From a virus, in the IMG/VR virus record IMGVR_UViG_3300042448_001510, positions 1 through 45,482 of that record: a stretch of DNA of 45,482 nt; one strand, given 5' to 3'. The notes beneath the pieces are model-generated. The model was not told where the DNA came from, made no database searches, and saw nothing but the letters and a program-made list of their open reading frames with translations. Within the stretch, counting starts at the first letter, position 1; each line of letters begins with the position of its first letter. The position numbers and the translations under genes were made by a program. Positions 1 to 45,482 of the stretch are shown here, one piece after another.

Positions 1-65
1 TTTGTGTACTTATGTTTAACCTGGGCAAGAGGCCCATCGTAATACCTAGATACTCTATCAATCAT
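1..65 (-). CDS. Partial baseplate/tail protein (N-terminus only)
   Basis: An ATG at 63-65 opens a frame that runs off the left edge, giving 21 residues beginning MIDRVSRYYDGPLAQV. The start overlaps the stop of the upstream gene in an ATGA arrangement, which is strong evidence that it is real and translationally coupled. The short stretch and its place after the tape measure and a gp53/LysM-like protein suggest another baseplate or tail-tip component. Too little is visible for a firm assignment. Confidence 0.6.
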   Translation of the reverse strand, partial: MIDRVSRYYDGPLAQVKHKYT

Positions 66-1867
66 GGCGTTGTCGTCCCTGTGCTTGCAGTTTTACTTGC
101 GTTTGGATCAACTTCAGGTATTGCAGCATCTTCTTTGTTTTTAGCCTTTAAGAACTCATCAACAGCCGCACCTGATGGGTATCTCAAGAAACTAATGCTG
201 ACTACTGAAAGCATCGGCACCATTTTGTCGGTAAAGACAACGTGGTCTACTGATATGTTTTGTAAAGAGCCATAATATCGCATATTATCGTGAAGAACAA
301 ACCAAAGAGGTACGCCGGTTATGTAACCTTTATCTGCAGACTCTCCATCATAGGTAAGCAAAGAGTTACCCTTCATATCTCTATTTCCATTAACAGATCT
401 ATATAAAAACTCAAGGTCGTACTCAGTACCGCGCAGTAAAATGCCCTCAACTTCTTCTTTAGATAGCTGTCTAGGGTAGTTTCTTGAGTGTAATGTTGGC
501 GCTGCTTTTAGTGGCATTAACTCAGTCATATCGGCAATTCTATTTAAATACAAAGTAAAATTGACGGCAATATTTCCAGCAATAAGGTTTGCGGGGTCTT
601 GAGTAGATAAGGTCCAGTCAATAGAGGTATTCATAGGAATGCTATAGTTAATGCTTTGAGGGTTGTACATAAATTTAAAGCCAAAAATAGGTACTTTACC
701 CTTTGTTTGAGTGGCTACGTTTAAAGATTCTGCAGCTCCTTGGCTTTGAAAAATACGGCCAAGGTTATTTCTACTATCTACAAATTGACTAAATACCGAG
801 TTTGCTTTAAAGGTATCAATAACAATGCTTTTATTTTCACGCATGGCAGTTTCGTAATCAGCGACACGTATTCCATGGGATATACCCCTAGACACATAAT
901 GTGCAGGTGGGTTGTACGTAATACTATCTGTGCTGGGTATAGTTAATCCACCCTCTGGTGGTTCAGGGGTAGGGGCTACTGGCTCTTCACAGTTTGCAGA
1001 ATTAGCTTTAAGAAGCAATTGTTTAGCGTATTTCTCACTAGGTTGTTTTACAGGTGAGCCAACTAATGTTCCGGCCGTGTCAAATCTGTATAAAATCCAA
1101 CTACTAGCTGTTCCCGCTGGGTAACCCGCAACCTGCGTAAATAGTATTTTTAAAGCTAACCATTGTTTTTTACACGCATCGTAAACTATGTTATATTGAT
1201 AATCTGGCACATTAGGTTTTTCAGAGTAGTCATAGTACGAAGTTCTAGTTCCTGCTAGAGGGGGGCTTGGGACTGCCCACGTAGTTCCAGGAAACATAGC
1301 ATCAATAATTAATTTAAAAGGTTTAGTTGGCTTAGTTGCTGCGACAGTAAAGTTAACAGCTGGTACTTTTCCTTTACGGTCATAATTAACGGCATCAGCG
1401 GGCAGCGGCGTAGATGATCCAACCTTAACACTTATTACTGGCTTAGCAGTAGTCTGTACGTCAGAAGTAACATTAAACCAAAATACTGTGCCAGAACCTC
1501 CACCTACGTTTCGTTCTGGTTCTTGTTTTATTCCAGTTATTTTTCCCTTAAAATTTGCGTTGGCAGTTGCAGTTACGTTAACGCCACCTTCTTCGTTATC
1601 GCCAAGAAAATTAATAGCCAATTGGTTGCCTTGTTGGGGAGTTCTTTTATAGACCCTAATTCTATATTGAACAGTATTTCGTGTGTTTACCTGTTTTCCA
1701 TCAGAAGGTATTAAAACCCACTCATTACTATAATAAAAGTCAACTGTTTCTCGGCCACCAGATGCCGTTGAGTTTGAGCCTGCTGCAGAAACAGAGTAGG
1801 TTATAGGACTTATATCTGAGTACTCATACGCTTGAACTGTGTAATAAAAGTCAGCTGCTGAAGTCAT
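62..1867 (-). CDS. Baseplate/tail-tip protein, gp53/LysM-like C-terminal part
   Basis: A 601-residue protein immediately downstream of the tape measure, starting in a TAATG overlap with that gene's stop. The N-terminal 300 residues are beta-rich, with Tyr-rich strands and a Pro-rich linker (around residues 290-320). The C-terminal half holds a segment of the type FKFMYNPQSINYSIP, followed by strands ending in VVSISFLRYPSG. That pattern is typical of baseplate proteins that carry or adjoin a LysM-like domain in contractile tails. The likely role is joining the tube and tape measure to the baseplate. The family assignment is by pattern only; a tail-fibre-attachment protein is the alternative. 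Confidence 0.55.
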   Translation of the reverse strand: MTSAADFYYTVQAYEYSDISPITYSVSAAGSNSTASGGRETVDFYYSNEWVLIPSDGKQVNTRNTVQYRIRVYKRTPQQGNQLAINFLGDNEEGGVNVTATANANFKGKITGIKQEPERNVGGGSGTVFWFNVTSDVQTTAKPVISVKVGSSTPLPADAVNYDRKGKVPAVNFTVAATKPTKPFKLIIDAMFPGTTWAVPSPPLAGTRTSYYDYSEKPNVPDYQYNIVYDACKKQWLALKILFTQVAGYPAGTASSWILYRFDTAGTLVGSPVKQPSEKYAKQLLLKANSANCEEPVAPTPEPPEGGLTIPSTDSITYNPPAHYVSRGISHGIRVADYETAMRENKSIVIDTFKANSVFSQFVDSRNNLGRIFQSQGAAESLNVATQTKGKVPIFGFKFMYNPQSINYSIPMNTSIDWTLSTQDPANLIAGNIAVNFTLYLNRIADMTELMPLKAAPTLHSRNYPRQLSKEEVEGILLRGTEYDLEFLYRSVNGNRDMKGNSLLTYDGESADKGYITGVPLWFVLHDNMRYYGSLQNISVDHVVFTDKMVPMLSVVSISFLRYPSGAAVDEFLKAKNKEDAAIPEVDPNASKTASTGTTTP

Positions 1868-4800
1868 TAGTATGTCCCTATTCCATTTAAGCGTAGTTCG
1901 TCTTCTAGCACTTTTTTAAATTTCCTAACCATAGCCTCAGCTTCAGCATTACTTGCTTGGGCTATTTGAACATGCATTGTTACGTTTATGTCTTGCTTTG
2001 AGGCTGTAGAGAAGCTAGACGTACTACGTGAGCTGTTAACAGCTTGTGCGCCAGTGGTTGCCCCAAGAGACATAGACTGCGCAGATCCAATATTCTCAGA
2101 CCCACCAATACCATTGTCTGCCCCACCAATACCTGCAGCTTTCTGTGTTGTTGCGGCATCATCTAAGAACTTAGTAAACGTGCCGCTAGTAAAGGTTGTC
2201 CAACCTTTCCAATGCTTTCCTTGGTTACTTTTTTCATAGCCAGCGGCAATATTATACTCTGCATTTTTTAATCTACTGCCGTCACGATAAGGGTCGTTAT
2301 AAGCTTTCCAATCTTTTAAAGATCTAATTTGGAAAGCACCGTAGCTAGGGCCCCATTTTTTAGACACTAAATGCTTATCACCAACCGCGTCTGCCCTACC
2401 ACCAGACTCAGCCAAAGCAACAGCAAAAGCAGTTTGAAGTGCCGCCCCTCGGAAACCTTGTGCATGAAGCATTCTCATTAACCCTTTGCGGCTTCCCCCG
2501 GTCATGCCGGCGCTATCTCCTGAAACTGGGTTCTCTTCTGAGTTAAAGATTGCTGTTCCTCGTTTTTTACCTAAACCTACTTTACCGCCGCCCTTATCTA
2601 GGTAACTATTAACGTCGTCCCAACCTACCGGACTTCCAGAACTTATTTTGCTTTTTACTAAGGCGCCTAGCTCAGCGGAGTTTAGGTCAGATATTGAATT
2701 AAATGTAAAAGGCCTTCCGCTTCCCGATACATCTGAGTAAGGTAGCTCTTTATTAAATACCCTATTAATTACGCGCTTACCTATGTTAATTCCGCTAGTA
2801 ACCATATTTTTAATAAATTGAAATGCTTTGCCAAAGAATGATCTAGGGTCTTTTCTTCCTTGAGCACCTACACCACCATGGTCTCTAACCTCAAAGTGAA
2901 GGTGGGGACCAGTTGAGGTTCCTGCTCCTGAAGAGCCTTTAGCTCCACCAGACTTTGCAACTTCTTGCCCGCTAGTAACTTTGTCGCCTTTTTTAACAAG
3001 AATTTTACTAAGGTGAGCGTACATAGTTGACTTGCCGCCAGCATGTTTAATAATTAAATATCGTCCGTATTGACGGTGCATTCCTGTTTCAGAAACTGTT
3101 CCATCACCTGCAGCAGCAATAGATGTTCCTACAGGTACGCCGTAGTCAATACCTGAGTGGTTTGAACTAATTCCTGGGTTTCTTTTAGCTGCATCCGGTC
3201 TAGGACCATAAGGAGAAGTTACTTTTGTTCCAGGAGGAACAGGCATTTGTAGAATATTTCCTTTTGGTTTTACAGCAGTTGACGCAACGCTCCCACTTGT
3301 TGGCATTTCTGGGCCACCCATTCCGTGAGAACAGCCCATTGATCCGTGGGAACAACCTCCGTCCCCACCTCCCATGCCTCCGTCTTTAACGCCACCAGTT
3401 GCTAAGTTTCCAACTCCACCTGCAGCCATTCCTGCAAATGCTCCCGGAACTCCACCAGCAGCTAATCCCGTAAGTCCGCCTTGACCAATATCAAATGCCA
3501 TGTTGCCAAGCCATTTAGCCCAACCAGGTAACTTATTACCTTTTTTATTTAACCACTGCTGTGCTTTTTCCAGTCCCGTGTAGATACCTGCAGCTAATCC
3601 AACACGCCCAAACTTTGCTGCTTTAGATCCTTTGGCAAGAATGCCAGTAGCTTTAAATTTACCTTTACCGGTAAGCATACTCATTAGACCTGCTCCAAGC
3701 CCTGTTGCCCCAGCAGCACCCGCAGCACCCGCACCACCACCACCAGCTGCAGCTGCAGCAGCGCCTGGCCCAATAATTCCAACACGTTTTGCTAAATTAG
3801 CGGCTAATAACATTTGACCTATGTTGGCTGCGCCGCCGGCTGCCATACCACCAAGATTAGATAGTGTTGCGCCAGTATTACCCGCCCCAGGAAAAGTTTG
3901 AAGGGCTCCTTTAAAAGTCATAAGTGCTTGAGTGACTGAGGGAAGAGCTTCAGCAAGAGAGCTAAATCCATCATTTACAGAGGCAGTAGTTCTAAGGGCT
4001 ACGTTATAGCCGCCTACTAAACCAGATTCTGTAGCTTGTAACTTTCTAGCTTCGCTACTATTGTATCTAAACTGTGATCTAATAGGGCTGTCTTTAGCTA
4101 CACCCATTAAATCTAATGCTTTATTTGAATTGTTTAGGTCGCCTTTTTTTAATCCCCCACCTTTTGACGCACGAGCAACAATTCCTGCTTGCAATATTCC
4201 TAGAAGATTAGGATCTCCACCAGCAACAGCCATAAGAGATTGATATCCCTTACTGTTTGGGTTATAGACCATCTGCGCTTGTTCTGCGGTTATTTTCCTA
4301 CCGCCATATAAAAAGTTATAGGTATCATTAATAACTTGATTCATTGGTCTTTGATTGCCTTTTGAATCACGAGTTCTTACGCCCATACGTAAGAAACTCA
4401 TGCCATTCATACCAGCAATAGCGCCAGCTACTTGCTCGTTTGAGCCTCCGCTTATAGCGCTAAGTCCACCAACTTGACTCATAACGTTTTTAGAGCTTAA
4501 ACTATTCGCTAAATATCCGCCTTGATACGCAAGAGCTGTGGCAGCCATAGTAGGGCCCATAGCGCTTGTAGCACCGTTTCCTACTTGTTTATTTGCAAGA
4601 CCAAGAGCTTTACGTGTAGACATCCCACTTCTACCCGCGTAAGTATCCAACGCCATTCTCTGGGTAACAGCTGCCATAGTATCTGGGGCCATTGAGTACG
4701 CCAGACCACCAACAGCAGCTGTTGCTAAAGCAGCGCCGCCAACAATTTTTTCGGTGCGAGTAAAGCTGCCTAGGCCAAGTTTTTGACTTCCATCATATTT

Positions 4801-4980
4801 TCCACCAGTAGCGGCAGACATAGCTTTAGCGGCTTTTTCAAAATTTTTGGCAAATTTTTCAGACATGTCAACTAACGTCTTCATATCTTTTATAAAGCCT
4901 TTACCGGCTTTATCCATCTTACTTGTGGTGCCCGCAGCCTTTTTTTCGTCGTCAGGGGTCACCAGGTTTTGACCTGCCAT
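1867..4980 (-). CDS. Tape-measure protein with M23 peptidase and lysozyme-like domains
   Basis: A 1037-residue protein in the tape-measure position, after the tail tube and tail chaperone genes. The N-terminal half is Ala/Gly-rich and helical with hydrophobic stretches, as is usual for tape measures. Residues about 583-700 form an M23 metallopeptidase: HSGIDY supplies the first zinc ligands and HLHFE the last. Residues about 835-940 form a lysozyme/transglycosylase-like domain with the motif ALAESGGR (catalytic Glu candidate) and YGAFQIRSL. A short linker near residues 540-555 carries two CSHG repeats, an unusual possible metal site. The protein sets tail length and probably digests peptidoglycan when the genome is injected. 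It begins 2 nt after the stop of the frameshifted chaperone extension. Confidence 0.9.
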   Translation of the reverse strand: MAGQNLVTPDDEKKAAGTTSKMDKAGKGFIKDMKTLVDMSEKFAKNFEKAAKAMSAATGGKYDGSQKLGLGSFTRTEKIVGGAALATAAVGGLAYSMAPDTMAAVTQRMALDTYAGRSGMSTRKALGLANKQVGNGATSAMGPTMAATALAYQGGYLANSLSSKNVMSQVGGLSAISGGSNEQVAGAIAGMNGMSFLRMGVRTRDSKGNQRPMNQVINDTYNFLYGGRKITAEQAQMVYNPNSKGYQSLMAVAGGDPNLLGILQAGIVARASKGGGLKKGDLNNSNKALDLMGVAKDSPIRSQFRYNSSEARKLQATESGLVGGYNVALRTTASVNDGFSSLAEALPSVTQALMTFKGALQTFPGAGNTGATLSNLGGMAAGGAANIGQMLLAANLAKRVGIIGPGAAAAAAGGGGAGAAGAAGATGLGAGLMSMLTGKGKFKATGILAKGSKAAKFGRVGLAAGIYTGLEKAQQWLNKKGNKLPGWAKWLGNMAFDIGQGGLTGLAAGGVPGAFAGMAAGGVGNLATGGVKDGGMGGGDGGCSHGSMGCSHGMGGPEMPTSGSVASTAVKPKGNILQMPVPPGTKVTSPYGPRPDAAKRNPGISSNHSGIDYGVPVGTSIAAAGDGTVSETGMHRQYGRYLIIKHAGGKSTMYAHLSKILVKKGDKVTSGQEVAKSGGAKGSSGAGTSTGPHLHFEVRDHGGVGAQGRKDPRSFFGKAFQFIKNMVTSGINIGKRVINRVFNKELPYSDVSGSGRPFTFNSISDLNSAELGALVKSKISSGSPVGWDDVNSYLDKGGGKVGLGKKRGTAIFNSEENPVSGDSAGMTGGSRKGLMRMLHAQGFRGAALQTAFAVALAESGGRADAVGDKHLVSKKWGPSYGAFQIRSLKDWKAYNDPYRDGSRLKNAEYNIAAGYEKSNQGKHWKGWTTFTSGTFTKFLDDAATTQKAAGIGGADNGIGGSENIGSAQSMSLGATTGAQAVNSSRSTSSFSTASKQDINVTMHVQIAQASNAEAEAMVRKFKKVLEDELRLNGIGTY

Positions 4981-4982
4981 AT

Positions 4983-5147
4983 TTATCTCACCGCCTTAGG
5001 TTTCATTGCAGCTTTACTTAACCAAACCATTCTTTCTCTAAAAGAGAGGGAACGAATATCTGTTAACGTCCATCCTGGATAGTGCTGGGATATAAGATCG
5101 TAGCTATCTAGTAGTACGTCGTAACTTGATTCATTCTCGAAACAAAT
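4983..5147 (-). CDS. Frameshift extension of tail assembly chaperone (+1 frame)
   Basis: Downstream of the chaperone stop (5131-5133) the +1 frame stays open for about 50 codons to a TAA at 4983-4985, just before the tape-measure ATG. It has no plausible start codon before its last third. The encoded segment includes DVLLDSYDLISQHYPGW and RSLSFRERMVWLSKA, a helical pattern like the T-type extensions of tail chaperones. At 5138-5144 the message reads UUU CGA. tRNA-Phe can re-pair from UUU to UUC after a one-base forward slip, which enters this frame. The exact slip site and efficiency are inferred; the open frame and its position are directly visible. Confidence 0.6.
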   Translation of the reverse strand: MCFENESSYDVLLDSYDLISQHYPGWTLTDIRSLSFRERMVWLSKAAMKPKAVR

Positions 5148-5946
5148 CCGCTAACGTTAGCGGTAGCGACACCTCCTGCTCGCAACTTGAGCATGTTTTT
5201 TTAATCTCGCTTAGTTGTGGGCCAGGGTTGCGATTAGTTATTTCTTCAAGCAATGTTCGTCGATCTTTAATGCTTAAATCACGGATCTGTTGTACGCTCA
5301 TTACTGGAACCCCATTAATAGAAGCTATGCAGCCTTTGAGCAAGATAGTATCTAACTCAGCTGAGTTCTTATTAGTAGCGTTAACTAGTGCTTTTTGGGT
5401 TATTCCTGTAGGGAGGTTTAAGACTATTGTTCCAACCTTACAAGTAACTGTAAACTCTCGGTCTTCTTCATTTAACTTTTTAATTTCAACATCTTTTTCA
5501 AGGTCAATTTCAAAAGTCTTTGCTTCGCCACAACTAGGGCACATTGGGCCAACTTTTACGTCTGGGCCAAATGTAGCAATTCGAATAGCTAACAAAATCA
5601 TTTCTCGATCTCCCGCAAGAAGAGAGTCTAAAGTCTCTTTGTCAGCAGGCTTATCGCCAATTTTTACTGTTGCTTTTTCTAGAATAGCTAGGAGCCCTTT
5701 ACCAGCATCTGTAATTCTGGCAAGTTGTTCCTCGTCTGCTCCAGTTAATTCTCTAATCTCTACCGTGGTAGTTAGACCATCAAAAGGGTCAAATAATCCA
5801 CCTGGTAGTTCTACCTGAGTATCAGGAGGTGATGGGATTTCTGTTTTTGACGCAGCTACCACCACCTCCTGCTCAGATAAAGCCTGGTTTACAAGCTTAT
5901 TAGCAAGGGTTGGGTCGGATGATGCACTGATAGTTTCTGTAGACAT
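5131..5946 (-). CDS. Tail assembly chaperone, gp26-like, with zinc ribbon
   Basis: A 271-residue acidic protein between tail tube and tape measure, the usual place for tail assembly chaperones. It contains two CxxC pairs, CPSC near residue 138 and CSSC near residue 256, probably binding one zinc. The segment TTVEIRELTGADEEQLARI resembles the start of T4 gp26-like baseplate/tail assembly proteins of large myoviruses. A second protein form extended by about 50 residues is probably made by a +1 frameshift near the 3' end (see 4983-5147). Its job would be to bind the tape measure during tail assembly without being a major part of the virion. Confidence 0.7.
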   Translation of the reverse strand: MSTETISASSDPTLANKLVNQALSEQEVVVAASKTEIPSPPDTQVELPGGLFDPFDGLTTTVEIRELTGADEEQLARITDAGKGLLAILEKATVKIGDKPADKETLDSLLAGDREMILLAIRIATFGPDVKVGPMCPSCGEAKTFEIDLEKDVEIKKLNEEDREFTVTCKVGTIVLNLPTGITQKALVNATNKNSAELDTILLKGCIASINGVPVMSVQQIRDLSIKDRRTLLEEITNRNPGPQLSEIKKTCSSCEQEVSLPLTLADLFRE

Positions 5947-5967
5947 ATAGTTTTCCTATTCCTTTAA

Positions 5968-6603
5968 TTAAGAACCAAAGGTTCCGTTTGCGTTGAATTT
6001 CTTAGCTGAACCGCTTTCTGTGTAGTTTGACGCAAAAGTAACGTCAAACCCTTCATGAACTAGAGTCATTTCTTCAACCATAAGAGTTGAAGATCCTGCG
6101 TCTAGGTTGCTGTATCCAAGAGAGGTAATCCATGCATTGTGTACACGAAAACGCATAGAAGCATGCTGATCGTATGCTGTTGCTGCTGCTGCAGTACTAG
6201 CAGATCCAGCGTATGCTGCTGGGTTTGGATGGCTCAATACTGCGATATCAATATCGCAACGGAAGTTAGCACCAATGCCGCTTGTAGCATTTGGTGTTAG
6301 TACTGAAAATAGACGGCGCATCCACTTAGCGTGAGCATCATTTCCCAACATTACGCCCTTTGAAAGGCTAATTGGTCCAAATGAGCTTTGGCCAGGGATC
6401 TGGTGCACGTTTGTGTTGTAGCCGCCTTCGCGGTATGCGATTGACTCTGTTGTAACGCTTAGGCCGGAGAGTGAAACAAACCCCATTTTTCCAAATGAAG
6501 TCCCCCACTTACCGTCAGCGCTTTCTGGCAGAAACTCAACCACAAACTTAAAATTACGTACTGGATCTGTTGCCAGAGTACTTAAGGGGTTAGTATAACT
6601 CAT
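5968..6603 (-). CDS. Tail tube protein (T4 gp19-like)
   Basis: A 211-residue protein directly following the sheath gene, preceded by a strong AAGGAG ribosome site. It shows the tube-protein pattern: an N-terminal FKFVVEF strand, then GLSVTTESIAYREGGYN and IPGQSSFGPISLSKGV, and near the C-terminus a strand pair with VEEMTLVHEGFDV. These match the T4 gp19-like family that stacks as hexamers to form the inner tube. Position after the sheath and before the chaperone is the standard order in contractile tails. Confidence 0.85.
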   Translation of the reverse strand: MSYTNPLSTLATDPVRNFKFVVEFLPESADGKWGTSFGKMGFVSLSGLSVTTESIAYREGGYNTNVHQIPGQSSFGPISLSKGVMLGNDAHAKWMRRLFSVLTPNATSGIGANFRCDIDIAVLSHPNPAAYAGSASTAAAATAYDQHASMRFRVHNAWITSLGYSNLDAGSSTLMVEEMTLVHEGFDVTFASNYTESGSAKKFNANGTFGS

Positions 6604-6617
6604 TTCTTTTTATCTCC

Positions 6618-8183
6618 TTACGCCGTAGCGTTTCCTGTTAGCTGACCAAGTTTGATGACAATAAACTCTGCTGGGTACTCTAGGGCTACGCCAATTTCAA
6701 TATTAACGCGACCTGAAGTAAGGTCAGAGGCACTGTTTGTTGATGCATCGCATCGTACATAGAAAGCCTTATCTGGGCTTGACCCACGAAGTCCACCCTG
6801 TTGCCAGTATGAACGTAGGAAAGAGCCAAGAGTTACACGAAGCTGAGACCATAGACGTTCGTCATTGTTCTCAAAAATCGCAAATGAGCTTCTATCTGTC
6901 ATTTCTTTCTTGATGTATATGAGGGAGCGACGTACGTTAATGTAGCGGTCTCCCGGGGTGTTATTCATTGTACGTCCGCCCATTACAACAATTCCGGCAC
7001 CAGGTACTTGACGGATTACGTTAATTGGACGTGATGAGACGTTCAAAGCGTCTAGTTGAGCATTAGTCAATTGACGTTCTGCAGATACTGCAAGAGCTAC
7101 GCGGTTTGTATAACCAGCTGGGGTCTTGAATACTCCACGAGAAGCGTCAGTTGCTAAATACTGGCCTACCATCGCTGCACCAGGTGCTTGATTGCGAGTT
7201 GCAGTAGATGAGGCACGAAGTGTGTCTGGAATTGCTACCCATGGGTAGTAGACCGCGGCACATCCACCATCAGATGCGGCAATAAATGCTGCAGTTACGT
7301 CGTTTGCGTATGTTTGAGCCTCAGTTGGGTTAAGGCCTGCTGGGGTATCTACAACTGCAAACGCATCTCCACGACCTTCGCAGTAAGCTACAAGATCTGA
7401 CTGAATGTTAATAGAGAGTGTTCGCTCAGTAGTAGTTCCTGCAGTATTGTACAGGTAGGCAGCTTCTGGTACGTTAAATATCAGAGGATTTTCAATTGGA
7501 TCAAATGTCTCAAGAGCTGTAGAGTACTCAGTTCTTGTTGGTGCAGATCCGTTAAGGCCTGATATAAGAGTTTTTACTCCGTCAACCTTAGGCATATCGT
7601 CCGGAGATACAGAAGCTGAGTTTAGATCAGAAACTATAATAACGCTAGACTGTGAGTTAATTACTGATACGACATAACGTGGGTCAGTAGTAACCATGCT
7701 TAAATCTGTATACTGCTCAAGAATATTAGAGGTTGCGTTTCCACCAATAGTTGGAGCCCCATATACTACAAGAGAGAACCGATTTACCGATCCCGCAGCT
7801 TTTATTTCTACAGATATAGAATTTCCCCAAGTACCAGCGTTTGCAGCTTTTACTAGAAGGGTGTTTAGGGGGGTAGCCGCACGATCAGTCAAGGTTACTT
7901 GAGCTTGTGCAGCACCTGTTCCTACTACACGCTTTACGTATAGTTGACGGCCGCCATTAGCAAAAAAGTTATAGGCAGCCCAAGTTGTTGAATAGGCGTC
8001 TTCTAAAGCTCCAAAAGTCTTGGTAAAATCTGTCCAAGAATTTAGAAGAACAGGGTTAACTGAAGGTCCTTTTGATAATGGACCCACAAATGCTCCAATA
8101 GCGTTTCCGCTATCTGCAAGAGTTACTGCCTGTGGAAGTTCAACTTCCTGAATGAAAACGCCAGGTCTACTGTATGTAGCCAT
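6618..8183 (-). CDS. Contractile tail sheath protein
   Basis: A 521-residue protein starting MATYSRPGVFIQEVE, the typical sheath N-terminus (YxxPGVYxxE). The C-terminal domain includes NVRRSLIYIKKEM, LWSQLRVTLGSFLRSYWQQGGLRG and AFYVRCD, which are highly characteristic of phage sheath proteins. This gene establishes that the phage has a contractile tail. The upstream ribosome site reads AAGGAGT. It is followed by the tube gene after 14 nt. Length is within the usual sheath range. Confidence 0.95.
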   Translation of the reverse strand: MATYSRPGVFIQEVELPQAVTLADSGNAIGAFVGPLSKGPSVNPVLLNSWTDFTKTFGALEDAYSTTWAAYNFFANGGRQLYVKRVVGTGAAQAQVTLTDRAATPLNTLLVKAANAGTWGNSISVEIKAAGSVNRFSLVVYGAPTIGGNATSNILEQYTDLSMVTTDPRYVVSVINSQSSVIIVSDLNSASVSPDDMPKVDGVKTLISGLNGSAPTRTEYSTALETFDPIENPLIFNVPEAAYLYNTAGTTTERTLSINIQSDLVAYCEGRGDAFAVVDTPAGLNPTEAQTYANDVTAAFIAASDGGCAAVYYPWVAIPDTLRASSTATRNQAPGAAMVGQYLATDASRGVFKTPAGYTNRVALAVSAERQLTNAQLDALNVSSRPINVIRQVPGAGIVVMGGRTMNNTPGDRYINVRRSLIYIKKEMTDRSSFAIFENNDERLWSQLRVTLGSFLRSYWQQGGLRGSSPDKAFYVRCDASTNSASDLTSGRVNIEIGVALEYPAEFIVIKLGQLTGNATA

Positions 8184-8231
8184 TCGGTTTTACTCCTTAA
8201 TATGTTAGGTTGTTTACTGTGGGTTCCGAGT

Positions 8232-8831
8232 TTATTGACTGATTGGTGTGAAATCTGTAAATTGCTCTTGTAGTGTGATGTTTGGTGGTGTTAGCACTTC
8301 GTATAGCTGTACAAGCTGAGCTGGGAGGAACTCCGAGCTAACCTGGACGTTGTAGATATTTTTAAACAAGCGCTTGTCTTGTTCAGTCGTATCTCGTTTT
8401 ACAAACCCCATCATATCTATCCTGCGTACAGTGCCATCTTCAGGAATTACTAGGAGTCCAAATCTTAACGGTAATCTCGTTGGAGCAAATAAAGCATTTA
8501 TAATTTGTCGATCATGTCTAGGTTGACGAGCATATGTAGTTATTTGATAGTCTAAATTTACTGGTATTGGGTACCAGGTTGCGTAATCTACGTTTGCACT
8601 ACCACCTTCAGGAGTATACGGCAAATCTATGTAACCTCTATGAGCCCTGTCTAGCGACTCAGCAATTCCTACAAGATCGATTGTAATATATGGGTAGCTC
8701 TGCTGACGGATTTCATTATCTGGTTGTCCAAACCACACCCCTACAGGGCGAGTTGCGTTACCAGAGTCAGAAACAGTAATGCCGCTTATTAAAGTTTTTA
8801 ACGCCTTATCTTCATTAATAATATAGGGCAT
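8232..8831 (-). CDS. Tail terminator/neck protein (putative)
   Basis: A 199-residue protein just upstream of the sheath gene and overlapping the previous gene's stop in a TAATG pair. It reads as a compact alpha/beta protein with PYITIDLVG, PIPVNLDYQITTYARQPRHDRQI and a C-terminal strand-rich segment. Composition and placement resemble tail terminator or tail completion proteins (gp15/gp17-like) that cap the tail at the head-proximal end. The role is inferred from position and pattern. Confidence 0.55.
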   Translation of the reverse strand: MPYIINEDKALKTLISGITVSDSGNATRPVGVWFGQPDNEIRQQSYPYITIDLVGIAESLDRAHRGYIDLPYTPEGGSANVDYATWYPIPVNLDYQITTYARQPRHDRQIINALFAPTRLPLRFGLLVIPEDGTVRRIDMMGFVKRDTTEQDKRLFKNIYNVQVSSEFLPAQLVQLYEVLTPPNITLQEQFTDFTPISQ

Positions 8832-9157
8832 TACATTATCCCCGCTTCCATAAGTTTATCGAACCACTCGTCGCCAAGATCTGGTTCCATTCCACGAATG
8901 AAGTCTCTAATAACTGGATTTGGGGGAGTAGAGTCAGTACCGTATTCAAGGTCAATTACCTGACCATCTATAGCTTTAGGGTACTTTACAGACCACTTGC
9001 CATCGGCTCTATCATTAGAAACAGATAGTTGCATGACAACGGCAATAGGCCATCCAGCCTGTTGTGCATATTGTCTAAGGTTAGCGGTTAATACTACTGC
9101 TTCTTTAACTGCTGCTTTTGCGTAAGAATCTAAGAGGACTTTAGTTACTGAGTTCAC
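8831..9157 (-). CDS. Neck/tail completion protein (HK97 gp10-like, putative)
   Basis: A 108-residue protein that starts with GTG, overlapping the TGA of the previous gene as GTGA. The C-terminal half, VIDLEYGTDSTPPNPVIRDF, resembles the E-x-G-T...P motif of HK97 gp10-like neck proteins that follow the connector. It lies between a small gene and the tail terminator candidate, as expected for head-tail joining genes. No database match could be tested. Confidence 0.5.
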   Translation of the reverse strand: MNSVTKVLLDSYAKAAVKEAVVLTANLRQYAQQAGWPIAVVMQLSVSNDRADGKWSVKYPKAIDGQVIDLEYGTDSTPPNPVIRDFIRGMEPDLGDEWFDKLMEAGIM

Positions 9158-9315
9158 TTCTTCTTAACCGCCGCAGTCAATACATACCCCGCAACAAATC
9201 CAGCTAAGAATCTCTTCTTACCCTTTTTGTCGTCAAAAGCTGTAAGGCCGCGAACGAACTCTACTCGGTCTGCATCAGACTGAGCTTGGTATAGCCGTTT
9301 GGCTAGAAGTATCAT
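9154..9315 (-). CDS. Small hypothetical protein, first gene of the tail operon
   Basis: A 53-residue protein with ATG at 9313-9315 and a strong GGAGG ribosome site. It starts MILLAKRLYQAQSDADRVEF, is basic, and has one hydrophobic segment (FLAGFVAGYVLTAAV) before a KKK C-terminus, which could be a membrane anchor or a buried helix. Its stop overlaps the next gene's GTG start by 4 nt, so it is very likely expressed. It follows the terminator at 9388-9416. Function unknown. Confidence 0.65.
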   Translation of the reverse strand: MILLAKRLYQAQSDADRVEFVRGLTAFDDKKGKKRFLAGFVAGYVLTAAVKKK

Positions 9316-9387
9316 AGTAAATCCTCCAATAGAAGGCGCAGGTTAAGCAGCAGGGTTCCGGGTTTCCCCGGCGTCACTTCAAAGGAT

Positions 9388-9416
9388 AAATGAAAAAGGC
9401 CCCTTTCGGGGCCTAA
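9388..9416 (-). terminator. Rho-independent terminator before the tail genes
   Basis: The minus-strand RNA forms a 7-bp stem (AGGCCCC with GGGGCCT) closed by a GAAA tetraloop and followed by UUUUU. It lies after the four Lys-rich small genes and before the tail operon. No convincing promoter was seen in the roughly 70 nt between it and the next start, so partial read-through may feed the tail genes. Confidence 0.8.
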
Positions 9417-9445
9417 GTCATTATTTTTTTTAATAATTTTGGGGT

Positions 9446-9589
9446 TTACATGCCCTTTTTTCTGACCATATTGGACTTCTTAGCCTTACTTTTAGAGTCC
9501 TTCTTTTTGTCATATTTTTTATTTGCGGCTTCTATAGTCTTTTGGCCATGCTTATTCTTAGGCATTCCGCAGCCACAAGTAGAGCACAT
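9446..9589 (-). CDS. Tiny Cys/Lys-rich protein (47 aa)
   Basis: ATG at 9587-9589 overlaps the upstream stop as TAATG; stop at 9446-9448. The protein begins MCSTCGCGMPKNKHGQKTIE, giving a CxxCxC cluster, followed by a Lys/Ser-rich tail. It is the last of four overlapping small genes and ends about 30 nt before a terminator. The Cys cluster suggests metal binding or redox, and the basic tail suggests nucleic-acid contact. No family recognised. Confidence 0.6.
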   Translation of the reverse strand: MCSTCGCGMPKNKHGQKTIEAANKKYDKKKDSKSKAKKSNMVRKKGM

Positions 9590-9750
9590 TACTTCTTCTT
9601 CTTTCGTAGGGCGGCAAAGTCAGATCCCTCTAGCTTGCCATCTTTGTCCGCGTCAAGCTTCTTCTGCTTAGGGGACATCTTCTTTGCAGACTTCTTTGCA
9701 GTCTTTTTGCACTTACCTTTACAGCCTGGCTTTCCGCATACTTTACACAT
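9589..9750 (-). CDS. 53-aa protein with Cys cluster and EF-hand loop
   Basis: ATG at 9748-9750 overlaps the preceding stop (TAATG) and the stop at 9589-9591 overlaps the next ATG. The N-terminus MCKVCGKPGCKGKCKK has four cysteines in a compact cluster. A Lys/Ala linker follows, then the loop DADKDGKLEGSD, which fits the EF-hand calcium pattern (acidic residues at positions 1, 3, 5 and 12, Gly at 6, Leu at 8). The protein ends in KKKK. The combination of a zinc-like Cys cluster and a calcium loop in 53 residues is unusual. Possibly a small virion or assembly protein; function unknown. Confidence 0.65.
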   Translation of the reverse strand: MCKVCGKPGCKGKCKKTAKKSAKKMSPKQKKLDADKDGKLEGSDFAALRKKKK

Positions 9751-9884
9751 TATTTCTTACCTTTCTTAGGTTTAGCGACTTTGTCTTTTCCTTTACCTTC
9801 AGGCACACAGTTTGGCACCTTCTTACCGTTTTGATTCTTCATACCAACCTGTACGTATCCGTCCCAGCAAGGATTCTTAGCCAT
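9750..9884 (-). CDS. 44-aa protein with NPCW...VPNCVP motif
   Basis: ATG at 9882-9884 overlaps the previous stop; stop at 9750-9752 overlaps the next start. The protein begins MAKNPCWDGYVQVGMKNQNG and continues KKVPNCVPEG before a Lys-rich end. The NPCW-x-GY...NG-x-x-VPNCVP motif recurs in many phage structural-region proteins, sometimes alone and sometimes at the ends of larger proteins. Its two cysteines could form a disulfide or a metal site. Exact function unknown. Confidence 0.7.
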   Translation of the reverse strand: MAKNPCWDGYVQVGMKNQNGKKVPNCVPEGKGKDKVAKPKKGKK

Positions 9885-10093
9885 TATTTACCTTTCTTAT
9901 GGGGGTTCTTCTTATGCCAGTCTTTGGTGGCCTTAACGCCTTCCTTGACTGTCTTAGCCCCAGCTTTCTTAGTTAGATTAATCTTATCGTACTTTCCAGC
10001 CTTAGCGCTAGCTTCGTGGTCAACAATAATGTCGCCTTTTTTATTCTTCTTTATTGTGTGGCCTGCGCCACCTACTTTAATCTTAGATGGCAT
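9884..10093 (-). CDS. Small basic protein (69 aa)
   Basis: An ATG at 10091-10093 is preferred because a GGAG lies about 10 nt upstream; an earlier ATG at 10121-10123 would add ten residues but lacks a good ribosome site. The protein begins MPSKIKVGGAGHTIKKNKKG and is Lys-rich to its KKGK end. It opens the run of four tiny overlapping genes. The start overlaps the end of the previous gene by 11 nt. No family recognised; probably a virion-associated or assembly protein. Confidence 0.6.
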   Translation of the reverse strand: MPSKIKVGGAGHTIKKNKKGDIIVDHEASAKAGKYDKINLTKKAGAKTVKEGVKATKDWHKKNPHKKGK

Positions 10094-10658
10094 CTCTAGC
10101 TCCAAACGCGGTGTAGTTGGCATATTTCTGGAATTGAGGGTCGTTGATCATTTCTTCAGAGTTTACCTGATTACAATCAATACTAAAAATGGTGTAGTCA
10201 TCTACGATAATTCCTTTAGCAAATACCTGCTTAGGGGTAAATACCTGATTACGGAATACAATTCTATCTCTTAAATAAGAGTCCGGGTTTGTAGGGAGGT
10301 GCTTTAATTTAGGAATAATTTGAGAGCCCGGCCCAGATAAACTTGAGCCGTCAATAATGTCCATATTAAGAGTTACCCTTAAAACGTCAGTATTGTAGAA
10401 ACCTCTATCTCCTTGGACAGTTACTCCCTGGAATAGGGAGGCATTGACTACGGGGACGCTGTTTGGCCCGTCCCATCTACGCCCACCGCTATTACTTCCT
10501 ACGTCATATATGGGATCTACTACGCTCGTAGAGCTGTTGTAAAACCACCACTCAATGCTGTATCCGACCGTACGCACTACTTCTTTTGAGGTAGCAGAGA
10601 TAATGGAGCCACGCTCATGTTCTACGTTAAAACGGCCTACCACTCTCTCCCCGCGCAT
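10083..10658 (-). CDS. Putative head-tail connector/neck protein
   Basis: A 191-residue, mostly beta protein beginning MRGERVVGRFNVEHERGSII. It has no transmembrane segment or repeat. The C-terminal part (RIVFRNQVFTPKQVFAKG, then a strand and IDCNQVNSEEMIND) resembles small head-tail adaptor proteins of large phages. It lies at the junction between the fibre block and the neck/tail genes, consistent with that role. It overlaps the next gene. Assignment is tentative. Confidence 0.4.
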   Translation of the reverse strand: MRGERVVGRFNVEHERGSIISATSKEVVRTVGYSIEWWFYNSSTSVVDPIYDVGSNSGGRRWDGPNSVPVVNASLFQGVTVQGDRGFYNTDVLRVTLNMDIIDGSSLSGPGSQIIPKLKHLPTNPDSYLRDRIVFRNQVFTPKQVFAKGIIVDDYTIFSIDCNQVNSEEMINDPQFQKYANYTAFGARDAI

Positions 10659-10867
10659 TAGTCCTCCTGAGGAGCGGTAAAAGTACCGGTCTCTGGATTA
10701 TAGGTGCTGCTAATAAATACCCCATTCTCTATATCGGTTACGTCAACCATTAGAGGCTCGCTTAAAAATATAGCAGCTAGACGGTCATCTGTGTGGATGA
10801 TGTCTACTACCTCATTGTCGATAATAAATGCAACTTTATTTGGGGGCAGATTAGGTGCAGTAGTCAT
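10658..10867 (-). CDS. Small protein with Fx(S/A)P-type C-terminus, paralogue of 21984-22415
   Basis: The ATG at 10865-10867 overlaps the upstream TAA (TAATG), giving 69 residues; an upstream ATG at 10906 would extend into the previous gene and is less likely. The protein reads VAFIIDNEVVDIIHTDDRLA, then VDVTDIENGVFISSTYNP and TGTFTAPQED. This matches the repeat unit of the 143-residue protein at 21984-22415 (VDNTVF..., V-P/T at mid-strand, WDG-x-x-FTSPE). Both copies lie next to a zinc-ribbon gene. Likely a fibre-associated or capping module; function unknown. Confidence 0.6.
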   Translation of the reverse strand: MTTAPNLPPNKVAFIIDNEVVDIIHTDDRLAAIFLSEPLMVDVTDIENGVFISSTYNPETGTFTAPQED

Positions 10868-11109
10868 TAGATCTCTTTCTTGTACGATATTTGTATGGCT
10901 TCCCACTTATGAAGTGGACAAGAAGCATTAGGTAGCTTTGTTTTTAATTTCATTATGCATCCACACTCTTTGCATTGCGAAGTAGACTTGATGAACCTAT
11001 CACATCCGCGGCATATATCTAGACGTGTTTCAGCTATATCTGTTTCTACTCGGCCTATGTTTTTATTAAAAAGGTCCCATGGCCTAGCAGGTCTTGTATT
11101 TTCAGTCAT
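10867..11109 (-). CDS. Zinc-ribbon protein, DUF6171-like, copy 1
   Basis: An 80-residue protein with cysteines at about 33, 36, 46, 49, 51 and 64 (CRGC, CKECGC, then SCPLHKW). It closely parallels the 81-residue protein at 21735-21980, sharing RPW near the N-terminus and the C-x-L/E-CGCIM...K(T)...CP..KW core. The pattern resembles small DUF6171-type phage proteins. It probably binds one or two zinc ions. It sits directly downstream of the Cys-rich tail protein and upstream of a paralogue pair member, an arrangement repeated at 21.7-22.4 kb. Confidence 0.7.
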   Translation of the reverse strand: MTENTRPARPWDLFNKNIGRVETDIAETRLDICRGCDRFIKSTSQCKECGCIMKLKTKLPNASCPLHKWEAIQISYKKEI

Positions 11110-11117
11110 TGCTCTCC

Positions 11118-12863
11118 TTAAATTGTTCCTAAGAAATTATCAAGTGTTGATCCTTGAGACCCTGATGATGGGGCCTTAATTATACCTACTGAAGTTCCTT
11201 TTGTAGGACTGGTAGGCGTAATAACTATATTTGAGCCTAGCTGACTTGTCAATCCCGCAGAGGCGTAGGCTTTAGCGGTAATCTGGTTTCCAACAGTAGA
11301 TACTATCAAAGATCCTACACTTGTGTAGCCAGAGTTTGTGTTGGTAGCTAAGCGGGTAGCAGATTGAGAAACCACGTTTCCAGACACCGAGCTAACAATA
11401 ACAAGGTCTGTGTGGTAAGTAGTATCTCCACCAGAGTAAGATACGCCTGAACAGCAACCAGATGGTGTACATCCTGCCCCTGAACAAGTAGCCTGTCCTC
11501 CAGAGCAAGAGCTGCTAGTCCCTATTTGATTTTGGTTTAATCCTCCACACGCACCGCCGGTATAACAGTTAAACCCTGTGCAAGAAGCAGACCCTGTGCA
11601 GCTACTAGTCTGTTGCGTAGTTCCGCAATAGTATGTTGTTGGGGTGGTTGTAACTTGCGTATGACAATTATAATAATTAACAGATTCTTGGCGCGTACTT
11701 TGATTCCAGTTTCCAATACATTTTCCAGAGGTAACTGTTGAAGTTTCGCAGTTTTCCCAACAAAAAATAGTTTGAGTGCTGCAGTTGCCAACGCAGCTTG
11801 TGGTAACACTATCACTAGTTCTACAGCAAACAAAAGCCGCGTTTTGAATACACTGGCTGCTAGTTGAGTTAGGTACTACTACGCTACCTGGAGAACAACC
11901 ATCTCCGCCATATTGTGGGTTTTCTGCGGGGTAGTAAGAAAATCCGCTACCCGCACTAGTTACTGATCCAGAACATTGTGTACCACATGCAGGAATACTA
12001 TAAGTAGTGTATTGCACACTTCCTGAGCACTGTGTTCCGCATTGAGGTATGACATAGCTAGTTGTAGTGCTCGTAGTTTGCTCGCGCAATGTGCCGGGGC
12101 AACAATTAGACGAAGGGGTGCCTGTCCAACCTAAATAAGTGTTTGTATAGTCACAAAAAGAGTTGTCTACAGACGAGGTAGAAGTATACGCAAATGTAGC
12201 CCCGCAACCTGAAGCGCATTGGCTAAGAAGAACACCATTTTGAAAGTTACTGCAGTTTGAGGTTCCTGGTACGGAAGTAACCGGAGAACAGCATCCTGAA
12301 GGAAGGCACCCGGTACCGCCACCAGCGCAAGGACTAGAACTTCCATAACTTTGACTTCCAGTACAAGCAGACCCAACTTGAGTTGTATTCCAAGTAGAGT
12401 AGTAATAACTAAAAGATTGAGTGGTTGTGCAACTTCCTACAATAGCTGACGTAGACTGAGTATATTGAGGGTATGTGGCCCACCAAGACCCGGAGTCTGT
12501 TATCCAAAAAACAGCACCGGTTCCACCTGAAACATCTGCACTTACAGAAACATCCGTGCTACCTAAATTAGCTGAAGCGATCGGGTAAGAGCTTGCTGCA
12601 TCATCTGATATTGCTGAGTTGGACCCACTAATACGCCAGTTTCCACGAAGTGCTGTCCATACTTGTCCGCTGTCCGCGGTGCCTAGGCCAGTAGCAGTTG
12701 ACGCCCTATTAAATGCGTCTTGAACTTTAGAGGCAAACCATTGTCTCCACACTCCGTTAATTTTAATGAATGCCGAAGTAACCGTTTTCCATTGACCGTT
12801 TACTTTTACTGAAAGACCAGATGCGGTCCTCCAGGCACCATTAACCTTGGAATTACCTGGCAT
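11118..12863 (-). CDS. Tail protein: jelly-roll domain interrupted by Cys-rich insertion
   Basis: A 581-residue protein. Residues 1-50 carry three VNG/ING-x-W repeats (VNGAWRTASG, VNGQWKTV, INGVWRQW) found at the N-terminus of actinophage tail proteins. Residues about 55-130 look like the first half of a concanavalin/LamG-like jelly-roll (DAFNRAS...GTADSGQVW...VFWITDSGSWW). The expected second half (TDLVIVSSVSG ... TLDNFLGTI) appears only after residue about 490. Between them lie about 350 residues with about 36 cysteines, CC pairs and repeats such as P-x-CGTQCSGSV and PSGCCS. The insertion presumably forms a disulfide-rich or metal-binding outgrowth exposed on the virion. It starts in a TAATG overlap. 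Confidence 0.75.
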   Translation of the reverse strand: MPGNSKVNGAWRTASGLSVKVNGQWKTVTSAFIKINGVWRQWFASKVQDAFNRASTATGLGTADSGQVWTALRGNWRISGSNSAISDDAASSYPIASANLGSTDVSVSADVSGGTGAVFWITDSGSWWATYPQYTQSTSAIVGSCTTTQSFSYYYSTWNTTQVGSACTGSQSYGSSSPCAGGGTGCLPSGCCSPVTSVPGTSNCSNFQNGVLLSQCASGCGATFAYTSTSSVDNSFCDYTNTYLGWTGTPSSNCCPGTLREQTTSTTTSYVIPQCGTQCSGSVQYTTYSIPACGTQCSGSVTSAGSGFSYYPAENPQYGGDGCSPGSVVVPNSTSSQCIQNAAFVCCRTSDSVTTSCVGNCSTQTIFCWENCETSTVTSGKCIGNWNQSTRQESVNYYNCHTQVTTTPTTYYCGTTQQTSSCTGSASCTGFNCYTGGACGGLNQNQIGTSSSCSGGQATCSGAGCTPSGCCSGVSYSGGDTTYHTDLVIVSSVSGNVVSQSATRLATNTNSGYTSVGSLIVSTVGNQITAKAYASAGLTSQLGSNIVITPTSPTKGTSVGIIKAPSSGSQGSTLDNFLGTI

Positions 12864-13099
12864 TATACGTACTGCACCCAGATATCTCCATCAATGCCTT
12901 GACCTGAAGTCGGAGCATTTGCAGATGAATGAATGTTTCTAACTACTGCCAAAGAAGTAGATGCGGTAGTAACTGCTCCGTTTACAACGTTAACGGCCCC
13001 AATAGCTGCAGGAGTAATGCCTAAACTAGCTGGGTTTAATTGTGGGCTACCAAATGCTTCCCATTGTCCTGTAGATACGTCATAGCGCTTAATAGCCAT
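12863..13099 (-). CDS. Small tail-fibre-associated protein (GDIWV motif)
   Basis: A 78-residue protein beginning MAIKRYDVSTGQWEAFGSPQ and ending IDGDIWVQYV. The ending matches the G-D-I-W-V element seen at the start of the next fibre-like protein upstream (SPIDGDIWVDSD) and related elements in the fibres at 25-26.7 kb. It is linked to its neighbours by TAATG overlaps on both sides. Likely a trimerising or adaptor piece of a tail fibre or tip. Confidence 0.6.
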   Translation of the reverse strand: MAIKRYDVSTGQWEAFGSPQLNPASLGITPAAIGAVNVVNGAVTTASTSLAVVRNIHSSANAPTSGQGIDGDIWVQYV

Positions 13100-13668
13100 T
13101 AGTTAACTCCATACACTAGTGCTGTACCACCAGAAAACGTTCCAGTGGATAAAGAGATTGTCATTTTTGTTAGGGCAGTAATTTGAGTGTATGCTTTTGT
13201 ATCATCTAGCAAGGTTACTGCGTTAGAGTTATTGGTGTATACGCCCTTTAAATATCCCCAAGAAAAGCTTGCAGGATCTTGGGTATCAACAATATCTACT
13301 GTCCAATGGTTTGTCGTTACCGCTGGCTTAACGTTTGGAATAGTAAATAAAGCGGATCCGGTACTGTAGTTAGTAACGTCATCATTAAGAGTTATACTTA
13401 CTGTTGCATTAACAGACGGCTGTACTCCTCGGAATACTACGTACACATCTTTGTACACAGTTAGGATAGATAAGTCAACAAAAGCCCCAGTCAAACTGAC
13501 GCTAGAAATTAAGTTTTTACCCGCATTGTTAAACGGGTCAGAGTCAACCCAAATATCTCCGTCTATAGGAGACGCTGGAGTATTAGGGCCTACGAATATT
13601 CGTTTACCTTTACGATCATCAGTAAATTGCAATGGGCCAAGGTGCTGGCCGTTATTTTGTACCGCCAT
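13099..13668 (-). CDS. Tail-fibre-like structural protein
   Basis: A 189-residue, beta-rich protein. Near residue 35 it carries PIDGDIWVDSDPFNNAG, a common phage fibre element, followed by a strand-rich domain high in Thr, Ser, Val and Asn. No catalytic motif or membrane segment is visible. It is coupled by TAATG overlaps to the genes on both sides, so it probably belongs to the same fibre or tail-tip complex as the Cys-rich protein downstream. Confidence 0.6.
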   Translation of the reverse strand: MAVQNNGQHLGPLQFTDDRKGKRIFVGPNTPASPIDGDIWVDSDPFNNAGKNLISSVSLTGAFVDLSILTVYKDVYVVFRGVQPSVNATVSITLNDDVTNYSTGSALFTIPNVKPAVTTNHWTVDIVDTQDPASFSWGYLKGVYTNNSNAVTLLDDTKAYTQITALTKMTISLSTGTFSGGTALVYGVN

Positions 13669-14006
13669 TACGCACCAATTTCAGAGCCGAATGCTTGGAA
13701 GCTAAGGTTGGCTGTAGAAGCTACGACTGTTATTGAGTCGGTAGTTGAAAGGGTTACGCCGAGGGTAAAGGTGGTAGTAGTATTACCGGGGATAACTGCA
13801 TCGTAAGCAAGATACTGCTTATCCGCTAGGGTTGAATTATCTTCACGTATAGCTATACGGTAGGTTGCCGAAGATGAGCCTCGGTTGCATATAGCTATAG
13901 TTGAGACCACAGCGCTTCCTGTAGATCCCACAGCGTATAGCTGAGTTCCTCCGGAAACATTAGCTGCAGGCGCAACTTGGCCAAGAATTTTATATATTGT
14001 TGCCAA
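13668..14006 (-). CDS. Small virion structural protein, TTG start
   Basis: A 112-residue beta-rich protein starting with TTG at 14004-14006; AAAGGAG lies 8 nt upstream and no better start is available. The sequence has a sandwich-like pattern (AVVSTIAICNRGSSSATYRI, then TTFTLGVTLSTTDSITV) seen in small phage structural proteins. It opens the fibre/Cys-rich gene run after the oxygenase block. Function beyond structure is unknown. Confidence 0.6.
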   Translation of the reverse strand: MATIYKILGQVAPAANVSGGTQLYAVGSTGSAVVSTIAICNRGSSSATYRIAIREDNSTLADKQYLAYDAVIPGNTTTTFTLGVTLSTTDSITVVASTANLSFQAFGSEIGA

Positions 14007-14132
14007 GGGATGGCTCCTTTAAGTAGGACGGGTCAGTTGAGCTAAATTCTACAGCTTTAAGGCCCATATTGTGCTCTTTATCCTATGGGTGATTGGGGGA
14101 CCTTCTAGGCCTGTGAGGGGGCTGCTAGATCC

Positions 14133-14648
14133 TCAGCCGTTAGGGCTAAATTTAGTAGATTCATCGCCAAAAACAAAGGTTGTTATTGAGTACCTTTCTC
14201 TTTCTAAAACTGGAAATACTTGATGCTTAAGGTGGGCTTTGTGAATAACCATGCTTCCTTGCCTTGGGGTAACGCTTAGACCAAGAGTTGGGTATATCAA
14301 CTCTCCCCCAGTAAAGTCGTCATTTAAATAAATAGCAATACCAAAAACTATTTTTCTTGGGTCATCGGGGTTTCCGCCATCTTCATGCGGCCACATAAAC
14401 TCTGAATTTCTTAACCTTCGTAAATCTCTAGAATAGGTTATTGACTCTATATTAATAAAAAGTGTTTCAATAGTTTCATACACATTGTTCATTTTAAGCA
14501 ATGACTCATCACTTATAGATTTAACTGTATTTCCTACGTGCGTAGTATCCCAATCAATATCTAGTTGAGCCTCAGATACAAGGGTACTTCTCAGCTCTTC
14601 ATCTAAAAACCCCTCAATTTCGTACACACCTTCTCCGTGCTTTATCAT
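14133..14648 (-). CDS. 2-oxoglutarate/Fe(II) oxygenase, prolyl hydroxylase type (A)
   Basis: A 171-residue protein with the full set of residues for an Fe(II)/2-oxoglutarate oxygenase: H88-x-D90 and H142 for iron, and R152 ten residues later for 2-oxoglutarate. The intervening YLNDDFTGGELIYP is a signature of prolyl-4-hydroxylase-like domains. It is the shortest and most downstream of the seven clustered oxygenases. The reaction would be hydroxylation of a substrate with release of succinate and CO2; the substrate is unknown. Followed by about 125 nt without a convincing gene. Confidence 0.85.
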   Translation of the reverse strand: MIKHGEGVYEIEGFLDEELRSTLVSEAQLDIDWDTTHVGNTVKSISDESLLKMNNVYETIETLFINIESITYSRDLRRLRNSEFMWPHEDGGNPDDPRKIVFGIAIYLNDDFTGGELIYPTLGLSVTPRQGSMVIHKAHLKHQVFPVLERERYSITTFVFGDESTKFSPNG

Positions 14649-14650
14649 GA

Positions 14651-15319
14651 TTAGTTATACTTGCTACTGTTGATGTGGCAAATTTCAATTTCATTTATAT
14701 TAACATGGTTTGGTAACGACCCTACCCAGTAGATAGCTTCTGCTAAATCCTCTGCAGTTAAGGCGTAGTCTCGTTTTTGCTCTTGGGTATCAATGGTCGC
14801 TGGACAAATTTCTGTAATTTTAATGCCAAATTGAGGAAACTCAAGCCTCATTGTGTCGATTAGGCCGCGCTCACCCCGCTTGGCGTTTGTGTAATTTCCA
14901 CCGCCACGATAGGGCACCTTGCCTCCAAAAGAAGTAATAAAGACAATTGTTGGAGAATCTGACTTTTCCATGCAGGGTACAAATAGTTGGGAAAGGTACA
15001 TAGGCCCAGATACGTTTATATCGTAGGCGCGTCTAAAGTTATCCATGGTTTCATTAATAATACTAGTTGGGTCAGAGCCACCACCAGCATTGTTAACTAA
15101 AAGGTCTAGGGTTATGTCTTTGTACTGCTCATAGAAGATCTCTATTGCTTTAGAGTCTGTTACGTCTAAGCTATATACCTCAACGTTATCAGATACAAGC
15201 TCAGATACTTTGGAAAGATTTCTTGAAACAGCAATAACCTTATAGCCATTTTCAGATAGGCGTTTAACTGTTGCTAACCCCACACCTTTGCTTGCTCCAG
15301 TTACAATAGCTGTTTTCAT
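14651..15319 (-). CDS. Short-chain dehydrogenase/reductase
   Basis: A 222-residue classical SDR. TGASKGVG (7-14) is the NAD(P)-binding loop, NNAG (76-79) stabilises the fold, and S130, Y143 and K147 form the catalytic set. It would oxidise or reduce a hydroxyl/carbonyl group in the cytoplasm. It lies inside the oxygenase block, 1-2 nt from its neighbours, which suggests a shared pathway: an oxygenase could create the hydroxyl that it then oxidises. The substrate is not readable from sequence. Confidence 0.85.
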   Translation of the reverse strand: MKTAIVTGASKGVGLATVKRLSENGYKVIAVSRNLSKVSELVSDNVEVYSLDVTDSKAIEIFYEQYKDITLDLLVNNAGGGSDPTSIINETMDNFRRAYDINVSGPMYLSQLFVPCMEKSDSPTIVFITSFGGKVPYRGGGNYTNAKRGERGLIDTMRLEFPQFGIKITEICPATIDTQEQKRDYALTAEDLAEAIYWVGSLPNHVNINEIEICHINSSKYN

Positions 15320-15320
15320 A

Positions 15321-15947
15321 TTAATGAATCCAGTGTTGGGGCACCATTATCTTTTCGCCACTCTTCACTAGGTGTGCAGTGTGGTGGTATGGTGGAGATG
15401 GTGGGAAAACAATAATGCTTCCAGCTTTTGGTTTGATAGCAAAAGTATAGCTTTTGTCTTGTGTTGCAATTTCAAAGTCAGGGTTTGGGCTAGCTAGAGT
15501 TAGTATTCCTTCTGGGGAAGCAATAGTAAAAGATAGCTCTCCACCCTCATAGTCGTCATTTAAGTACATAACAAAAGATACTTTAAGACGGCCATCCCCC
15601 TCTTGTTGGTCAAAGTGGGCACCCATATATGTGCCTGCCTTATACTTTTTAATCGGATACATTGGAAATAGTTTAGGCTCATCTGTGATGCCGTGAGCTG
15701 CTGCATAATCTTTTGCTACATCATAAAAAGCTTTTTGTAATGTAGAGTAGATATAAGTCTTCTGGATATCTGACGGGTCTGCAAAAATACTTTTATCTGT
15801 TCCATAGACATACGCTTCCCCACTACACGCCATCCATTCGCCCCAAGGATTTTCGTTGTCCTGGTCAATTGCATCAACAAGCTTCTTTGGGTCTTCAATT
15901 ACGTTTGTGTAGTAGTAAACTTTTTCTTCAAGTATTTCTCTGTCCAT
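15321..15947 (-). CDS. 2-oxoglutarate/Fe(II) oxygenase (B), Lys-type
   Basis: The ATG at 15945-15947 is chosen because AAAGGA lies 7 nt upstream; a longer frame to 16013 would overlap the previous gene by 56 nt. The 208-residue product has H111-x-D113 and a distal His (H189), with K199 ten residues later at the 2-oxoglutarate position, where most relatives have Arg. Collagen prolyl-4-hydroxylases also use Lys there. The central YLNDDYEGGELSF is typical. Substrate unknown. Confidence 0.8.
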   Translation of the reverse strand: MDREILEEKVYYYTNVIEDPKKLVDAIDQDNENPWGEWMACSGEAYVYGTDKSIFADPSDIQKTYIYSTLQKAFYDVAKDYAAAHGITDEPKLFPMYPIKKYKAGTYMGAHFDQQEGDGRLKVSFVMYLNDDYEGGELSFTIASPEGILTLASPNPDFEIATQDKSYTFAIKPKAGSIIVFPPSPPYHHTAHLVKSGEKIMVPQHWIH

Positions 15948-15957
15948 TTTGCGTCCT

Positions 15958-16617
15958 TTAGTACTTATTCTTTTGATAGTGGTCTTTTTCTTTAATGAAT
16001 CCCACAAGAACATATCTTATGGGCCCATCCCCTACATGCTTGACTCCGTGCTCATACTCTTCGTTACCTGGAAAAAATAACATAGTTCCTGGTTTAGGCT
16101 TTAACTGGATATCAAGGTTTGGAAAAAATAATTCGCCGTCTGCATAGTTATCATTAATATATACAATTGTAGCGTATTTTATAGATGGGTCTGTTTTTTG
16201 ATCCGTATGCGCTTTTAACTCTACCCCTGGTTGCATCCGCTGAATTGTTGCAAAACCACTTAAAATTAATTCCGGGTCGGCTTTGACTACCATTGAGTTT
16301 ACAACATCATATAGGGGCCTTTGAATCTCATGATGCAAAATATTAAAGTTTTTATCTTTCCAATTTTGAGTAATTTCAAACTTACCCTCAGCAACTAAGT
16401 TTTCTACATCATCTCTGCCAAATTTTTCCATGCAAAACCATTTTAAGTTTGCGTGGTACTCTACTTCCCAGTCTTCTTGGGGGGTGCTATGTATAATATC
16501 CCAAAAAGTATCTATTTGATCTTGTGATAAAAAGTTGTCCACAGAAAATAGTTCTGAGGTAATGTCTGTAACTACGTACCCGCTATCTATTAGCTGTTGT
16601 TTAAAAGACTCAATCAT
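15958..16617 (-). CDS. 2-oxoglutarate/Fe(II) oxygenase (C)
   Basis: The second in-frame ATG (16615-16617) is preferred: a GAGG lies 9 nt before it, while it is only 1 nt from the first ATG at 16626. The 219-residue product has H137-x-D139, H190 and R201, with YINDNYADGELFFPN between them, a prolyl-4-hydroxylase-like pattern. Its start overlaps the end of gene D by 8 nt. The N-terminal 100 residues are a variable domain that could determine substrate choice. Confidence 0.82.
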   Translation of the reverse strand: MIESFKQQLIDSGYVVTDITSELFSVDNFLSQDQIDTFWDIIHSTPQEDWEVEYHANLKWFCMEKFGRDDVENLVAEGKFEITQNWKDKNFNILHHEIQRPLYDVVNSMVVKADPELILSGFATIQRMQPGVELKAHTDQKTDPSIKYATIVYINDNYADGELFFPNLDIQLKPKPGTMLFFPGNEEYEHGVKHVGDGPIRYVLVGFIKEKDHYQKNKY

Positions 16618-17365
16618 TTGCAACATCCTCTATTTTGTATTTATTCCCGGCTGCGTCTAGCTTCCAGCCTTGCTTAAGGAGCTCTTGCCACTCTGCTCGT
16701 TCAATCTCTTGTTGCGCTCTAGTGGCCTTCATCTCTTCAGCCCATGCATCTCGCACCTCTTGTGGGTACGCTGACTCTTCTCGGTCATCCCAGAAAGAAC
16801 CAATGGTGTATCTGACACCACCTGTAATAAGAGATACTTCGTGCATATTGTTAAACCCGCCGTCAAATACAGCGAGCAGCCCAACTTCTGGTTTAATCTC
16901 TAGGTTTTGTGCTGGGAACCGTAAAAGTCCACCTTCAAAATCATCGTTTAAGTATAGAAACCCTGCGTAGCGGCTTCTTGTAAACGCACCTGAGTTTCCT
17001 TCAGCATCTGTGTTGTCAGAGTGAATTCTTGCGTATGCTCCTGGCTCCCACTTCTGTGTGTGGTAACCAATTTTACAGATTGTTTTTGGGTCAAGGTCGT
17101 GGACTGAAGCAATTGCTTCAGGCATTGCCTTTTCAATATCTGAAAATATAGTTGGGGATAAACCAGCGTCAATAACTTCTTGGTCGTTGTCTTGTGGCAA
17201 AACTGAAGAATATGACTCATAAAATGAAATAGGCATCCAAGAAATTGCCCCATTGTCTGCCTGAGCATCTAAGGCCTGGATCATCTTTTTGCAGTCTTCT
17301 TTGCCTATAAAATTTTTATAAACAACTATATCTTTTGTTATTCTTGTTTTGTTTTCCAAGTTCAT
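16610..17365 (-). CDS. 2-oxoglutarate/Fe(II) oxygenase (D)
   Basis: A 251-residue protein with H115-x-D117, H175 and R185, and YLNDDFEGGLLRFP in the core. It has an extra C-terminal helical tail of about 45 residues rich in Glu, Lys, Trp and Gln that the other copies lack, which may be a docking element. The gene lies between the peroxidase-like gene and oxygenase C, overlapping the latter. Substrate unknown. Confidence 0.85.
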   Translation of the reverse strand: MNLENKTRITKDIVVYKNFIGKEDCKKMIQALDAQADNGAISWMPISFYESYSSVLPQDNDQEVIDAGLSPTIFSDIEKAMPEAIASVHDLDPKTICKIGYHTQKWEPGAYARIHSDNTDAEGNSGAFTRSRYAGFLYLNDDFEGGLLRFPAQNLEIKPEVGLLAVFDGGFNNMHEVSLITGGVRYTIGSFWDDREESAYPQEVRDAWAEEMKATRAQQEIERAEWQELLKQGWKLDAAGNKYKIEDVAND

Positions 17366-17381
17366 TGTGCTTTTACTCCGT

Positions 17382-18155
17382 CTAGTTATTTATAAGGGAT
17401 TTGTCTCCAGCAAGAAGTTTTTCTATCTCCTGTTGAACAAGGGCATACTCTTCATCAAACACTTCTGGGGTTCTTCCTTCTCCCATAGCGGCAGGGGTCC
17501 CTTTAGCTATTAAATCTTCTTTTAGTGTCTTTTCAATATCATAATTTAACACTGTGCACTGAAACCAGTTGGCTACATACCCATCTTTATCAATAAGGTA
17601 CTTTTCAAAGTTTCCGCCCTGCATTGCGCCGTTACCAAAAGGCTGATTTAACCAAGGTGACAAATAACCATCTCTGTCTGGAATGCCGAGTTCTCTTTGT
17701 TTTTCAGCAAACACAAGCATTTGCTCGGCTATTTCTTTGTATAGCTCATGAGTTTCTTTTCGTGGTTGACCTAGGCCGTTTACAGAGCTATCGCCCTTGT
17801 GAGGGCTAAGCTCAGTAGCACTCTCATTTGGGTTTGACGACACCATCTCTGAGAACTTAAACGTGGTTCCGTAGACTTCTTGACCATACTCTTGTGAATC
17901 TAAGCCACAGGTAATGCCTTCAGACCACTTGCCCTTAGTTACTCCTGGGCCACAATAGTCATTAGTAGGGATAGCAATAACTTGAAAATCATCTCCGCCG
18001 TACTTATCTTGAAGCCATTGAAGAACTTCCATTTGATTAGCGTTACCACAGCCTACGGTTGTATTAGCCAGTAGGGTGACTTTACCCTTAAATTGACTTA
18101 AGAAGTCAGGGGATCCCTCAGCAGAGTTAAGCGGGATGTCGTAAATTGATTTCAT
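17382..18155 (-). CDS. Glutathione-peroxidase-like protein
   Basis: A 257-residue thioredoxin-fold protein. LANTTVGCGNANQMEVLQWL matches the active-site region of glutathione peroxidases, with C36 as peroxidatic Cys. TNDY replaces the usual CNQF, and GGNFEKYLIDKDG matches the WNF-x-K-F-L-x-x-x-x-G element with Gly in place of Trp, so the catalytic tetrad looks altered. It may use thioredoxin or act as a disulfide-exchange protein rather than a true peroxidase. In this block it could protect Fe(II) enzymes from peroxide or help disulfide formation in the Cys-rich tail protein (inference). Confidence 0.75.
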   Translation of the reverse strand: MKSIYDIPLNSAEGSPDFLSQFKGKVTLLANTTVGCGNANQMEVLQWLQDKYGGDDFQVIAIPTNDYCGPGVTKGKWSEGITCGLDSQEYGQEVYGTTFKFSEMVSSNPNESATELSPHKGDSSVNGLGQPRKETHELYKEIAEQMLVFAEKQRELGIPDRDGYLSPWLNQPFGNGAMQGGNFEKYLIDKDGYVANWFQCTVLNYDIEKTLKEDLIAKGTPAAMGEGRTPEVFDEEYALVQQEIEKLLAGDKSLINN

Positions 18156-18176
18156 ATGTTTTATTGTACACCGTCA

Positions 18177-18863
18177 TTACGGCTTTCTATCCCCTGTATG
18201 CGCCGTAATTTCCCAAAAGAAGGGGCACGTAAATCTTAGGCCACTCTTGATCTCAGTAACCCCGTGAATGTAGTTTTTGTCGCCGGGGAAGAAGTAGGCG
18301 GCGCCCTTTTTAGGCTTAAACTGCACGCCCTGTAGCGGGAAGTACAGCTCCCCGCCCTCATAGTCGTCGTTTAGATAAAACAAACTTGATAGGTCGTAGT
18401 TTGGGAAGTCGTTAGGTGTTCCGGCGTCAGGGCCCTCGTGAAGCTCTTTATCAGCGTGTGGTTTTTGAAACTGCCCAGGAAGCCATTTAACAATAGTTGT
18501 ACCAGTTGGTATAACCTCTACCTTGTAGAACTCTTCAATAATTGGTCGTAGTCTTTGAAATAGCCCAGCAATTACTGGAGATATTTTTGGGTCATTTTTA
18601 TCTAAAGTTGGCTGAGTTGCAACCCTATCTTTCCAATAATCTGAGTCGTAGGTAACGGTCCCATTCTCATTTGTATGGCTTTGCGTTACATCCCAAATTG
18701 TTAAAGACTTAGCGGCTTTCTCTAAAAACTCTATCTCTTCTTGGGTCATAAAGTTCTCTAGCTCAACAATCATGTCTTTGCTGTCCCCAAACCATCCTGA
18801 GGGAGTCATAGATGGCGTTCTTTTTGCTACAGTGTACGAGTCTTTATCTTGTTCCATATTCAT
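18177..18863 (-). CDS. 2-oxoglutarate/Fe(II) oxygenase (E)
   Basis: A 228-residue protein with H136-x-D138, H200 and R210; YLNDDYEGGELYFP lies in the core. A loop of about 20 residues after the HxD motif (HEGPDAGTPNDFPNYD) is longer than in the other copies. The start overlaps the stop of the DUF6065-like gene as ATGA. The chemistry is expected to be hydroxylation; the substrate is not known. Confidence 0.85.
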   Translation of the reverse strand: MNMEQDKDSYTVAKRTPSMTPSGWFGDSKDMIVELENFMTQEEIEFLEKAAKSLTIWDVTQSHTNENGTVTYDSDYWKDRVATQPTLDKNDPKISPVIAGLFQRLRPIIEEFYKVEVIPTGTTIVKWLPGQFQKPHADKELHEGPDAGTPNDFPNYDLSSLFYLNDDYEGGELYFPLQGVQFKPKKGAAYFFPGDKNYIHGVTEIKSGLRFTCPFFWEITAHTGDRKP

Positions 18864-19576
18864 AGTATATCTCTTTTCGTTTTATCTATTACTCCTAATT
18901 TTAATGTTTTTACTTCGTGAGAGCCTTGAGATTCTTTTTTCTCATTTACAGCATCTCTATACCAGTCTGTCCATTTTCCAGACGAGTTTATTTCTTGTGC
19001 GGCAGATCCATAGGACATGTTTGCATTTAGTCTTTTTCTATCTGGATCTTGGTACTCAACAATCTCAATATTTGTCCCATTTAAATTTGACAAAGATATG
19101 GGAATAATTGTGGCAACCGGAGTTCCCGCTTTAATAATTACCCGCTTATTGGCAACCTTTGCCTTAATAGCTAAGGGCAAAGGGTTGTCATAAAAAGAGG
19201 TACTAATTAAAGACGACATTGTCTCAAATTCGTCACTAAAGTAATTTACTGGGTTAATGGTAAAAATACTAACATCCTGATCTGTTCTAAAAACTAACCC
19301 GGTATTTAGGCTTATAGAGGACTGACCCCTTCCAGAGTAGGCCCCTTCTGGACTAAATACTTGTACACGATCTGGGGTTTGGTCATTTACCCCATCCCAA
19401 ATAAACTCAATATCTTGTAGACAAGACAGGCTCCAGCCAATCACATTTGATTGGGTTACTGGAAAACACCTATAGGCATGGTTCTCTGATGTTGCATCCA
19501 TCCAATCTCTTTTAATCGACATAGGTTGAATGTCAAACAAAGCTCCTTGTGTCTTCTCAACTGAGATATTAAACAT
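18860..19576 (-). CDS. DUF6065-like protein, copy 1
   Basis: A 238-residue protein of the DUF6065-like type (pattern YRCFPVTQSNVIGWSLSC near the N-terminus, PVNYF in the middle and IKAGTPVATIIPISL towards the end). The last element resembles a beta-hairpin also present in the protein at 20242-21009 (PEGTPYMQVLPFKR). It is sandwiched between oxygenases F and E, with 1-nt and 4-nt overlaps, so it is almost certainly co-expressed with them. No catalytic residues are evident. It may be a substrate-recognition or sugar/ligand-binding partner; function unknown. Confidence 0.6.
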   Translation of the reverse strand: MFNISVEKTQGALFDIQPMSIKRDWMDATSENHAYRCFPVTQSNVIGWSLSCLQDIEFIWDGVNDQTPDRVQVFSPEGAYSGRGQSSISLNTGLVFRTDQDVSIFTINPVNYFSDEFETMSSLISTSFYDNPLPLAIKAKVANKRVIIKAGTPVATIIPISLSNLNGTNIEIVEYQDPDRKRLNANMSYGSAAQEINSSGKWTDWYRDAVNEKKESQGSHEVKTLKLGVIDKTKRDIL

Positions 19577-20232
19577 TAATCTGCGTCTGCGCTATACATT
19601 TCTGGAGTATGAAACTTTTTGCTGTAATCTAACATTGTAACAATAGAGTATTTAGTTCCAGAAGTTACCGGTAGCGCTTGATGTGGGTACATAAAATTTG
19701 ATGGAAAAATAAACAGGTCCCCAGCATCAGGCTTAACCTTTAAGTTTTGTAGTCTAAAGAAAAGCTCTCCACCCTCATAATCATCGTTTGGATACCCAAC
19801 TAAAGAGACCGTACAGTTATAGGAAAAGCCATGGTCGTGATGTTCCATAAAGTGCTGTCCTGGACCATACTTAATGAAGTTAAATGCTTCCCAGTACTTT
19901 AGGTTGTTAATGTTATACATCCTTGAGTAGTCTTCAACTGCTGGCAGCTTTACGTCATAAAGATCTTGCCAAAGTGATTGAAGGTTTTGACTAACCTGGC
20001 TTTTATCATTTTCAAGATCAGTTTTCTTAAATTTAAAGTCGTTGCAATCTCTGTACTCTGGCATAAGCTGCTTATACCCAACATATGCAGGTTGCCAAGC
20101 GTACCCAGTAGTATCCCCTTCTGGCTTAAGGTTTGCTTCAATTCGGCCCATAACATCAATGTCTTTATTGATTACGCCCTTATAGCAAAAAATGCCGCTG
20201 CCTAAATCAACTTTTTCTGTCCATGTCTGCAT
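19576..20232 (-). CDS. 2-oxoglutarate/Fe(II) oxygenase (F), Lys-type
   Basis: A 218-residue protein with H131-x-D133 (in HHDHG), H184 and K194. The Lys, ten residues after the distal His, is the residue collagen prolyl-4-hydroxylase uses for the 2-oxoglutarate carboxylate. It closely resembles oxygenase G (NDDYEGG core, P-S-N-F/Y before the distal His, SGTKY). F and G are each followed by a DUF6065-like gene, so an oxygenase plus DUF6065 unit appears duplicated. Confidence 0.85.
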   Translation of the reverse strand: MQTWTEKVDLGSGIFCYKGVINKDIDVMGRIEANLKPEGDTTGYAWQPAYVGYKQLMPEYRDCNDFKFKKTDLENDKSQVSQNLQSLWQDLYDVKLPAVEDYSRMYNINNLKYWEAFNFIKYGPGQHFMEHHDHGFSYNCTVSLVGYPNDDYEGGELFFRLQNLKVKPDAGDLFIFPSNFMYPHQALPVTSGTKYSIVTMLDYSKKFHTPEMYSADAD

Positions 20233-20241
20233 TACATTCTC

Positions 20242-21009
20242 CTATTTGTATTCTCGTCTTGACCAAACACTATTTTGGTATACCCCGCCATCAGGCTGGC
20301 GATAAAACTGCATGTTATTAACTAGTTTATCATACATAGTAGATTGATCTGGGATCTCTATTTTATGTTCCCAGTTTTCTCTTTTAAACGGAAGAACCTG
20401 CATATACGGGGTTCCTTCCGGTAAGGTGCCTTCCCAGCCTTCTGGAAGAAAAAATGGAAAAGTTCCAAGTAAGTGAAGTTTATCTGAGTCCACAACGCCA
20501 GTAGTATTTAAAAATGGTAAGTCAAACCTATTCATTGGTGTCATAAACAGTGCACTATACCCTTCTGGAAGCTCTAATCCCCAAGGAGAACTCCAGGCAA
20601 AGTGGGTTTGATAATATCCTTTTGGGTGTTCAAACTGTGGCATTGGGGGCCTTTGTGTACAAAAATCTTGGTACTTAGGGTTATCAATTTTTACATCTAT
20701 GACTCCCTGATCATTTTTATAAAAAACTAGGTCGCATGGTGTTTTAAAAATGTACCCGGTTGTAAAGGCATCCATAATAGCGGGGCACGCTTTCCATGTC
20801 GGAATCTTTCCATAATCATCAGTTGTGCCCTCTTTAGGAAACGGACAAACTTCTTTTGGCGCTTTGTAGTATTCCCCGTTTGGCATCTTTGCAAATCTGT
20901 CTGCATCTTTATACCAGGCAGGAATTTGTGTTTGTGTTGGTACGGGAACAGAGATATGCTTTTTATCTATCCACGGCCTAAATGATCTAAATATGGCTAC
21001 TAAAGACAT
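20242..21009 (-). CDS. DUF6065-like protein, copy 2 (divergent)
   Basis: A 255-residue protein rich in Pro, Trp and Phe. A central WSSPWGLELPEGYSALFMTP and a later LPEGTPYMQVLPFKRENW align by eye with the protein at 18860-19576. The N-terminus (VPTQTQIPAWYKDADRF) resembles phage proteins of unknown function. It lies between oxygenases G and F; the upstream stop/start pair is TAATG. It lacks obvious enzyme motifs. Likely part of the same complex or pathway as the oxygenases. Confidence 0.55.
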   Translation of the reverse strand: MSLVAIFRSFRPWIDKKHISVPVPTQTQIPAWYKDADRFAKMPNGEYYKAPKEVCPFPKEGTTDDYGKIPTWKACPAIMDAFTTGYIFKTPCDLVFYKNDQGVIDVKIDNPKYQDFCTQRPPMPQFEHPKGYYQTHFAWSSPWGLELPEGYSALFMTPMNRFDLPFLNTTGVVDSDKLHLLGTFPFFLPEGWEGTLPEGTPYMQVLPFKRENWEHKIEIPDQSTMYDKLVNNMQFYRQPDGGVYQNSVWSRREYK

Positions 21010-21716
21010 TACTTGTGCCCCAATTCATTGATATCTGTCATAACAACCACGCAATATTTTGTCCCTGAAACCATTGGCAGGGATGCATGCTCATAGATAT
21101 AGTTTGATGGGAACACCGCGATGTCCCCTACTTTTGGTTTATAAACTAGATTATCAAGTCTTGGGAACTTAAGGTCTCCACCCTCATAATCATCGTTAAT
21201 ATAAATAACCGCAGATACTGTGCAGTTGTATGCAGGGCCGTGGTCTGCGTGAATGTTGAAGTGAGTCCCTGCCCCCTCATACTTTACAAAGTTAAAAGCT
21301 TCGTAATATACGACGTTAATGCCCCAATACCTAGCATAGTCGTCTATACAGTACTTAAGCTTTTGGTATATCTCCTCATGCAAGTCTATAAGTTCAGCGT
21401 TTGACTCATCTTTTGGCCCAAGGTTTTCCTGCTTATACTTAAAATCTACACAGTCTCTTGCCCGCTTAACTGGGACATCAGACTGCGTAACTTGCGCCTC
21501 TGACCACTTGTATTTGTTGCCTGGTGATAGGTTGGATTCAAGAGTGTTAATGTATCTTGCAGCATCTTCACTGGAAAAAGTGTTTTGGTAAACGTGTAGT
21601 CCCAAACCTAAATTTTTAACACTTACTTTATCGTCTAGAGCTCTTTCAGGAACTCTATTTGATGCAGTCTCTGACCTATCTTTTGTAAACCAGATGTTTT
21701 CATTTTCATTGTGCAT
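21009..21716 (-). CDS. 2-oxoglutarate/Fe(II) oxygenase (G), Lys-type
   Basis: A 235-residue protein, first oxygenase of the cluster. Residues H156-x-D158, H210 and K220 form the iron and 2-oxoglutarate sites; YINDDYEGGDLKFP lies in the core. The Lys at the co-substrate position, spaced ten from the His, is collagen prolyl-4-hydroxylase-like. It is a clear paralogue of F. Its stop overlaps the ATG of the divergent DUF6065-like gene. Confidence 0.85.
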   Translation of the reverse strand: MHNENENIWFTKDRSETASNRVPERALDDKVSVKNLGLGLHVYQNTFSSEDAARYINTLESNLSPGNKYKWSEAQVTQSDVPVKRARDCVDFKYKQENLGPKDESNAELIDLHEEIYQKLKYCIDDYARYWGINVVYYEAFNFVKYEGAGTHFNIHADHGPAYNCTVSAVIYINDDYEGGDLKFPRLDNLVYKPKVGDIAVFPSNYIYEHASLPMVSGTKYCVVVMTDINELGHK

Positions 21717-21734
21717 TTTTTGCCCTCCTATAAT

Positions 21735-21980
21735 CTAATTAAGTGGCTGTCTTTTCCATTTTCCAATAGGACACTCTGCATCCGCAAGCGTTGTTTTTAA
21801 CGGCATAATGCATCCGCATAGCTTACAGCTTTTTGTAACCTTAATAAGGTTTTCACAAGACATGCATTCATCAAGTCTTTTTTTAATAATTTCCTGGTCA
21901 TCAATTCTTTTGCCAGAATCAATTAAGTGCCAAGGCCTTGAGTCTCCAAGAGCCTCTTTCCATTCACTCCATTTAGACAT
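21735..21980 (-). CDS. Zinc-ribbon protein, DUF6171-like, copy 2
   Basis: An 81-residue protein with cysteines at about 39, 42, 52, 55, 57 and 70 (CMSC, CKLCGC, ECPIGKW). It is the paralogue of the protein at 10867-11109. It follows the gene for the two-repeat small protein by 3 nt. Probably binds zinc; the repeated pairing with an FT(S/A)P-type protein suggests they act together, perhaps in fibre assembly. Confidence 0.7.
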   Translation of the reverse strand: MSKWSEWKEALGDSRPWHLIDSGKRIDDQEIIKKRLDECMSCENLIKVTKSCKLCGCIMPLKTTLADAECPIGKWKRQPLN

Positions 21981-21983
21981 AGG

Positions 21984-22415
21984 TTACTCTGGAGACGTAA
22001 AGGTTGTGCCGTCCCAGATAGAGCCACGATTAACTGTTTGGCCTTCTGGTACCTTAATGACAATAACTTCTTGAGCAAAAGCAGCGGCGTTCATTAAATC
22101 TGTGTGACCACCTTTTGGAGATACCGTAGTTAAGAACACGGTGTTGTCCACTAGGAAAGAGTATCTTCCCCAATCAGGGGTATCGTTGAACCTTTCAGGT
22201 ATTTCTCCTCCCGTAAAAGATTCACCGTCCCAAACTGATCCAGGATAGACATTTGGGATATCTGTTGTAACCAGTGTTGTTATTGGCAGGCCGCTATTTA
22301 GCGCATTATCAATTCGCTGAATTAAAATGTCTGCTTGAGGGCTCTCAAGGTGTAGCATATTAAAAACTTCGTAAGAGTTTTCAGATACTTTTGTTGCATA
22401 CGCATACGTACTCAT
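21984..22415 (-). CDS. Two-repeat small protein (WDG-x-x-FT motif)
   Basis: A 143-residue protein made of two related halves, the first ending PGSVWDGESFTGGE and the second RGSIWDGTTFTSPE. The single-unit paralogue is at 10658-10867. Such short modules occur in tail-fibre-related phage proteins, where they may cap or stabilise the fibre. The gene starts after a good AAGGAGA ribosome site and sits between the Phe-Pro repeat protein and the zinc-ribbon gene. Confidence 0.6.
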   Translation of the reverse strand: MSTYAYATKVSENSYEVFNMLHLESPQADILIQRIDNALNSGLPITTLVTTDIPNVYPGSVWDGESFTGGEIPERFNDTPDWGRYSFLVDNTVFLTTVSPKGGHTDLMNAAAFAQEVIVIKVPEGQTVNRGSIWDGTTFTSPE

Positions 22416-22456
22416 TAAGTTCTCCTTTTGTAATTACTTAATAAATATACCATATC

Positions 22457-23395
22457 TTAGTAAGCGCACTGACAACCGCACCCTGCGCCAAAGTCATACG
22501 CACAGAAGTAGCAAGCTGATCCACAGCCACCAAAGGATGGGAAGCTAGGTGGGAAGAAAGGAGGGAAGAACGGAGGGAAGAACGGGAAGAACGGTGGAAA
22601 GAATGGTGGAAAGAACGGGAAGAATGGGAAGAATGGCGGGAAAAATGGTGGGAAGAAGGGAAAGAATGGCGGGAAAAATGGTGGGAAGAAAGGAAAGAAT
22701 GGAAAGAATGGTGGGAAGAAAGGAGGAAAGAATGGGAAAAATGGTGGAAAGAATGGTGGGAAGAAAGGAAAAAACGGTGGGAAGAATGGCGGGAAGAATG
22801 GGGATAACGTAGTAATAGAGCCAGACGCAGCAGAAGCAACACTTGTTCCATTAGCGTTAGTTGCGGTGACTGTGTATGTCTGTGACGTTCCACCAGTATC
22901 AGCGATAGTAATTGGGGAAGTCGCACCTGTTCCAGTAGTGGCATCGGAGCCTGTTACGGTAAAGCCAGTAATTGCGCTACCACCAGTTGCTGGTGCTGTA
23001 AAAGCAATAGAGTTTTGATTAACTCCAGCAGTTGGGGTTGGGGCAGACATAGTTGCAGGAACTGTTGTTGCGGTAATAGAAGATGATGCTGCAGATGCCT
23101 GAGAGGTTCCCGCAGCGTTAGTAGCTGTTACAGTAAATGTGTAGGCTGTGTCAGACTGAAGTCCAGCTACCGTAATTGGGGAAGATGATCCAGTTCCAGT
23201 ATATCCGCCAGGCGATGAGGTTACAGTAAACGATGTAGCAGCAGGGGACAGCGCAGGCAAAGAAAATGTAACTGTAGCTGCGCCATTGTTAAACGCTCTT
23301 CCTGTTCCAACATTTGTAGCAGATACGCTTGTTGGAGCTAATGGCTCTAAAAAGTCATTTGAAGCCTGTGACTTTTTTCCAACTCTTTTACCCAT
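22457..23395 (-). CDS. Fibronectin-III tail protein with Phe-Pro repeat and Cys-rich tip
   Basis: A 312-residue protein in four parts. Residues 1-18 are basic. Residues about 19-112 and 113-197 look like two fibronectin type III domains (TSFTVTSSPGG..., YTFTVTATNAAGTS, and again TYTVTATNANGTS). Residues 199-283 contain only Phe and Pro, as FFPP and FFP units. Residues 290-312 end in a tip with six cysteines (CGSACYFCAY, then CGCQC). No hydrophobic signal is seen at the N-terminus. The reading frame is well supported: it has a start, strong fibre-like domains and a stop, and neighbours in the same direction. It follows the tail fibres and precedes the oxygenase array. Confidence 0.8.
   Translation of the reverse strand: MGKRVGKKSQASNDFLEPLAPTSVSATNVGTGRAFNNGAATVTFSLPALSPAATSFTVTSSPGGYTGTGSSSPITVAGLQSDTAYTFTVTATNAAGTSQASAASSSITATTVPATMSAPTPTAGVNQNSIAFTAPATGGSAITGFTVTGSDATTGTGATSPITIADTGGTSQTYTVTATNANGTSVASAASGSITTLSPFFPPFFPPFFPFFPPFFPPFFPFFPPFFPPFFPFFPFFPPFFPPFFPFFPPFFPPFFPFFPFFPPFFPPFFPFFPPFFPPFFPPSFPSFGGCGSACYFCAYDFGAGCGCQCAY
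22547..22801 (-). repeat. Phe/Pro-coding tandem repeat
   Basis: About 255 bp of purine-rich (plus strand) degenerate repeat with 9-12 base sub-units (GGAAGAA, GGTGGGAAGAA and variants). It encodes 85 consecutive Phe and Pro residues. Unit junctions alternate between FFPP and FFP, so unit lengths are 12 and 9 nt, combined into larger blocks. Slippage is expected to make its length variable. Confidence 0.85.
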
Positions 23396-23416
23396 TTAAT
23401 TCTCCTGTATATTTTC

Positions 23417-25066
23417 TTAAGCTGTCAAGTCGCCGAAGACAACCCAGGTATTTTCTGCTCTTTTGAAAAGGGTGCATGAAGACCATTGGGTTCTCAGTTT
23501 TAATCCTGGTGTTGCGTTTACTGTTACTCCAGCAGCTCCAGCGATTGTTACCTGCCCTGTAGAAGTTTGAAGAATATCAATTGATGTTCCTACTGGGAAG
23601 GCTACTGCCGAGTTTAAAGGTATTGTGAGCGTCATGGCGGATGATGAAGCCATTTCAATTAAATCATCTCTTTCAGTCAATGCTGAAAGTGTGTAAGAGG
23701 CTGTCTTTTGAATAATAGGGGTACGTGATGGGACGCCTTCAAGGGCCTGTGTTCCATCTGAAAAGACAATTCCTGCAGCAGGAAGAGTTACAGTGCCAGT
23801 AAATGTGGGAGAAGCAAGCGGGGCTTTTAATCCAAGATTAGTTGTTACTGTTGATGCAAAGTTTGCATCGTCACCAAGTGCTGCTGCAAGCTCGTCAAGT
23901 GTGTTTAAAGCTGCTGGTGCTCCTGAAAGCAATGCATTTACTTGTGATGTTGCGTCTGCAATTGCTTCTGATTTAGCAGTTGCAATTGCTGAAGCCTGCG
24001 CTGTTGATACCGGCTTTGCTGAATCTGCTGTGTCGTCAACGTTTCCAAGACCAACCATAGACTTGGTAATGCCAGAAACGGTTCCTGTAAATGTAGGGCC
24101 TGAAAGGTTGGCTTTTAAATCAAGAGCGGTCTGTTGCGCTGTTGATACCGGCTTACTTGCGTCTGCTGTGTTATCTACGTTACCTAGCCCTACGTGAGAT
24201 TTAGTTACGCCTGAGACTGTTCCTGTGAAAGTTGGGTTAGCCAAGGGTGCATATGTAGAAGCCGCTGTTGCAGAGGCAAGTTTTAAATCAAGTGCTGTTT
24301 GTGTTGCTGTGGAAATTGGCTTGTTAGCATCTGTTGTATTATCTACACTGCCTAGGCCTACATCTGATTTAACTAGTCCAGATGGAGTGGTAATTGTTTT
24401 ATTTGTAAGGGTCTGAGTTCCAGTAGTTGTTACAAGAAGGCTAGTGTCTGTAATTCCATGAACATTTAATGTATCTGCTTCGTGAGTACCCAGTGACGTA
24501 GAGACTGCGTTAGAGGCTGCTGTATCAGCGTATGCTTTAGTTGCAAGTTCTGCTGTATCTGCAATCCCATGTACGGCCGTTGTGTCTGAGCTATGTGTGC
24601 TTACAGCCGTGTCTGCGTATGACTTTGTTGCAAGATCGGCGGTATCGGCTATTCCATGAACAGAGGTTGTATCTGAGCTATGTGTTCCTATCGCATTTGT
24701 TGCATATTCTTGAGTAGCAATTGTTCCTGTTGAATCTGGAAGAGTTAATGTTCTGTCTGCTGTAGGGTCTGCTACTGCAAAGGTAGTCTCAAAAGCATTT
24801 GCAGTTGTGCCCTCAAATACAAGGCTGGCACCAGTGTCAAGAGATACTGTGCCAGTAAAAGTCGGGGAAGCAATTGGTGCGTAAAGGCTGGCTGCAGCTG
24901 CTGGAGTTAGGGTGATATAAGGTAGCGAAGCCCAAACTGTAAGTCCGTCTCCAACTTTAAGTTTCTTAGTGTCAGTCTCTACACCAACTTCACCTTCAAG
25001 AAGAATTGGGTTTGAGGCGGTCCACTCAGCCGCAGTTCCCCTGCGTAGTAGAATATTAACTGCCAT
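23417..25066 (-). CDS. Tail fibre with Mtd-like N-terminus and fibre repeats
   Basis: A 549-residue fibre. The N-terminus (LLRRGTAAEWTASNPILLEG, then KLKVGDGLTVW) matches the major tropism determinant N-terminal domain that joins many phage fibres to the tail. Residues about 120-190 repeat HSSDTT-x-VHGIADTA-x-LATK. Residues about 230-370 repeat KS-x-VGLG-x-VD-x-T-x-D-x-KP-x-STA, the Phage_fiber_2 repeat. The C-terminus is a beta domain with a tip region (IIQKTASYTLSALTERDDLI). Starts in a TAATG overlap. Likely involved in receptor binding. Confidence 0.85.
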   Translation of the reverse strand: MAVNILLRRGTAAEWTASNPILLEGEVGVETDTKKLKVGDGLTVWASLPYITLTPAAAASLYAPIASPTFTGTVSLDTGASLVFEGTTANAFETTFAVADPTADRTLTLPDSTGTIATQEYATNAIGTHSSDTTSVHGIADTADLATKSYADTAVSTHSSDTTAVHGIADTAELATKAYADTAASNAVSTSLGTHEADTLNVHGITDTSLLVTTTGTQTLTNKTITTPSGLVKSDVGLGSVDNTTDANKPISTATQTALDLKLASATAASTYAPLANPTFTGTVSGVTKSHVGLGNVDNTADASKPVSTAQQTALDLKANLSGPTFTGTVSGITKSMVGLGNVDDTADSAKPVSTAQASAIATAKSEAIADATSQVNALLSGAPAALNTLDELAAALGDDANFASTVTTNLGLKAPLASPTFTGTVTLPAAGIVFSDGTQALEGVPSRTPIIQKTASYTLSALTERDDLIEMASSSAMTLTIPLNSAVAFPVGTSIDILQTSTGQVTIAGAAGVTVNATPGLKLRTQWSSCTLFKRAENTWVVFGDLTA

Positions 25067-25350
25067 TACGAAACTCCTCCGTCATAAGACCCTGTGTAAG
25101 ACCCTGCAAATGTGGATGATGAGACTCCGCCGTCTACATTTGGAGTTCCACCGTAGAAAGAGGCTGGTCTTCCACCATCTACGTTAAGTTGACCAGAGCC
25201 ACCAGTACCGACAATGTCAATCCAAAGTGTGCCATCGTATATTCTTAATTTTAATGTTGTAGTATCAAAGTATAAGTCACCCGCCCGTTGGCCAACAGGC
25301 TCGCTGCTTTTAGCCAGTACGTTTAGAGGTACTAGTGCTTTTGTACTCAT
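25066..25350 (-). CDS. Small tail-fibre adaptor (DGG repeats)
   Basis: A 94-residue protein. The N-terminal half has QRAGDLYFDTTTLKLRIYDG, the G-D-x-Y-x-D...YDG-x-x-W element found in many fibre proteins here. The C-terminal half has VDGG-type repeats (NVDGGRPASFYGG, NVDGGVSSSTFAG, YDGGVS), seen in phage fibre-associated proteins. Coupled by TAATG to the fibre downstream. Likely a fibre hinge or capping protein. Confidence 0.65.
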   Translation of the reverse strand: MSTKALVPLNVLAKSSEPVGQRAGDLYFDTTTLKLRIYDGTLWIDIVGTGGSGQLNVDGGRPASFYGGTPNVDGGVSSSTFAGSYTGSYDGGVS

Positions 25351-25355
25351 TTATA

Positions 25356-26720
25356 TTATCCGATTACCACTACTCTGTAGGCATTAGATGTCGGTGCGGA
25401 CGCAAAACCAAGTGTTACAGTGGATGTTGACGCACGTATGTTATCTACAATAACTTCTTCTCCCGTGGCCACTTCATAAACTTGAACGTGAACGTCTAGT
25501 GTTCCTAGGTTGTGAGTTACTGTATACGAGGTAGCTGATGTAGAGAGTGTTGTTGAATACTTTCTAGCTACTACTGTTGCATCAACAGAGATGGTGTTGG
25601 TTCCAACGACGATACCGTTACCAGCACCAATTGCAAAGCCGTTAGCATCTGTAGCGGCACCAGAGTTAGTAGCAAGCTTGATAGATCCGCCACCCGCAGC
25701 TGTCTGCAAACCACCTGTGGAAAGTGGGGCAAATGTGAAGTTAGTTCCTGTAAGAAGAACGCCGTTAGAGGCTGTGTATGTTCCAGCACCTGAGAACTGT
25801 GCAAAAGTAAGGGCAGTAGTTCCTAGTGTAATAGGGTTGTCAGTTGTTAATACCCAGCCGCTATTTCCGTTTATAGTTCCTTGTTCTACAAATGTAAACA
25901 TTCCCGAAGTAACGTCTGCATTAGAGTTTGCGTCCAAAGCACGGTCTGGAGCTCCAGAGGCCTTAACTACGTAAATACCGTTTTCAGAACCATCTGCCTG
26001 ATGCTTAACAAGAATGCGGTCACCAGTAGCAAGAGTTACTCCATCAAGAGTATCTCCATTCTCAAGGTCTGTAGCTAAAGTTACTGCGGCAGTAGTTGCT
26101 GCACGAACAGAGGCTTTGACATCAAGGCCTTGTGCAACAGAGTCTACATAGTTTTTAGTTGCAGCATCCTGTGCGCTTACTGGGTCTGCTACGTTTGTGA
26201 TTAGCTGGCTGTTCATTGAGAACGAGCTGGTTGGTGCTGTTAAATCTGTTACCTTATTTGTAGTAAGGATTACTGTTCCGCTAGCATCGGGGAGAGTGAT
26301 TGCGCGGTCAGCGGTTGGGTCAGTTGCAGTAAGTGTGGTTTCGTTACCGTCTGCTGTAGAGCCTTCAAATACGATTGTGGAGTCTAGCGAAACCGTACCT
26401 GTAAAGGTCGGGTTAGCAAGAGGGGCCTTTAGGTCAAGTTGACCTTGAATACCTGAGGTAACTCCGTCAACGTAGTTAAGCTCTGTGGTAGTAAGCGTTG
26501 CTCCGTCAAGAATGTTGATTTCTGCAGCATCTGCAGTTACGCCATTGAGTCCAACAGCTTCCCAGATCGTGCCATTATAAACACGCATTTCATTAGAAGC
26601 AGTGTTGTAGTAAATCTGACCTGTTACAGGGCTCGCCGGGTCAGTGGCTAAGTTTTGAATACGGGCATTTTGTAATTCTAATTTGCCTAAATCAATTGGG
26701 GTTAAAAATTTACGTGCCAT
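25356..26720 (-). CDS. Tail fibre protein
   Basis: A 454-residue fibre. The N-terminus (FLTPIDLGKLELQNARIQNL, then GQIYYNTASNEMRVYNGTIW) is a common adaptor of aquatic phage fibres. The middle has PLANPTFTGTVSLDSTIVFE, as in the fibre at 23417-25066, so they share a shaft module. The C-terminal domain (VTHNLGTLDVHVQVYEVATG) is a beta tip also seen in the next upstream protein. Likely a second receptor-binding fibre or shaft. Confidence 0.85.
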   Translation of the reverse strand: MARKFLTPIDLGKLELQNARIQNLATDPASPVTGQIYYNTASNEMRVYNGTIWEAVGLNGVTADAAEINILDGATLTTTELNYVDGVTSGIQGQLDLKAPLANPTFTGTVSLDSTIVFEGSTADGNETTLTATDPTADRAITLPDASGTVILTTNKVTDLTAPTSSFSMNSQLITNVADPVSAQDAATKNYVDSVAQGLDVKASVRAATTAAVTLATDLENGDTLDGVTLATGDRILVKHQADGSENGIYVVKASGAPDRALDANSNADVTSGMFTFVEQGTINGNSGWVLTTDNPITLGTTALTFAQFSGAGTYTASNGVLLTGTNFTFAPLSTGGLQTAAGGGSIKLATNSGAATDANGFAIGAGNGIVVGTNTISVDATVVARKYSTTLSTSATSYTVTHNLGTLDVHVQVYEVATGEEVIVDNIRASTSTVTLGFASAPTSNAYRVVVIG

Positions 26721-26731
26721 TTACTATCTCC

Positions 26732-27019
26732 TTATGATAGGTAAGCTTTTCCGCTAAAGCCAGACCTAAACGTTAGCAGTACTGTAGTAGGGGTTGGATA
26801 AGAAATCTCTCCTTCAACAACACTACCCCCAGAGTCTACTACGGTAACATTTGGGTGAAAGGTTAAATTGTGAGAGATGGTCCAAGTATCGGAGGGGGTA
26901 TTTTGGGCATAAACGAATCCCAGTTGCGGTACGCCCATACTAAGGTCTGAAAGTACTATGTCTGGTGAATTTATAATGCCAATTATGTCTGGAGGGTGAT
27001 CATGCCAAAGTGGGGTCAA
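26732..27019 (-). CDS. Small fibre-tip-like protein, TTG start
   Basis: A 95-residue protein with a TTG start overlapping the previous stop as TTGA; no ATG fits as well. The C-terminal 60 residues (DTWTISHNLTFHPNVTVVDS, then SGGSVVEGEISY, FSGKAYLS) are a beta-domain common at phage tail-fibre or tail-tip ends. It bridges the connector gene and the fibre genes. Likely a tail or neck accessory. Confidence 0.6.
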   Translation of the reverse strand: MTPLWHDHPPDIIGIINSPDIVLSDLSMGVPQLGFVYAQNTPSDTWTISHNLTFHPNVTVVDSGGSVVEGEISYPTPTTVLLTFRSGFSGKAYLS

Positions 27020-28089
27020 GTTGTCACCTGTTTTTCTGTAAAGACCTTTCCTTTGGCATACGTTTTAATGTTTCCAGAAGAATCAGTCATTTGAATGTCG
27101 TAATAGGATGTTTTTGGTAGGTTAGCAGTAGTAGCTGCGGGAAGTGTGATAATCAACCCATCTACGACACTGTTGTTGTTTACAGAGTATTTTGTAATAA
27201 CAAAGTCTGCAAGTAATATGGGGCCAATCTGTGCGAAGCCTCCTTGGGTATACAGACGAATCTGTCCCTTAGGGGTAAAGCCAGTAAGATCAAAGCCAAA
27301 CTGGTATCGCATAGAAAAGTCATCTCCAGAGTACATTGAGATGTCTCGTGAAAGAATTGTTGATGGGGGGGTAATATCCCCATAGTCTGGCATAGGTAGG
27401 TAAACTCTTTGTGGCAAAGAGTGGTCATCAATCTCTTGTGGGCGATAAATAGGTACGTAATGGTTAGTACGTCGGCTGATCTTGCGAAGCGTAAAGACTT
27501 CAATTCGGTGCATACCTAAGCCAAGCAAAACACACAGTTCTCTGTATTGCTCTTTACGAGTAGTTACTATCTCCATTAGCTGCCTAAAGCGCTCAGATCG
27601 TGGAATGGATACGCCATCTGGGGAGATAATGTCAATGTCAAAAGCTGAGTCAGTAGCTAGAGTGTATAAAGCCATGCTGGCAGCTAATAGTACCAGAGGG
27701 TACTCATCAATAACAGGAAGTGTGAGTAATGTAGCCCGACTACCATTTGAATCTGTAGTGCTTCGAGCATGCTCCACAAAGGCAGTATTTATGTAATATT
27801 GAATTTCTGTGTCGGTAAAGTATTTAAATGTAGTTCCTGAAACAGTTATTACTGCCCCATTTGATGGAGCAACAGCTAGCTGTATCATCCCGGTAACTTC
27901 TTCTATTATTGCGGTAGAGGCTACGCTAGTGCTGCCAACATTAATTGTTAAATTTGTCCCCTTTATTGGGGCGTAGGTAAGTTGAAAACGTTTATTAGAA
28001 CCGTCTCCTGTAAAGGTCTCTACGAAAGAACGACCCATGTCTCCGATTTCGGCACGAAGTCTATCTGAAAGAGCTGAAAGCGTTGCCAC
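27016..28089 (-). CDS. Head-tail connector/structural protein, GTG start
   Basis: A 357-residue protein starting with GTG at 28087-28089, with GGAGG 5 nt upstream. The N-terminus (LSALSDRLRAEIGD) and a helical middle (FTDTEIQYYINTAFVEHARS, then a segment YPLVLLAASMALYTLATDSA) are typical of phage head-completion proteins that sit below the portal. The C-terminal 120 residues form a separate beta domain. It lies downstream of the capsid genes and a terminator-like hairpin. Assignment is by pattern. Confidence 0.5.
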   Translation of the reverse strand: MATLSALSDRLRAEIGDMGRSFVETFTGDGSNKRFQLTYAPIKGTNLTINVGSTSVASTAIIEEVTGMIQLAVAPSNGAVITVSGTTFKYFTDTEIQYYINTAFVEHARSTTDSNGSRATLLTLPVIDEYPLVLLAASMALYTLATDSAFDIDIISPDGVSIPRSERFRQLMEIVTTRKEQYRELCVLLGLGMHRIEVFTLRKISRRTNHYVPIYRPQEIDDHSLPQRVYLPMPDYGDITPPSTILSRDISMYSGDDFSMRYQFGFDLTGFTPKGQIRLYTQGGFAQIGPILLADFVITKYSVNNNSVVDGLIITLPAATTANLPKTSYYDIQMTDSSGNIKTYAKGKVFTEKQVTT

Positions 28090-28127
28090 TAATCCTCCGA
28101 CTTATCTGTAAATCTAATCATCCAATA

Positions 28128-28154
28128 ATTTTAGATGTTAGTCAGGGTAAACAA
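28128..28154 (-). promoter_or_regulatory. Possible promoter for the connector-fibre operon
   Basis: On the minus strand TTGTTT and TAAAAT are separated by 15 nt, resembling -35 and -10 elements, located after the terminator-like hairpin and about 40 nt before the GTG of the connector gene. The spacing is short and the -35 overlaps the terminator tail, so this is only a candidate. Confidence 0.25.
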
Positions 28155-28196
28155 TAAGAAGCCCACTCTGACAGGAGGGCGTTAGTCAGAGTGGGC
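28148..28196 (-). terminator. Terminator-like hairpin after the small head gene
   Basis: A perfect 12-bp stem (GCCCACTCTGAC with its complement, 28161-28196) with a 12-nt loop, followed on the minus strand by a T-rich stretch (TTCTTATTGTTT). It lies 15 nt after the stop of the gene at 28211-28576 and separates the head module from the connector/fibre genes. Confidence 0.65.
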
Positions 28197-28210
28197 AACC
28201 TAGTGGAGGC

Positions 28211-28576
28211 TTAGAGCCTGTCGTAAAGGTAGCCTTTTTCCTGAAGGTGTTGGGCCACTGCCTTAGACACTTTGTACTTCTGACCGGATTTAAAAGAGTA
28301 ATGATTACCCACACCGATAGTTACAAAGTCCAAATCTTCCGCTACTCGAATAACTGTTGAGTCGTCAGCTGAGGTAACCCCAACATTTTCAACTTCATCA
28401 ATAACAGTAGGTTCGCCCGGAACTGTCAAATCGACAACTTCTGTCTCCATGCGTACTGCATCAATTGCAGTTGCAATGGACATCTCTTCTGATCTCTTTG
28501 CTAGAGCTTCAGCATTTTGCTTAATTAGCTCTTCGCGTTGACGTCCTGTGACGTCTGTTACTTTTGCTTTTGCCAC
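28211..28576 (-). CDS. Small head-module protein (unknown)
   Basis: A 121-residue acidic protein beginning MAKAKVTDVTGRQREELIKQ, with a C-terminal segment YKVSKAVAQHLQEKGYLYDR. The end resembles C-terminal motifs of small phage proteins found just after the capsid gene. Position suggests a head-completion, decoration or connector-associated role. No catalytic motif is visible. Confidence 0.5.
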   Translation of the reverse strand: MAKAKVTDVTGRQREELIKQNAEALAKRSEEMSIATAIDAVRMETEVVDLTVPGEPTVIDEVENVGVTSADDSTVIRVAEDLDFVTIGVGNHYSFKSGQKYKVSKAVAQHLQEKGYLYDRL

Positions 28577-28604
28577 GATTATTATTCTCCTGTAAGTTTG
28601 TGTT

Positions 28605-28630
28605 GGGGGCGGATTTTAAGGCCCGCCCCC
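28605..28630 (-). terminator. GC-rich stem-loop after the capsid gene
   Basis: An 8-bp stem (GGGGGCGG with CCGCCCCC) and a 10-nt loop lie 13 nt after the capsid stop. There is no U-run after it on the minus strand, so it may be an mRNA stabiliser or attenuator rather than a full terminator. Confidence 0.5.
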
Positions 28631-28642
28631 TAACGGGTTAAA

Positions 28643-29719
28643 TTAGTTGGTTTCTGCTAGAACTACAGACTGATCTGTGATTAGACCTAGACCGTAGATT
28701 GCGTACCAAGCAAGTGCATGCTCACGACCGAAGTCAAGGATACCGCCATCGCGGAGCTCAACTGGTAGAGAGATTGCGTGACCAAATGCATTGTCACCAA
28801 TAAAGATAGCTGTGTAGCGATCCTTATTACCGTTACCGGTCTTTGTGACTGGTGTAGTGTAACCTCCACCAGTTGGGTATGCAATGCTGCCAGCAGCAAC
28901 TGCGGTGTCAGCAGAGTATCCTGAACCTGCACCGTTTGTTACCTTCTGGATCTGTGTGGTCTCGATAAATACTGTGTCGTATAGACGACCAATTTCACCA
29001 AGCATGAAGTTACCTGGAGCTGCGTACTTTGTTACTTCGATAAACTCTGGGTTGTCACGAAGCTTGCGGCTCTGGTGTGGGTGAATGAATGCAACATATG
29101 TCTCACCTAGGCGAGGAATGTTCTTTGTTGCAAGTGTCTCTACTGCGTCCTTAACAACACCTGTAGTGAGGTCAAATGCGCCAGTTAGAGATGCACGGTT
29201 TGTACCAGCGGTACCTGTTCCGTACCAGTCATTTGCAGCTGTAAGACCTGTGCGGTCATAGCCGTAGATAACTGAAGATGCGGCCATGAGTGTGTCACGA
29301 GCCTGACCATCAAGGTATAGGGCCATGTTACGGCCAAGTAGACGTGAAGCTGAAGCCATTACGTCATCGAATGATGCGTTAAGTAGGAGTTCAGAAACAG
29401 CAATCGCATAACCGTGTTCAGCAACTGTAATTGAGAATTGCTGAGCTGTTAGTGCCTTAGTTTCCATACGAACGCCTTCAACAAGCGTACCGGCAAAGCC
29501 GAGGTTGTTGTAACGCATAAAGTTGATCTGAAGACCTGGTGCAACTCCTAGTTCTGTCTTCTTAACAGCGAACTGTTCGAAGCGAAGAATAGGCATTGAC
29601 TGGAAAAGAATTTCCTTTGACCAGATGGTCTGAATTGCTTGTGTAAGCTGGCTGTTAGCGCCAGAATACGCTGTTGGGGCAGCGGCTAGATTGCCGGTAC
29701 CAGTTACGGCTGATGCCAT
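28643..29719 (-). CDS. Major capsid protein (N4-gp56/HK97-fold type)
   Basis: A 358-residue protein. The sequence shows the N4-gp56-family pattern: LQINFMRYNNLG, LVEGVRMETKALT, then SITVAEHGYAIAVSELLLN, LGRNMALYLDGQARDTLM, and YVAFIHPHQSRKLRDNPEF followed by FMLGEIGRLYDTVFIETTQI. It should adopt the HK97 fold and build the head shell. The gene follows the scaffold gene and is preceded by AAGGAGT and an A/T-rich repeat; this presumably supports high expression. Confidence 0.9.
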   Translation of the reverse strand: MASAVTGTGNLAAAPTAYSGANSQLTQAIQTIWSKEILFQSMPILRFEQFAVKKTELGVAPGLQINFMRYNNLGFAGTLVEGVRMETKALTAQQFSITVAEHGYAIAVSELLLNASFDDVMASASRLLGRNMALYLDGQARDTLMAASSVIYGYDRTGLTAANDWYGTGTAGTNRASLTGAFDLTTGVVKDAVETLATKNIPRLGETYVAFIHPHQSRKLRDNPEFIEVTKYAAPGNFMLGEIGRLYDTVFIETTQIQKVTNGAGSGYSADTAVAAGSIAYPTGGGYTTPVTKTGNGNKDRYTAIFIGDNAFGHAISLPVELRDGGILDFGREHALAWYAIYGLGLITDQSVVLAETN

Positions 29720-29737
29720 GTCGGTGTTACTCCTTAG

Positions 29738-29755
29738 TTAATTAATTAATTAATT
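29738..29755 (-). repeat. TTAA tandem repeat before the capsid gene
   Basis: Eighteen bases of the TTAA tetranucleotide repeat immediately upstream of the capsid Shine-Dalgarno (29730-29736). Such an unstructured AU-rich leader could raise translation of the capsid mRNA; copy number may vary by slippage. Confidence 0.6.
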
Positions 29756-29775
29756 GGTAGGTAATGTCTTTAGAA

Positions 29776-30549
29776 CTACCCGAATATTCCCTTGCCACGA
29801 TCAGTTGCTGCTTGTCCTAACAACTTACCGCGATATTTTGCGTATTCAGTAACCGACATAGCGGCAATTTGATCCGCTGTGAACTGTTGTTGATCCGAAT
29901 TAGTGTCGAGGGGTCCGGTTGGCGGCGCGGTTACCCGGCTGCCTGTCATTTCTTTACGAGCAGACTGCATAGCCTGCTGTGCAGATTCAAGGATACGGGA
30001 TGACCGATCCTTTAGTCCCGTGATGCTCTCCTCAATTTCTTCCTTACTGTTTCCAGCAATTAGGTCGAGAAGTTCCGGGATTATTTCATTTTCTTCTTGA
30101 CGTAGGCGGCTAGTGCGGTACTCATTGAGTTCCGTATACTCGCGCTCGCGTTCTAGAAGTTTAAAAGCTCTTTCACGTTCATTGCGCTCCTGCTCAAGAC
30201 TTTTTGCCCATTCTTGTTCTTTTGTTTCCAAAAGTTGACGGACATCCATCTCAGCCTCTGCCTTTTTACGGGTATCAGCTTCCTGTTCTGCACGAAGCTT
30301 TTCAGCTTCTGCTTGACGCTCTTCGCGCTCCTTCTTCAGAATATTAAGTTCTTCTTTCAAAGAATCTATCTGAGGATAGAGTTTGGACTTTTCCTGCTCT
30401 CTAACCCGACGAAGATCTTCTTCGGAGTAGGACTTATCAGGAGTCTGAGATTGCATTGGTGTTACTAAAGCTTCTGTTGCTACTGGCACGTCTTGGAAGA
30501 ATGCTTCCTGGGCTGCCGGTGTATCAACAATATTTGTTGTTTCTGACAT
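29776..30549 (-). CDS. Scaffolding protein (coiled coil)
   Basis: A 257-residue, highly charged protein. Residues about 40-160 form a long Glu/Lys/Arg-rich coiled coil (heptads of ERE, EKL, QEQE type), followed by a Pro-rich linker and a short C-terminal segment with AMSVTEYAKYRGKLLGQ. Position between portal and capsid and this composition are classical for head scaffolds. It guides capsid assembly and is then lost or degraded; no protease gene is visible in this window. Confidence 0.8.
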   Translation of the reverse strand: MSETTNIVDTPAAQEAFFQDVPVATEALVTPMQSQTPDKSYSEEDLRRVREQEKSKLYPQIDSLKEELNILKKEREERQAEAEKLRAEQEADTRKKAEAEMDVRQLLETKEQEWAKSLEQERNERERAFKLLEREREYTELNEYRTSRLRQEENEIIPELLDLIAGNSKEEIEESITGLKDRSSRILESAQQAMQSARKEMTGSRVTAPPTGPLDTNSDQQQFTADQIAAMSVTEYAKYRGKLLGQAATDRGKGIFG

Positions 30550-30620
30550 ATTTATTCCTTAGGTTTAAGAGGTCGTTGTCCGAATAAGTGCCACGATGAC
30601 CTGCGGATATCGTTTGGAGT

Positions 30621-30652
30621 AGGTTGACAAATTTCTTAGGTTTTGTCAGCCT
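30621..30652 (-). terminator. Stem-loop after the portal/before scaffold
   Basis: A 12-nt imperfect inverted repeat (10 of 12 matches around TGACAAA/TTTGTCA) with an 8-nt loop, positioned between the scaffold start and the portal stop on the minus strand. No U-run is evident, so it is more likely an RNA-processing or stability element. Confidence 0.4.
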
Positions 30653-30657
30653 AAACT

Positions 30658-32364
30658 TTATTCTTCTCCGTATGTCGAGTCGCTTTTAGGTCCTCGACGT
30701 TGTGGGAGCTTAGTACCGTATGCTTTTGTTACTAAGTCTGTTTGCATCTGCTCAATTGTTTGAGCTTCAAATGGGGTAACTATTCCTGGTTGACCAGCAG
30801 GTCCAGGCCCAACGCCCGCTCCAGCCTCTTGTCCAGGGGCTAATTCGCCCTGTCCTTCAGGTAGTATTCCAGTAAGTGATGCAATAGCTGAGTTGATCTG
30901 TGACTTGATGAGGTTCAAGGCCCCATCGGCCTTGGCGTCTTCTATAAGCTCTGAACGGATTTCTTCTAGCTTCTCGTCTGGGAAGTCTTCGCCTAGGGTA
31001 CGTAATGCCCCTTCTCGGCTTTCTAAGTTCATACTCATTTTTGTTTGAATTTCATTCAAAAGAATTAGCTTGTCTAGTGGGAGAGGCTGTGGGAAGTGCA
31101 CAGTAGTCTCATACGTTAGTGGATCATTAGGGTCGCATACCTGTAGTTGATCCGCTTTAATTGGGCCGTTAAAGTCGGGATTATACATAAACATCTCTGG
31201 TTCTTTAACTGCAAGAGTTAAAAGAATAAGCTCATTAATTCTTTTTAAACCTTCGCTGTATTGAACAATCTTTTGGTTGTATCGGTTCATAAGTGGCTGA
31301 TACTGGATAGCCAAAGCAACGCCGGAAGTATTAGAAATTTGCTGTACTTGACCAAGAGCAGACTCAGGAACACCAATCATCTCGTGCATGGATGTCTTAA
31401 TAATCTTTAGGTACTCCATAGCACCTACAAGACCTTGTCCGCCACCTTCGAGGTTAAATACTTGAGCGTCTTTTGGTAGCCCGCCCCAGACCTTTTTAGG
31501 TCCCTTTTCTAGGGACGAGGCCTTAGCACCTGTAATAACAGTAACTGGTGCCGCATGGTAGTTAACAATATCTGAGATATCAGTAGCAATTTCGTTGTAG
31601 CTACGGTTTAAAACAATAATGTCGTGGCCATCTGAAAGGCCCCAGGGAGAACCAGAAACACGTACGTTAGGTATATGAATAACCGGAACAGTTCCTAGTG
31701 GGTTTGGTCGTGAATCAATAAGCTCATCATTAATATATTCTTCAATACGGTCATCTGTAAGGATTTCAGTGTATGTGTATACCTGACGTGTTCCTTCAAG
31801 GGAAGTACCCCAGAATCGATACTTAAGCTTAAATCGTATTAAACGTGAACGATCGTGTGGGTGAAACTCTGGAAAACAAAATGAGGAGTTAAGCGGAAGT
31901 ATTCGCACACGTCCTGGATGATTGCGGCCTACACTATCCGTAAAAGCTTCTTCATAGGCGACCTTTACAAAACAGTCCCCAGAAACTCCGCCTTGTTGGC
32001 CCATTTCCCACATAACGCCATGCTTATCGTTATCTGTTTCCCACACTCTTTTTAAGACATCGGGGATGATTGCTTCTGTTGAGTAAGGGCTACGGAATGA
32101 GGCTCCGCGACCAAAACTAAAATTTACTATGTAATCTGTAAAAGCTCTATAATAGTTAAATACCATTTGTGCTTCGCCAATTTCACGGCGGTAAGCCCAA
32201 TGGTGCCCAAGGTACATTGCCCAGTTAAGAGAGTATCTATTTAAGCGTGGGCCGTGTACTTCAAACTCTTCATCAGCAAGTTCTACAAGACCTAGTGGTG
32301 AAATGGAAATCGTTAAGTCAGATGAGGCTGCCCTATAACTAGGTGGGCTAAAGTCAATGCTCAC
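30658..32364 (-). CDS. Portal protein
   Basis: A 568-residue protein in the portal position between the small basic gene and the scaffold. Signature segments include NYYRAFTDYIVNFSFGRGAS near residue 75 and a long helical C-terminal half (SALGQVQQISNTSGVALAIQ, then YQPLMNRYNQKIVQYSEGLK), typical of portal stem and wing helices. The C-terminus is Gly/Pro/Gln-rich. It forms the dodecameric ring for DNA passage and connects to the terminase and neck. No MuF-type gene is fused. Confidence 0.85.
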   Translation of the reverse strand: MSIDFSPPSYRAASSDLTISISPLGLVELADEEFEVHGPRLNRYSLNWAMYLGHHWAYRREIGEAQMVFNYYRAFTDYIVNFSFGRGASFRSPYSTEAIIPDVLKRVWETDNDKHGVMWEMGQQGGVSGDCFVKVAYEEAFTDSVGRNHPGRVRILPLNSSFCFPEFHPHDRSRLIRFKLKYRFWGTSLEGTRQVYTYTEILTDDRIEEYINDELIDSRPNPLGTVPVIHIPNVRVSGSPWGLSDGHDIIVLNRSYNEIATDISDIVNYHAAPVTVITGAKASSLEKGPKKVWGGLPKDAQVFNLEGGGQGLVGAMEYLKIIKTSMHEMIGVPESALGQVQQISNTSGVALAIQYQPLMNRYNQKIVQYSEGLKRINELILLTLAVKEPEMFMYNPDFNGPIKADQLQVCDPNDPLTYETTVHFPQPLPLDKLILLNEIQTKMSMNLESREGALRTLGEDFPDEKLEEIRSELIEDAKADGALNLIKSQINSAIASLTGILPEGQGELAPGQEAGAGVGPGPAGQPGIVTPFEAQTIEQMQTDLVTKAYGTKLPQRRGPKSDSTYGEE

Positions 32365-32406
32365 TTGCCGTCACTCTCCATAAATCTATGTCGCCCTTTC
32401 ATTTGA

Positions 32407-32676
32407 TTACAGTATGTTCCGCTCTTTTTTCTCTTTTTTAATCCTTGAAATTTTTGCTTTTTTCTTATCTTCTAATTCTTTTTTAGGATCTCGTAATTTT
32501 GGATCTACTTCTCGTATAGAGCTTACCCAATCGCCGCCTTGTCTAGCGTACTCTTGACTAGCCCATTTATTAGCTGCCCTGTTAGTGCCAGCACCTGGAC
32601 GTTTTGTTGGATACTTAGCTTTCGCTTGTCGCATCAAGCTATTCCATAGCTTTTGATTCGCTGCTACTTTAGCCAT
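32407..32676 (-). CDS. Small basic protein between portal and structural gene
   Basis: An 89-residue, Lys/Arg-rich protein (MAKVAANQKLWNSLMRQAKA, then TNRAANKWASQEYARQGGDW, and a KKAKISRIKKEKKERN end). The W-x-S-x-E-Y-x-x-x-G-G pattern recalls small basic phage proteins of the DUF5872 type, but this is only a resemblance. It could bind DNA or the portal. Coding is supported by its start/ribosome context and tight spacing. Confidence 0.5.
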   Translation of the reverse strand: MAKVAANQKLWNSLMRQAKAKYPTKRPGAGTNRAANKWASQEYARQGGDWVSSIREVDPKLRDPKKELEDKKKAKISRIKKEKKERNIL

Positions 32677-32693
32677 TTATCTCCTAAATAATT

Positions 32694-32738
32694 ACAGGTG
32701 CCCGACTTCGGAGAAAGAGTACGAAGCCGGGTACCTGT
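32694..32738 (-). terminator. Long stem-loop after 32753-33157
   Basis: A 17-bp inverted repeat with one mismatch and one wobble pair (ACAGGT...CTTCG arms) around an 11-nt loop, 15 nt after the gene's stop, followed by an AT-rich stretch on the minus strand. It resembles the hairpins after other head genes and may act as terminator or processing site. Confidence 0.55.
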
Positions 32739-32752
32739 AAAGTATATCTTAT

Positions 32753-33157
32753 TTAGTCTGTAACAGCTGCAGGGTTCATGCGTCCATAGCGTGATCCTGA
32801 GCGAATTACTTCTTCGATCTTAATTTCTGCATAGTCACCGAAAGTTCCGCTTGAGAACTCCCCAACATATGTAGGTGCCTCTACCCAAGCAGCAGATCCA
32901 ACGTGAGCGCGAGCTCGCATGGTCTCTTCTGGGTATTTTTCCATAACATTAACGTTATGGTTTGGGCGACCAGCTGGTGTGTCGTAACCTTGGTTAAGAC
33001 CGAGCTGGAAGTCATTTGGAACGTCTGTATCAGTAGCTACGCCTTCTTCAAAACGAAGTGGACCACGAAGTCCTGCCTGTGCTGCTGACATTTTACGCTC
33101 ATAGACTGTTCCCACGCGCTCTGGGAACGATGGAACTGGCGCAATGTTTTCTGCCAT
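32753..33157 (-). CDS. Structural or head-associated protein (unknown)
   Basis: A 134-residue protein beginning MAENIAPVPSFPERVGTVYE. It is soluble-looking, with segments like GLRGPLRFEEGVATDTDVPN and a C-terminus SGSRYGRMNPAAVTD, and no membrane or catalytic motif. It sits between the terminase and portal genes, where minor head or packaging proteins are often found. Function unknown. Confidence 0.5.
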   Translation of the reverse strand: MAENIAPVPSFPERVGTVYERKMSAAQAGLRGPLRFEEGVATDTDVPNDFQLGLNQGYDTPAGRPNHNVNVMEKYPEETMRARAHVGSAAWVEAPTYVGEFSSGTFGDYAEIKIEEVIRSGSRYGRMNPAAVTD

Positions 33158-33177
33158 TTATATTTTCTCCTATAGGT

Positions 33178-33191
33178 TTAAGGATCCTTAA
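33178..33191. other. 14-bp perfect palindrome between terminase and next gene
   Basis: The sequence TTAAGGATCCTTAA is a perfect palindrome just upstream of the ribosome site of the gene at 32753-33157. A further TTAAGTA/TACTTAA inverted repeat overlaps it. It could be a protein-binding site or a small hairpin; nothing further can be said. Confidence 0.4.
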
Positions 33192-33242
33192 GTAAGAGTT
33201 TGGTACTAATACTTAAACTTTTCTGCCTAAACTCAAAAATCT

Positions 33243-34898
33243 TTACTTAAAGAAAGGAGATGCACTTACCTCTACGGTAGGCATAACCATCTCTTGAGTT
33301 AAAGAACAAGCTAGGGCCAATGCGTCCACAAAGTCATCGTGAGCATGCGCCTCTTCAGGAGCCGCCACTAAGAAGTTAGGACCCTTATATTGTACTTCCG
33401 CATCGGTCATTTGTTGGTAGAAACGCTTCCACATACGTAATCTTCTAGTTTTGGCGTGAGCTGGCCAAGATATCATCTGGCGTTGAATTAGGGCTTGAAG
33501 GTGCTTCCAACGCTTTGACTGCTCGGTAGGGCTAGAAAGGGAAGAAATTACTTGCGCCCTGGGTAGCAAAATCTTTAGTCTTTGAGCTACGGCATCTCCT
33601 ACTCCGTTAGAGTCCACCGCAACAGCCATGACGTCATAATTACCTAAAAAGTTTACTATTTGAAAATACTGCTCTTCCCAGTCATCTCCCTGGATTTCCA
33701 TCCAGTTTAAGATGCGATGATCGTAGTAGCCAAACTCATCTGGACGATCCCAGTCAACCCAAACAACTGTAACGACTGTAGAGTCCATTTTTCTAGCCGG
33801 GTCGATACCAACTACTACAGGAGATCTATGCCAGCTTTTTACAACTTCTTGAGAAGTATCGCCAAGATCATCCATAACAGAGGAAGTAACGAACATTCCA
33901 CGTTCTAATAGCCATTTGCAGTTATAAGATAGTTGAAACTCATCAGAGTCTTCGCCAATACGTAGCATCTCTTTTCTAATGAACTTCTCATAATTAGGGT
34001 TAAATTTAGCTACATCTTTCCAGTCCCATTGAAAATGGTTTTGTCTGGAGGATCTACCGGTCTGCCTACGCTTGTTTAATTGAATAGACCTATAAAAGTT
34101 ATTTTTATGCGTGGTGGGTGTCCCTGTCTTAACCATAGTTGCGTTGTAGTACGCACCCATAGGAGCAATAGACTTAGAAACAATAAAGTCATCTGCTTCT
34201 TGACACTCATCAATAACCATCAAATGAAAAGACTTAGACTCAATCTTTGCACGTGGGTTAGCGGTCATCATCATAAGAGATGACCCCGAGTTCTTTAATT
34301 TGATATTTCTTGTTACTCCTGGAGTTTTGACGGTCATGTCATCAATTTCAGCGTCCCCTAGGACTTCTAGCGCACGCTCACTTGTTAGACGAGACACGGT
34401 TCTAGAAAACAAAGTTTCTGCTTGAGCTTGAATAGGAGCAAACATTCCCACCCATATACCGTCTGCAAACTTACTTAATAGTTCTGGATACATTTTTGCT
34501 AAACGGGGCAGCAAAACCATCAGGGTAGCAACAGTATCAGCTACAGTTTCTGACTTACCTGACTGACGTGAGGCTAAAGCGGTTACTTCTTCGCCATCGT
34601 TAACAATTACAGATTCAATAATGCGTCTAGCTAAAGGTTTTTGATATGGGTGTAGATCATGTCCTACTAATATGACCATAAAATCCATAATTTTATTTAC
34701 AAGTAGGTCGACAAACTCTTTAGATAATTCATCAAGCTCGTCTTCTTTATGAAGTTTTTCAAATTCTTCTACATCGTCATAATCATAATCTTCATTAGGC
34801 GCGTGGTCTATTACATCTAAATCGTCAAGTTCACTTTCGTCGTCTTCAAATTCTTCTTCGTCTTCCTCAAGGTCTTCAAAATCAAAATCTTCTTTCAT
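33243..34898 (-). CDS. terL: Terminase large subunit
   Basis: A 551-residue packaging ATPase-nuclease. LASRQSGKSET is the Walker A-like motif, LMVIDECQEADD the Walker B with catalytic Glu, and MVKTGTPTTHKN the coupling motif region. The C-terminal nuclease contains VVGIDPARKMDSTVVT, MAVAVDSNGVGD and HDDFVDALAL, supplying the acidic metal ligands. The first 60 residues are extremely acidic (many Glu/Asp in a row), an unusual extension. It overlaps the upstream gene by 4 nt (ATGA). A small terminase subunit is not clearly recognised. Confidence 0.95.
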   Translation of the reverse strand: MKEDFDFEDLEEDEEEFEDDESELDDLDVIDHAPNEDYDYDDVEEFEKLHKEDELDELSKEFVDLLVNKIMDFMVILVGHDLHPYQKPLARRIIESVIVNDGEEVTALASRQSGKSETVADTVATLMVLLPRLAKMYPELLSKFADGIWVGMFAPIQAQAETLFSRTVSRLTSERALEVLGDAEIDDMTVKTPGVTRNIKLKNSGSSLMMMTANPRAKIESKSFHLMVIDECQEADDFIVSKSIAPMGAYYNATMVKTGTPTTHKNNFYRSIQLNKRRQTGRSSRQNHFQWDWKDVAKFNPNYEKFIRKEMLRIGEDSDEFQLSYNCKWLLERGMFVTSSVMDDLGDTSQEVVKSWHRSPVVVGIDPARKMDSTVVTVVWVDWDRPDEFGYYDHRILNWMEIQGDDWEEQYFQIVNFLGNYDVMAVAVDSNGVGDAVAQRLKILLPRAQVISSLSSPTEQSKRWKHLQALIQRQMISWPAHAKTRRLRMWKRFYQQMTDAEVQYKGPNFLVAAPEEAHAHDDFVDALALACSLTQEMVMPTVEVSASPFFK

Positions 34899-35122
34899 TG
34901 GGACCTTTCACGTAGGGTATCAACTATAGCTTTAAGGGCTTCTATACCCACGTTTGCTTCTTCTAGATAAAAAGTGTCCCCACTTTTTTGCCAAGTGGCT
35001 AAGTTACGACTAACTGAATAGAGCGCGTTTTCTGACCAACCTACTAGTTCAGCACTAGGTAAGCTAGCAACTCTCTTTTCAAGCTTTGTTTTCTCTCTTT
35101 GTTCTTTCTTCTTTTTGAACAT
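34895..35122 (-). CDS. Small charged protein upstream of terminase
   Basis: A 75-residue protein beginning MFKKKKEQREKTKLEKRVAS, then LPSAELVGWSENALYSVSRN, an amphipathic helical pattern. It overlaps the preceding gene by 44 nt and the terminase start by 4 nt. Its position suggests a small packaging factor, possibly a terminase small-subunit-like helper, but no family signature is visible. GGAG lies about 10 nt before the ATG. Confidence 0.45.
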   Translation of the reverse strand: MFKKKKEQREKTKLEKRVASLPSAELVGWSENALYSVSRNLATWQKSGDTFYLEEANVGIEALKAIVDTLRERSQ

Positions 35123-35414
35123 TTAGTTCGTTCTCCAAATCCATAGACCTAATAAAATCCCAATCAACCTCATCTTTTTTCAAACCCCTACCATTTATAG
35201 CGTAGGTTAGCGCTTGATTTTCTGAGTAACCAGTTTCTTTCCAGTGCCCTATAACTATAGCTTTACAGGTAAAGGGTACCCTAATTGCTAACCCATGGCC
35301 TCTTCTGAATGGCTCGTCAATTTCTTGCGTATCTGCGGGTTCCCATAAACCTTTAGGCTTATACGGATAAGTAAGGTTGTGCCAGTAAAAATTACCAAAG
35401 TCTCGTGTTCTCAT
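35079..35414 (-). CDS. Hypothetical protein of the packaging region
   Basis: A 111-residue protein beginning MRTRDFGNFYWHNLTYPYKP, rich in aromatic residues at the start and in charged residues at the end (ERTKRENKA). It overlaps the KTSC-domain gene by 4 nt (ATGA) and the next gene by 44 nt, unusually long for this genome. No family recognised. Confidence 0.45.
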   Translation of the reverse strand: MRTRDFGNFYWHNLTYPYKPKGLWEPADTQEIDEPFRRGHGLAIRVPFTCKAIVIGHWKETGYSENQALTYAINGRGLKKDEVDWDFIRSMDLENELNVQKEERTKRENKA

Positions 35415-36031
35415 GTGTTCTTCTTTATTTGAAGGGCTCTTGCGCCTCTATAGGCTAGATACCGTAGTTTAGGTGGTAGGTCTGAAGTACTTGCGGGACC
35501 TCTAGGTTTAAAGTTTAAGTGGTCTGATATATACGCCCACTTAGTGGTTAAACGTTTGAAATCTCTCCATTCGTCAATACTAACATCGTAATAGTTATAA
35601 ATTGTTGAGTCCCTAAATACAAGCGTTAAGACAGATCTTTCTGGCGAGTAAGATGCCGCAACAGTTCGTGGCCTATCAATTTGGCTAGTTTGTGTTGGGA
35701 CCTCTGTAAACTCCTCATCATCAAAAGGTGCGGGGCCATAGGCGGGGTCGTCTTCTGGATAGATGGCAAGAGCATCATCACCAGATCTATACGGACCAGT
35801 CTGGTCAATATTATACCCAGCGCCTCTAACGTCAATGTCTTTGTCTATATCTGACCCAAAGGTTTCTAAAACCTCTGTAAAGTCATATCGACCTTTTTCG
35901 TAAGCACTACGAACATTTGCTGGCAAGCCCTCTAAATACTTTTGCTGGTCTACTTGATTTCTTACGCTACCAATTGCAGACCTTGCTTTTCTGGCAGCTA
36001 TTTGCGCTGGAGTTAGTTTTCTTTCTGCCAC
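35411..36031 (-). CDS. KTSC-domain protein
   Basis: A 206-residue protein with a KTSC-like domain at residues about 128-185 (VAASYSPERSVLTLVFRDST, then YNYYDVSIDEWRDFKRLT). KTSC domains are small phage-associated modules of unknown function. The N-terminal half is acidic and helical. It is coupled to the next gene by ATGA. It may be an accessory packaging or structural protein. Confidence 0.65.
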   Translation of the reverse strand: MAERKLTPAQIAARKARSAIGSVRNQVDQQKYLEGLPANVRSAYEKGRYDFTEVLETFGSDIDKDIDVRGAGYNIDQTGPYRSGDDALAIYPEDDPAYGPAPFDDEEFTEVPTQTSQIDRPRTVAASYSPERSVLTLVFRDSTIYNYYDVSIDEWRDFKRLTTKWAYISDHLNFKPRGPASTSDLPPKLRYLAYRGARALQIKKNT

Positions 36032-36035
36032 TTAG

Positions 36036-36299
36036 TTACTCCTCGCAAATATGTGTTTCAGTTTGAGAATCAGCTATTACTAGGTCACAAGAGTTACAAC
36101 TAAACCATTTTGACTCTTTAAAGTTATTTTGTGCAGTTCCTTCAACGGGGAGATCTTCTTCCCCACTATCTGACTGACGACCATATTCATATATGATTTT
36201 TGGTTCAGCTAATAGCTCCGGTGGAAAAGGGCCCCTAGGTTCAGTTACCCTACCGGGTACTGGGTGCCCTTGACGAGTTATGATCCGTTCAATTCTCAT
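36036..36299 (-). CDS. Small protein with C-terminal zinc finger-like motif
   Basis: An 87-residue protein whose end reads WFSCNSCDLVIADSQTETHI followed by CEE, a C-x-x-C...H-x-C arrangement that could bind zinc. The N-terminal part is Pro/Arg-rich. It overlaps the upstream gene by 4 nt (ATGA). Possibly a small DNA-binding or packaging-associated protein. Confidence 0.5.
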   Translation of the reverse strand: MRIERIITRQGHPVPGRVTEPRGPFPPELLAEPKIIYEYGRQSDSGEEDLPVEGTAQNNFKESKWFSCNSCDLVIADSQTETHICEE

Positions 36300-36478
36300 T
36301 CAGCTGATGGTGCTTCAGGCTCTGCCGGTGCTTTTTTCTTTACTGGCTTAGCTTCTTCTTCTTTTACTTCCTCTTTAATTGCTTCTTCAATTGAAGGCGC
36401 TGGAGGTGGTGTAACTACCGGTAGCTCGCTAACGGCATCAGTAATAGAGTTTTTATACTCTTCCCAAGATAATTTCAT
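36296..36478 (-). CDS. Short acidic protein, first gene of packaging operon
   Basis: A 60-residue protein beginning MKLSWEEYKNSITDAVSELP and continuing as a Pro/Glu/Lys-rich chain to EAPSAE. It has a strong AAAAGGAG ribosome site and is the first gene leftward of a divergent intergenic region, so its leader probably contains the promoter of the packaging/head operon. No family recognised. Confidence 0.5.
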   Translation of the reverse strand: MKLSWEEYKNSITDAVSELPVVTPPPAPSIEEAIKEEVKEEEAKPVKKKAPAEPEAPSAE

Positions 36479-36709
36479 ATGTAGCTCCTTTTCGACCCTA
36501 GTTTACACGTAGTCTATGTTTTTTATCACACTCAACGGTTGCGTGACCCCTGTATTTACTGCTACGGTATATCCATGGCCTGGGCAACTGGGCCATCACT
36601 AACTACGTAACAAAAGGGTTGCAGTACGAACTTAACAGACAGACGTTGAGTTGCCTCATGTGAGTGACACACATAGGGTCAGAACTGGCCTTCTAGCCTA
36701 GGAGATAGT
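36479..36709. promoter_or_regulatory. Divergent intergenic region
   Basis: About 230 bp with no gene between the leftward packaging operon and the rightward lysozyme gene. It should hold promoters in both directions. No strong -35/-10 pair was identified; weak TTGAGT and TTGCGT hexamers occur. A short TGGCC hairpin lies near 36580 and a CACAT inverted repeat near 36658-36674. ACGTAGT/ACTACGT inverted copies lie about 90 bp apart. Confidence 0.4.
36658..36674. promoter_or_regulatory. Operator-like inverted repeat
   Basis: ATGTG and CACAT arms separated by 7 nt, about 35 bp upstream of the lysozyme GTG start. The size fits a small dimeric regulator site, but there is no independent evidence of binding. 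Confidence 0.25.
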
Positions 36710-37228
36710 GTGCAAGGTAATGCTAAACAGAAAATTGGAATACTCGTACTATGTGCCGCACTTCCGTGGATACCTCCAGCTCTAGCAGCTGAAGAAGAAC
36801 CTACTGTAACTGTGGCCGTGCCAGTAAAAACTGGCCTAGACCTATACAGAGACGCTACCGAGCTCTCAGACCAAAACCTTAAAGACCTTCTCATTCAGGT
36901 AGGTTTTAAAGGACAAGCCCTCAGGATTGCCTGGGCGGTTGCCAAGAAAGAATCTAACGGTCGTCCAAAAGCCCATAACGGAGACACAAGCACTGGAGAT
37001 AATTCCTATGGAATTTTCCAGATAAACATGCTTGGTAGCCTAGGGGAAGCTAGGCGGGAGAAATTCAACCTAGAAAGTGACAAGGATCTATTTGATCCAG
37101 TTAAGAACGCTCAAATTGCTTACCACATGACAAATGGTGGCAAAGACTGGTCTTCTTGGAAGATATACCCAGGACAACGTAACGGAGAACGATACGAGGA
37201 CTTTTTACAAAAGTTCCCTCAGAAGTAA
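36710..37228 (+). CDS. Secreted lysozyme/transglycosylase-like protein
   Basis: The only gene on the plus strand, 172 residues, starting with GTG at 36710-36712 and AGGAG 5 nt upstream. Residues 1-26 form a signal peptide (IGILVLCAALPWIPPALA). The rest contains IAWAVAKKESNGR (catalytic Glu candidate) and NSYGIFQINM, the core of a lysozyme/transglycosylase fold. It resembles the domain in the tape measure (AVALAESGGR, YGAFQI). It would cut peptidoglycan outside the membrane. A strong terminator follows. Opposite orientation suggests separate expression, possibly early or host-like. Confidence 0.75.
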   Translation: MQGNAKQKIGILVLCAALPWIPPALAAEEEPTVTVAVPVKTGLDLYRDATELSDQNLKDLLIQVGFKGQALRIAWAVAKKESNGRPKAHNGDTSTGDNSYGIFQINMLGSLGEARREKFNLESDKDLFDPVKNAQIAYHMTNGGKDWSSWKIYPGQRNGERYEDFLQKFPQK

Positions 37229-37229
37229 T

Positions 37230-37262
37230 AAAAAACCCCCGGTTATTAGCCGGGGGTTTTTT
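37230..37262. terminator. Bidirectional rho-independent terminator
   Basis: A 7-bp GC stem (CCCCCGG with CCGGGGG), 7-nt loop and A/T runs on both sides, so it can end transcription from the plus-strand lysozyme gene and from the minus-strand lysis cassette. Confidence 0.9.
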
Positions 37263-37263
37263 A

Positions 37264-37845
37264 CTATACGTTACTATTTAGATTATCTATTAAGAGTCCT
37301 GCTCTAGGACCATCGCACCAAACTTCATGTGAATTTTCAAGGGGTAGGTAAAGCATATCCCCGGGGTTTAACGTATGGGTAATGTCCCCATCTATTTTCC
37401 AAAAAGATGTTCCTAGTATTTGCCAATAGAATATGTCATGTGGGTCGTGGTGATCTGAAACAAGCCTATTAGAAAGAGATACTCGTATACCTTGAAAATG
37501 CCAATCAAGGTCGCAAGTATGTGACATGGTTTTATAGTAGCCGCACGAAGTGTCCTCTTGCCCGTTGTTTAAACCGGATAGAAGTTCTGATACCCCTTTA
37601 AACTCTTTGAATATGTCAGACGTTTGAGGGGCAAGCCAAAACTTGCTTTGTATTTGTACATTACCGATTGATATAAAGTCATCATTACCGTGTTCTTTTA
37701 CTCTTTTTGCTAACTCATGGTTCGTAGTAGTTGACTCTTTGTATAAAAAGTTTAAAACTTCTTCCCAAGTAATGTTTGGGGTTTGGTAGTTTTCAAATAC
37801 AATGCCGTGGCTATTTTGCTTAGCTTCTTTAATTTTATCTAACAT
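37264..37845 (-). CDS. JmjC/cupin-like oxygenase candidate
   Basis: A 193-residue protein with a cupin pattern: HHDPHDIFYWQILGTSFWKI gives H132-x-D134, followed by LNPGDMLYLPLENSHEVW with a distal His (H173). This is the arrangement of JmjC/cupin-type Fe(II)/2-oxoglutarate hydroxylases. It lacks the NDDYEGG signature of the clustered enzymes, so it belongs to a different subgroup. It ends the lysis cassette, 8 nt after the endolysin. A possible substrate is the Pro/Thr/Glu repeat protein encoded in the same operon (inference). Confidence 0.65.
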   Translation of the reverse strand: MLDKIKEAKQNSHGIVFENYQTPNITWEEVLNFLYKESTTTNHELAKRVKEHGNDDFISIGNVQIQSKFWLAPQTSDIFKEFKGVSELLSGLNNGQEDTSCGYYKTMSHTCDLDWHFQGIRVSLSNRLVSDHHDPHDIFYWQILGTSFWKIDGDITHTLNPGDMLYLPLENSHEVWCDGPRAGLLIDNLNSNV

Positions 37846-37852
37846 CGATCAA

Positions 37853-38401
37853 TTACTTACCGCAAGTTGGGCACTTAGCTGCTGGAGCTGCCGACCCCGC
37901 TGCTTTAAACTTTGGGCGACCAAAGCCTACAATTGAAATCATTTCACCGGCCTTGTTCTTCTTGAAAGCACGAAGTTTCTTAGATACTTGACCGCCATTG
38001 CGTTGTGAGCCCTTTTTATCTGGACTAGTGTTTCCTTCGATACACCAAACAGTTCCGTCTTCATTGTCCTTAATAACAATGCCTACGTGAGAAATCCTAT
38101 CTACGCCATCTGAGGGAAAATCAAAATAGGCAATATCCCCTGGTTCTGGATCCGCAATGTCACCATCAATCCATGAGCCAGCTTTTTTAAACGCCTGTGC
38201 TCCACCTGGAGTGTAAACAGTATTAGGGATCTTTACCCCAGCCTCGTTTCCACACCAGTTAACGAAGCTTCCGCACCATGGTTGGAAGTTAGCTTTTGTA
38301 TAAGCTCCGTACTTTGTTTCGTTGTCCTTAGGACCTTCGATAGTACCTAGCTCTGCTGTAGCAACTTCAATAAGACGAGCCGCTGTTCCTTGATCTGCCA
38401 T
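37853..38401 (-). CDS. CHAP-domain endolysin
   Basis: A 182-residue protein with a CHAP amidase/peptidase domain. PWCGSFVNWCGNEAG carries the catalytic Cys and RISHVGIVIKDN the catalytic His. The C-terminus ends CPTCGK, a possible zinc knuckle. It should cleave cell-wall peptide bonds at lysis. No signal peptide is evident, so it relies on a holin. Its ATG overlaps the upstream stop. Confidence 0.85.
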   Translation of the reverse strand: MADQGTAARLIEVATAELGTIEGPKDNETKYGAYTKANFQPWCGSFVNWCGNEAGVKIPNTVYTPGGAQAFKKAGSWIDGDIADPEPGDIAYFDFPSDGVDRISHVGIVIKDNEDGTVWCIEGNTSPDKKGSQRNGGQVSKKLRAFKKNKAGEMISIVGFGRPKFKAAGSAAPAAKCPTCGK

Positions 38402-38811
38402 TATTCTTTATCCCAATCTGTATCAACTGGCTGTGCCTCTGGCATTGCGCCATCTGGCTTTGCTGCCAAACGTGCTGCTGTAGCATCAATCTCTGCTTCA
38501 AGTTTCTTGTCAGCTTGTGTGTTTTTTGCGTCCATCTCTTTATTTGACAACTGTGCTGCCATAACATCTTTAGCACCAGACTGTCCAATTAGAATACCTG
38601 CAAGCGTTCCTGTAATAAAAGTAGCAATGCTTCCTAGAACATTGAAGAACATCTTGTCATTCTCTGACTGTGCTCCAATAGGCTGTGTTACAAACAAAAG
38701 GCCGTATAGGATTCCTAGAGATGTGCACAAAAGAATAGTTCCTAAGGTGATACCTAGAATAAATTTTAATCTAGCATCTAGATCTTGTGGTGTTAGCTTT
38801 TCTTTAAACAT
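38401..38811 (-). CDS. Holin-like membrane protein
   Basis: A 136-residue protein with two hydrophobic segments (FILGITLGTILLCTSLGILY and VLGSIATFITGTLAGILIG) and a charged C-terminal tail of about 60 residues. Immediately upstream of the endolysin, it fits a class II holin or related membrane protein. The overlap with the lipoprotein gene is 8 nt. The tail is unusually long for a small holin. Confidence 0.6.
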   Translation of the reverse strand: MFKEKLTPQDLDARLKFILGITLGTILLCTSLGILYGLLFVTQPIGAQSENDKMFFNVLGSIATFITGTLAGILIGQSGAKDVMAAQLSNKEMDAKNTQADKKLEAEIDATAARLAAKPDGAMPEAQPVDTDWDKE

Positions 38812-39004
38812 TTGGTGTTCCTTCTGGTTGCGGGGTTTTAACTAAGTCTACAGGACAAGTCTGTGTAGCAGTACAGATAGGCGGCTTACATTCTGGTGTT
38901 TCCCAGTTTTTTGGGTCTTGGCAAGGATATCTAAAAAAGCCGTTATACCCACAGCTAGTTAACGATAGAGCTAAAAGTAAAGCTAATAAACCTCTTTTAA
39001 TCAT
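38804..39004 (-). CDS. Small lipoprotein
   Basis: A 66-residue protein with a signal and lipobox (LLALSLTSC, acylated Cys at 17). The mature chain has a Pro/Cys-rich part (CQDPKNWETPECKPPICTAT), resembling small phage lipoproteins found near holins, sometimes considered Rz1-like. In a host without an outer membrane a spanin role would not be expected. It may block superinfection or help lysis. Coupled by ATGA to the gene before it. Confidence 0.65.
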   Translation of the reverse strand: MIKRGLLALLLALSLTSCGYNGFFRYPCQDPKNWETPECKPPICTATQTCPVDLVKTPQPEGTPNV

Positions 39005-39171
39005 TCGTCATCCTTTGGGTTACGTAATGGGTAAGTCACCGCCCACGCAAATAGTGTTCCTACAATCGCATAGCCTACAATGGTTTTAGCTGACCCGTCT
39101 AGAACAACCCAGGCAATAAACATGCCTAGTAGTGTCCATAGCTGGTCGATCATATCTCTTAGTATTCTCAC
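39001..39171 (-). CDS. 56-aa membrane protein, holin-like
   Basis: GTG start at 39169-39171 with GGAG 7 nt upstream, overlapping the TGA of the repeat-protein gene as GTGA; stop at 39001-39003 overlaps the next ATG. The sequence has [14 protein letters not shown], an interrupted segment with [20 protein letters not shown] and [11 protein letters not shown] at the end, so two hydrophobic segments and a charged C-terminus. Similar small proteins occur beside lysis genes of aquatic phages. Likely a holin or co-holin. Confidence 0.65.
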
Positions 39172-41036
39172 GGTTTTCTCCTATATCCTGATGGGCCAGA
39201 AGCGCCTCCGCCTCCAGTACTTCCTCCTGTTGAGCCACTTGCAGCACCTGCAGCAGCACCAACAGCATTTATTGCAGCACCTGCCGCAATAACTGTTGCA
39301 ACAACAGCTTTTGTTGATTCTTCGCGCTCTTCAGTAGACATATCAGCACCAATACTTGCAAATGCTTGTAGTGCCTCACCTGGGTCGCTAAATATTGCGC
39401 CAATTAATTCGGATGGATTCTCTAGTAAAACTAGAGCCGCAGCTACGTCTGCTGTAATTATAACTTCATTACCTTCTTCATCCTGCCTAACCTCAACAGG
39501 GGTCTCTTCAGGAAGGTCCTTATACTCAATACCAGCATCTTGAATTTGCTCTTTTGTAAGAGTTTCTCCAGGGGCTACTGATTCAATAAGCGCTTCCGCA
39601 ACTAATTCTTTTTCAGCGGTAGTTAGCTTTCCATCTTCAGATAAAGCTTCAGATAGGGCAGACACTTCTGCAGCAGTAACTTCTCCGTCTGCGGTTAAAG
39701 CATCCATAACGGCTTCAGAATCAGCGGCAGAAAGAGTGCCGTCAGATAAAACATCTTCTACAGCACTGGCGACTTCTTCAGCTTCTGTGGTAGGATCTGG
39801 TTCAGGTTCTACTATAGGAGGTTCAGGTGCAGGCTCAGGTGCAGGCTCAGGCTGTGGCTCAGGTTCAGGCTCAGGCTCAACGGGTGGCTCAGGCTTTGGC
39901 TCAGGCTCAGGACTTGGTTCAGGTTCGAGCTCAGGAACAGGTTCAGGCTCTGGGGCTGGCTCTGGCTCAGGTTGAGGCCCTGGCTCAGGCTCTGGGAGAG
40001 GCTCTGGGAGAGGCTCAGGCCCTGGCTCAGGCTCAACGGGTGGCTCAGGAATGGGATCTACAGGGACAGGCTCGACCGGCGGCTCAGAAGGCTGTTCGGG
40101 AGTTATTGGAGGAATACCAGGCTCGGGTTCTGGAATCGCCGGAGTCGGCTCAGGAGTTGGCTCAGGTTGAGGAACAGGTTGAGGTTCTGGAACCGTGGGA
40201 GAGACCACAGGTGGTTCGGGAATTGGAATTGGGGTAGGTTCTGGTGTTGGTTCTGGTGTTGGGGTTGGTGTCGGTGTTGGTTCCACTGCTGGTGGGATTG
40301 TTGGTATGGGCGTTGGTTCAACGGGAACAGGAGTAGGCGATGGAGTTGGTTCTGGTGTTTGTGGGGTTGTTGATGGGGTCGGTTCTGGGCTACTGGTCGG
40401 TGTTGCTTCGGGTGTGGCGCTTGGAGAAGGAGTTGGCTCAGGCGTTACTACAGGTGTCGGAGTTGGAGTCGGTTCCGGAGTTGAAACCGGAGTGGGTGTG
40501 GGTTCAGAAGTCGGAGTGGGAGTCGGTGAAGGTAAGGCAGTCGGACTTGGAGATGGCGTTGGACTCGGCTCGGGCGAAACTGATGATTCGGGAGTAGGTG
40601 TTGGGCTAGGGGTTGGATCTACTGTTGCTGTTGGTGTATCTGATGGCGAAGGGCTTGGAGTCGGAGTTGTTGCAGTAGATGTATCAGAAGGTGTTGGTGA
40701 AGGTGTTGGAGTAGGCGTTGGTTCAATCGGTGTTGGAACTACTCCGTTGTAATAGCGAAGAGGCCCATCAGGAACAGTTGTTGAAACAAAAATTGGAAAC
40801 CCGTTAGAAAACCCGCCTGTGCAGAAAAGCGCAGCAATATCACCTTTACCATTAAAAAAGGCTTGTGAATTATCCCAACCAACATTAAAAACTTTTTGAG
40901 TGCCGTCATCTTTGGCGCAGGTAATTGTTGTTCCTGCAGGGGTCATCTCTGCATAAGCAGGGTTTGGGAATAATAAGGGAAAGAAGGCTCCGGATGTTAA
41001 AACGAATAGTGCTGCGAATAGGCGCAAGCGCTTCAT
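39168..41036 (-). CDS. Secreted Pro/Thr/Glu repeat protein
   Basis: A 622-residue protein. A signal peptide spans residues 1-29 (ending in AYA). Residues about 30-98 form a small globular domain with two cysteines. Residues about 101-415 are almost only Pro, Thr, Glu, Ser and Val, first PTPTPSP-like and then PEPEPVP-like. Residues about 425-485 hold three 18-residue helical repeats with a DG at the start, like loose EF-hand units ([24 protein letters not shown]). The C-terminus has a hydrophobic segment then Gly/Ser-rich GPSGYRRKP. It is likely exposed on the cell surface, possibly glycosylated or hydroxylated. Function unknown, perhaps cell-wall spacing or superinfection exclusion. Confidence 0.7.
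39800..40738 (-). repeat. Pro/Thr/Glu-coding low-complexity repeat
   Basis: About 940 bp of short repeats in two forms: GGTTCTGGTGTTGG-like in the upstream part (PTPTP) and GGCTCAGG-like in the downstream part (PEPEP). It encodes one continuous disordered Pro-rich region and is expected to vary in length. Confidence 0.8.
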
Positions 41037-41059
41037 AGGTAAAACTAATATATCATTTT

Positions 41060-41098
41060 AAAATGCAAAAAGCCCGCCAAACTGGCGGGCCTTTTGTT
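41060..41098. terminator. Bidirectional terminator after PASTA-like gene
   Basis: An 8-bp GC stem (GCCCGCCA with TGGCGGGC) around a 3-nt loop, with A-runs and T-runs on the two sides. On the minus strand it ends the gene at 41109-42164 before the Pro-repeat gene, whose own promoter was not identified. Confidence 0.85.
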
Positions 41099-41108
41099 TG
41101 TGTTGAGT

Positions 41109-42164
41109 TTATGAAAGTGTTGCGTGAGGTGTAATTGTGATTGTAGCTGTTGAGGCAACTGAAGCTGCTCCTGCTGCAACTGACTGAGTCTTGATTGTTC
41201 CAGCAACACCTGAAAGACCAGCAACAGAAAGACCTGTTGTTGATAGCGCTCCTGTAGTTGTGGTTGTGTAAGAAACAGTGTTTGTAGCAACTGCTGTAAC
41301 TGTAAATGTACCGTTAAGCGCTGTATCTGGTGCTACAAGTGACGCAACAGTGATCTTTGTGCCTACTGGGTACTTAGCGCCAGCACCTGCTGAGGTGATT
41401 GTTGCTGTTGTACCTGTGCGTGATACTGCTGTGATTGTTGAGACTGCGTTTGTAGCTGCTGTAGCTGTAGTGATGTTAGCTGCTTCGTAACCAGCATCCT
41501 TAAGGGTATCAAGGGCTACCGCTGTGGTGTTACCAAGTACGCTAGGTACTACGATGTAACCAATTCCAGCACCATCAGATGCAGAAAGGGCAGTTGTTGA
41601 TTCTACCTTGCCGTACCACTGTCCTGTAATTTCACCAGCGTTAGCTGCGTTAGTTACTGTGAACTGTAGCTTGTTAGCTGTAGCAACTGTTGCTGCTGAA
41701 AGATTGTAAGCTGAAGCTGTAAGACCTGTAATGTTTACAACGTCTCCTGGTTGAAGTTGGTTTAGTGAGGTGTAAGTAACTGTTGTTCCGTTGCCTGAAG
41801 CTGCTGTAACCTTGTAGTTACCTGCGCTAGGAATAAATCCTGGAAAACCTGACCACTCAGCTTCAATGTCTGAGTGATTTCCAAGTGCTGGATTTAGGCG
41901 TGCACTAGGAACTGTAGTTGTAGTTGTCCACTGTGCATTTTGCGCATCTCCGTATGCAACTGTTGCTGCTGGAGTTCCATCAGCACGCTCATCATTTGGT
42001 AGAGGTGGGCGGGATCCCCATACAAAGTCAATCTGTAGGTTTCCTGCTGAGTCTGTAAGATTACCATTGTTGTTAAGCGTAGCTGCAGTTGCTGCAATAG
42101 CTACGGATTCTGCTCCTGTAGCGTTGTCAGACCCAACTGCTGCGGGTGAATTATAACTTGACAT
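41109..42164 (-). CDS. Virion-like protein with PASTA-like domain
   Basis: A 351-residue, Ala/Thr/Val-rich protein. Residues about 205-235 (YIVVPSVLGNTTAVALDTLK, then DAGYEAANI) look like a PASTA domain, which binds peptidoglycan stem peptides in Gram-positive bacteria. The rest is beta-rich with repeated sandwich-like segments (TATITSAGAGAKYPVGTKIT). No signal peptide or membrane segment is seen, so it is probably a virion surface protein that could bind cell wall. Ribosome site AAAAAGGA is strong. Confidence 0.55.
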   Translation of the reverse strand: MSSYNSPAAVGSDNATGAESVAIAATAATLNNNGNLTDSAGNLQIDFVWGSRPPLPNDERADGTPAATVAYGDAQNAQWTTTTTVPSARLNPALGNHSDIEAEWSGFPGFIPSAGNYKVTAASGNGTTVTYTSLNQLQPGDVVNITGLTASAYNLSAATVATANKLQFTVTNAANAGEITGQWYGKVESTTALSASDGAGIGYIVVPSVLGNTTAVALDTLKDAGYEAANITTATAATNAVSTITAVSRTGTTATITSAGAGAKYPVGTKITVASLVAPDTALNGTFTVTAVATNTVSYTTTTTGALSTTGLSVAGLSGVAGTIKTQSVAAGAASVASTATITITPHATLS

Positions 42165-42226
42165 TATGTCCTTTTTCTCTAGAGGGATTTACAGCGCCTG
42201 ATCGGGGCACCTAGATTAAGTATCTC

Positions 42227-42490
42227 TTAGCAATCCCAGGCTCGTCTGGCTTTATTCAAACGACTATTTGGATCTTTAGCTGCCTTAGGAAACATTTTAG
42301 CTTGGCCTGCAGATCGAGCACAGTATGACTTACGACGTGCGGCAGACTTCTTTGACTTGGCAGCTTCAGCTTTCTTTACAGGAGGCTTTAGATTGTGGCC
42401 TTCTTTTTTAGCTGAGGCGCGTCCTTTGGCGTTTAGTCCGCCATTAGGATTTTGGCCTTCTTTTCTAGTCCATGCTGGTGACTTAGGCAT
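42227..42490 (-). CDS. DUF6321-like small basic protein
   Basis: An 87-residue protein with SPAWTRKEGQNPNGGLNAKG, SAKKEGHNLKPPVKK and an end KDPNSRLNKARRAWDC. This arrangement is characteristic of DUF6321-type proteins in cyanophages and related aquatic phages. It is strongly basic and has Cys near the C-terminal half. Function unknown; a DNA-associated virion role is plausible. Confidence 0.7.
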   Translation of the reverse strand: MPKSPAWTRKEGQNPNGGLNAKGRASAKKEGHNLKPPVKKAEAAKSKKSAARRKSYCARSAGQAKMFPKAAKDPNSRLNKARRAWDC

Positions 42491-42638
42491 AAGGGTCTAT
42501 GTCCTCTTGTTTCTCTATTTTTTTCTTACTTTTCTTTAACTCTTTTCTTGCAAGAGCTTCAAAAGAAGACCAGTCTATTTTACCGTTTTTTTGAGGCAAA
42601 TTGTCTAAATTATCAAACTGACCTGGCTCTGTCTTCAT
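42483..42638 (-). CDS. 51-aa charged protein
   Basis: ATG at 42636-42638 overlaps the upstream TGA as ATGA; stop at 42483-42485 lies 8 nt inside the next gene. The product begins MKTEPGQFDNLDNLPQKNGK and continues as a charged helix (SSFEALARKELKKSKKKI). The overlaps on both sides support translation. No family recognised. Confidence 0.6.
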   Translation of the reverse strand: MKTEPGQFDNLDNLPQKNGKIDWSSFEALARKELKKSKKKIEKQEDIDPYA

Positions 42639-42952
42639 TTGTTACCTAAACCTGTTCTTAGTTCCCCTGCTCGACTTGCTAAACCACGCACAGCGCTTCT
42701 TCCTCTCCGCGCAACTTTTCCACCAACTTCTTTAGCCTTAGCTTGTACTTTTGGATCTTTAGCGGTATCTATTCCTTTTTGCACAACTTTGGAAACACCT
42801 TTTTTAATAAGAGGTGCGGCTAAAGTTCCGGCAATAGGGTGTGCGGCAATAGCGGCACCTGCAGCAACAGCTCCTGCTTTATCAGCTGGGTTATCTGATT
42901 TAGCTACATCAGAAACAATACTGGCAACCCTAGCTATTTTGCCTGGTTTCAT
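42635..42952 (-). CDS. Small basic Ala/Lys-rich protein
   Basis: A 105-residue protein with KIARVASIVSDVAKSDNP, then an Ala-rich segment (AGAVAAGAAIAAHPIAGTLA) and a basic tail (KVARRGRSAVRGLASRAGEL). Charge and Ala content resemble nucleoid-like or membrane-associated peptides. Linked by ATGA-type overlaps to the HNH gene upstream and the 51-aa gene downstream. Function unknown. Confidence 0.5.
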   Translation of the reverse strand: MKPGKIARVASIVSDVAKSDNPADKAGAVAAGAAIAAHPIAGTLAAPLIKKGVSKVVQKGIDTAKDPKVQAKAKEVGGKVARRGRSAVRGLASRAGELRTGLGNK

Positions 42953-43233
42953 TTGCTCTTCTTTCCGGCTCTGCGCTTGTTCTCTTTGCCTACGTTCTTG
43001 CTGTGAGACATAGCGCGTAGGTTACCCTTTGAGTCATTCTTCTTATTATTATCTTTATGGTCAACGTCAGTATTTCGAGGTAGCTTTCCGTTTTTTGATT
43101 CATAATCAGCACGGGCTTTGTTCTTAGATGTAGTAACCCACTTACCGCCTACCTTTTTCTTGTAGACGTAGATAGGGCGACCGCCATTAGCGTCAGAGCC
43201 CTTGTATGGGCCAAACTTCTTTGTCTCAGCCAT
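42949..43233 (-). CDS. HNH endonuclease
   Basis: A 94-residue protein with an HNH core: TDVDHKDNNKKNDSKGNLRA followed by MSHSKNVGKENKRR. The D-H-x-D...N-x-x-N pair and the later S-x-x-N are the metal/catalytic elements. Small HNH proteins near terminase genes take part in DNA packaging in many phages; others are mobile nicking enzymes. Here it is well embedded in small overlapping genes, favouring a phage function. Confidence 0.8.
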   Translation of the reverse strand: MAETKKFGPYKGSDANGGRPIYVYKKKVGGKWVTTSKNKARADYESKNGKLPRNTDVDHKDNNKKNDSKGNLRAMSHSKNVGKENKRRAGKKSK

Positions 43234-43490
43234 TAGAAGAGTAGCCCCTGTTCACCGTGGTTATGTTTGCCATCTTTACGCGCTACGTTACATCCAGGAC
43301 CATCGCAGGATATGCGATCTTCTGGATGCAAAATATTTTTTCTAATTAAAGCGTTTTCGTACTGCTGTACATCAGCCATGCTTTTAAACCCCCGAATGCC
43401 GTAAGTTTGCCCAGCAACAAGCACACTGTGCTCATTCCATGGGCGAGCTTCTTTAGACTCTCTAGGTATATTAGCTGGATCTGGATACAT
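43233..43490 (-). CDS. Small protein with Cys/His cluster
   Basis: ATG at 43488-43490, immediately after the previous stop, gives 85 residues; an upstream ATG at 43565 would overlap the neighbour by 73 nt. The chain begins MYPDPANIPRESKEARPWNE and ends with RISCDGPGCNVARKDGKHNH, a C-x-x-x-x-C...H-x-H arrangement that could hold zinc. TYGIRGFKSMADVQQYENAL precedes it. Unknown function. The gene overlaps the HNH start by 1 nt. Confidence 0.5.
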   Translation of the reverse strand: MYPDPANIPRESKEARPWNEHSVLVAGQTYGIRGFKSMADVQQYENALIRKNILHPEDRISCDGPGCNVARKDGKHNHGEQGLLF

Positions 43491-43491
43491 G

Positions 43492-45327
43492 TTATGTGGG
43501 CCTACGTGGGGACCTAACAGAAGTAAATCCTGCTTTTTTGTATACCGTTGGTGTTGTGCCTGCATTTTCAGCTATTGCAACAGAGCCACCGCTTCCCTTA
43601 GGAGGAACAAAGCCTTTAGGCTTTGCTTGAGGTTTTGAAACTCTTTGAGCTTTTCCAGCAACTTTCTTGTAATCAAAAGTTTCTCCTTGAGGAGTATGAA
43701 CTGTAACAGCTCCGTGAGTCATCACATCCGAAAGTATTGAGTCGGTAATTGGATGAGAGCCACGTTTACGAGAAGTACTCTTTTGAGTTGGGCTTTCCTC
43801 AGAGTAGTTAGTAATTTGTAGTTTTTCGTAATCGTGATGGGCAAGACTTCCTGCAGGACCTCCTGTAGGGGTTGTCACATCAACTGTTCTATTTTCAAGC
43901 CCCTTACGGCGCCGTGCGCGAACAGTTCCGCTTTTACGTGATGTTGAGGGCGCATACGGACGCTTAGGATCTCCAGTAGGTGTCCAGTGAGTAAGTTTAC
44001 CTTCACCACGAATATTAGAAATAATTTTATCTCTATACTCTTTCATGCCGCCAGGTACTCTATCTCTTACATATCTTTGAATTACTGATGCTGGATGACC
44101 TAAGTGATTAGATAATTCATGCGCCATAGCTAAATCGCTACCTACGTACTTATCAGTAGTAGGCACTAAACGATCTGCAGCATAATCAGCACTAATGTGC
44201 ATCGCATCAGTTTCTGTAATATGGCCAGCTTTTAATGCAGCCTCTGTGTCTTCCTTAGAACCCTGTATACCAAGATTAATAGGATTCTGAACTTTAACTC
44301 TAGAACCTCTTAGCAAATCTTCAGCTTCAGCTTTCTTTATTTTTTTAGACTTTAGCGCTGCTGCAACATCTTCTGGTTTAGCAGCTTTACTAGTAGTAGT
44401 TCCTGCTCTTTTCATTGCTTCTGCAATTTGTCGGCTTTGTATGTTAGAAGATACGTTTTGCACGTCAGACTCACGAGCTTTCATTGCGTAATAAATATGT
44501 CGTTCAGATGCAGTTGTTGGAACTACTGAATCAGGGTTAGCAGTTTTATTATCGCCTTGATATGCGCCGTCAGCTCTTTCTTGAGCAGTAGGTATCTGCG
44601 CTGAAGTTAACTTATCAAACTTAGCTGCGCCACGTCTACGAGTGTTTACAGTACCTGAAGTTGATTTAAGTGCTGCAGAGGACACAGCACGACGGTCACC
44701 ACTTCTTGATCTTCCTGGTTTTACTGCAGGACTTCGACCCTTAGCAGCTCTACGGTCAGCTGATATTTCCGCACGGTCACGGATCTCAATCATATCTCCA
44801 GATCCTGCTGAATCTGGCGCTCCTACTGAGCCTCTGCCTTTTCTTGTGCGCCGTACGTTTACTAATTTACCGGGCGCAGTAGATACTACGGGTGATGGTG
44901 CAGATCCTGCACCTGTTCCTGAAACAGGGACACTTGCCTCAGCAACTCCGGCAGCTAATGCTCCGGGAGTAGAAGGTTGACGCATAACAACAGTCTGCCC
45001 TGCAGGAAGTTCTGCCATTTGCGCTGCTCGCTTTTTGCGGGTAGCTAAACGTCCTTGAGTTTGCTGAGCAGTTTCTTCAGTAACAACTGTCTTTTTTCCA
45101 CGAGTGGTTTTAGTAACGCGAGGAATTGGGCCAATTTCATCTGTTTGCTGAGCAGCAAAAGCATCTTGTGCAAGAGCACGTGCTTCATCTACTGCTTTAG
45201 TAGAAGAAGGCTTAGACGCGCCGCCCACATTAACCATACGCACTCCGCCTTTATTAGTTTTGCGGTCAGCTTTTACAGCTACGCGATTAGGCTTAGCAGC
45301 AACTTTACGACTTTTAGTCTTTGCCAT
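43492..45327 (-). CDS. Large basic, mostly disordered protein (unknown)
   Basis: A 611-residue protein beginning MAKTKSRKVAAKPNRVAVKA. The first 250 residues are Lys/Arg/Ala/Ser-rich and look disordered, suggesting DNA or RNA binding. The C-terminal half is more structured (AMAHELSNHLGHPASVIQRY, then VRDRVPGGMKEYRDKII). No known family is visible. Position upstream of packaging genes suggests a virion-internal or packaging-associated role. Its ATG overlaps the previous stop as TAATG. Confidence 0.45.
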   Translation of the reverse strand: MAKTKSRKVAAKPNRVAVKADRKTNKGGVRMVNVGGASKPSSTKAVDEARALAQDAFAAQQTDEIGPIPRVTKTTRGKKTVVTEETAQQTQGRLATRKKRAAQMAELPAGQTVVMRQPSTPGALAAGVAEASVPVSGTGAGSAPSPVVSTAPGKLVNVRRTRKGRGSVGAPDSAGSGDMIEIRDRAEISADRRAAKGRSPAVKPGRSRSGDRRAVSSAALKSTSGTVNTRRRGAAKFDKLTSAQIPTAQERADGAYQGDNKTANPDSVVPTTASERHIYYAMKARESDVQNVSSNIQSRQIAEAMKRAGTTTSKAAKPEDVAAALKSKKIKKAEAEDLLRGSRVKVQNPINLGIQGSKEDTEAALKAGHITETDAMHISADYAADRLVPTTDKYVGSDLAMAHELSNHLGHPASVIQRYVRDRVPGGMKEYRDKIISNIRGEGKLTHWTPTGDPKRPYAPSTSRKSGTVRARRRKGLENRTVDVTTPTGGPAGSLAHHDYEKLQITNYSEESPTQKSTSRKRGSHPITDSILSDVMTHGAVTVHTPQGETFDYKKVAGKAQRVSKPQAKPKGFVPPKGSGGSVAIAENAGTTPTVYKKAGFTSVRSPRRPT

Positions 45328-45482
45328 TATTTCTTATTTCCGTTTCCTTTGGGGGCAGTAAAAAATACTCCCTGAGCAGCTTTTGCTAAATCTGGATCTT
45401 CTTTACTTGGGTCTGCTTTTTTGCGCCTCGTTCCAGTTGCAGCTGGTTTTGCAGCTGTTGGTTTTGCAGTTTGTGTTGCAGC
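45327..45482 (-). CDS. Partial gene at the right edge (C-terminus)
   Basis: The reverse frame is open from the window edge to a TAA at 45327-45329, which overlaps the next ATG. The 51 visible residues are Ala/Lys/Pro-rich (TAKPTAAKPAATGTRRKKAD), then DLAKAAQGVFFTAPKGNGNK. Composition matches the basic proteins of this region. The N-terminus lies outside the window. Confidence 0.55.
   Translation of the reverse strand, partial: AATQTAKPTAAKPAATGTRRKKADPSKEDPDLAKAAQGVFFTAPKGNGNKK

Follow-up and report, generated by a model that had tools for sequence, protein, structure and literature searches.

Divergent prolyl-hydroxylase-type oxygenases of a probable actinophage form a conserved gene array linked to a gene with an FFPP repeat tract

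The window, i.e., the whole stretch of 45,482 nucleotides that was analysed (positions 1 to 45,482 of IMG/VR record IMGVR_UViG_3300042448_001510), contains genes of a phage with a contractile tail sheath whose host is probably an actinobacterium. whiB was found in both Streptomyces phages compared and in 7 of 13 array- or FFPP-bearing relatives, and in no copy in the window record. A preliminary description of the sequence had pointed to seven separate oxygenase genes (A–G) at 14133–21716. Seven minus-strand ORFs were present there, interleaved, as it had also stated, with a short-chain dehydrogenase (SDR) gene and a peroxidase-like gene (Table 1). The gene of a protein with a Phe-Pro repeat, FF, is located just upstream of the array on the same strand.

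Table 1. Features of the window; the number given with each HxD motif is the position of its His.
Feature	Coordinates	Strand	Characteristics
Contractile tail sheath	6618..8183	-	phrog_23, E 1.5e-52
Oxygenase A, short divergent member	14133..14648	-	HED88...H142...R152; phrog_61, E 7e-14
SDR, accessory	14651..15319	-	PF00106, 137 bits
Oxygenase B	15321..16013	-	HFD133...H211...K221; PF13640, 46.8 bits
Oxygenase C	15958..16626	-	HTD140...H193...R204; PF13640, 43.7 bits
Oxygenase D	16610..17365	-	HSD115...H175...R185; PF13640, 32.1 bits
Glutathione-peroxidase (GPx)/thioredoxin-fold-like protein	17382..18155	-	PF00255, 33.6 bits
Oxygenase E	18177..18863	-	HAD136...H200...R210; PF13640, 37.3 bits
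D2, DUF6065 protein	18860..19576	-	PF19541, 92 bits; array partner
Oxygenase F	19576..20232	-	HHD131...H184...K194; PF13640, 51.4 bits
D1, DUF6065-like	20242..21009	-	phrog_7084; array partner
Oxygenase G	21009..21716	-	HAD156...H210...K220; PF13640, 42 bits
Small Cys-containing protein	21735..21980	-	phrog_13558; DUF6171-like, below cut-off
143-aa protein between FF and G	21984..22415	-	No PHROG or Pfam match
FF	22457..23395	-	312 aa; PF00041 (fn3), 34.9 bits; FFPP/FFP tract; linked to array in other phages
Tail-fibre protein, Mtd_N domain, next gene upstream of FF	23417..25066	-	PF18454, 58.9 bits
Major capsid protein	28643..29719	-	73% identity to Streptomyces phage LuckySocke

A–G are seven divergent Fe(II)/2-oxoglutarate (2OG) oxygenases of the prolyl-hydroxylase type that had been proposed for them, with predicted activity, B–G being assigned by profile and A by fold. 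B–G all passed the gathering score of PF13640 (2OG-FeII_Oxy_3; 27 bits), with whole-protein E-values of 2e-7 to 2e-13, which gives six PF13640 places in the window record. The comparison with this family suggested in the preliminary description thus held for B–G and failed for A, which showed no PF13640 match and a single Pfam match, to Tet_JBP, below the cut-off. A is placed in the group by its predicted fold and by phrog_61 ("2OG-Fe(II) oxygenase"), which matches all seven proteins. Structure models were made for A and D1 only, and the assignment of B–G is by profile evidence. The AlphaFold model of A (pLDDT 92.1) showed a double-stranded beta-helix fold of the prolyl-hydroxylase type, with the viral prolyl 4-hydroxylase of PBCV-1 (5c5t) as the best PDB match (E 6e-10) and other prolyl hydroxylases, including enzymes of Pseudomonas putida and Bacillus anthracis, among the top matches.

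By alignment, the HxD...H iron triad, the distal Lys/Arg for 2OG and the ND(D/N) core were found in all seven proteins, the basic residue following the distal His by 10 positions in six genes and by 11 in C, as originally described. Loss of the fold or the iron ligands in several members, which the preliminary description had regarded as speaking against its reading, was not seen: the full motif was detected in 1251 of 1287 homologous ORFs with a lenient regular expression (200 of 205 for G orthologues), 27 of the 36 failures being cut at contig edges, and the fold was seen for A, the one oxygenase modelled. A chance motif was rejected on the basis of the profiles and the fold of A.

Comparison of gene order in related phages, also proposed earlier, revealed the conserved order FF-G-F-E-(H)-D-C-B-(A), usually with 6–10 paralogues per block. 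A was not universal in the relatives, many of which carry an eighth oxygenase, H, in the slot occupied by the GPx-like gene in the window. Eight orthologue clades were resolved in the tree, each monophyletic across phages. F was found to be the sister of G (42% identity by blastp), and other pairs showed about 26–40% identity over the main local segment; recent tandem duplication was rejected on account of these identities and the deep clades. Judged from its order and phylogeny, the array is an ordered and old gene set. Median dN/dS was 0.03–0.10 for B–G; for A, with 7 pairs available, it was 0.36, and for E it was 0.026 (n = 200) with synonymous sites saturated in 119 pairs. By this measure A–G are under purifying selection, and decayed copies were rejected on the basis of dN/dS and motif retention. 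The clades and these ratios bear out the earlier view that the paralogues are not simply redundant. An apparent loss of HxD...H in 91 of 222 "other" members was judged to be a profile misalignment, because six such sequences that were inspected showed HSD or HTD nearby; a catalytically dead H paralogue was accordingly rejected.

The tract of FF (residues 200–283) consists of 46 Phe and 38 Pro and no other residue, arranged purely as FFPP/FFP, and is followed by a Cys-rich C-terminus. Its residues are restricted to Phe and Pro though synonymous positions vary (TTC 34, TTT 12, CCA 21, CCG 8, CCT 8, and CCC 1). No Gly-X-Y collagen-like tract was found in FF, and collagen-like ORFs were present in 13 of the 261 listed FFPP/array loci. 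A tblastn search with the FF protein gave no match, the tract possibly being masked by the low-complexity filter of BLAST. FF is a tail-region protein and would form part of a tail appendage on the virion.

Linkage between the FFPP gene and the oxygenases was tested in both directions among IMG/VR contigs, using the same 3.5-kb interval and demanding the same length of every locus. Since the contigs are often fragments, absence of a partner means absence from the available stretch only. Of the 116 listed loci keyed to an FFPP DNA pattern, 37 were too short (<3.5 kb downstream) and 79 were testable; in 71 of these 79, a same-strand oxygenase lay no more than 3.5 kb downstream. An FFPP gene shared with array-keyed loci was present in 23 of the 79, and 49 of the other 56 had an oxygenase. 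Many loci were near-duplicates or from one contig, and the 71 linked loci formed 41 clusters by their first oxygenase. In the opposite direction, a regular expression detected an FFPP ORF within 3.5 kb upstream of G in 58 of 63 testable array-keyed loci listed, 85 of the 148 listed being too short (<3.5 kb upstream of G). By eye, two of the failures had short FFPP tracts (L043 and L047) and two had interrupted ones (L032 and L074), and in L080 the FFPP ORF was slightly further off, with other oxygenases in between. Arbitrary viral loci, unmatched for habitat, showed an oxygenase in 0 of 120 listed at the same threshold, and E-values of 1e-5 and 1e-3 gave the same result for this control and the capsid control described below. 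The linkage between FFPP gene and array is strong.

No oxygenase was in reach in 8 of the 79 testable FFPP loci (L159, L183, L192, L200, L228, L232, L241, and L246). L192, L200, and L241 each contain a further FFPP ORF, left uncounted for its closeness to the contig end, that does have an oxygenase, and the whole records of L159 and L228 contain 6 and 8 PF13640 places, respectively. No PF13640 match was found in the whole records of L183 (G053, 38 kb) and L232 (G099, 48 kb), whose FFPP proteins continue differently past the tract. A whole-record search covered 79 of the records behind 120 listed FFPP stretches, 6 of them also array-keyed, and 7 of these 79 lacked any PF13640 match.

On sequence grounds, the array was shown to occur on more than one phage backbone. 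Six array-bearing records share the capsid type of the window (81–100% identity), and among 41 records, 39 with PF13640 matches, the capsid of the window was found in 6 and its sheath in 8. The portals, proteases, and head proteins of G013 and G067 belong to other PHROGs; locus L070 of G013 showed identities to the window of 93% for E, 87% for D, and 78% for G, and only 42% for B. Conversely, at least 9 kb downstream was available for 16 of 80 listed capsid-keyed loci, of which 15 lacked both array and FFPP gene and one had both (Fisher p = 0.06, with this one positive only). Collagen-like tracts were present instead in 7 of these 15. Among the 29 of 80 capsid-keyed whole records searched, 27 had no PF13640 match and two had one. 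Array-lacking capsid relatives encode a protein 43% identical to FF without the FFPP tract (L337) and a 30% relative of D1 (L303), which shows that parts exist without the whole set. A DNA-level search of phage records with the array gave no match, and a search of genome contigs with E gave one distant match, in a Hellea MAG, and identified no host.

Among the 261 listed loci, homologues were found for D1 in 212, D2 in 219, SDR in 103, the 143-aa protein in 93, and the GPx-like protein in 49. Two DUF6065-like genes had been described; both D1 and D2 belong to phrog_7084, but only D2 passed the Pfam model PF19541 (gathering score 26.6). D1 itself gave no match to PF19541, and 3 of 67 aligned members of its family matched at E ≤ 1 (best 7e-5). 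The model of D1 (pLDDT 87.7) weakly resembles the dUTPase fold: the best Foldseek dUTPase match was weak (E 6.6e-4, query TM 0.2–0.3), and the best VIA matches were dUTPases at Z 8.5–9.5, including 3zf0 (Z 9.5, rmsd 4.7, 121 aligned) and 2py4 (Z 8.8, rmsd 2.5, 113 aligned). No PDB match to D1 was found by sequence. Relatives of D1 were found in 49 records of haloarchaeal viruses. The one in halophage HF1 has baseplate genes nearby, and the 29 features of that region include no annotated oxygenase, so D1 need not accompany oxygenases. D2 gave no match in phage records. The GPx-like protein exceeds the gathering score of PF00255 (27 bits).

Viral prolyl hydroxylases are already known. The vCPH of PBCV-1 is one enzyme in an algal virus and shares with A the virus-encoded fold of the prolyl 4-hydroxylase type. 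It differs from the present type, with usually 6–10 paralogues in one block, presumed actinophages as carriers, and an adjacent FFPP protein. Eriksson (1999), as cited in PMC9301287, names hydroxyproline in viral proteins in its title, and a passage of PMC9301287 calls the viral use of prolyl 4-hydroxylase cryptic. Oxygenases of the same PF13640/phrog_61 superfamily recur in aquatic phages: G matched 113 of 50,697 phage records, all named cyanobacterial or marine viruses, with 26–39% identity among the 30 matches listed. In the three cyanophage regions inspected, unlike in the window, the oxygenase was alone or in a possible pair near helicase, ribonucleotide-reductase, or uvsX genes. Single 2OG oxygenases had been said to be known from phages, which is an understatement: according to Table 3 of PMC3037559, a cyanomyovirus genome can contain as many as five. 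The Borockvirus-type Streptomyces phages BRock and LuckySocke are collinear with the window in head and tail genes (capsid 72–73%, portal 58–59%, terminase 51–53% identity), but neither complete genome has a PF13640 match and no oxygenase is annotated between their fibre and sheath genes. Full-text searches of open-licence papers listed no title or abstract opening on a multi-enzyme array with an FFPP protein. Overall, the enzyme type, unusual array, and non-redundancy of the preliminary description stand, whereas the adjacent FFPP gene and the other backbones had escaped it.

FF is a likely substrate of A–G. We consider it reasonably probable that the locus is a mobile cassette of actinophages and that its hydroxylase paralogues modify the FFPP tract in a tail appendage, the linkage being observed and hydroxylation being suggested by it. 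The phage would make FF with its fibronectin-type domains, long FFPP/FFP tract, and Cys-rich end, and the downstream same-strand genes would provide two DUF6065-type proteins and usually 6–10 oxygenases, each from a separate orthologous lineage. Late in infection the oxygenases may hydroxylate prolines of the tract, the paralogues possibly differing in the position, register (FFP or FFPP), or ring carbon on which they act. A very hydrophobic repeat might in this way become a soluble, stiff rod or an adhesive on the virion. The fuller version, in which an (FFPP)n fibre and its distinct hydroxylases, writing a position-specific hydroxyproline pattern by analogy with extensin and collagen, are swapped as a unit between phages with different heads, is put forward tentatively, at somewhat less than even chances. 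Against a cassette it can be held that it gives no reason for as many as 6–10 enzymes and that joint membership of a swapped tail region could by itself have placed FF next to the array. The sites favoured by known prolyl hydroxylases are X-Pro-Gly, poly-Pro, Ser-Pro, or of the HIF type, and FFPP is none of these.

The enzymes might instead modify another protein, for instance a different tail fibre (such as that at 23417–25066) or a host protein such as EF-Tu, which prolyl hydroxylases of bacteria are reported to modify, FF being a mere neighbour. The array does sit in a fibre-rich region, and the P. putida (PPHD) and B. anthracis (P4H) enzymes, which share the fold of A and HxD...H...K/R, are both named with EF-Tu in PDB titles. 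These bacterial enzymes are encoded by single genes and have other substrates as well. This explanation appears unlikely, since the two Borock-type phages and most examined capsid relatives lack the enzymes despite having fibres and presumably actinobacterial hosts, and that fibre has homologues in 12 of the 15 capsid relatives without the array, so the array is not required for it, while FFPP tracks the array. A receptor-binding island, in which FF, DUF6065 proteins, and oxygenases are swapped together and the enzymes act with SDR on a surface lipid, sugar, or small molecule, would suit the many substrates of 2OG oxygenases and the SDR homologues counted above. These come from fewer than half of the loci, many truncated, so that SDR is not established as array core, and in its fold A most resembles protein prolyl hydroxylases; we regard such an island as quite improbable.

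That the array consumes 2-oxoglutarate or alters the nitrogen or redox state of the host, an idea put forward in a passage of PMC3037559 for cyanophages with several 2OG oxygenases, is very improbable: one enzyme would suffice, while these phages maintain eight distinct orthologue lineages, located next to tail genes and linked to a single repeat protein. Hardly any weight is given to nucleic-acid modification of the TET/JBP or AlkB kind, as the matches of A and E (E 3–4e-4; 20.0 and 20.4 bits) and C (0.086; 12.5 bits) to Tet_JBP (PF12851) all fall below its gathering score of 34.9 bits, the top structural matches of A are prolyl hydroxylases, and the genes sit among tail genes.

If the modification of FF by its neighbouring hydroxylases is real, some "auxiliary metabolic" phage oxygenases would in fact serve virion maturation, and FFPP would represent a novel type of fibre material built post-translationally. 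As the enzymes are accompanied by an obvious candidate substrate, the role of a viral prolyl hydroxylase can be put to a direct test with a single short repeat peptide.

Besides FF, the window encodes a second Pro-rich protein (39168–41036; 24% Pro), homologues of which are also present in L272 and L288, whose records have no PF13640 match.

In the 45,482-base virus record, eleven minus-strand genes were found nearly end to end, flanked by fibre genes on the upstream side and by tail genes on the downstream side. The preliminary description had read seven of them (A to G) as 2-oxoglutarate oxygenases, and this was borne out: an alignment of A-G showed the HxD motif, the distal His and the basic residue in all seven. 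All seven matched phrog_61 (2OG-Fe(II) oxygenase) and six passed Pfam PF13640 (2OG-FeII_Oxy_3), A being the sole array oxygenase outside that family. The predicted structure of A, built from a 48-sequence alignment (pLDDT 92.1), had prolyl hydroxylases as its top PDB matches, first the PBCV-1 viral enzyme vCPH (5c5t; E 6e-10, 19% identity, TM 0.66) and next the P. putida and B. anthracis enzymes. For the G sequence, the first PDB match was the B. anthracis prolyl 4-hydroxylase (P4H) 3itq (E 3e-4). The GPx-like gene and the SDR gene appear to be accessory. Upstream of G lies FF, the candidate substrate. Third codon positions vary in its FFPP/FFP tract and no foreign residue is found, so the protein sequence of the tract seems to be under selection.

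Features in the window and in related viral loci (L numbers)
Sequence	Position	Strand	Feature
Window	14133-21716	(-)	oxygenase genes A-G
Window	14651-15319		SDR gene
Window	17382-18155		GPx-like gene
Window	18860-19576		D2, DUF6065-type
Window	20242-21009		D1, DUF6065-type
Window	22457-23395	(-)	FF, candidate substrate: fn3 domain, then 84-residue tract of FFPP and FFP units (F and P exclusively), then Cys-rich end
Window	11118-12863		581 aa, with very high Cys, Gly, Ser and Thr content
Window	39168-41036		622 aa, 24% proline, PEP-type repeats
L067	615-1205		MKD paralogue
L069	6491-7048		MKD paralogue
L076	6450-7046		MKD paralogue
L244	9070-9627		MKD paralogue
L069	3496-4458; 5274-6248		tandem FFPP-repeat ORFs before array
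L174	598-1095; 1114-1644		tandem FFPP-repeat ORFs before array
L032	611-1936	(+)	FFPP protein, longer terminal domain
L074	2088-3404	(+)	FFPP protein, longer terminal domain
L171	6071-7390	(+)	FFPP protein, longer terminal domain

A search of viral contigs with E gave at least 594 relatives, and 80 loci were kept. Each of 26 array records, picked for length, contained 6-10 PF13640 matches; two FFPP-keyed records contained 11 and 13, only part of which were shown as array members. The 261 loci compared, made up of the window and of array-keyed and FFPP-keyed loci, yielded 1287 oxygenase ORFs. Among the longer gene orders, FF-G-F-E-H-D-C-B was the most frequent (44 loci), H being an eighth member present in relatives, followed by FF-G-F-E-D-C-B (29 loci) and FF-G-F-E-D-C-B-A (12 loci); shorter orders such as FF-G-F-E (25 loci) can result from clipping at contig ends. 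One DUF6065-type gene was present in 212 and the other in 219 of the 261 loci. A was far rarer than the other members, with 13 good orthologues, the motif being spanned in 11. The FFPP gene lay about 0.6 kb (median) ahead of the array in other phages.

When 55 oxygenases from arrays and 4 from cyanophages were placed in one tree, A to H were each split off by one branch (support 94 for D and 100 for the others), and the branches between these groups were long. Three cyanophage members fell near F/G and one near D, on long branches that make their placement unsure. Median dN/dS values compared to the window genes were 0.026 for E (n = 200), 0.04 for F (204), 0.061 for G (183), 0.062 for D (158), 0.088 for B (71), 0.099 for C (137) and 0.357 for A (7), against 0.128 for the capsid (n = 5); these values are rough because synonymous sites were saturated in many pairs. 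With a lenient pattern, the motif was intact in 1251 of the 1287 ORFs, and 27 of the 36 failures were clipped at contig ends. A divergent oxygenase-like paralogue with MKD in place of HxD was found between the FFPP gene and G in four loci; from its sequence it may be catalytically dead.

Viral contigs were also searched for FFPP-coding DNA, blind to oxygenases, which gave at least 120 stretches, of which 116 loci were scored. At least 3.5 kb downstream was required; 79 loci qualified and 37 were too short. A same-strand oxygenase was found within 3.5 kb downstream of FFPP in 71 of the 79; 23 loci share the FFPP gene with array-keyed loci, and among the remaining 56 an oxygenase was present in 49. 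The eight loci with no same-strand oxygenase within that distance were L159, L183, L192, L200, L228, L232, L241 and L246. In L192, L200 and L241 a second FFPP ORF does have an oxygenase behind it, the records of L159 and L228 contain oxygenases elsewhere, and the whole records of L183 and L232 contain none. PF13640 was present in 72 of the 79 whole FFPP records (37/40 and 35/39). Conversely, 63 of 148 array-keyed loci had the required 3.5 kb or more upstream of G (85 were too short), and 58 of them showed an FFPP ORF within 3.5 kb. All five exceptions, read by eye, carry an upstream FFPP-type protein: its tract is short in L043 and L047 and broken up in L032 and L074, and in L080 the protein lies at a greater distance. 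With an equal threshold, none of 120 arbitrary viral loci (1.08 Mb) contained an oxygenase; the lone 'FF' match among these came from a reading frame rich in PL rather than from an FFPP repeat. Two FFPP-repeat ORFs in tandem precede the array in L069 and L174. In three loci a longer terminal domain, which we take to resemble a Hint/intein-type self-processing domain, replaces the Cys-rich tail.

As a phylogenetic control, we compared 80 loci whose capsid protein shares 82-99% identity with that of the window; 16 of them extend at least 9 kb downstream. FFPP and oxygenase were both absent in 15 of the 16 and both present in one, L323; in two shorter loci (L203 and L292) FFPP was found near the contig end. 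L272, with 99% (capsid) and 96% (portal) identity, had neither within the 10 kb compared. In the stretches compared, L337 contained an FF relative (43%) and L303 a D1 relative (30%), both without FFPP tract or array. Among whole capsid-keyed records (29 of 80), PF13640 gave one match in two and none in 27. Collagen-like tracts were found instead in 7 of the 15 loci lacking the array. Downstream of the capsid gene, L272 and L273 encode collagen-like GXY proteins in records without PF13640, which suggests that in these phages fibres of that type do not depend on an oxygenase of this kind. The proline-rich PEP-type protein of the window was also present in L272 and L288, which lack the array.

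The window capsid and sheath proteins were searched in 41 records: 24 array-keyed, 15 FFPP-keyed (6-13 PF13640 matches), and the records of L183 and L232 (none). The capsid was found in 6 and the sheath in 8 of the 41, fragments being liable to miss these genes; a phrog_23 sheath was found in 3 of 21 records. Three records (G013, G067 and G069), however, span 105-114 kb. G013 and G067 contain portal phrog_12, protease phrog_9427 and head protein phrog_1623, whereas the portal and capsid of the window match phrog_64 and phrog_1357. The array of G013 (L070) showed identities to the window of 93% for E, 89% for SDR, 87% for D, 78% for G, 65% for F and 61% for C, and at the lower end 60% and 51% for the DUF6065-type genes and 42% for B. 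Since G013 has different head genes but a similar array, sequence comparison indicates that the cassette, or parts of it, is transferred among phages with different heads.

The array encodes P4H-type enzymes with intact motifs, in lineages that are kept distinct and co-inherited with FFPP. The oxygenases would hydroxylate prolines of the FF tract ahead of tail assembly or while it proceeds. Lacking polar groups, FFPP is expected to aggregate, and hydroxyproline would make it more soluble and would fix ring pucker and backbone geometry. Several paralogues would suit several kinds of proline, such as the first or second of PP, a lone P, or a different ring carbon. Our searches of open-licence full-text literature turned up no description of an ordered cassette of several paralogues linked to an FFPP protein. 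Prolyl hydroxylation encoded by a virus is already known from PBCV-1 (PMC9301287), and multiple 2OG oxygenases from cyanophages (PMC3037559).

The window capsid was 73% identical to that of Streptomyces phage LuckySocke, and the portal, sheath and tube genes were collinear with it; neither LuckySocke nor BRock had a PF13640 match. The head and tail modules differ in how far they have diverged from the Streptomyces phages: identity is 73% for the capsid and 58% for the portal, but only 31-40% for sheath, tube and baseplate hub (window positions 28643-34898 compared with 5131-8831). WhiB, which has served in published work as a marker for actinobacteria (PMC6802176), was found in both Streptomyces phages and in 7 of the 13 relatives searched, and not in the window record. 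A record of 100,769 bases with capsid and sheath proteins identical to those of the window had three WhiB places. GC content was 43.5%. From these comparisons we infer an actinobacterial host. The Cys-, Gly-, Ser- and Thr-rich protein, with homologues in only 11 of the 261 loci, is possibly another unusual fibre. The D1 model weakly resembles dUTPase/dCTP-deaminase folds, a D1 relative was found in 49 haloarchaeal virus records, and the D1 product may, judging from the model, be a re-used dUTPase-type trimer.
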